A stretch of DNA of 34,047 nt from Desulfamplus magnetovallimortis (GTDB lineage: Bacteria; Desulfobacterota; Desulfobacteria; Desulfobacterales; Desulfobacteraceae): NCBI RefSeq assembly GCF_900170035.1, contig NZ_LT828543.1, positions 347,304-381,350 of the forward strand. Direction: 5' to 3'. Position 1 is the first letter of the stretch, and each line of letters opens with the position of its first letter. The notes below the pieces were generated by a model. That model ran no database searches. It was given only the letters and a program-made list of their open reading frames with translations, and was not told the origin of the DNA. Both the position numbers and the translations under genes were made by a program. Positions 1 to 34,047 of the stretch are shown in pieces.

Positions 1-52
1 GAAGTGAACGAAACCCGAATATCAACCCTTTTGTATTTTTTTACTCATTGAA

Positions 53-132
53 GTTAGCGCAGTTCGTGCAGACTTTTCCATAATCAACTGTTTTTGCAGG
101 ATAAAAATGAAAATTCCTATACTATAAATTTA
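53..132 (+). repeat. 80-bp dispersed repeat, family A, copy 1
   Basis: This repeat begins TTAGCGCAGTTCGTGC and ends CCTATACTATAAATTTA. A second copy lies in inverted orientation at 2495-2573 and a third in direct orientation at 24612-24684. In the other copies the first part forms a small hairpin, CGCAC-TTC-GTGCG; here one stem base differs (CGCAG). No coding potential is visible. Copies 1 and 2 bracket the first phosphatase gene as an inverted pair about 2.4 kb apart. The rest of the first 490 bases holds only the hairpin at 369-429. Confidence 0.8.
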
Positions 133-368
133 GTTTCAACGTATGAAGATCGGTAACAGGCACAATGATCACAACACTCTTGCTAACACATTCCGGTGGA
201 TAAGAAAAGGCGATGGCTTACACTTAAGCCCTGTTTTGCAGCTTTCAAATATGGCTTTGGCTTGGTTAATGTGAATCTTATAAATTCCTAACACGTGACT
301 AACTCAAGTAGTTTACTGTAATCGGGATTATTCATCTCACAACAGGATTTGCTGGAATATTGAAATTT

Positions 369-429
369 TGTAGGAACAGACCTGTGTGGCTGACCTTCAA
401 GAGAGCAATCATACAGGATTGCTCCTACA
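369..429. repeat. imperfect inverted repeat / hairpin upstream of phosphatase gene
   Basis: TGTAGGA at 369-375 pairs with TCCTACA at 423-429, and an inner CCTGT pairs with ACAGG, giving an interrupted stem-loop. It resembles the TGTAGGA...TCCTACA intergenic palindromes common in proteobacteria. It sits about 65 bases upstream of the phosphatase start. Whether it terminates transcription or is a remnant of a palindromic repeat cannot be decided here. Confidence 0.5.
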
Positions 430-496
430 GTGGCCGACGTTAGAAGTAAATCCGAATTATACCTTCAAATGAACGTAAATAACGAAAGGAGTGGAA

Positions 497-2470
497 ATGA
501 AAAAAATTGTGTTTGTAGTTGCCCTGCTGCTTTGTTTGACAATCCCCATGGGTGGATTTGCCGAAGAAAATGAAATGTGTGCCACATTTAATGATGCTTC
601 GCTGACCCTTGAAGTACCCTGCTTTATTTATGGAGAGACGTACAGCTTGAAACTGAAGATGTCCGATGTAGTGAATCTTCAATTTCAACTCACAGAAATG
701 AATCCCACTGGCGGTACCGATACCAATGCCGAGACCAAGCTATTGAAATTCATCGAAACAACGGATGTCCACGCATCTTTGTTTCCCTATGATTTTATCA
801 CTGCCGAAGAGACCACCAGCTCCCTTGCCCAGGTTTCTACCTATGTAAAGGAACAGCGAGCAATGGAGAATCAAAGCGTGATCCTTCTGGACAATGGCGA
901 TATCTTACAGGGGCAACCCATTGCAAATTTTTTCAATTATGAAAGATCAACCCTTGATAATCATATCATCGCAGAAGTAATGAACTATATGGAGTATAAT
1001 GCAGCCACAGTTGGAAATCACGATATCGAACCTGGAAAAGCAGTGTACGATGCCATTAATGAACAGTTCGATTTTCCCTGGCTTGCAGCCAACTGTATCA
1101 ATACCCTCACAGGGGAACCCTATTTTAAACCCTACACTATTATTACCGTTGATGGGATCAAAGTGGCCGTGCTGGGTCTGATCACCCCCGGTATTCCCAA
1201 ATGGTTGCCGCCGTCTGTATGGCCAAATATGGAGTTCAGAGATATGATCGACACCGCTGCCAATTGGGTACCTTACATCCAGCAAACCGAGGATCCGGAT
1301 ATTTTTGTGGGACTCTTCCATTCCGGAACAGACTATACCTACGGTGGAACTGATGCGGATACGCCGACCAATGAAAATGCCTCAAAACTGGTTGCTCAAA
1401 AGGTTCCCGGCTTTGATGTTATTTTTGTAGGCCATGACCACATGGAGCAGACAGAGACGGTTACAGTGGAGGGAACCGATGACCTCGTCTATATCATTGG
1501 TGCAAAAAATGGGGCACAATCCATTGGTGAAGCAACCTTGTCTCTGGTCAAAAAAGATGGGAAGTGGGAAATTGCTTCCATCGATACGGCCACCATTGAT
1601 GCCACTCAATTTGATGTGGATCTTGAACTCTACAACAGTTTCAGTGCTCAAATTCAGGCAACAAAAGATTATGTGAATGAAGAGATCGGAACATTCACCG
1701 ATTCAACCACATCAAGGGAAAGCATGTTCGGCGACTCTTCTTTCAACGATCTTGTACATGACCTTCAGTTCAAGGTGGCACGCAATGTGATCGGCATTGA
1801 GCCGGACATCTCATTTGCAGCTCCCTTGCAGTTTGATTCCACCATTGAAGCGGGCACAGTTTACGTAAGGGATATGTACAAACTCTACAAATACGAAAAT
1901 ACCCTCTATGTTATGGAGCTGACCGGAAATGAAGTGGATGGTCATCTCGAATACTCCTATGCCATGTGGGCCAATCAGATGTCGGCGGCAACTGACCACC
2001 TGATCAACTTTAAGTCCTACGATGAAGCCACCGGAAACTATGATCTGGCAGCTCGCTACTACAATTACGATTCAGCAGCAGGTATTGTCTATACGGTTGA
2101 TGTGACAAAACCGGCATACGATCGGGTTGATATTTTGGGAATGGATAGAAATCTGGATGGAGTTGTGGATGCGGGATCTTCCTTTGATCCCACAGCGACT
2201 TACAAAGTAGCCATAAACTCGTACAGAGCAGGTGGCGGTGGTGGTCATCTGACCAACGGTGCCGGAATTGACAGTTCAGAGCTTGTAAACAGACAGATCG
2301 GTGTAACTGCTCGGGATCTTAGATATTATCTCATCGAAGAGATTCAAAATCAGCAACAGGTGACGCCAAAAACCATTGGCAACTGGCGGTTCATCCCTGA
2401 AGATTGGGCTACAGCCGGTGCGGCAATGGATTACGACATCCTCTATGCAACCGGTGATGGGGTACATTGA
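497..2470 (+). CDS. secreted bifunctional metallophosphatase / nucleotidase (CpdB/UshA family)
   Basis: A predicted periplasmic or secreted enzyme that would hydrolyse nucleotides or 2',3'-cyclic nucleotides to nucleoside and phosphate. After a signal peptide (residues 1-22) comes a module with two cysteines (about 25-75) shared with the next gene. The metallophosphatase core follows, with metal-ligand motifs D90-V-H92, GD135 (GDILQG), GNHD (173-176) and GHDH (312-315). The C-terminal nucleotidase domain includes SFNDLVHD and the loop NSYRAGGGGGH, which looks more like CpdB than UshA. A GTG at 491 would add two residues, but GGAG at 488-491 is correctly spaced for the ATG at 497, and the paralogue also starts MK. 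The inverted family A repeats at 53-132 and 2495-2573 flank the gene. Exact substrate is uncertain; the family assignment is secure. Confidence 0.9.
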   Translation: MKKIVFVVALLLCLTIPMGGFAEENEMCATFNDASLTLEVPCFIYGETYSLKLKMSDVVNLQFQLTEMNPTGGTDTNAETKLLKFIETTDVHASLFPYDFITAEETTSSLAQVSTYVKEQRAMENQSVILLDNGDILQGQPIANFFNYERSTLDNHIIAEVMNYMEYNAATVGNHDIEPGKAVYDAINEQFDFPWLAANCINTLTGEPYFKPYTIITVDGIKVAVLGLITPGIPKWLPPSVWPNMEFRDMIDTAANWVPYIQQTEDPDIFVGLFHSGTDYTYGGTDADTPTNENASKLVAQKVPGFDVIFVGHDHMEQTETVTVEGTDDLVYIIGAKNGAQSIGEATLSLVKKDGKWEIASIDTATIDATQFDVDLELYNSFSAQIQATKDYVNEEIGTFTDSTTSRESMFGDSSFNDLVHDLQFKVARNVIGIEPDISFAAPLQFDSTIEAGTVYVRDMYKLYKYENTLYVMELTGNEVDGHLEYSYAMWANQMSAATDHLINFKSYDEATGNYDLAARYYNYDSAAGIVYTVDVTKPAYDRVDILGMDRNLDGVVDAGSSFDPTATYKVAINSYRAGGGGGHLTNGAGIDSSELVNRQIGVTARDLRYYLIEEIQNQQQVTPKTIGNWRFIPEDWATAGAAMDYDILYATGDGVH

Positions 2471-2494
2471 TTGAATCACACCCGATTATCTTTT

Positions 2495-2573
2495 TAAATT
2501 TATAGTATAGAAATTTCCATTTTTATCCTGCAAAAACAGCTAATTATGGAAAAGCCCGCACGAAGTGCGCTAA
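2495..2573 (-). repeat. 80-bp dispersed repeat, family A, copy 2 (inverted)
   Basis: Reverse complement of the repeat at 53-132, reading TAAATTTATAGTATAG at its left end and GCACGAAGTGCGCTAA at its right. The hairpin CGCAC-TTC-GTGCG is intact on the minus strand. It fills most of the 127-base gap between the two phosphatase genes and could affect transcript stability or termination, but there is no T-run after the stem on the plus strand. Confidence 0.85.
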
Positions 2574-2597
2574 GTTCTTAAGAAGAATGGAGAATAA

Positions 2598-5582
2598 ATG
2601 AAAAATTTTTTTAGTGTGATGGCATTTCTGCTGATCTGCCTCTCATTGACAGCCGGTGGGCATGCCGATGAAAACGACATGTGTGCCACGTTTGATAATA
2701 ACACCTATACATTGGAGATTCCCTGTTTCATTTACGGGGAGAAATACAGCCTGAAGCTGGAGATGACGGACCCTCTCAATCTGCAATTCAAATTGACTGA
2801 GATGATACCCGTATCCGATGGAAATGAGACGTCAGAGACCACTTCTACCACCACTATAGCACTCAACAAGGTTTCCACATATTTGACAGGGCTTTTTGAT
2901 GAGAGTGCCGCAGAAATATCAGCTTTCGACCCTGTGAGCAGACAACTGTTCGTTGTCAATGCCAATTCCGGACGAATCGATGTACTCAGTGTCGGGGAAG
3001 GCCTGACTGCCGCCACCGAAATTGATCTTGCTCCCTACGGTGCAGGTGCCAACAGTGTCGCTTTTCATGAGGGCGTTCTTGCAGTGGCTGTCGAGGCCAA
3101 TCCCAAACAGAATCGGGGTAAGGTGGTCTTTTTCGACGCATCAGGAACCTACCTCAACAGCGTCGATGTGGGGGCATTGCCTGACATGGTCACCTTTACC
3201 AAAGATGGAAAATATGTACTGGTTGCCAACGAAGGCGAACCCAATGGTGACTACTCCATGGATCCCGAAGGATCCGTGGGTGTCATTGACATTTCAGGAG
3301 GGGTTAATTCCGCAACGGTTAAGATCGCTTCTTTCACAGCGTTCAATGATGACGTTGCACAGTTGAAAGCCCAGGGGCTAAATATCTACGGGCCCGGTTC
3401 TACATTGGCACAGGACATGGAGCCTGAGTACATTGCAGTTTCATCAGACTCCACCAAAGCATGGGTCACCTGCCAGGAAAACAACGCCATTGCAGAGGTG
3501 GATATTGCAACGGCAACCATTGTCGCCATCTATCCACTTGGGTTCAAAGATCACTCAATTCCCGGTAACGGCATGGATGTCAGCAATAAGGATAATGGCA
3601 TCCACATTGCCACATGGCCGGTGATGGGAATGTATCAGCCCGATTCCATTGCCGCCTATTCCGTCAATGGCCAGACCTATCTTGTCACTGCCAACGAAGG
3701 AGATAGCAGGGATTACGATGCCTTCAGCGAAGAAGCGAGGGTAAAGGATATTACCCTGGATCCGACGGCATTCCCCACGGCAGCAACTCTTCAGCTTGAT
3801 GAGAACATGGGACGGCTGAAGATCACGAAAACCCTGGGGGATGTTGATGGAGATGGGGATTACGATCAACTTTACTCCTATGGCACACGTTCATTCAGCA
3901 TCTGGAAAGCAACGGCATCCGGAATGCAGCTGGTGTTTGACAGCGGGGATCAGTTTGAACAAAAGATCGCCGCACTGATGCCGGAGGTGTTTAATGCATC
4001 CAACGACAGCAATGAATCCGATGATAGAAGTGATGACAAAGGCCCGGAACCGGAAGGGGTTACCGTGGGTGACATCAACGGACGCATCTATGCATTTATA
4101 GGATTAGAACGGGTCGGCGGTATCATGGTCTATGACATCACCAATCCCGAGTCTCCTCAGTTTGTCTCCTATGAATCAAACCGAATCGTAACCGGCGACC
4201 CGGAAGCCGGAACCGCCGGAGATCTTGGGCCGGAGGGGATTCTTTTTATCCCGGCCGATGAAAGTACAACGGGTCTCCCTCAGCTCATGGTCACCAACGA
4301 GGTGAGTGGCTCCACAACCATGTACCAGATCACTCCTCAACAACAGCAGCAGCAAACAACCTTTGCCGTTCTCAGCGATCCCCATTACTACGACAATGAC
4401 CTTGGTGTCGAGGGCTCTGCATTTGAAGAATACCTTGCCCAGGATCGAAAACTGATCCGGGAGAGTGAAGCCATCACCGCCGCTGCCGTGGAAGCACTGC
4501 TGAAGGATGACTCTCTCTCATTTGTCATTGTTTCCGGTGACCTGACTAAAGATGGCGAGTTGAGCAGCCACCAGGAGTTCGCATCTTACATGAAACGCCT
4601 GGAAGCTGGCGGAATTGAAGTGTTTGTCGTTCCCGGAAACCACGATATCAACAATCCCCATGCCCACGCCTATGTAGGGGATGATGCGGTACCAACAGAT
4701 TGGGTTTCTCCGGAAGAATTTCTCGATATCTACGGAGATTTCGGGTTCAAGCAGGCCCTTTATCGGGACAGCAACTCATTAAGCTATCTCGTCGAACCGG
4801 TTGAGGGGCTCTATCTGCTGGCACTGGATTCCTGCGATTATACCGATAATTTCGTTGAAGCGTATCCGGCAACCCACGGACAATTTTCAGAAGAGACTCT
4901 GGTCTGGATTGAGCAGATGCTGAACATGGCAACATCGGAAGGAAAACAAGTCGTTGCCGCCATGCATCACGGATTGCTTGAGCATTTCACCGGGCAGTCC
5001 ATTGCAAATCCTGGAAGCGAATATGTGATAGATGATTATAAAGCCATCTCCCAGCGTCTGGCCGATGCCGGTCTGACCATGGTGTTTACAGGACACTATC
5101 ATGCCCAGGATATGGTCATTGGGGCAGATGGAAGGCTTCTTGATGTGGAGACCGGCTCCCTTGCCACCTATCCCAGCCCCTATCGTATGGTCACCATAGA
5201 TACAGACAATTCCGTACGAATCGAAAGCCGCTATATTACGGAGATTGATTACGAACTGGAAGGCAAAAATTTTACCGACTATTCTCGGACTTACCTGTAC
5301 GGCGGCCTTGTCAATCTTGCCCAAACGATGCTGACAGCCCCTTCTGATATGGGGGGATATGGTCTGGACGCCGGAATGGCAAGCGTGGTTTCACCCCAGA
5401 TTGCTTCAGCCTACATGGCTCACTATACCGGAAATGAACTGCTTGACAGCGCCACTTCTGTCACACTTACCTCATATTTGGGAAGCGAAGACCCCATTAA
5501 TCAGTTGCTGGGGCAGGTGCTGGGCTCCCTCTGGACGGATTTACCGCCCTCGGATACAACCCTTAAAACCGATCTTCCCTAA
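2598..5582 (+). CDS. secreted choice-of-anchor-I propeller fused to calcineurin-like metallophosphatase
   Basis: A 994-residue secreted protein. Order of parts: signal peptide (1-23), a two-cysteine module (about 25-75) closely matching the preceding gene, and a beta-propeller of the choice-of-anchor-I / phytase-like type (about 95-575; GNGMDVSNKDNG and TANEGDSRDYDAFSEE are typical). A six-glutamine linker near residue 583 leads to a calcineurin-like phosphatase (about 588-900) with D594-P-H596, SGDLTKDG, GNHD (H682) and GHYH (832-835). The C-terminus has no recognisable anchor. Family knowledge suggests a phosphomonoesterase or phosphodiesterase acting outside the cytoplasm; the substrate is unknown. 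Joining a complete propeller to a separate metallophosphatase is less usual than either domain alone. The start is supported by GGAG seven bases upstream and by the alignment with the upstream paralogue. Confidence 0.88.
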   Translation: MKNFFSVMAFLLICLSLTAGGHADENDMCATFDNNTYTLEIPCFIYGEKYSLKLEMTDPLNLQFKLTEMIPVSDGNETSETTSTTTIALNKVSTYLTGLFDESAAEISAFDPVSRQLFVVNANSGRIDVLSVGEGLTAATEIDLAPYGAGANSVAFHEGVLAVAVEANPKQNRGKVVFFDASGTYLNSVDVGALPDMVTFTKDGKYVLVANEGEPNGDYSMDPEGSVGVIDISGGVNSATVKIASFTAFNDDVAQLKAQGLNIYGPGSTLAQDMEPEYIAVSSDSTKAWVTCQENNAIAEVDIATATIVAIYPLGFKDHSIPGNGMDVSNKDNGIHIATWPVMGMYQPDSIAAYSVNGQTYLVTANEGDSRDYDAFSEEARVKDITLDPTAFPTAATLQLDENMGRLKITKTLGDVDGDGDYDQLYSYGTRSFSIWKATASGMQLVFDSGDQFEQKIAALMPEVFNASNDSNESDDRSDDKGPEPEGVTVGDINGRIYAFIGLERVGGIMVYDITNPESPQFVSYESNRIVTGDPEAGTAGDLGPEGILFIPADESTTGLPQLMVTNEVSGSTTMYQITPQQQQQQTTFAVLSDPHYYDNDLGVEGSAFEEYLAQDRKLIRESEAITAAAVEALLKDDSLSFVIVSGDLTKDGELSSHQEFASYMKRLEAGGIEVFVVPGNHDINNPHAHAYVGDDAVPTDWVSPEEFLDIYGDFGFKQALYRDSNSLSYLVEPVEGLYLLALDSCDYTDNFVEAYPATHGQFSEETLVWIEQMLNMATSEGKQVVAAMHHGLLEHFTGQSIANPGSEYVIDDYKAISQRLADAGLTMVFTGHYHAQDMVIGADGRLLDVETGSLATYPSPYRMVTIDTDNSVRIESRYITEIDYELEGKNFTDYSRTYLYGGLVNLAQTMLTAPSDMGGYGLDAGMASVVSPQIASAYMAHYTGNELLDSATSVTLTSYLGSEDPINQLLGQVLGSLWTDLPPSDTTLKTDLP

Positions 5583-5597
5583 ACGAATTTTATAATC

Positions 5598-5702
5598 TTA
5601 GGAATGAGCAGGAAATAACTTTCCCATTCTCCCCCTCTCCAGACATGGAGAGGGGGCTATGGGGTGAGGTAAATGGGCAACTTATTTAGACCCCGTTCCT
5701 AA
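5598..5702. mobile_element. MITE-like inverted-repeat element, family D, copy 1
   Basis: The ends are inverted: TTAGGAATG at the left and CGTTCCTAA at the right, with AAATAACTTTCCCATT inside the left arm matching the complement of AAATGGGCAACTTATTT in the right arm. The core holds a perfect 10-bp hairpin, CCCCCTCTCC with GGAGAGGGGG. A second copy with a different core is at 20182-20287. There is no coding capacity. The right end supplies the first bases of the AAGGAG ribosome-binding site of the following chemoreceptor gene. Confidence 0.7.
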
Positions 5703-5712
5703 GGAGAAATCT

Positions 5713-7698
5713 ATGCATAAAAAATTAAACATCAAAACCAAATTATTACTCAGTGTAACTTTTTTCGTCATCATTCTCATGGCGGTTTCAGGGTATATCT
5801 CCAATAAAATTTCCTTTAATCTCATTTACGCCAGGATAACAAACAAGGAAGCCCCTGCCAGTGTGAGTTATATTGCAGAAAATTTTGAAAAAAAAATGGA
5901 TAAGGCCATGAGCATCTCAAAGCTGCTGGCAGACAATCCCCATATTATTCAGTGGATCAGGGAGGGTGAACCCGAAGCAGCCAAATCACTGGTCATTGAC
6001 TACCTCAAAGAGGTGAAAAAAAATGACATGGATTTTGTCTTTCTTGTCTCTTCCGGCTCCAATAACTATTATACCAGCAAAGGCTTATTTAAAACCGTCA
6101 ACAAGGAGAACCCCAGGGACAGTTGGTTTTTTTCAACTCTGAAAAGCCGGAAAAAAATGGATATCAACTTTGATATAGCTGAAGGTAGTCAAACCCTCAT
6201 GGCCTTTATCAATGTACTGATGGGGCCTGTTGAAAATCCCATTGGTGTTGCAGGTACCAGTCTGAACCTCACCGCCCTCTCCACCCGATTGAGTACTACA
6301 AAACTGAGCCCCAACAGTACAGCTTATCTGATTTCCCCTGACGGCACTATTCTTGCCCACCCAAAAGAAAACTATGTTTCTAAAATCAAAAATATAAAGA
6401 ATATACCTGATAAAGGATATCAAAACGATATCTCCCAAATCTTGTTGTCCAATGAGAAAGGCGAATATGAATATACAGATGACACCGGCACCCGGAAATT
6501 GATTGCATTTAAAACAATCTCCAGCACAGGCTGGAAAATCGTCTTTGATATTCCACAAAACGAGCTTGGAAAAGGCTTGGAAAAAATCCAGACATACAAC
6601 TTTATGATGACCCTGGGGTCTATCGTTCTGCTGGTGGTTCTGCTGAACATGCTGGTAAATAGAATACTCAAACCGATCAAAGAAACAGTTGCTGCTCTGG
6701 AAGAGATCTCCCAGGGAGACGGTGATCTGACCAAACGCATTTCTGTGACAAGCAATGATGAAATAGGTGCCTTGGCCACAGGATTCAACACCTTTCAGGA
6801 TAAACTGTGCACCATAATTGCAGATGCAAGGCAGTACAGCGACAAAGTGGATCAGGCCTCGGACCAGATGCTGACCATTACACGGAATGTCTCCACAGAG
6901 ACCGAATCCATTTCAGGACGAACCCATGCCATTACTGCTTCCACAAGCGAGGTTGATGCCAATATGAAAACAGTGGCCTCTGCCGTTGAAGAATCCAATG
7001 CCAACCTTGCCATGATTGCATCAGCAGTTGAGCAGATGAGTGGCACTATCAACGAAATCAGCAAAACCGCTTCCAATACCAGGAGTATTTCCGAAAATGC
7101 TGTTACTGTATCCCGTGAGACCTCCAGGCAGATTGAGGCTCTTGGCATATCAGCCAATGAAATTGGAAAAGTCACAGAAACCATAACCGAAATTTCCGAA
7201 CAGACCAATCTTCTGGCACTGAATGCCACCATTGAAGCTGCCCGGGCCGGCGAGGCAGGCAAAGGATTTTCAGTGGTTGCAGCAGAAATAAAAGCACTCG
7301 CCGCTCAGACTACGGCGGCGGCCCAGGAGATCAATAAAAAAATCTCCGATATCCAGCATGCCACCAGGGAGTCTGCTCAAAAAGTTCAGGAAGTGAGCAC
7401 CATTATAAATGACTCAAATACACATATCGGATCCATTGCCGCTGCCATAGAAGAACAGACCTCTGCCACCCGGGAAATTTCAGCCAATATTGCACAGCTT
7501 TCCGACGGCATTGAAGATGTAAGCTCAAATGTGAGTTCTTCTGCCTTGGCCATCAGTACTGTAAACAAGGATATTGACTCCACCAGGCAGTCTCTATCAG
7601 AGCTGGCGGATTCCAGTACCCGAATGACAGCCAATGCAGAATCGGTTGCAGTGTTGTCTAACAATCTGAAACAACTGATGGGAGTTTTCAGGGTTTAG
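5713..7698 (+). CDS. methyl-accepting chemotaxis protein, dCache-type
   Basis: An inner-membrane chemoreceptor that would control CheA through CheW. A first membrane helix (about 9-28) is followed by a large periplasmic dCache-like domain (about 35-290; the membrane-proximal half carries [13 protein letters not shown]). A second helix (about 296-318), HAMP (318-370) and a long coiled-coil signalling domain follow, with the hairpin tip [17 protein letters not shown] near residue 494. No C-terminal CheR/CheB docking pentapeptide is present; the protein ends LMGVFRV. The start has AAGGAG seven bases upstream. The ligand is not predictable. A decayed relative of this gene lies at 16301-16476. Confidence 0.93.
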
Positions 7699-7849
7699 GA
7701 ATAGTACGAAACCACGTTCCCTTACTCTATTCATGGAGAAAGAAATAATACCAGGACAACTAAATTTTTTTAGGTCAATGACAAGGGGGCTGTGACCCTA
7801 CACTTTTTGCACGAATGGTCCCTGGATCCCTTTTTAGAAAGGATGAATA

Positions 7850-9895
7850 ATGTTTAATTTAAAACTCACCGGCAAACTATTGATCTCCATCGGAACTGTA
7901 GTCATTATATCTTATATCATTACCGTCAGTGTAATCACCAGGCAGGCTACGGATATTGCCAATAAAGAAGCTCTCAGCAAAATGGCTGCTCTTTCAAGGG
8001 AATTTGCCAACCAAATCCGGGTGGATATTGAAAATGCATTGGATACGGCAAGAACACTTTCCTATAGCACTCAGAACATGAAAAAAAGAGGTTCTCTTGC
8101 AAAGCGAGAAAGCATTTTGACCATGATGGAAGGCATCCTCAACAATAATCCCAGATACCTTGGAATCTGGATGGTGTGGGAACCTAATGCCCTCGATGGA
8201 CTTGATGCCGATTTCCAAGGTAAGACCGGGCATACGGACAAGGGACGATTTATTCCCTACTGGAATCGGGTGGGGGGCGTTCATCTGGAAGCTTGCGTTG
8301 AACTGAGCGGAGAATGGTATACCAAAGCAAGGGACACGGGAAAAGAGGTGATCATGGATCCATTTTCCTATGAAGTGGGCGGTAAAACCGTCATGCTGGT
8401 AAGTGTCTGCGTTCCTATAATGCTGAATGGTAAGGCAATCGGTGTAGCCGGTGTTGATTTTTCCATGGATCAAATCGCAGCGCTTGTTGCTGATATAAAA
8501 CCCTATGACACGGGATATGCCGCACTGGTAACGGCCAGCGGTATGATGACCGCCCACCCTAATAAAGATCTCATTGGAAAATCAATCGACAAAAATTACC
8601 CGGACAAAATCTTAAAGGCAATAAAGGAGATGAAGACCGCACACGTCGATTTCACTTCAGAAACAACCGGTAAAGATTCAATACTTACTATCACCTCCAT
8701 TACCATTGGAGCCACCCAGACCCCATGGAGCATTTTAATCAGCGCACCAACCCACCGAATGCTGGAAGCCGTTTACAAAATGAGGAACATCAGTATCTTC
8801 ATTGCCTCCACATTTCTTCTTTTGCTTGGAGTTCTTATCTTTTTTCTGTCTCGAATCGTTTTTGTAAAGCCTATAAATGACGTCATCGCAAGCCTGAATG
8901 ATATTTCCCAGGGGAATGGAGATTTGACAAAGCGTCTGTACGTCAGAAGCAGGGATGAACTGGGGGAACTCTCTGAACTGTTTAATCTCTTCATCGGAAA
9001 ACTACAGAGCATGATACAGGAAATATCCCATGGTGTAAATACGCTTTCAATCTCTTCCGCACAATTGTCATCCATATCGGAACAGATGTCCCTTGAATCG
9101 TCTCGAACTTCCGAAAAATCCAATACAGTTGAAGCTGCTGCCGAAGAGATGACGGAAAACATGACCTCAATATCCGCTGCCATGGAAGAATCCAGTATCA
9201 ACACTAATACCGTTGCAACGGCTGCCGAAGAGATGACGGCCACCATTAATGAAATTGCCAAGAATGCAGAAGTTGCAAGAAAAATTTCAAAGGATGCAGT
9301 GTCCCAAGTAACCGACTCCACCCAAAAAATGAATGTACTGGGAGAAGCAGCCCGCTCCATTGGAAAAGTGGTGGAAACCATCACGGATATTTCCGAACAG
9401 GTCAACTTACTCTCTCTGAATGCAACCATAGAGGCTGCCAGGGCAGGAGAAGCCGGTAAAGGTTTTGCCGTAGTCGCCAATGAGATAAAGGAGTTGGCAA
9501 AGCAGACTTCGGAAGCATCCATGGATATCAAGGAGAAAATTGACAATATACAGGATAGTGCCTCGGGCAGCCTGGCCGGTATAACAAAAATCAGCACAGT
9601 AATTAACGACGTCAATGAGATTATCTCCACCATTGCCACAGCTGTGGAAGAACAATCTTCCGCTACCAGGGAAATTGCAGACAATATCAACCAGGCATCT
9701 TGCGGTATCCAGGAGGTAAACAGGAATGTCGGACAGAGTTCAACGGTGGCCGATCAGATAACCAGAGATATTTCAGAAGTCAATCAATCCGCAGCAGATA
9801 TTACTGAACAAAGCAGTCGGGTTAAAGTAAGTGCTGAAGAGCTTTCACATCTGGCCGCCGCACTCAATGAGATGGTGGGGCGATTCAAAGTGTGA
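7850..9895 (+). CDS. methyl-accepting chemotaxis protein, dCache-type
   Basis: A second chemoreceptor in tandem with the first, 151 bases downstream. First helix about 9-31; dCache sensor about 35-305, with WMVWEPNALDG and a membrane-distal segment containing YWNR and the MDPFSYEVGGK stretch typical of this domain; second helix about 311-335; HAMP about 336-390; signalling tip [17 protein letters not shown] near 515. It ends LNEMVGRFKV with no docking pentapeptide. The start is fixed by AAAGGA at 7838-7843 and because the overlapping ATG at 7843 hits a stop after three codons. The sensor differs strongly from that of the upstream receptor, so a different ligand is likely. The 7699-7849 gap contains nothing I recognise. 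Confidence 0.93.
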   Translation: MFNLKLTGKLLISIGTVVIISYIITVSVITRQATDIANKEALSKMAALSREFANQIRVDIENALDTARTLSYSTQNMKKRGSLAKRESILTMMEGILNNNPRYLGIWMVWEPNALDGLDADFQGKTGHTDKGRFIPYWNRVGGVHLEACVELSGEWYTKARDTGKEVIMDPFSYEVGGKTVMLVSVCVPIMLNGKAIGVAGVDFSMDQIAALVADIKPYDTGYAALVTASGMMTAHPNKDLIGKSIDKNYPDKILKAIKEMKTAHVDFTSETTGKDSILTITSITIGATQTPWSILISAPTHRMLEAVYKMRNISIFIASTFLLLLGVLIFFLSRIVFVKPINDVIASLNDISQGNGDLTKRLYVRSRDELGELSELFNLFIGKLQSMIQEISHGVNTLSISSAQLSSISEQMSLESSRTSEKSNTVEAAAEEMTENMTSISAAMEESSINTNTVATAAEEMTATINEIAKNAEVARKISKDAVSQVTDSTQKMNVLGEAARSIGKVVETITDISEQVNLLSLNATIEAARAGEAGKGFAVVANEIKELAKQTSEASMDIKEKIDNIQDSASGSLAGITKISTVINDVNEIISTIATAVEEQSSATREIADNINQASCGIQEVNRNVGQSSTVADQITRDISEVNQSAADITEQSSRVKVSAEELSHLAAALNEMVGRFKV

Positions 9896-10011
9896 TCTCT
9901 GTTTATTGACAGTTTTCTAATGAAACTAGTGAGTTGTAATTTCCCCTTTGCCCATACCCCATATGTGAAACATGAGTGGGTCACACCACTATATGTAACG
10001 ATAGAATAGAC

Positions 10012-10062
10012 AACTTATGACTCACGAGAATATCCGTGAGTCATAAGTTATCTATCTTTTTT
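10012..10062 (+). terminator. strong rho-independent terminator after the chemoreceptor pair
   Basis: A perfect 15-bp stem: AACTTATGACTCACG at 10012-10026 and its complement at 10035-10049, with an 8-base loop, followed six bases later by CTTTTTT (10056-10062). It lies 117 bases after the chemoreceptor stop codon and ahead of the tandem repeats and the kinase gene, so it should isolate the kinase operon from upstream transcription. Confidence 0.75.
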
Positions 10063-10219
10063 ATATGAAAGTCCCCGTAGTTCAAGGTTTTTCAGGACTT
10101 TCATGCTTCGTTGTGGCAGATAGGTCTGCCATGGCCGTTATATGAAAGTCCCCGTAGTTCAAGGTTGTTCAGGGCTTTCATGCTTCGTTGTGGCAGATGG
10201 TTCTGCCATGGCCGTTATA
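10062..10219 (+). repeat. tandem pair of 78-bp double-hairpin repeats, family C
   Basis: Two near-identical units (from 10062 and 10140). Each has an outer hairpin, GAAAGTCC pairing with GGACTTTC (or GGGCTTTC in unit 2, a G-U change), then a second hairpin, TGGCAGA-tagg-TCTGCCA, and the tail CATGGCCGTTATA. Further copies are at 26263-26345 and, as a 3' half only, at 32140-32192. The second hairpin and tail match those of the 61-bp family B units in the phosphonate operon. The pair lies directly upstream of the large kinase gene. Confidence 0.85.
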
Positions 10220-10246
10220 AAAAAATCGGTTTTACAGGATTAATAA

Positions 10247-13200
10247 ATGTCAATTGTTAAATTTCCATGGATAATTAAAGCAGTAAAACTTTTTTGCTGC
10301 TTTTTTTTCACGCTTTTAAATATTATATCCTCCCATGCACCTTCAGCCGAAGAACTTTCCCCCCATACCCAGGAAGTTTCCCCCCATATCCAGGAAGTTT
10401 CTCTCCAGTTCCAATGGAAACATCAATTTGAATTTGCCGGATTTTATGCAGCCAAGGAAAAAGGATACTATCAGGACGCAGGGTTAAAAGTGACTTTCCA
10501 TGAGTACCATAATGAAATGGAGCTTATAGATGATGTTATAGAAGGAAAAAAAGACTTTGGTGTCGGTCCCTCCAGTGTAATAATTGAGCGGTTGGAGGGT
10601 AAACCCATAAGATTATTAGCCAACTATTTCAAACGTTCTCCACTGGTAATTGCAGCAAAGCCTGAAATAAAATTTCCTGGAGATCTCTATCATAAAAAGC
10701 TTATGATTACAGAAAAAGACCTGAACAATCCAAATATCAAGCATATGTTAGCATTTGCAGATATAGAACCTGAAGATTTGAGCATTATTCAACATAGTTT
10801 TGATATTAATGATTTTATACAGGGCAAGGTGGATGCTGTCACCATATTCATTACCAATGAAGCCTTTGAACTCAACAGGAAAAAAATCCCCCATACAATA
10901 ATAAACCCTAATATTTATGGGGGAATATCCTTTGATGCCAACCTGTTTACTTCAGAAACAACTGCACTTGCATCACCTTCCATGGTATTGCATTTCAGGG
11001 ATGCTTCCAATAAAGGATGGCTATATGCCCTTGAACATATTGATGAGATGGTTGATCTTATTTTGACTAAATACAATACCCAGAATAAAAGCCGGGCACA
11101 GCTTCTATTTGAGGCTAAAGAGATAAAAAAAATAATGCTTCCAACCATATATCCAGTGGGTAGTCTCTCCCCGGGTCAAAACTGGTATGGTTCTTCAATC
11201 AATAACAATGAGATGTTCTCATTAACTGTTGAGGAAAGAGAATTTTTAAAATCACATCCTGTTATTCGAGTCAGCAATGAAATGGATTGGATTCCCTTTG
11301 ACTTTTGCATAAACCGTGAACCACATGGTTATTCAGTTGACTTAATGCACATATTGGAAAAGCATATTGGAGTTAAATTTATATTTGTTAATGGCTATAG
11401 CTGGGCACAACTGCTGCAGTTGTTTAAAGAAAAAAGAATAGACCTGATCCAAAGTAGTATCATCACAAGGGAAACAGAGCAATACACTTTATTTTCAGAT
11501 CCTTATCTAAGTTACCAAAACGGTTTTGTTGTGCCTGAAGAGTCCCATGAGATCCCTTCCATTGATGACTTTTTTTATAAAACTATTGCTGTACCCTGGA
11601 AATCAGCCCAGGCAAAATTTTTAAAGTCAACCTATCCCCGAATAGATTTGCTGTACACCAATGATAACTATGAGGCTTTTGAAAAGGTAATGAATGGTGA
11701 AGCAGATGCTGCAATAGAAAACAAACTCACCATGCTCTATATGCAAGGGAAAAGAATGACCGCAGGTCTTAAAAACAGCGGCTGGTTTAAAGAAATGGAC
11801 AACGGAAGAGTCATGACCTTGCATTTGGGAATCAGAAATGACTGGCCTCTATTTCTGTCAATTATTAATAAGTTTTTAAAGCAAATTACTCCTGGAGAGA
11901 TAAACTCCCTTGATAGAAAATGGTTTGGCGGCTCCCTTCCAATGTTTCAGGAAGACAAAATCTCTTCACATGAAGAGCTGATGCTATCTAAAAGAAATAA
12001 TATATCCACTGATTCAATTGAAATATTAAAAAAAGATGAAACGATTCAGTTTACAAATGAGGAAATAGATTATTTAAAGAAAAAAGGCACCATAAAAATG
12101 TGTGTCTTACCGGACTGGCTCCCCTATGAGAGCATTAATAAAGATGGAGAACATCAGGGTATCGGAGCTGAAATGATGAAGATTATATCCAGGCGTATAA
12201 ATACCCCGATAGAACTCTTGCCAACCAGGGAATGGGGAGAATCTCTTCAAAAAATGAGGGCAAGAAAGTGCGATATACTTCCCCTTGCCATGGATGTGCC
12301 AAGCCGCCAGGATGCTATGAATTTTACCAAGCCATATATAGTTGAACCTTTTGTTATAGCAACCCACAATAGCGAGTTGTTCATAAAGGATATAAAAGAT
12401 ATTGGCAATCGTGCAATAGGAGTTATAAAAAACTATGCTTTCACTGAAGTGCTAAAACAATTTTACCCAAATCTTAATATTATCCATGTGAAAAATGCCA
12501 GAGATGGACTGGAAAAGGTAAGATCCGAAGATATTTTTGGGTATATAGACTCAATGCCCACCATCGGATATACATTACAAAAATATTCCATGATGGATCT
12601 TAAAATTGCCGGCAAACTTGAGTTCGACTTAGAGCTTTCCATTGCATCAAGAAGTGATGAACCTTTGCTTGCATCCATAATGCAAAAGGCGGCTGATTCA
12701 ATTACAGAAGAGGAGCGACGACGTATAATCAGCAAATGGCTCTCTGTTAAATTTGAACAAGGCTTTAATTATGCCCTTTTCTGGAAATTTTTGGCTGGAT
12801 CCCTGATAATTTTGCTGGGAATCGGATACTGGAATCGAACGCTGCTAATAGAGATCAAAAAGCGAAAAGAGATGGAAAAACATCTGGAACATGCAAGTCG
12901 CGAGGCACTGGCAGCTTCCAAGGCAAAGGGAGATTTTTTAGCAAATATGAGTCATGAAATACGTACTCCAATGAATGCAATTATAGGTATGAGTGCCCTT
13001 GCCCTTAATAAAGATTTTTCCGGTGATGCCCAACGCTATTTTAAGAATATTAACACATCAGGGCAATCTCTTTTGGGAATAATAAACGATATTCTTGATT
13101 TTTCTAAAATAGAAGCAGGAAAAATAGAAATTGAAAAGACCCCTTTTTCATTGAGGGAAATTCTGGAAAATATCGTGGTGATATTCGAACCTGCCGCACT

Positions 13201-15130
13201 TGAAAAAGGACTTGATTTTAACCTTCTTATTGATGAGAAGATACCTGAGCATTTTATGGGCGATCCCAATCGTATCAAGCAAATTATTACTAATTTTACT
13301 GGAAATGCCTTAAAATTCACTTCACAGGGAAGTGTGACGATAAAGGTGGAAGCCATAGATGTAATGCAGGATGGTCAGAAAGTAAAAATATCTGTAATGG
13401 ATACCGGCAAGGGGATCTCTAAGGAAAACCATGACAAACTCTTTAAAGCTTTCACACAGGAGGATATTTCCACAACCCGAACATATGGAGGAACAGGCCT
13501 TGGTCTTGCCATTTCAAAATTATTGGCAGAAATGATGGGAGGCAAAATCGGCTTTGAAAGCCAGGCTGATCAAGGCAGTGTTTTCCACATAACACTTGAT
13601 ATGCAGTTTGCCAGTGTGGTGCAGTTTGATGGTAATATTATGATCACATCAAACATACATGGTGCCCGTATCCTTATAGTGGATGATGAACATTACTCCA
13701 GGGAGATGTTAAAGGAAACCATCAACAGCTTTTCCTTCACGCTGGATGAAGCACCAAGTGCTGAAAAAGCCCTGCAAATGATGGAAACGGCATCCACACC
13801 CTATGATCTGATTCTTTTGGACTGGAAAATGCCAAATAAAAGCGGCACATCGTTTTATCAGGAGTTAAGGCATAAGCATACTCATATAAGACTACCCAAG
13901 GCCATTCTGATAAGTGCCTATAACAATCCGGAACTAATTGATGAAGCCCGTGAGGCTGGTATAACAACAGTTCTTACAAAACCTGTTAAGCCATCGGATC
14001 TTCTTGTCAGCATTGTTAATTCACTGGGAAAAGAGATTCTGGTACAGGAGATCAATAAAAACCAGTCTGATATTAACAAGGTTGCCTTTATGGGACAAAC
14101 AATACTGCTGGTTGAAGATAACAGCCTCAACCAGGAGGTATGCCAGGAAATCCTTGAAATGCTTCGCCTTAATGTAATGATTGCAAATAACGGCCAGGAG
14201 GCGGTTGAGTGTTTTGAAAAAAACTGCTCAGAAATAGATCTTGTACTTATGGATCTACAGATGCCTGTGCTTGATGGATATGGTGCTTCCCAAAAAATAC
14301 GCAAGCTGCCTTCAAGCAGTAATATCCCTATCATAGCACTTAGTGCAGATGCCATTTCAGGTACCCGTGAAAAAGCCATTGCCAGCGGAATGAATGACTA
14401 TACCACCAAACCCATTGTCCCGTCCAATCTCATAAAAACCTTGATGAGGTACCTGGACTACCAGCAACTTGAAGTATCTTCAATCCGTAAAGAAAGCAAT
14501 GAAAACAGTAAAAACTGTGAAAACCGTGAAAACAGTTTTCCAAAGATATCTGGAATTGATACAGAGCAAGGGATAGCAAATCGTATGGGAAATGCAGAAA
14601 GCTATAAGAAGGTATTGCTGAAATTTTCCAAAAACTACAGGACATTTGTGCAAGAATGTATTGAAGCCTATAACCAAAACGATTTCAAGAACCTTGTAAA
14701 AAGCCTCCATACATTTAAAGGTGTTACGGGTAACATTCAGGCAACGGAGATATCTGCTTTGACCATGAAAATTGAAGTTATGGCAAAAAATAATAACCAT
14801 GAATGCACTTACTTGCTTAAGGAGCTTGACAATAAGGTTGAAACCCTATGCAGGGATATAGAAAAAACTCTGTCGCATATACCGGACTCCCCCTATGCAA
14901 AACCAGTGATATCCAGTGAAAACTTGACCAGAAAACTTGAAGATATTATGAGACTACTGCTGGAAAGTGATACAAAGGCACGCAGCGAAATGGAAATCCT
15001 TCTCTCCATAGAACTTCCCCATGCCATACAATCTTGCATTGAAGCTGCTGCTGAAGCCATTAATGGATATGATTTTGATGAAGCAATTGCTTATGCCAAC
15101 GATGCACTTAAAAGGTTGAAAAATGAATAA
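10247..15130 (+). CDS. large hybrid sensor histidine kinase with three periplasmic binding domains
   Basis: A 1627-residue membrane kinase. A signal or anchor segment (about 8-30) precedes an NMT1/THI5-like binding domain (about 48-300; FAGFYAAKEKGYYQDAGL). Two bacterial solute-binding family 3 domains follow (about 330-570 and 610-840), then a membrane helix (about 843-862), HisKA with phospho-acceptor H903 in [10 protein letters not shown], an HATPase with DTGKGIS and [13 protein letters not shown]1 (D1192), REC2 (D1336) and a C-terminal Hpt domain (H1488 in LHTFKG). A phosphorelay to the overlapping response regulator is likely. Near the N-terminus a short tandem duplication (SPHTQEV, SPHIQEV) is coded by 10355-10402. 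AGGA stands seven bases before the ATG. Ligands are unknown; the NMT1 fold in other proteins binds pyrimidines, riboflavin or sulfonates. Confidence 0.93.
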   Translation: MSIVKFPWIIKAVKLFCCFFFTLLNIISSHAPSAEELSPHTQEVSPHIQEVSLQFQWKHQFEFAGFYAAKEKGYYQDAGLKVTFHEYHNEMELIDDVIEGKKDFGVGPSSVIIERLEGKPIRLLANYFKRSPLVIAAKPEIKFPGDLYHKKLMITEKDLNNPNIKHMLAFADIEPEDLSIIQHSFDINDFIQGKVDAVTIFITNEAFELNRKKIPHTIINPNIYGGISFDANLFTSETTALASPSMVLHFRDASNKGWLYALEHIDEMVDLILTKYNTQNKSRAQLLFEAKEIKKIMLPTIYPVGSLSPGQNWYGSSINNNEMFSLTVEEREFLKSHPVIRVSNEMDWIPFDFCINREPHGYSVDLMHILEKHIGVKFIFVNGYSWAQLLQLFKEKRIDLIQSSIITRETEQYTLFSDPYLSYQNGFVVPEESHEIPSIDDFFYKTIAVPWKSAQAKFLKSTYPRIDLLYTNDNYEAFEKVMNGEADAAIENKLTMLYMQGKRMTAGLKNSGWFKEMDNGRVMTLHLGIRNDWPLFLSIINKFLKQITPGEINSLDRKWFGGSLPMFQEDKISSHEELMLSKRNNISTDSIEILKKDETIQFTNEEIDYLKKKGTIKMCVLPDWLPYESINKDGEHQGIGAEMMKIISRRINTPIELLPTREWGESLQKMRARKCDILPLAMDVPSRQDAMNFTKPYIVEPFVIATHNSELFIKDIKDIGNRAIGVIKNYAFTEVLKQFYPNLNIIHVKNARDGLEKVRSEDIFGYIDSMPTIGYTLQKYSMMDLKIAGKLEFDLELSIASRSDEPLLASIMQKAADSITEEERRRIISKWLSVKFEQGFNYALFWKFLAGSLIILLGIGYWNRTLLIEIKKRKEMEKHLEHASREALAASKAKGDFLANMSHEIRTPMNAIIGMSALALNKDFSGDAQRYFKNINTSGQSLLGIINDILDFSKIEAGKIEIEKTPFSLREILENIVVIFEPAALEKGLDFNLLIDEKIPEHFMGDPNRIKQIITNFTGNALKFTSQGSVTIKVEAIDVMQDGQKVKISVMDTGKGISKENHDKLFKAFTQEDISTTRTYGGTGLGLAISKLLAEMMGGKIGFESQADQGSVFHITLDMQFASVVQFDGNIMITSNIHGARILIVDDEHYSREMLKETINSFSFTLDEAPSAEKALQMMETASTPYDLILLDWKMPNKSGTSFYQELRHKHTHIRLPKAILISAYNNPELIDEAREAGITTVLTKPVKPSDLLVSIVNSLGKEILVQEINKNQSDINKVAFMGQTILLVEDNSLNQEVCQEILEMLRLNVMIANNGQEAVECFEKNCSEIDLVLMDLQMPVLDGYGASQKIRKLPSSSNIPIIALSADAISGTREKAIASGMNDYTTKPIVPSNLIKTLMRYLDYQQLEVSSIRKESNENSKNCENRENSFPKISGIDTEQGIANRMGNAESYKKVLLKFSKNYRTFVQECIEAYNQNDFKNLVKSLHTFKGVTGNIQATEISALTMKIEVMAKNNNHECTYLLKELDNKVETLCRDIEKTLSHIPDSPYAKPVISSENLTRKLEDIMRLLLESDTKARSEMEILLSIELPHAIQSCIEAAAEAINGYDFDEAIAYANDALKRLKNE

Positions 15131-16133
15131 AGACTCGGAAACAAAGACAATCTTAATAGTTGATGATGTCCCTGAGAATATAGATCTTCTTGCAGACATA
15201 CTAAACACTAAGTATATTACTAAAGCTGCTATTAGTGGCGAAAAAGCATTGAAGATACTAAAGAGTGGAGCAAAGATAGATCTGGCTCTTCTTGATATCA
15301 ATATGCCATCTATGGATGGCTATGAGCTTTGCATGAGGATAAAAAAGGATACAAAACTCCAAAGAATCCCTGTAATTTTCATAACCGCAAGTAACGAGAA
15401 TCAAGATGAAATCAAGGGATTTGATGTGGGAGGAGTTGACTATATAACAAAGCCTGTTAATCCAGCCATTGTGCTTAGAAGGGTAAAAACGCACCTGTCA
15501 CTGGTTCACATGGATGAACTGCAAAAAACAAGTCTTTTGGTAATACAGCAATTAGGAAAAGCTGCCGAGTTCAAGGATAATGAAACTGGTCTTCATGTTA
15601 TACGTATGTCCCACTATTCTCGTATTATCGCAGAAAAACTGAGCAATGCACATGAATGGACAAATCTTGTTTTTCGTGCATCACCCATGCATGATGTGGG
15701 TAAGATAGGAGTTCCCGACAACATTCTTTTAAAGCCAGGACCTTTAAATGATAATGAGTGGAAAATAATGCGAAGACATCCACGTATGGGCTATCAAATC
15801 ATTGGAGGTCATGACTCAAAACTTTTAAAACTGGCTTCCGAGATAGCCCTGAGCCACCATGAAAAGTGGAACGGCACTGGATATCCGGGTGGATTGAAGG
15901 GGGACGAGATACCCCTGTCTGGCCGTATAGTGGCCATAGCTGATGTATTTGATGCTTTAACCACAAAAAGACCTTACAAAGAAGCATGGGCAGTGGAAAG
16001 GGCAATCGATCACATCAAAAAAGAATCAGGTTCCCATTTTGATCCAGAACTTGTGCCGCTTTTTCTAAGTTCCATGGGTGAAGTGCTTGCAGTACGTGAT
16101 CAATGGGGGGAACCCGAGACCAAGGCAGAGTAA
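15123..16133 (+). CDS. response regulator with HD-GYP domain (cyclic-di-GMP phosphodiesterase)
   Basis: A cytoplasmic REC domain (1-120, acceptor D58 in LLDINMPSMDG) is joined to an HD-GYP domain (about 140-330). The domain keeps the metal-binding HD of MHDVGKIGVPD, later histidines in MRRHPRMGYQ and ALSHHEKWNG, and the GTGYPGGL signature, so it should be an active cyclic-di-GMP hydrolase. Its ATG overlaps the last eight bases of the hybrid kinase gene, which implies translational coupling and makes it the likely final target of that phosphorelay. AAGG upstream lies inside the kinase coding sequence. The stop codon TAA is itself the first three bases of a family B repeat. Confidence 0.93.
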   Translation: MNKDSETKTILIVDDVPENIDLLADILNTKYITKAAISGEKALKILKSGAKIDLALLDINMPSMDGYELCMRIKKDTKLQRIPVIFITASNENQDEIKGFDVGGVDYITKPVNPAIVLRRVKTHLSLVHMDELQKTSLLVIQQLGKAAEFKDNETGLHVIRMSHYSRIIAEKLSNAHEWTNLVFRASPMHDVGKIGVPDNILLKPGPLNDNEWKIMRRHPRMGYQIIGGHDSKLLKLASEIALSHHEKWNGTGYPGGLKGDEIPLSGRIVAIADVFDALTTKRPYKEAWAVERAIDHIKKESGSHFDPELVPLFLSSMGEVLAVRDQWGEPETKAE

Positions 16134-16259
16134 ACGGTCATGGCTGTCATCCAGCCACCCCCTAATATGAAAATATGTATCCATTTTCACGGTAAACGGA
16201 CATGGCAGACGTTTCGCCACCCCCGAGAATGAAAATAATGTATCCATTTCCACGGTAAA
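16131..16259 (-). repeat. tandem pair of 61-bp double-hairpin repeats, family B
   Basis: Two head-to-tail units (16131-16195 and 16192-16259), reading TAAACGG(T/A)CATGGC at the left and CATTTCCACGGTAAA or CATTTTCACGGTAAA at the right. Unit 1 has the stem TGGCTG-tcatc-CAGCCA and a second stem GAAAAT with ATTTTC. The first unit begins on the stop codon of the HD-GYP gene. The orientation is the reverse of the copies at 20053, 23409 and 24688, but relative to the adjacent upstream gene it is the same: TAAACGG first. Confidence 0.85.
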
Positions 16260-16300
16260 AGTTATAGCATCTTTAATTTAGCAATAGTGTTTAAATTGCT

Positions 16301-16476
16301 TACATATCCCCTGACGGAAGTATTTTGGTTCACCCAAAAGAAGACTAAGTATTAACTCCACCAGCCAGTCTCTATCCGAGCTGGCAGATTACAGTACCAG
16401 AATGACGGCCAATGCAGAATCGGTTGCAGTGCTGTCAAACAGCCTGAAACAACTTATGGGAATTTTTAAGGTTTAG
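16301..16476 (+). pseudogene. remnant of a dCache chemoreceptor gene with a large internal deletion
   Basis: Bases 16298-16345 translate as AYISPDGSILVHPKED and then stop; this matches [17 protein letters not shown] of the chemoreceptor at 5713-7698 (its bases about 6317-6371). Directly after, 16351-16476 translate as 41 residues beginning [18 protein letters not shown] and ending LMGIFKV-stop, matching the last 41 residues of the same chemoreceptor with few changes. About 1.2 kb that would separate the two parts is missing. No start codon or upstream receptor sequence remains. It is therefore a decayed copy of a close paralogue, lying between the HD-GYP gene and the convergent phnW. Confidence 0.85.
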
Positions 16477-16523
16477 GGTGTCAGCAGATAATGAGAGAAA
16501 TGGAATTTAGCAAATGATTCATC

Positions 16524-17648
16524 TCATTTCCAGTACATCGCCGATTTAACTGCTTTAGTCAACCGTGTGATATCTTCCGGGTATATCTCCCCTATATTGC
16601 CTATGCGGAATGTATCCAGGTTGGTGACTTTGCCGGGATAGATCACAAATCCACTTTTTTTGAGTTCTCCATAGAATCGTTTAAATTGATACTCAGGATG
16701 ATTGGGGCTGTAAAAAGAGGTAATGATGGGAGAACGATACATTTTGGGTAGCAGAGGAACAAACCCCAGTGCCTCCATTCCCTGTATTAAAAGATCATGG
16801 TTTGTGGAATATCTCTCGTATCGTTTTGCCACACCGCCTTCGGACTCAAGTTCCTCAAGGGCGTGGGCAAAGGCCCGAACCGTATGTGTCGGTGAGGTGA
16901 AGCGCCACTTACCTGAATGTTGTTCCATGGTTTGCCACTGATCATAGAGATCAAGACTTAAGGATCCTGCCCGCCCTTTTGTCTCTTCCAGTACGTTCTG
17001 TTTGGCAATGACAAATCCAAATCCGGGAACCCCCTGAATGCATTTATTGGCGCTGCTTACCAGATAGTCCGCCCCAATGCTTTCCATATCCATGGGGATT
17101 CCGCCGAAACTGCTCATGGCATCAACGATGTAAATACGGTTGTGATCTTTGACGATTTCTCCAACGGTTTCAATGGGATTGAGCATGCCTGTGGTGGTTT
17201 CGCAATGCACCATGGCCACGTGGGTAATGGAGGGATCTTCATCCAGAATACGGGAGATATGTCCCGGCTCAGGTATCTCCACCTCCCCGCTATTACTCAA
17301 TTGATAGGGAACCCCGCAACGCTGGGCAATGGTAGCTATGCGTAACCCATAGGCCCCATTGGCCAGCACCAGGAGCTTTCCATCCCTTGGAACAGCAGAG
17401 GTCACCACAGACTCGACACTGAAGGTTCCGCTTCCCTGCATAAGCACGCTGGTATAGCCTTCGGTATTTGTTGCCAACTGAACCAGTTTTTTCCGGATGT
17501 TTTGAACAATGGTGTTGTAATCCTTATCCCAGGTACACCAGTCCTGTAGCATCACGTTTTTTACACCCTTTGAGGTGCTCAGGGGCCCCGGAGTCAAAAG
17601 AAGATAGGGATTATCTGGGATTTCATCGATTTTGAGATGTCTCTTCAT
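16524..17648 (-). CDS. phnW: 2-aminoethylphosphonate--pyruvate transaminase
   Basis: A class V-fold PLP aminotransferase that transfers the amino group of 2-aminoethylphosphonate to pyruvate, giving phosphonoacetaldehyde and alanine. The start, [14 protein letters not shown], is characteristic of PhnW, and the PLP lysine is K202 in [24 protein letters not shown] supplies the PLP-ring aspartate. Length 374 is normal for the family. It is the last gene of the phosphonate block, 19 bases after the ammonia-lyase-type gene, with AGGA seven bases before the ATG. It converges on the chemoreceptor remnant, and I see no clear terminator in the short gap. Confidence 0.95.
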
Positions 17649-17667
17649 ATGTCAATCCTATGTATAT

Positions 17668-19179
17668 TTACAATTCGTTATGAATGCCTAAAAACTTTTG
17701 TTCAACTTCAGTGATTACCGAATCGAGGATGTTCATTGCATGATCCAATTCATCTTTGGTAATGGTCAAAGGGGGTGTCAGTGTCAGAAAATTTCCTTGT
17801 GAGATCTTGAAACTGAGTCCCTTGGACAATGCTCCGTACAGAATGGCATCTGCGACATCAGCTACATCAACAGTTGATTTAAGATCTGTACAGCCGATTT
17901 CCATTCCGAACAGTAACCCTATACCTCGAACATCCCTGATGAGGAGATGATGCGTTTTCATGGATACCAATTGATTGACTGCATAAGTGCCTGATTCAAC
18001 GGTTTTTTCCAAAAGCCCCTCCGATTCGATGAACTCGATGGTGGCAAGGCCGGCTGCGCATCCCACCGGGCTTTTTTCATGGGTATAGTGCCCCAGTGCC
18101 TTGTCCGGTGCCAGATCCAAATCGCGTCTTGCGACAATGGCTGCCATGGGCAAAACCCCTCCACCAAGGCCCTTTCCCAACGTCAAAATGTCGGGTTCTA
18201 CATCATAGTTTTCACAGGCAAACATCTTGCCGGTACGCCCCAGACAGACGGCGGTTTCGTCGAAAATCAGCAATGCACCGTGTTTGTCACACGCTTTTCT
18301 TACCGCCTGCCAGTAGCCCTTTGGAGGCAAGTTGATGTTGGTGCAGCGGACAGGTTCGGCAATCAGTGCCGCCACATCGCCCTCTTTTTCCAGCACATAG
18401 TCGATGTATGTCGCACATTTGAGCCCGCATGCCTCACAATCCCCATTGGAATCCCATAAACAGGATGAAGGATCTGCCGGAGGCACGTGCTCTGTACCCG
18501 GCAAAAGCGGACCGATCCCCCTGCGAAACAGTGCTTCTCCCCCTAGGGAAATGGCATCTAGTGATGCCCCGTGAAAGGCATCCCACATGGAGATGGTCTT
18601 GAATCGTCCCGTGACGATTCGAGCCAGTTTCAGGGCCATACCCACAGCAAGGGTGCCGCCGGGTGCAAAGAGAACTTTTCCAGCTACGTTGTTCTGTCCC
18701 GACACTTTTCCCGAAAAACTTGATGAGCCTACCGGAGCAAGACTCCCAAGCTTTTCCGCCAGCTTGATGGCCGGTACATTGGTGTAGCGCCTGGGACTAA
18801 AAGGAAGAGTACCCAACTGAGATCTCACCGCCTCCAGCACCTTTGGATTGCCAAACCCCACTTGGTGGACGCTGTTTCCATGGAAATCCAGAAAAGTGCG
18901 CCCCTCCAGATCGGTGATAGTGCTTCCCTCACACGACATCAACACGTCAAGGCAGGGGGAAGAAAGGGATTGGTGAAGAAACGCCTCTGCATCTCGCTCC
19001 AACCAATGTCGGGTCTCATCTCCAATAAACTTCTCAGACCATTTCTGCCTGGCAGAAGAGAGATTAATATCTCCCTCCGTCCTGTCGGCTTTTTGGGGAG
19101 TTTTCTCATTCACAGATGACGACTCTCCCGGCATTGACGATGATCCCGTTTGAAGATTATGGGAACTATGATTTATCAT
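17668..19179 (-). CDS. pbfA: PLP-dependent class III aminotransferase-fold enzyme, probable 1-hydroxy-2-aminoethylphosphonate ammonia-lyase
   Basis: A fold-type I PLP protein with FLDFHGNSVHQVGFGNP, APGGTLAVGMALKLAR and the PLP lysine K336 in LTLGKGLGGG. This pattern, and a position between phnW and phnX, match PbfA, which eliminates ammonia from (R)-1-hydroxy-2-aminoethylphosphonate to give phosphonoacetaldehyde, the same product as PhnW. A cysteine cluster (C-x7-C-x2-C-x3-C) follows the HVPPADPSSC segment. The usual DE-x-x-T-G-x-GRTG motif here reads DETAVCLGRTG. The first 40 or so residues are serine-rich and non-conserved; a later start such as M16 is possible. AGGGA precedes the chosen ATG, which lies five bases after the phnX stop. 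A generic transaminase remains an alternative. Confidence 0.85.
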   Translation of the reverse strand: MINHSSHNLQTGSSSMPGESSSVNEKTPQKADRTEGDINLSSARQKWSEKFIGDETRHWLERDAEAFLHQSLSSPCLDVLMSCEGSTITDLEGRTFLDFHGNSVHQVGFGNPKVLEAVRSQLGTLPFSPRRYTNVPAIKLAEKLGSLAPVGSSSFSGKVSGQNNVAGKVLFAPGGTLAVGMALKLARIVTGRFKTISMWDAFHGASLDAISLGGEALFRRGIGPLLPGTEHVPPADPSSCLWDSNGDCEACGLKCATYIDYVLEKEGDVAALIAEPVRCTNINLPPKGYWQAVRKACDKHGALLIFDETAVCLGRTGKMFACENYDVEPDILTLGKGLGGGVLPMAAIVARRDLDLAPDKALGHYTHEKSPVGCAAGLATIEFIESEGLLEKTVESGTYAVNQLVSMKTHHLLIRDVRGIGLLFGMEIGCTDLKSTVDVADVADAILYGALSKGLSFKISQGNFLTLTPPLTITKDELDHAMNILDSVITEVEQKFLGIHNEL

Positions 19180-19184
19180 TCATC

Positions 19185-20036
19185 TTATTTCCCTAATTGA
19201 TCCATGGGGTGCTCACCCTTTGCAAGCCGGTTGTTGATATCATCAATGATAGGCAGGCAATCCCAGATTCCTTCCACAATGTAATGGGAACCCACTTCAC
19301 TGTAATTTGCTTCGATGGCTTTTAACCGGCTGTGGAGATCAGTTAGATCCAGTGCGTTCACTTCCGCTTCGGTCAATCCAAGCTCATTTCCGGACTTGGT
19401 AAGTCCGATGGTCCACATACCGGCATTAAGCCCCTCCTGAATATCGCTGAGAGTGTCGCCAATTTTAACCATGGACTCCATGGGATGGATATCCATCTTC
19501 ATGGCCAGCAGATAGCACATCCAGGGATAGGGACGACCGGCAGGGACATCGGAAGAGCAGACAACGGCATCGGGAGAGTAGCCTTTCTCCTTTGCAATGG
19601 GAACCAGGACATCCATCATGGATGTGGTGTATCCGGTGCAAGATCCGATGGAAAGAGCGCGATCGCGCATGCCCTGGACCGCCTCGTGAACCCCGGGGAT
19701 GAGTTCGGCATTGTCGGCGATGGCACCCACCATCAAGGATTCGGTTCTTTCGTAGAGCTTCTCCACATCGCTCTCATCGGGTTTGCGGCCATGTTGGCTT
19801 ACCCACTGGGCTACCACTGAAGGAAGATTGCACATCCCCCGGATATGATCTTTTTTCATCAATCCCATAAACTGTCTGGCTTCGGCCACGGTCACATTGA
19901 TATTGATCTCATTGAATACTTTGAGAAATACATCTGCAGGCCCCATGCATCCGTAATCAACAGCTGTTCCTGCCCAGTCCAGAATTGCCCCCTGAAGGGG
20001 GCCGGTATAACGTTTGTTCCGAATAAAAACTGACAT
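19185..20036 (-). CDS. phnX: phosphonoacetaldehyde hydrolase (phosphonatase)
   Basis: A HAD-superfamily enzyme that hydrolyses the C-P bond of phosphonoacetaldehyde to acetaldehyde and phosphate. The nucleophile is the aspartate of ILDWAGTAVDYG (residue 20). The Schiff-base lysine that defines this family is in MGLMKKDHIRG (about residue 61). SSDVPAGRPYPWM and KIGDTLSDIQEG complete the HAD motifs. Two in-frame ATGs are six bases apart; AAAGGA is one base from the upstream ATG (20042) but seven from the downstream one, so I place the start at 20036. It is tightly coupled to the ammonia-lyase-type gene (five-base gap). Confidence 0.95.
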   Translation of the reverse strand: MSVFIRNKRYTGPLQGAILDWAGTAVDYGCMGPADVFLKVFNEININVTVAEARQFMGLMKKDHIRGMCNLPSVVAQWVSQHGRKPDESDVEKLYERTESLMVGAIADNAELIPGVHEAVQGMRDRALSIGSCTGYTTSMMDVLVPIAKEKGYSPDAVVCSSDVPAGRPYPWMCYLLAMKMDIHPMESMVKIGDTLSDIQEGLNAGMWTIGLTKSGNELGLTEAEVNALDLTDLHSRLKAIEANYSEVGSHYIVEGIWDCLPIIDDINNRLAKGEHPMDQLGK

Positions 20037-20052
20037 AGTCATTTCCTTTATT

Positions 20053-20180
20053 TTACCGTGGAAATAGATACAATATTTTCATGGTCGGGGGTGGCGAAAC
20101 GTCCGCCTTGTCCGTTTACCGTGAAAATGGATACAAATTTTCATATTCGGGGGTGGCTGAGTCACAGCCATGTCCGTTTA
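20053..20180 (+). repeat. tandem pair of 61-bp double-hairpin repeats, family B
   Basis: Two units (20053-20117, 20115-20180), each TTACCGTG(A/G)AAAT...GGGGGTGGC...CCGTTTA. In unit 1 the second stem is GGCG-aaacgtc-CGCC (20093-20107), whereas unit 2 has TGGCTG-agtca-CAGCCA: both sides changed together. The pair lies just upstream of phnX, abutting the inverted-repeat element at 20182-20287. Confidence 0.85.
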
Positions 20181-20181
20181 C

Positions 20182-20287
20182 TAAGGAATGAAGACGAAAT
20201 AACTTTCCCATTTTAAAATATACATATTCCGTAATTCAATGGATCTGCATTCTGAAATGGGTAAGTTATTTAAAACCCATTCCTAAC
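20182..20287. mobile_element. MITE-like inverted-repeat element, family D, copy 2
   Basis: The left arm contains TAAGGAATG and AAATAACTTTCCCATTTT; the right arm contains AAATGGGTAAGTTATTT and CCCATTCCTAAC, which are the inverted counterparts. The arms match those of 5598-5702 but the 40-base core is unrelated, as expected if only the ends matter. It has no coding capacity and lies in the gap between the permease gene and phnX. Confidence 0.7.
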
Positions 20288-20330
20288 CAATTTTAAATAT
20301 TGTCTATTTTGATTCTACTCTTTCCCTATC

Positions 20331-22079
20331 TCACCATCCAGGCCTGGGTTCGTTTTTTACCCCTTTTGTCGCAAGACCAAAGAGCATTCTTGCCAGCAGA
20401 TTTGCCAGCACGATCAGAATGGACATGGCACATGCAGGAGCGATGTCTCCTGCATCATCCATATTGGCCACCGCCACCGATGCCAGAGGGAGATTGGCGG
20501 AGTAGAGGAATATGACGGCAGAGACCGTTGCCATGGAGTTGACAAAATAGTACATGGCAATCTCCAGGATTGCCGGCATGCAAACCGGTACTGTGACACA
20601 AACGAACGTCTTGTAAAAGGGCACTCCCATGGATTCGGAAACGATCTCGAATTCTTTGTCCAGTTGCTTCAATGCCGTTGTGGCAGTGAGAAAACTGACT
20701 GAATAGAAATGGACAATGTTACTCATAACCAAAATGCCCATTGTGGCATACAGGAACCCCAATGGATTGGGGATAAACATCCCGGCAATGCTCCACCCCT
20801 TTGCATTGAAAAAAAAGATATAAGAAAGACCGATTACAAGACCCGGCAGGGCCAGGGGAAGAATGGAGAGAAAGTAACTGATTTCCCGCAGTACTCTCAT
20901 TTGACGGCTTTTTTCAATCAGATAGGCGGCACTGAATGTAATAACGGTGCCGAAAGCCGCAGAGTAGAACGCCATGCGAATACTGTTAAAGAATGCGGCA
21001 TATCCCCCTCCTCCCATGTCGGAGAAGTTGTAGTGCCAGAAACCAAGATTCAGCTTGTAGGGCCAGACTTTCACCAGGGAAGCAAATAGTGAAGTACTGT
21101 AAAAACCAACGATTAGAAGTGCAATAAAAGCGCAGTACGTCAAAAACAGAGTATCCTTCAATCGTTCCGGTTTCGGGATAAGAGGCACCGATTTTGCAGC
21201 AATTATGGCCACCTGCTTACGTTGAACGATTCGATCCACAATAAAAGCGATGACGGTGGGGATCAGAAGAACGACACTGACCACTGCCCCCATCACAAAA
21301 TTTTGTTGACCGATCACCTGTTTGTAAATGTCTGTGGAGAGAATGTTGAAATTGCCCCCCACAACCTTGGGAGCTCCGAAATCGGTAAAAGCTAATATAA
21401 AGCAGACAAAGACGGCACTGATCAAACCATATTTAATCCCGGGAATTGTTACGGTAAAAAAGGTCTTGATCTTACTGGCACCCAGAGAGTCGGATGCTTC
21501 GTATAACCTGGCATCGGTCATATTCAATGCGATGGAAAGAATCAAAACGGCCTGGGGAAACGCAAACAGTACCTCAGAAATGATGATCCCCACCGGGCCG
21601 TACAGATGGATGTCAAAACCGGGAATGGTACCGAAGAAACCAGTGGTGAACAACCCTTTCCTGCCGAACAGATAGACCAATGAAATACCGTTGAGAAGTG
21701 TTGGCGCAAAAAGGGGCATCATGGCAAGGCCTTTGAAAAATGCTTTGCCGGGGATTGTTGTCCGAGTGAGGGCATAGGCGTAAAGGAATCCAAGACCAAC
21801 TGCGATCAATGTCGTCAATATGGAGACAAACAGACTGTTGCCGATGGAGTTTGATAGCGCCGGTGTCTTGAAATAGTGGACATAGTTTGCAAACCCCACG
21901 AAATTCCCTGCATTGTCCATAAGGCTTTTTGACAGCAACTGAAATATGGGTAGAATCACCACAACCAGCATCCAGAGACAGACCAGTCCGATAAGCAGCC
22001 GGCGGATCCATAACTCCTTATCTATGGTCTGTGAGAGGGGCAACCTTTCCAGAGGTGCTTCTATTGCAAGTTGTGACAC
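20331..22079 (-). CDS. 2-aminoethylphosphonate ABC transporter permease, fused two-domain type
   Basis: A 582-residue inner-membrane permease with about twelve helices in two binding-protein-dependent halves, as in FbpB/ThiP-like transporters and the PhnU2 type associated with AEP operons. Each half carries the cytoplasmic EAA loop that docks the ATPase: SDSLGASKIKTFFTVTIPG and SESMGVPFYKTFVCVTVPV. It would form the channel with the ATPase at 22205-23311 and receive substrate from the binding protein at 23543-24580. Translation starts at GTG (22079), with AGGAGG five bases upstream. AEP specificity is inferred from the operon, not from the permease itself. Confidence 0.87.
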   Translation of the reverse strand: MSQLAIEAPLERLPLSQTIDKELWIRRLLIGLVCLWMLVVVILPIFQLLSKSLMDNAGNFVGFANYVHYFKTPALSNSIGNSLFVSILTTLIAVGLGFLYAYALTRTTIPGKAFFKGLAMMPLFAPTLLNGISLVYLFGRKGLFTTGFFGTIPGFDIHLYGPVGIIISEVLFAFPQAVLILSIALNMTDARLYEASDSLGASKIKTFFTVTIPGIKYGLISAVFVCFILAFTDFGAPKVVGGNFNILSTDIYKQVIGQQNFVMGAVVSVVLLIPTVIAFIVDRIVQRKQVAIIAAKSVPLIPKPERLKDTLFLTYCAFIALLIVGFYSTSLFASLVKVWPYKLNLGFWHYNFSDMGGGGYAAFFNSIRMAFYSAAFGTVITFSAAYLIEKSRQMRVLREISYFLSILPLALPGLVIGLSYIFFFNAKGWSIAGMFIPNPLGFLYATMGILVMSNIVHFYSVSFLTATTALKQLDKEFEIVSESMGVPFYKTFVCVTVPVCMPAILEIAMYYFVNSMATVSAVIFLYSANLPLASVAVANMDDAGDIAPACAMSILIVLANLLARMLFGLATKGVKNEPRPGW

Positions 22080-22095
22080 GATATCCTCCTGTTAT

Positions 22096-22167
22096 GGTAA
22101 ACAGTCATGGCCCAATAACACTTCGGCCACCACCGACCATGAAAACCATGACCTGTTTTCACGGTCA
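22096..22167 (-). repeat. degenerate family B double-hairpin repeat
   Basis: Reads GGTAAACAGTCATGGCCC at the left and CTGTTTTCACGGTCAAAA at the right, so it is one family B unit in the same plus-strand sense as 16131-16259 and opposite to the other operon copies. The stem is altered to TGGCC(C)/GGCCA with a longer loop. It lies in the gap between the ATPase and permease genes. Confidence 0.6.
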
Positions 22168-22204
22168 AAACGTCTTTCCAGCATTCCCAATGTAGAACAC
22201 TTTT

Positions 22205-23311
22205 TCAGGCAGCATATACCCTGATGCGATCCACAGGCAGATGGATCGGGAGATGCATATTCTCTTGAAGTCCCAAACGTCGTACTTTTTCAGAAGGAAC
22301 ATCTGCATCAATGGTGGTATAATCGTTTCCAGAGATGGGCAGGTTCAGCGAAAGACGAAACAGTGAACCTCGATATTCGATGGCAGACACCAGGGTATTC
22401 AGGGTGTTGATACCATCTCCCCCATCCGCCTGAATCATGACATCTTCCGGACGGACACCGATCATCACAGGCTCCCCATTTTGAACCCTCCGTGCACCCC
22501 TCCCGTTTGAAATTTTCAGACGATGCTCTCCGACACCGAATATGCCATCTTCCATTTTACGTACTTTTGTAATGAAATTCATGGAGCCTATGAAGGATGC
22601 CACAAACGGCGTTGCCGGTTTGTCATACACTTCGCCAGGAGTACCCATCTGAACCAGCTTTCCTCTGTCAATGATCAGAATACGGTCCGCCATGGTCAGC
22701 GCTTCTTCCTGATCATGGGTGACCATGATGGTAGTCACTCCCAGCCGTTTTTGAAGTTGTCGGATTTCGGAACGAAGTCTGATCCTCACTTTGGCATCCA
22801 GTGCGGAAAGAGGTTCATCCAAAAGCAGCAGATGCGGAGATATGGCCATGGCACGGGCCAGTGCCACCCGTTGCTGCTGACCACCGGAAAGCTGCGCCGG
22901 ATATTTATTTCCCATACCGCTCAACCCTACTGTTTCAAGAAGCTCCGTCACTCTTCCCTCAACCCCTTTTGCCTTCTTTGATCGCTGCTTCAATCCATAG
23001 GCAATATTATCTTCGGCCGTTAGATTGGGAAAAAGCGCATAAGACTGAAATACAATCCCCACATTTCTGCGGGAAACCGGCAGTTGGGTCACATCCCGTC
23101 CCTCAACGACAATTGTTCCAGATGTCGGCTTTTCAAGCCCGGCAATTGCCCGCAACACCGTCGTTTTTCCGCAGCCACTTGGCCCTAACACGCAGAGAAA
23201 CTCTCCTAATTTCGTTGAAAATGAAATATCATCCAGTGCGGTAAATTTTCCAAATTTTTTCGTCAGTTGATGAACGGACAAATAGTCCGATATCTCTCCA
23301 TGTTGTGTCAT
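22205..23311 (-). CDS. 2-aminoethylphosphonate ABC transporter ATP-binding protein
   Basis: A 368-residue ABC ATPase that would energise phosphonate uptake. Walker A is GPSGCGKTT (43-51), the signature LSGGQQQRVALARA, Walker B LLLLDEPLSALD, and the switch histidine is in VTHDQEEAL. A C-terminal TOBE-like domain (about 245-360; VMIGVRPEDVMI) is typical of spermidine/iron/AEP importers (PotA/FbpC/PhnT2). GGAG eight bases before the ATG supports the start. A putrescine, iron or sulfate-type specificity cannot be excluded from this protein alone, but the neighbours phnX and phnW make AEP the best call. Confidence 0.9.
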   Translation of the reverse strand: MTQHGEISDYLSVHQLTKKFGKFTALDDISFSTKLGEFLCVLGPSGCGKTTVLRAIAGLEKPTSGTIVVEGRDVTQLPVSRRNVGIVFQSYALFPNLTAEDNIAYGLKQRSKKAKGVEGRVTELLETVGLSGMGNKYPAQLSGGQQQRVALARAMAISPHLLLLDEPLSALDAKVRIRLRSEIRQLQKRLGVTTIMVTHDQEEALTMADRILIIDRGKLVQMGTPGEVYDKPATPFVASFIGSMNFITKVRKMEDGIFGVGEHRLKISNGRGARRVQNGEPVMIGVRPEDVMIQADGGDGINTLNTLVSAIEYRGSLFRLSLNLPISGNDYTTIDADVPSEKVRRLGLQENMHLPIHLPVDRIRVYAA

Positions 23312-23408
23312 CTACTCCCACTCCTATTAAGTCAGGTCGGCTTTGTGTCAACACCCCACTCCCTGATAGGAGAGGGGGAAGTTATGCGAGTTTTGATTCC
23401 CTTTCCAT

Positions 23409-23474
23409 TTTACCGTAAAAATGGATACAAATTTTCATATTCGGGGGTGGCTGAGTCACAGCCATGTCCGTTTA
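23409..23474 (+). repeat. single 61-bp double-hairpin repeat, family B
   Basis: One unit, TTTACCGTAAAAATGGATAC to GCCATGTCCGTTTA, with stem TGGCTG-agtca-CAGCCA. It sits between the binding-protein and ATPase genes. Just beside it, 23355-23385 holds CCCCACTCCCTGATAGGAGAG, reminiscent of the hairpin core of the family D element at 5598-5702. Confidence 0.85.
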
Positions 23475-23542
23475 TTCCCTCCTCCTAACCTTACCGAAGA
23501 GAAATGAATACAATCACAAAATAATACGGTCACAAGGGAATC

Positions 23543-24580
23543 CTATTTTGGGTCACTTTTGACGTCATACCGTTTGCTCCACTCTGCCAGAATACGAACA
23601 CGGTTTTTGGCTGCCCAATCAAAATCGTTCTCAACAAGCTGTTCTTCCGGGTTTGCGGGAAAACCATCCGGAACGGGCTGACCGCTGTCATAGGCGGTGA
23701 CAGGATAGACTTTTCCATACTCTTTCATGATCGATTCACTGATGGCCCAGTCAAGGAATAGTTTAGCAGACGATTTAATGGTATCTTTTTTGATCAGACA
23801 GTTGGCCTCCACATCCCAGCCGGAACCGCTTTTGGGAAACACCGTAATAACCGGCTCCCCTTTTTTCTTCTGCATAAAGCCGCGATAGGCAAAGGATATG
23901 CCCACGGGAACTTCTCCGGCACCGGCAAGTTTACATGGTTTGGAGCCGGAATGGGTGTATCTGGCAATGTTTTTATGAAGACGATCAAGATAATCCCACC
24001 CTTTTTCTTCACCCATACTTTGCAGAATGGCAGAAACCGTCAAGAATCCGGTACCGGATGATGCCGGATTGGGCATGGCCAGCTGATCGGCAAATGCCGG
24101 GTTTGTCAAATCCTCGTAATCCGCAGGCATGGGCAGACCCAGCGATTCCAGCTCAATTGTGTTCACGCAAAATCCGGTCATCCATGCTTTGATACCGACC
24201 CAGGCTGGAGTAGCCGCTTTGTCACGCATTTTAGGGCGTACCTTTTCAAGCCCTTTGGGAGCATAGGGTTGGACCATTCCGGCTTGATTACACAGCATGA
24301 GGCTTGTGGCTGCAGTTCCCCAGACCACATCCGCTCTGGGATTGTCTTTTTCGGCCAGCAGTTTGGCCGTAATAATACCGGTGGAATCCCGAACGATCTT
24401 GATATCGATACCTGCATGCTCCTTTTTAAACAGTTCCAGGTAGCCTGGGATCTCATCATCTTCCAAGGCCGTGTAAACCAGCAGTTCTTCAGACCATGCT
24501 GTGGAACTAATACACATCAGCATAGAGAAAACCACTACTGATCCAATCCAGCTTACAAAATTTTTTCCAAAGCTCTTCAT
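23543..24580 (-). CDS. 2-aminoethylphosphonate ABC transporter periplasmic binding protein
   Basis: A 345-residue type II periplasmic binding protein of the iron/AEP (PhnS2-like) cluster. A signal peptide (1-30, cleaved near STAWS-EE) precedes LLVYTALEDDEIPGYLELF, the usual opening strand and helix, and RADVVWGTAATS, the ligand-cleft loop. It would deliver AEP, and possibly 1-hydroxy-AEP, to the permease. AGGAG lies five bases before the ATG. The binding residues for iron in related FbpA proteins (paired tyrosines near the C-terminal half) are not obvious, in keeping with an organophosphonate ligand. The assignment to AEP rests on family plus operon. Confidence 0.88.
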   Translation of the reverse strand: MKSFGKNFVSWIGSVVVFSMLMCISSTAWSEELLVYTALEDDEIPGYLELFKKEHAGIDIKIVRDSTGIITAKLLAEKDNPRADVVWGTAATSLMLCNQAGMVQPYAPKGLEKVRPKMRDKAATPAWVGIKAWMTGFCVNTIELESLGLPMPADYEDLTNPAFADQLAMPNPASSGTGFLTVSAILQSMGEEKGWDYLDRLHKNIARYTHSGSKPCKLAGAGEVPVGISFAYRGFMQKKKGEPVITVFPKSGSGWDVEANCLIKKDTIKSSAKLFLDWAISESIMKEYGKVYPVTAYDSGQPVPDGFPANPEEQLVENDFDWAAKNRVRILAEWSKRYDVKSDPK

Positions 24581-24611
24581 TTTCTCTCCTTTCTTTCATA
24601 TCTCTCTTGAA

Positions 24612-24684
24612 TTAGCGCACTTCGTGCGGGCTTTTCCATAATTAGCTGTTTTTGCAGGATAAAAATGGAAATTCCTATACTATT
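24612..24684 (+). repeat. dispersed repeat, family A, copy 3
   Basis: TTAGCGCACTTCGTGCGG to CCTATACTATTTA, direct orientation relative to the copy at 53-132, with the CGCAC-TTC-GTGCG hairpin intact. It is joined without a gap to the four-unit family B array, so the whole binding-protein/GDPD intergenic region is repeat DNA. Confidence 0.85.
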
Positions 24685-24687
24685 TAT

Positions 24688-24936
24688 TTACCGTGAAAAT
24701 GGATACATATTTTCATATTCGGGGGTGGCTGAGTCGCAGCCATGTCCGTTTACCGTGAAAATGGATACAAATTTTCATATTCGGGGTGGCTGAATCACAG
24801 CCATGTCCGTTTACCTTGAAAATGGATACATATTTTCATATTCGGGGGTGGCTGGATGACAGCCATGACCGTTTACCTTGAAAATGACTATCATTTTTAT
24901 ATTTGGAGGTGATTGATACGCAATCATACCCGTTTA
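24688..24936 (+). repeat. four-unit tandem array of 61-62-bp double-hairpin repeats, family B
   Basis: Units begin at 24688, 24749, 24811 and 24872, a period of 61-62 bases. Each contains TGAAAAT...ATTTTCA, then GGGGGTGGC, a second hairpin and CCGTTTA. Second stems: TGGCTG/CAGCCA in units 1 and 3, with unit 2 close to the same, but TGATTG-atacg-CAATCA in unit 4 (24910-24926), where both arms have changed. On the transcribed strand unit 4 starts five bases after the GDPD stop codon. There are no unique spacers, so this is not a CRISPR array. Confidence 0.9.
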
Positions 24937-24941
24937 TTATA

Positions 24942-26213
24942 TTATTTCAATCCTTTGCAGTTTGCATAAAAAGTGACTGTTGCAGGCCAATCAGAAAAAA
25001 TACCCAGAATACCGACTTCCTGAGCCAATACATCCAGAGCCGTCAGCATATCACCATCGTTGTTGGTTGCATCTTTTATTGTCTGATAATACCATCCACC
25101 ACCATTTTTCAGAAGCCCCGAACGCTCAAGCGTCCAGGTGATGATATCAAGCCCGGCTGCTTTTGCTCGTCTGGCATATTCCGACGGCACAATTTTACCA
25201 TTATCAACAGTGAGGAGCATCCACATGGGAGGAGCAATTATTCTCACGTTTTTTGCAAACAGCTCTTCCATGCTTGGTGACCAGGTTTCCGGCTTTGTGA
25301 TGTCAAAATTTTTGTCTTCTTCATCACGGCCATCCAAATAGACCGCCTGTTTGCCGAATTGAGGGTCACTCTTCAGCCAGTAAATGACATCATCCAGGTT
25401 GAAGGATTGGGGAAATACATTTTGGGGGTCAACCCCTGCTTTTTTATAATCATTTAGCATCTGCTGGGCGTATTGTGCCTGGGTGTAATCACCGTCAAAA
25501 GGCATTGAGACACTGGGAGATTTAAGCTCCGGAGTCATTTTCATGCCAAGGCTTTTAAAAAGCTCAATGCTCTCTGCGTGGGTCATAAGGGTACCTTTGG
25601 CAGTGTAGAGGTCAGTCCGCCAGCTCGGGGTGGCATTAATATACTCCTCCACAGTTTTAGCTTTGGAATTGGAAGCATCCATCTTGCCTTTGAGCATTTT
25701 GAACTCTTCAAGGGTAATGTCGCTGGTGCAGCACTTGGCAGAGGCAGGTTTTATCATCTCTCCTGTATTTGGATCAAACTCCGCAGGTGTAAAAGGCTCG
25801 GAACATTTGGCAGCCAATTCAGGAATGGCAAGAATATTGGTGGTGGTATGAAGATCGCATTGGGAGTGGCGGCAGACAAGCTCCCTGTCTTTTGTGAAGG
25901 TTACATCACACTCACAGATGCCAGCTCCCATCATGGCTGCAGCTTCATAGGATTCTTTTGTGTGTTCGGGAAACTGCATGGCCGCTCCTCTATGACCGAT
26001 GGAAAAATCGGTTCTGTAAAAGGGGCCGTCAACACACTCTCCAAGGGCTTTTTTCAGAGTACCTTCATCCATGTCATTGACAAGATAAAATGGACGGGGG
26101 CCAAGTTGAATGGTGTCATTGTTTCCCATTTTTTTCTCGTCGGCAGAGACAAACGATGCAAAATAGCACAATGCAGCAAAAATAGTGATGGTGGACATAA
26201 TTGTTTTACGCAT
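24942..26213 (-). CDS. secreted glycerophosphodiester phosphodiesterase
   Basis: A predicted periplasmic GDPD (GlpQ-like) that would cleave glycerophosphodiesters to an alcohol and glycerol-3-phosphate. Signal peptide 1-24 ([12 protein letters not shown]). The catalytic histidine is H74 in [29 protein letters not shown] and [10 protein letters not shown] give the metal and second histidine ligands. It is longer (423 residues) than typical GlpQ and carries extra cysteines in its middle (AKCSEP, AKCCTSD). An in-frame TTG at 26222 is only three bases from GGAG, so I prefer the ATG at 26213, spaced twelve bases. It is first in the minus-strand phosphonate block, separated from the binding-protein gene by about 360 bases of repeats, so cotranscription is uncertain. 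Confidence 0.88.
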
Positions 26214-26262
26214 GTTAATCAAATTCTCCTCATTTTTAAGATGTTAAAGTGGTCTTTTTATT

Positions 26263-26345
26263 AGAAAGTCTCCATAACATGCTGACATACAAAGACTTCC
26301 ATGGTTTGTAGTGACAGATAGATCTGCCATGGCCGTTATATGAAA
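26263..26345 (+). repeat. diverged family C double-hairpin repeat
   Basis: Resembles the units at 10062-10219. GAAAGTCT at the left pairs with AGACTTCC, where the last pair has changed together relative to GAAAGTCC/GGACTTTC. Then come TGACAGATAGATCTGCCA and the tail TGGCCGTTATATGAAA. It lies between the GDPD gene and the small ORF upstream. Confidence 0.7.
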
Positions 26346-26369
26346 TAAGTCCCATTTCAAGAACGAATT

Positions 26370-26555
26370 TTACTTTTTATAAAAAAAAGATGAGAAAAGA
26401 GATGGACAAAAAGGATAGTCCAAAAAAATTAGCCATTCCATCATGGAAAAGAGAGTTATGGTCATATGCTTCATGTAAACAATGGGAGCGTTGTCATCAC
26501 TTGAATCTCTATTCTTTCCTTTAAAAAATCGTGTAATCTGTTTGGAATTAGTCAT
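26370..26555 (-). CDS. small hypothetical protein with hydrophobic C-terminal half
   Basis: A 61-residue ORF I do not recognise. It has a strong ribosome-binding site, AAGGAG five bases before the ATG, which is the main reason to list it. The first 25 residues are polar and basic (SKQITRFFKGKNRD); residues about 32-58 are hydrophobic (TLFSMMEWLIFLDYPF) and could form one membrane helix. It stands alone between two repeat elements, about 160 bases upstream of the GDPD gene on the same strand, so it could be a leader or a small membrane protein. No homology was checked and it may be non-coding. Confidence 0.4.
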   Translation of the reverse strand: MTNSKQITRFFKGKNRDSSDDNAPIVYMKHMTITLFSMMEWLIFLDYPFCPSLFSSFFYKK

Positions 26556-26597
26556 GTTTTCTCCTTACTTACGATAATTTAAATTCATTGTTATTCT

Positions 26598-26703
26598 GGC
26601 ATGCTTCATTTCCCAGTTTACACTTTCCTAATAGAAAACTCTGAATGGCGGGAACCTCTCACAAAAAAGTGTAAAGTACTTTTGGAGTCAAATGAAGGGT
26701 GCC
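26598..26703. mobile_element. palindromic TTTACACTTT element, family E, copy 1
   Basis: The ends are GGCATGCTTCATTT and its inverted counterpart AAATGAAGGGTGCC; inside these are TTTACACTTT and AAAAGTGTAAA. The same end pattern is found at 28407-28557. The two copies flank the chemoreceptor at 26750-28321. About 50 bases downstream of the receptor stop codon, the palindrome might also act as a transcription end. Confidence 0.7.
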
Positions 26704-26749
26704 GTTATTCTATACAGAAAAATTTAGGATTGACACCCATATCAGGGTT

Positions 26750-28321
26750 CTAAATGGAAAAAGTAGAGATAAGATTATTGAGATTTTTAGCAAGTCTCTG
26801 GAGCCCCTCTGCACTTGTTTTCACCTGGTAGCTGTTATCGGACATCTCACCGGCGGTTCTGCTTACTTCTGCAATATCTTCGGTGATCATACGAGTCACT
26901 TCCGAAGCCTGGGAGACATTTTCATTGATTTCGGATAACCCTGATGAAATTGTGGAAGTCCTTTCATTGATCTGCTGTGTTGTACTGGATTGCTCCTCCA
27001 CTGCCGAAGCAATGATGGAGATGATATCATTAATATCACTGGTGACTTTTTTAATTTTATCAATGTCGGAAACGGTACCGGCCGTAGCTTCCTGGCTTGC
27101 CTCAATGCTTTTTTTTATTTCAAGGGTTGCCTGGGCGGTCTGTCTGGCAAGCTCCTTGATTTCGGTGGCAACAACAGCAAAGCCTTTTCCAGCATCACCT
27201 GCCCGTGCTGCCTCAATGGTGGCATTGAGTGCCAGAAGATTTATTTGCTCGGAAATTTCTGTAATGGACTCAGTGACCTTGTCAATATCTTTTGCAGATG
27301 CCCCCAGTGCATCAACGCTTACCGATGTCTGTTGAACAAGCAGAACTGCTTCATCTGTGATTCGTTTGGCCTGTTCTGAATTTCTGGCTATTTCACTAAC
27401 TGTTACCTGCATTTCACCTGTGGATGATGCCACTCTGTTCATCTCTTCCGTGTTTTCTTCCATCCTTGAAGCAACTGCTGCAAAATTTGAACTCATCTCT
27501 TCTGCAGCAGAAGAGACAGATTGAGCTCTTTCCGACATATTTTTCGAGCCATCATCAAGATATCCGGCAATGCCGCTGAACTCTTCTGAAGCATTCGTCA
27601 CTGTTTGGGTTTCATTTCCAATATCCCGAATAATATTCTGGAGCTTTTGAATAAAGGTGTTAAACCAGAAGGAGAGTTCTCCAATTTCGTTTTGATGCTT
27701 AATCTCCAGCCTCCGTGTCAGATCGCCTTCTCCCTGGGCAATATCCTTCAATCCTTCCGACACTTTTTTTATTGGGTTGATGACAATAAAACGAACACTA
27801 ATAAAAATCGTAACCAAAAGCATGAGATCCAGCATGAAGACAATGAAAATCAGCTTCATCAGGCTGTTTTGCAGCTCTTTTTTCATAAATTGGTCGCTAA
27901 AATAGACTGTTACCTTTCCAAGTATCTTGTCTCCTCTTGAGATCTGACTTGAACTGGAAATATATTTTCCCTGAACCGGCTCTGTTGCCGGAACGATTTT
28001 CCATGATTCATCTCTTCTACTGCCGGCAAACAGTACATCCTCATCACCTTCTGTCACCACAATTGCGTAAATGGTTTTCATTTTCATATTGGAGGAGAGA
28101 GTTCTGTTAACCTGGGATTCATTGGCATCCCACAATGGATTGATGAGGGTTTCCGCAACCCTTTCAGAGGTAAGCTCGGCTGTTTCATGAAGCTCCGTGG
28201 TCATATTCAAACTGGTAGTGCGGTAGTTATAAAATGCAAAAAGAGTAAGTATTACTGTACAGATAAGCAGGGGTACAGATATCATCCTGAACTGGATGGC
28301 ATGTATGATTTTTTTTTCCAT
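26750..28321 (-). CDS. methyl-accepting chemotaxis protein
   Basis: A 523-residue chemoreceptor: first helix about 12-32, a compact periplasmic sensor (about 33-155), second helix about 157-183, HAMP (about 184-240) and the signalling domain with tip [17 protein letters not shown] near 355. It ends NNLISTFSI without a docking pentapeptide. The periplasmic part ([15 protein letters not shown]... [12 protein letters not shown]) resembles that of the nearby histidine kinase (LPLWNVDYTSIRQI... RGKILGEVTIGV), suggesting that a receptor and a kinase recognise related signals. It is flanked by palindromic family E elements. AGGA before the ATG is spaced eleven bases, which is weak. Confidence 0.92.
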
Positions 28322-28406
28322 TCTTGTTGTGATCCTGTTAATTTATACACTTAAAACAGTTTATCGGGTAAATTTATTCAGACGAGTGCAATATGTCCCT
28401 AAAAAA

Positions 28407-28557
28407 GGCATCTTTCATTTGTCGTTTTACACTTTTTTTGAATCATGATTTTCATGATTAAGGGATTACCTTGATTTTTAATCGTGTTAATCCTTTAATC
28501 ATGGTTCAGAATTTTTAGAAAAGTGTAAACTAATTTTGAGTTGATATGAAGGATGCC
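28407..28557. mobile_element. palindromic TTTACACTTT element, family E, copy 2
   Basis: The ends are GGCATCTTTCATTT and ATATGAAGGATGCC, with TTTTACACTTTT and AAAAGTGTAAAC just inside. The centre holds nested hairpins: AATCATGA-ttt-TCATGATT, and GATTAAGGGATTA pairing with TAATCCTTTAATC apart from one G-U. It fills most of the 275-base gap between the chemoreceptor and the solute-binding gene. The remainder, 28322-28406, is AT-rich and probably carries the receptor promoter. Confidence 0.75.
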
Positions 28558-28596
28558 TAAAAAAGCAGATCAAATGCTTATTGTTGATAAACTTGT

Positions 28597-29340
28597 TCAG
28601 AAGCCATGTTTTTTCAGAATACGCTCCAGTGTTCCATCGGATTTTATTTCTGCAAGACCCTTTTCCAGGGCTTCAAGTTTTATTTGGGCATCAGGGGTCT
28701 TTTTTGATATGCAAAGAAAAAGATCTTTGATCTCAAGGGGCGGGTTTACAACATCAATCTGCTCCACAGCATCCGGCAAATTTTTACGGACCGTATCATA
28801 TCCTACAAATTTATCTGCAACAATCAGATCAACTCTTTTTTTGAGCAGTTTCTTGAAATTTGTGAGATCATCTGTTGCCTCATCTTTTTTGAGATAATCA
28901 GCTTCATCAAACTCCCGGGTATTAATGTACCCTCTGACTACACCTATAAAATAAGGTTTGAGATCACTTAGGGAACCATAATGTATCTCTTCCCCTTTAC
29001 GTTTAAAGAACACAAGAGGGCCACCTGGAAACGATGAAGAGACTTTAAAATCCTTCTGAAGTTCATCAGAATAATATTCAGGGAAATAACCATCATACTT
29101 TCCTTCCCTGGCCATCTTGACCACCCTTGCCCATGGCAGAAAGTCCATTTGAATCTCATATCCAGATCGTTTAAAGGCTTCCCTAATAACTTCTGCAACA
29201 TAGCCGTTGTCCGGTAGGGTCTGGCCGATGTAAGGTTCCCAGTCAAGGGTTGCAAGTTTAATAGGTTGAGCCGCATGTGCAAAACCGGATAATACCAGCA
29301 AAATCAAAATAACTAGAATCAGTTGATAAGTTTTTTTCAT
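28597..29340 (-). CDS. periplasmic solute-binding protein, family 3
   Basis: A 247-residue protein of the amino-acid-type solute-binding family. Signal peptide 1-23 (ILVILILLVLSGFAHAA), then IKLATLDWEPYIGQTLPDNG and YVAEVIREAFKRSGYEI, the usual opening of the family, and GVVRGYINTREFD in the second lobe. No transporter genes accompany it. It lies between a histidine kinase and a chemoreceptor on the same strand, so a sensory role, presenting ligand to one of them, is plausible but only inferred. An upstream in-frame start would add 72 residues with no homology; the ATG at 29340 with AAGGA nine bases away and the signal peptide directly after is much better. The 29341-29509 gap shows nothing clear. 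Confidence 0.88.
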   Translation of the reverse strand: MKKTYQLILVILILLVLSGFAHAAQPIKLATLDWEPYIGQTLPDNGYVAEVIREAFKRSGYEIQMDFLPWARVVKMAREGKYDGYFPEYYSDELQKDFKVSSSFPGGPLVFFKRKGEEIHYGSLSDLKPYFIGVVRGYINTREFDEADYLKKDEATDDLTNFKKLLKKRVDLIVADKFVGYDTVRKNLPDAVEQIDVVNPPLEIKDLFLCISKKTPDAQIKLEALEKGLAEIKSDGTLERILKKHGF

Positions 29341-29509
29341 AATAAAATTTCCTTTTTCGGAGTTGTGTTCTTGCAAGGTTTGACTGTCGGGTATAAAACG
29401 CTTTGAATATTTGAAATGTCTGAAAAAGCCACCCGACGATTTAAACTTGAAGAAACAGTAGTGATTAATAGGTTTATCTATTATTACGTCACTTAAAGTC
29501 ACAAATACT

Positions 29510-30712
29510 CTAAGAGCACTTTTTTTCTTCGGATAAATAAGATCCATTGTTTTCAAGCACCTGCCTTATTGTTAGCCCAAGTGTCTCTATGTCAAAAGGT
29601 TTATCAAGCACCTCCTTTGCACCTTTATTGATAAGCTCTTCCCGTTCAAGGGCAGCATTAAACCCGCTGCAGACAATTATGGGAATATCTGGCCTTATCA
29701 GCAGCAGCTCTTCCATCAATCGATCGCCTGAAATATCCGGCATACTCATATCAGTCATTACCAGATCAAATTTCCAGGGGCTCTCCTTGAAGCGACTTAG
29801 TGCTCTAAGGGGGTTTGTGCAACTGGTGACCCGATATCCAAAGTGTTCAAGGGCTTCGCAAAACATTTCCACCAGCATGGGTTCGTCATCCACAATCAGA
29901 ATCTGTTCATTGCCATGCAGGCTCCTGAGCGGAGTTGCAATCTCCTGATTCCTGCTGTCAGATACTGCCGGAAAAAGGATTTTGAACCGTGTGCCTCTAC
30001 CCTGAGTACTGCTGACCGAGATATGACCATCATGGCTTTTAACAATTCCCTGAACAATGGAAAGCCCCATGCCGGTACCTTTATCAATGTCCTTTGTAGT
30101 AAAATATGGATCAAATATTTTATCCTTAATGGCCGGCTCAATACCACAACCTGTATCCCTGATTATTAGTTGTACGTATTTGTTAGCACTACCTGAGTGG
30201 AGAGCAGAAAAAGTTTGAGTTGATTCTGTATCGTTTACGCTACCGTCCTGTTCATGATTATCAGGAGTGGGCAAAGAGGGTATCTCATGCAGTTCAATGG
30301 TCAAGGTACCACCATTTTTTTCCATGGCATGGGCAGCATTAGTACAAAGGTTAAGTATAACCTGTTGAATTTGGGTGGCATCTCCGCTGATAGGGGGAAT
30401 GTTGTCTGCAATATTTGAACGAATTTTAATATTTCGCGGAATAGATGAGCGGAGCAACTGACTTGACTCCTCCAGAAGCTCATCAATTTTAACCGGCTCC
30501 CGTTTTTGTTCGCCCTTCCGGCAGAAACTCAGCAACTGCCTGATCACATCCTTTGCTCTGCTGTTGGCCGCGGCTATGGCATCCAGTTTGGGACGTACCG
30601 GATGATCTGAAGGGATGGCATCAATGACAAGCCCCAGATTGCCGATTGTAATACCCAGAATATTGTTGAAATCGTGGGCAATGCCACCTGCAACCCTCCC
30701 TACTGCTTCTAT
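29510..30712 (-). CDS. histidine kinase, C-terminal part (HisKA, HATPase, REC), broken from the upstream half by a frameshift
   Basis: The frame opens at 30712 with IEAVGRVAGGIAHDFNNILG, where the histidine of IAHDFNN is the phospho-acceptor. The HATPase follows with QVILNLCTNAAHAM, DTGCGIEP and KGTGMGLSIVQG, then a receiver domain with ILIVDDEPMLVEMF and acceptor aspartate in LVMTDMSMPD. It continues the gene at 30709-31800: that frame stops exactly where this one takes over, and the joint would read SQKIEAVG, the normal HisKA entry. A GTG at 30547 could start a short protein lacking the phospho-acceptor, which would not be a working kinase. The gene is therefore a recent pseudogene, a sequencing error, or (least likely) a frameshifted gene. 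Confidence 0.85.
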   Translation of the reverse strand: MEAVGRVAGGIAHDFNNILGITIGNLGLVIDAIPSDHPVRPKLDAIAAANSRAKDVIRQLLSFCRKGEQKREPVKIDELLEESSQLLRSSIPRNIKIRSNIADNIPPISGDATQIQQVILNLCTNAAHAMEKNGGTLTIELHEIPSLPTPDNHEQDGSVNDTESTQTFSALHSGSANKYVQLIIRDTGCGIEPAIKDKIFDPYFTTKDIDKGTGMGLSIVQGIVKSHDGHISVSSTQGRGTRFKILFPAVSDSRNQEIATPLRSLHGNEQILIVDDEPMLVEMFCEALEHFGYRVTSCTNPLRALSRFKESPWKFDLVMTDMSMPDISGDRLMEELLLIRPDIPIIVCSGFNAALEREELINKGAKEVLDKPFDIETLGLTIRQVLENNGSYLSEEKKCS

Positions 30713-30714
30713 TT
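30709..30714 (-). other. one-base frameshift site in the PAS histidine kinase
   Basis: On the minus strand the upstream frame reads CAG-AAA-TAG; restoring one A (CAG-AAA-ATA-GAA) joins the two halves in a conserved HisKA sequence. The lost base lies in a short A-run. No recognisable slippery heptamer or strong downstream structure was seen. Confidence 0.85.
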
Positions 30715-31800
30715 CTGGGACTGCCGAAGCTTATCTTCCAATTCACGCTTCTCCTCCTCGGCATTTTTTCGCTCGGTTATATTGGAACAACACCCCTGTA
30801 TGGCAATTATGTTACCTTTTTCATTAAGTAAAGCGGTATTTGATTGAAGTATCCACCTTGCATTCCCCTCCTTGTCAATAATCCGATACTCAAATTCCGG
30901 GTCAAGTATGTTATTTTTTATTTTTTCCCATGTCTCTTCCATACACTTTTTAAAATCTGGATGGATAATGTACTTTAAAAAAAAGGGCCTGGTGGCAACA
31001 TCTTCCTTGCTGTAACCGAATACAGATTGCACAGAAGGATTAATGTATTCACATATGCCATCAGGCACAGTTATCCTGAAAACCGCTTCATTGAGATTTT
31101 TTAAAAGAATATCTGCCTGACCCAAAGCTGTCATCTGGGATTCAATGGTAGCTCCCATTTGTGAAAGCACATTTCCAAATGGTTGAAATTCCATGTAGGG
31201 AATGGTGGTTTCTTTTATGGAATAGTTACCGGAGGCATATGAATGGACAATGGAGTTCAATTGTTTAAGGGGAGACTGTAGAGATCTGTGTATGAAATAT
31301 TTTGTACTCAAATATAGTGATATAAAAATCAGAATCAGGGTCATACCAAAAGAGACGATAAAGTATTGACGTTCTGTTGCAATTGACTGTGTGGTAACGC
31401 CAATTGTAACTTCACCCAGAATTTTACCTCTGGATTCAATGATGCGGCTTCTGAAAAACTGAGGGAAACCACTTTTTTTATCCTTAAAAAAAATGATATC
31501 CTCACCTTCTTTCACAACAAACATATCAATCAAATCATTTTGAAGTGTTATCTCTCCAATTTGTCTAATGCTTGTGTAATCTACATTCCAAAGAGGCAGA
31601 AGCAGAACGGCCTGAAGGTATTCGATGGTTTCATCAGCTTTCTTATTTAATACTTTTTTATAATGGTATGAGTTGTAACTCCAATTGATGATAAGGGCTG
31701 TCATCAAAACCACGCTGACTGTTAGCACAAGGTTTAAAGCCAATTTTCTGGATATTGCGTAAGATTTTATCAATGTTGATTTTGCCGGATGTGTATTCAT
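30709..31800 (-). CDS. histidine kinase, N-terminal part (membrane sensor and PAS)
   Basis: The sensor half of a hybrid kinase whose total length would be about 763 residues. Membrane helices at about 18-40 and 148-170 enclose a small periplasmic domain (about 45-145; LLLPLWNVDYTSIRQ) related to that of the chemoreceptor at 26750-28321. A HAMP-like linker and a PAS domain with its PAC end (about 235-350; NLNEAVFRITVPDG, EFEYRIIDKEGNARW) follow. The protein ends with KLRQSQK, where the phospho-acceptor domain should start. The ATG has only a weak purine stretch upstream. The following solute-binding gene could supply its ligand. Confidence 0.85.
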   Translation of the reverse strand: MNTHPAKSTLIKSYAISRKLALNLVLTVSVVLMTALIINWSYNSYHYKKVLNKKADETIEYLQAVLLLPLWNVDYTSIRQIGEITLQNDLIDMFVVKEGEDIIFFKDKKSGFPQFFRSRIIESRGKILGEVTIGVTTQSIATERQYFIVSFGMTLILIFISLYLSTKYFIHRSLQSPLKQLNSIVHSYASGNYSIKETTIPYMEFQPFGNVLSQMGATIESQMTALGQADILLKNLNEAVFRITVPDGICEYINPSVQSVFGYSKEDVATRPFFLKYIIHPDFKKCMEETWEKIKNNILDPEFEYRIIDKEGNARWILQSNTALLNEKGNIIAIQGCCSNITERKNAEEEKRELEDKLRQSQK

Positions 31801-32139
31801 TATTTACCGTTGATGTGGATAAAAAAAATTTAGCACTCATTATATTGCCTTTGCGAGCGCTTTCACTTTTTATTGTCAATGCTTCATGAAACGCCATACG
31901 ACTCTTGATTTGAAAAAATAGCAGAATCAAATTTGTTTTTCATTAGAGCAATGTAATATTCTTGTTAGAATTTTCAAACAACATCAAAATCCAGACCAGC
32001 GCCTTAAAGCCTCTTTGCAACTTCAGGAAACGATGTCATAATTTTTTCCAGAAAATGATATTGTTATTAATAATCAAATTACCAGTTTCTAATGAAAAGC
32101 TAACAAACTGACTGTAATATGCTTCCTATGGCAATTTCT

Positions 32140-32192
32140 AAAGGACTTTCATGATTCGTTGTGGCAGATGGTTCTGCCATGGCCGTTATATA
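32140..32192 (+). repeat. 3' half of a family C repeat
   Basis: AAGGACTTTCATGATTCG, then TGGCAGA-tggt-TCTGCCA and the tail CATGGCCGTTATATA. The 5' arm of the first hairpin (GAAAGTCC) is absent. The copy overlaps the left end of the nested palindrome at 32186-32373. The rest of the 31801-32139 stretch is AT-rich with no gene or repeat that I can support. Confidence 0.75.
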
Positions 32193-32373
32193 CTCAAAAT
32201 CGACATCTTATTGCTTTTTCAGAAGTTATTGCAGTTGTCTGAACCAGGATAACCAGGATGGATAGGATGCTCAGGATAGATAATCCTGCCTTATCTTGTT
32301 AATATTGGGAATCCTGATTCAGACAGTGTTGACAAGCCTTACAAGATCATAGGCGTCAACTTTGAGTATATAA
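32186..32373. mobile_element. nested inverted-repeat (MITE-like) element
   Basis: The outer arms, TTATATACTCAAAATCGAC (32186-32204) and GTCAACTTTGAGTATATAA (32355-32373), match as an inverted repeat at 17 of 19 positions. The inner arms, TGTCTGAACCAGGAT (32236-32250) and ATCCTGATTCAGACA (32311-32325), match at 14 of 15, and the centre is rich in CAGGAT. CAGGAT/ATCCTG palindromes of this sort are common in Desulfobacterota and cyanobacteria. No coding capacity; it ends about 70 bases before the small gene. Confidence 0.65.
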
Positions 32374-32440
32374 AAGAGTTCCAAATATTAGATTGTGGCG
32401 GTCATCCGCTATGCAAGTTATTTAAAAAATGGAGATAAAA

Positions 32441-32662
32441 ATGAAACAACATACTATTTTAGAAAAAGATGCCAAAAAAGTGGTCGAAAACTATTTAACC
32501 AATCAAATAAAAAGGGTTATTGAGCAGGCTGTACTTGTGGATAATGGAGAGTCATGGCGTTTCTCTTTTTTTGGAATTCCTTCGGAAAACCTGACTGTTA
32601 CAAAACAAGGAGAGATTGTGTTTAATGATCATGGTCACTCCTGCTGCATAAGTGGTTTATAA
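32441..32662 (+). CDS. small hypothetical protein, 73 residues
   Basis: I do not recognise this protein. GGAG (32431-32434) is spaced six bases from the ATG at 32441, better than the ATG at 32429 that overlaps it. It is charged and helical at first (EKDAKKVVENYLTNQIKRVI), then has a beta-like stretch (SWRFSFFGIP) and ends with HGHSCCISGL, where two histidines and two cysteines could bind a metal. It lies 51 bases before the CBS-domain kinase on the same strand, suggesting one operon. The strong ribosome-binding site and residue composition favour a real gene. Confidence 0.65.
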   Translation: MKQHTILEKDAKKVVENYLTNQIKRVIEQAVLVDNGESWRFSFFGIPSENLTVTKQGEIVFNDHGHSCCISGL

Positions 32663-32713
32663 TACCTTGTGGGGCGTAATATGCAAAATAACAATGGATG
32701 ACGGATTTTTTTC

Positions 32714-34047
32714 ATGCTCAATCTTACAGTGAATTCACTGATAAAAACACCTCTGACAACTGCTATTTCCACTCGTATTCCAGATGTTAAGGAGAGACTT
32801 AGGCATCAATCACCTGTTGCCGGTATTGTAGTACTTGATAATGGAAAAATTGCCGGACTGATGATGAGCTACCATCTTGACAGACTTCTCGGAACACGTT
32901 TTGGATTTAACCTCTACTCCCGACAGCCTGTATCCGTCCTTATGGATCCTTCTCCTCTTATATTAAAACCATCTACTTCCCTTGAAGATGCTGCAAATCT
33001 GGCCATGCACCGCAAACTGGAAAAGGTTTATGATGACATTCTGATTGCCGAAGATGAGGAACTTCTTGGAGTTGTAACGGTAAAAGATCTGTTGTTGGCT
33101 CTTGCTGATCTTCAAGAGAGTAAAACCCGTGAAGTTACAAAAGCTCTGACAAAAACCAAGGAATATGCCATGAAGGCGGAAAGGGCATCCCGTTTTAAAA
33201 CCATCTTTCTGGCGAATATGAGCCACGAGATAAGAACCCCCATGAATGGCATCATAGGTATGGCTGACTTGTTGATGGACTCAGGCTTGACACCAGAACA
33301 AAGAGAATATGCACAAACTATTGTCAACAGCGGGGAAAGCCTCCTTCAACTGATTAATGACATCCTGGATATCTCCAAAATTGAAGCAGGCAAGTTAACT
33401 CTGGACGAAGTTCGTTTTTCCCCTGCTGAAGAGATGCACAAGGTTTCAAATCTCCTTTCCCTTGCTGCCCGTGAAAAGCAGTTGAAATTTTTGATGACTA
33501 CAGATAGCAATATTCCTGCCTTTGTCACAGGATCCTCCCAACGTCTCAAGCAGATTTTGACCAATCTTGCGGGAAACGCCATCAAATTTACCAATAAAGG
33601 CAAAATTTTTATGAATGCATACCAGGAGAGTGGAGACTCGCTTAAATGCACTTTACGATTTGAAGTCCATGATACCGGTATTGGCATTGATTCAGAACAA
33701 GGCAGTAAACTGTTCAAACCTTTCTCCCAAATAGATGAATCCTTGAGACGTAATACCGGCGGGACAGGACTTGGGCTTGCCATATCAAAACAACTGGTGG
33801 AGATGATGGGGGGCAATATTGGTTTTACCAGTGAATCCGGAAGTGGCAGTTGTTTTTATTTTACAGTATGCCTTAGTCATCCTGAATACACATCAGATTC
33901 ACAAATAAAAGGGGAAAACCTGAAAAAGAGTTCTGTAGAAAAATCTGGCTTACATAAAGAGAACTCTATCATTCAATGTTCAGATTTTTCAGCCAAAATA
34001 CTCTTAGTTGAGGATAATGCAGTTAACCGCAAGCTCGCCGAAAAAAT
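32714..34047 (+). CDS. CBS-domain hybrid sensor histidine kinase (3' end beyond window)
   Basis: The frame is open from the ATG at 32714 to the window edge, 444 codons and two bases. Residues about 30-140 look like a CBS pair ([53 protein letters not shown]), which in other proteins binds adenine nucleotides. HisKA follows with H171 in [11 protein letters not shown], an HATPase with [10 protein letters not shown] and [10 protein letters not shown], and the beginning of a receiver domain ([16 protein letters not shown]) at the edge. No membrane helix is visible, so it is probably cytoplasmic. A TGA 15 bases upstream in the same frame rules out an earlier start. It probably shares an operon with the small gene before it. 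Confidence 0.88.

Follow-up and report, generated by a model that had tools for sequence, protein, structure and literature searches.

A ~62-bp double-hairpin repeat of Desulfamplus magnetovallimortis with the features of a minimal, probably non-autonomous, mobile element inserted at TTTA

Elements of the IS200/IS605 group have no terminal inverted repeats, produce no target-site duplication and insert 3' of a tetra- or pentanucleotide (PMC7290912). Palindrome-associated transposable elements (PATE) are ends-only derivatives of this group that are moved in trans (PMC7290912, PMC6006769). REP sequences are defined by a GTAG or GTGG tetranucleotide that precedes the foot of the hairpin by 0-2 nt on its 5' side (PMC6006769), and a REPIN consists of two inverted copies of one REP (PMC3116915).

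The repeat described here, family B, was recognised in a 34,047-nt stretch of the D. magnetovallimortis genome (the window, whose first letter is position 1) and consists of two different hairpins in a fixed order, with the common form TTTA-CCG-TGAAAAT(loop)ATTTTCA-TATTCGGGGG-TGGCTG(loop)CAGCCA-TGNCCG-TTTA. Ten units of 61-63 bp are present in the window, and both of their stems vary pairwise. These units, and those of families A and C that are discussed with them, are located as follows.

10061..10218, + strand: two family-A units of 77 bp, target TTAT, with the two-hairpin plan of B
16131..16259, - strand: pair of B units with a common TTTA at 16193-16196
20052..20180, + strand: pair of B units of unlike types, GGCG/CGCC then TGGCTG/CAGCCA, with a common TTTA at 20115
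22098..22168, - strand: lone B unit, each of its two stems altered pairwise, flanked by TTGA on the left and TTTA on the right
23409..23474, + strand: single B unit
24612..24690, - strand: family-C copy with two hairpins; the right end is GTTC in other copies
24687..24936, + strand: array of four B units, with TTTA at 24687, 24749, 24810, 24872 and 24933
26258..26341, + strand: diverged family-A unit
32122..32185, + strand: partial family-A unit

All ten B units of the original prediction are present, at 16131, 20052, 22098, 23409 and 24687. They lie where it placed them, except that the array starts at 24687 and not 24688. The stem variants that it listed, TGATTG/CAATCA in the fourth array unit, GGCG/CGCC in the first unit at 20052 and TGGCC/GGCCA at 22098, had all been read correctly; units 1-3 of the array are of the TGGCTG/CAGCCA type, and the copy at 22098..22168 carries, in addition to its altered stem 2, a paired change in stem 1 from AAAAT/ATTTT to AAAAC/GTTTT. 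Neighbouring units in arrays have one TTTA in common. The outer TTTA of the 16131 pair (TAAA on the + strand, 16131-16134) contains the stop codon TAA of the gene at 15123-16133, and that of the family-C copy at 24612..24690 is the very TTTA that starts the B array; further family-C repeats lie at 54-132 and 2495-2573. A search of the window against Rfam 15 returned no match at the gathering score.

A probable phosphonate operon (16524-24580; two aminotransferases, a HAD hydrolase, an ABC transporter and a binding protein, as inferred from Pfam) has four B sites in its gaps and on its upstream side. The syntenic operon of the congener G006 has no B unit and, at 65-72% in the aligned pieces, is too diverged for empty sites to be read at the base level. 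Part of a chemotaxis receptor gene is found twice (7572-7699 and 16350-16477), once in a fragment that is 88% identical, lacks a long frame and adjoins the B pair at 16131. The best relatives of one protein encoded in the window, at 75-76%, come from sulfate reducers belonging to several genera. The GDPD gene at 24937-26157 has an 81% identical paralog (G000:C4:338895-340115), and the homology between the two begins at 24937, exactly where the B array ends.

The original prediction anticipated that a covariance model would find many intergenic copies beyond the window, and this proved to be so. With a model built from the ten window units (R1), the 6.68-Mb genome of the organism (G000) gave at least 150 matches at E <= 2.1e-9 (150 of the 150 scored, among 9149 first-look candidates). 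R1 also found 37 copies in an unselected 400 kb of contig C1 and 39 in 360 kb of contig C2, with none in 15 kb of other loci; the default R1 search recovers six of the ten window units, so that tandem units are undercounted. A sequence profile applied to contigs C1-C3, scanned whole (2.23 Mb), identified 293 B, 285 A and 40 C copies. The B copies occupy 205 sites (blocks), 180 of them intergenic when genes are called with a simple hexamer model, which assigns 79-84% of the contigs to genes, and their density of ~130 per Mb corresponds by extrapolation to about 880 copies in the genome. Copies were thus not confined to the window, nor was covariation lost when many of them were aligned.

Among ten genomes of the genus, each with 150 candidates scored, R1 at E <= 0.01 found at least 150 matches in G000, 145 in G002, 144 in G003, 150 in G005 and 148 in G009. 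B is nearly absent from the other five, with one weak match each in G004 and G008 and none in G006, G007 and G010. Across 86 genomes of the family, six had R1 matches, namely the five repeat-rich species and G019, which has one weak partial match. Among the loci seen, the dominant B sequence differs in each repeat-rich species, stems included, and these species-specific sequences would fit a lineage-specific spread, as expected. Comparison of a B unit with phage and plasmid collections by blastn gave no match. Family A, searched with its own model (R2), reaches further: it occurs in 11 of the 86 family genomes, from our genus and four others, G002 not being among them, and at E <= 0.1 there are 75 matches in G055 and 13 in G056. 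In an order-wide sample with strict filters and 15 candidates per genome, 5 of 291 genomes had family-A matches at E <= 1e-4, one of them from another family.

The ends of the repeats are sharply defined. Outside TTTA...TTTA the flanks of B copies are unrelated, and in the 191 of 303 B matches whose ends could be parsed TTTA is found on the left in 177, on the right in 170 and on both sides in 160. For family A (139 of 289 parsed) the left end is TTAT in 132 and the right end TTAT in 102 or TTTA in 25; for family C (20 of 43 parsed) the right end is GTTC in 15 and the left end is mixed. The right ends thus read CCG-TTTA in B, CG-TTAT in A and GTTC in C. The left end of B, TTTACCGTG, and its right end, CCGTTTA, are in direct and not inverted relation, unlike the terminal inverted repeats of a DDE-type MITE.

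At six distinct loci a filled site with TTTA on both sides could be matched to an empty site with a single TTTA. A first comparison of seven alignments in which B lies inside other repeats gave four with a single TTTA in the empty copies (L092:18137, L197:8708, L089:18595 and L191:2280, the last partly misaligned and clear on re-search) and three that were unclear. On C1-C3, flank searches with tandem copies masked found a candidate empty homologue for 22 of 203 B blocks, of which five have an exact, intact TTTA (C1:98137, C2:182280, C2:308708, C3:111750 and C3:190226, three of them loci of the first comparison) and the remainder are imprecise. One host repeat has received different B units at the same TTTA at C1:98137, C3:111750 and C3:190226. 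What a filled site has gained is CCG...CCG together with one TTTA, at the place of the single TTTA of the empty site. Empty-site candidates exist for 16 of 216 family-A blocks; two of these candidates, both from copies of a single host repeat, have GTTAT once. Family C has candidates for 2 of 33 blocks, neither precise. We also note two other repeat families. Family D comprises palindromic repeats (GGCATGCTTCATTT...TTTACACTTTT / AAAAGTGTAAA...GATGCC; window 26598-26703 and 28407-28557) that are frequent in C1-C3 and host B insertions, and some of its copies sit inside B halves, with a possible short duplication. Family E is a dispersed repeat (AAGGAATG...GAAATAACTTTCCCATT; window 5597-5628 and 20181-20284), 81-88% alike in G005 and G009, and its copy at 20181-20284 directly adjoins the B pair at 20052-20180.

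More than one unit is found in 56 of the 205 B blocks, which have 2-6 units each. Adjacent full units are 0.679 identical in B, against 0.664 for random pairs (n=85), and 0.661 against 0.629 in A (n=63), and the best match of a unit was its neighbour in 0 of 85 cases for B and 1 of 63 for A. Because adjacent units are as unlike as random pairs, the arrays grew by separate insertions, subject to a strong rule of orientation, and not by local duplication. Adjacent full copies are always in the same orientation (85:0 in B, 63:0 in A), and when partial matches are counted the ratios are 88:2 in B, the two opposite cases being weak partial matches, 69:0 in A and 7:0 in C; A-B neighbours are in the same orientation in nine of 13 cases and opposite in four. 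Sister species also have opposite overlapping B matches, a single pair in L064 and another in L074. Every copy ends in a TTTA that can be targeted in turn, which would explain why unlike units come to stand head to tail.

Single blocks also have a preferred direction. On the assumptions that GC skew reflects the direction of the fork and that blocks are independent of one another, orientation agrees with skew in 129 of 204 B blocks (129:75, p 2e-4) and in 26 of 33 C blocks (26:7, p 0.001); for A the figure is 120 of 216 (120:96), which is not significant (p 0.12). The B bias is present both in units antisense (56:34) and in units sense (34:18) to codirectional neighbours. Relative to genes, 23 of 204 B blocks lie between convergent genes, and of the 142 between codirectional genes 90 are antisense and 52 sense (p 0.002), orientation counts that lowered our estimate of terminators and of sense RNA elements. 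CsrA-type GGA loops were likewise lowered, as by eye GGA is missing in the second subfamily.

The original prediction also held that the fold is maintained, and not just the sequence. In an alignment of the 37 copies from the unselected 400 kb (A2), 51 double-change cells keep the pair, compared with 16.4 after column shuffling and at most 16 when the pairing partner is slid; 92.8% of cells are paired, against 87.1% shuffled, and RNAalifold predicts ten pairs, six of them with double changes. An alignment of 32 copies (A3; 30 distinct rows, 31 copies being from four sister species and one the weak partial G019 match) gave 92.8 against 83.9% of cells paired and 59 against 21.0 double-change cells, the number of pairs with any double change (nine) being less clear, as it was reached in 63 of 500 shuffles. 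Family A behaves similarly, with 65 double-change cells against 17.7 among 42 copies from 11 genomes (A7). Column shuffles leave relatedness in, and alignments fitted to a model, as A2 and A3 were to R1, lean towards the structure of that model. In a model-free count, 236 parsed B copies have 81 distinct stem-2 arm pairs, 20 of which are fully paired, compared with a mean of 9.8 and a maximum of 18 in 2000 shuffles. The strongest point for covariation is that GC, CG, AU and UA occur at one same pair in separate lineages: the fifth pair of stem 2 in A3 is UA 14, CG 9, GC 3 and AU 2, and in A7 one stem-2 pair is AU 12, CG 10, UA 7 and GC 5 and one stem-1 pair GC 24, CG 13, AU 2 and UG 1.

The stems therefore covary between lineages, far beyond the window, and this part of the claim stood. 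It calls for qualification within subfamilies: in the best-defined young subfamily (n=46), 13 one-sided stem changes break a pair and 10 keep it, with no double changes, so that about as many pairs are broken as kept. Stem positions nevertheless change only half as fast within subfamilies as the other internal sites do. The paired changes are mainly differences between subfamilies. An early idea that resident copies lose pairs (65 broken, 17 kept in one subfamily, from loose ungapped matching) was weakened by a stricter run. We conclude that the fold is maintained in the copies that spread, and we limit the claim to those copies. G.T exceeds A.C (110 to 51 in 87 distinct rows, with cells often inherited and copies picked by the model), which favours the stated strand as the one that folds. 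As to whether it folds as RNA or as single-stranded DNA, we lean to DNA, given that insertion of the units is that of a mobile element.

A mobilising gene was sought in several ways. Six pairs of separated B or A ends on C1-C3 enclose 18 genes, none of them a transposase by Pfam and two without a Pfam hit. The genome of the organism contains a single intact IS200-like Y1 gene plus three weaker Y1 matches with other flanks; none of these four loci gave an R1 match. Neither Y1 nor Y2 transposases track the distribution of the repeat: Y1 genes occur in eight of the ten genus genomes but not in G009, which is rich in the repeat, and they are frequent in G004 and G006, which are free of it, and Y2 genes occur in seven of ten, again not in G009; several surveyed genomes are incomplete, and the absence of an enzyme there is weak evidence. 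In the seven family-A genomes, R2 gave four weak matches near Y1 genes: an A copy ~1.2 kb from a 344-aa Y1 gene in G056 (L330), matches at two G055 loci (L325 and L338), the A copy at L325 being ~270 nt from an IS200-like gene, and a match in the own genome (L060) that is unconvincing by eye. These proximities, that of L325 included, may be due to chance or may reflect a link with Y1, and no A copy was found near the other RAYT-length genes of the seven genomes. We also observed three broken RAYT-like Y1 genes (L061, L062 and L063, on C8 and C10 of G000) between the inverted repeats GGGGTCGGGCCA/TGGCCCGACCCC; they are possibly of the TIRYT type (PMC6006769).

How does family B compare with the systems introduced above? 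In the partly covered literature we found no paper describing it, and the original prediction, which knew of no described family with this structure, was right to that extent; its logic is nevertheless close to those of PATE and REPIN. B resembles PATE (PMC7290912, PMC6006769) in being short, with two hairpin ends, a subterminal hairpin at each end and no terminal inverted repeats, in inserting 3' of a fixed tetranucleotide (left TTTA in 177 of 191; six empty sites), and in preferring, as C also does, the lagging-strand template by the GC-skew proxy (129:75 and 26:7; 120:96, not significant, for A). It differs in its size, 62 compared with about 271 nt (PMC7290912). No parent IS with the same ends was found in C1-C3 or at the Y1 loci, and the hairpins of B nearly touch the cut sites, with TTTA at both ends, which may represent target plus element end or a duplication. 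With REPIN, B has in common hundreds of intergenic short-hairpin copies, species-specific variants and a proposed single-strand mobility in trans (PMC3116915). REPIN are inverted copies of one REP and form clusters of near-identical tandem repeats, whereas B has two different hairpins in fixed order and its arrays mix unlike units. Nor is B a canonical REP: it reads GGTGG or GGTGA, where TGG/TGA pairs with CCA/TCA and covaries, so that there is no invariant GT[AG]G guide, and no linked RAYT (TnpA_REP) gene; in family A, too, GTGG also occurs as GTGC, with compensation. Cyanobacterial small dispersed repeats (SDR) are very small mobile hairpin-forming repeats from a different phylum and of a different size, and we liken them to B by description. 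SDR are named in PMC3116915. Mitochondrial double-hairpin and repetitive hairpin elements are also mobile intergenic hairpin repeats, sometimes tandem (PMC2800124); they belong to organelle genomes, insertion rules are not established there, and the likeness is again one of description.

These collective observations suggest, with a probability that we put at roughly 0.6, that B is a ~62-bp non-autonomous mobile element that is moved in trans in a minimal single-stranded DNA manner of the IS200/IS605 or REPIN type. Mobility by oriented insertion at TTTA is well supported by the sequence comparisons, and single-strand, hairpin-guided transposition in trans is our best reading of it. A unit would insert at a pre-existing TTTA, adding CCG...CCG and one TTTA, and the new TTTA at the end of the copy would then serve as the next target, giving head-to-tail arrays almost always in one orientation; family A does this at TTAT. 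In B the folding strand lies preferentially, by the skew proxy, on leading-strand sequence, which is the lagging-strand template. Several findings weigh against the model. The mobilising gene was not found among the genes between separated ends on C1-C3 or among Y1/Y2 correlates; by eye no IS608-like guide tetranucleotide was recognised, and in family A there is no room for one because the target is 1-2 nt from hairpin 1; the strand bias of A is insignificant, and some neighbours are opposite; and the traces expected of an RNA intermediate at the fork are largely the same. The flanking TTTA pair, moreover, resembles a 4-bp target duplication, and IS200/IS605 elements are said to make none (PMC7290912). 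More tentatively, A, B and perhaps C might form a lineage of free-living 60-95 nt single-strand elements that outlived any parent IS and use an enzyme of a new or unsuspected type, with all signals read by the transposase contained in the two hairpins and a few end bases and with a different target tetranucleotide in each family (TTTA, TTAT, GTTC).

The same TTTA ends and empty sites would also result if reverse transcription copied a small folded transcript into a nick or a nascent end, where the UUUA at the 3' end of the transcript would pair with a target TAAA, so that the fold would be that of an RNA. Fork-primed insertion, a bias known for group II introns without endonuclease, would produce the same strand bias, and the G.T excess fits RNA equally well; we nevertheless consider this route unlikely, as 90 of the 142 sites flanked by codirectional genes have the unit in antisense, and promoters of neighbouring genes would not read most copies. 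It is less probable still that the units are primarily host elements acting in place, as RNA or DNA (terminators, messenger stabilisers, protein-binding or regulatory sites), with spread being secondary. Their intergenic placement (180 of 205 blocks) and the halved divergence of stems within subfamilies would suit such roles, but antisense units outnumber sense units where the neighbours are codirectional (90:52) and convergent genes flank only 23 of 204 blocks, making a terminator role unlikely; half or more of the one-sided stem changes break pairs, and five congeneric species manage with no or one weak match.

Two explanations based on recombination fare worse. A tyrosine or serine recombinase could act on folded sites in the manner of integrons, exchanging a short core (G^TT), which would account for the right ends CCG-TTTA, CG-TTAT and GTTC and for head-to-tail arrays of unlike units that resemble cassette arrays. 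We think this very improbable: the two ends are non-complementary and so cannot form a long hairpin of the attC type, the R-box consensus used for the integron comparison is unmatched, and the copies are dispersed. Least credible is an origin of the copies in local duplication and recombination, no transposition system being involved and the covariation stemming from a few duplicated variants. Relatedness does survive column shuffles, and part of the covariation excess may be inherited; against this, adjacent units differ as much as random pairs, precise empty sites lie inside unrelated host repeats, and four standard pair types are found at one position in separate lineages.

If transposition through single-stranded DNA is indeed what spreads these families, it would have left a natural record of its action at the replication fork in genomes that contain well over a thousand copies. 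Unlike-unit arrays, single-base empty sites and species-specific stems make target choice, strand bias and structure readable from the sequence alone. At ~130 copies per Mb, B is also relevant to the assembly and annotation of such genomes. With ~62 bp it would rank among the smallest DNA units for which there is sequence evidence of oriented, site-specific mobility, and its sister families with different target tetranucleotides would provide a natural test of how the target is encoded.
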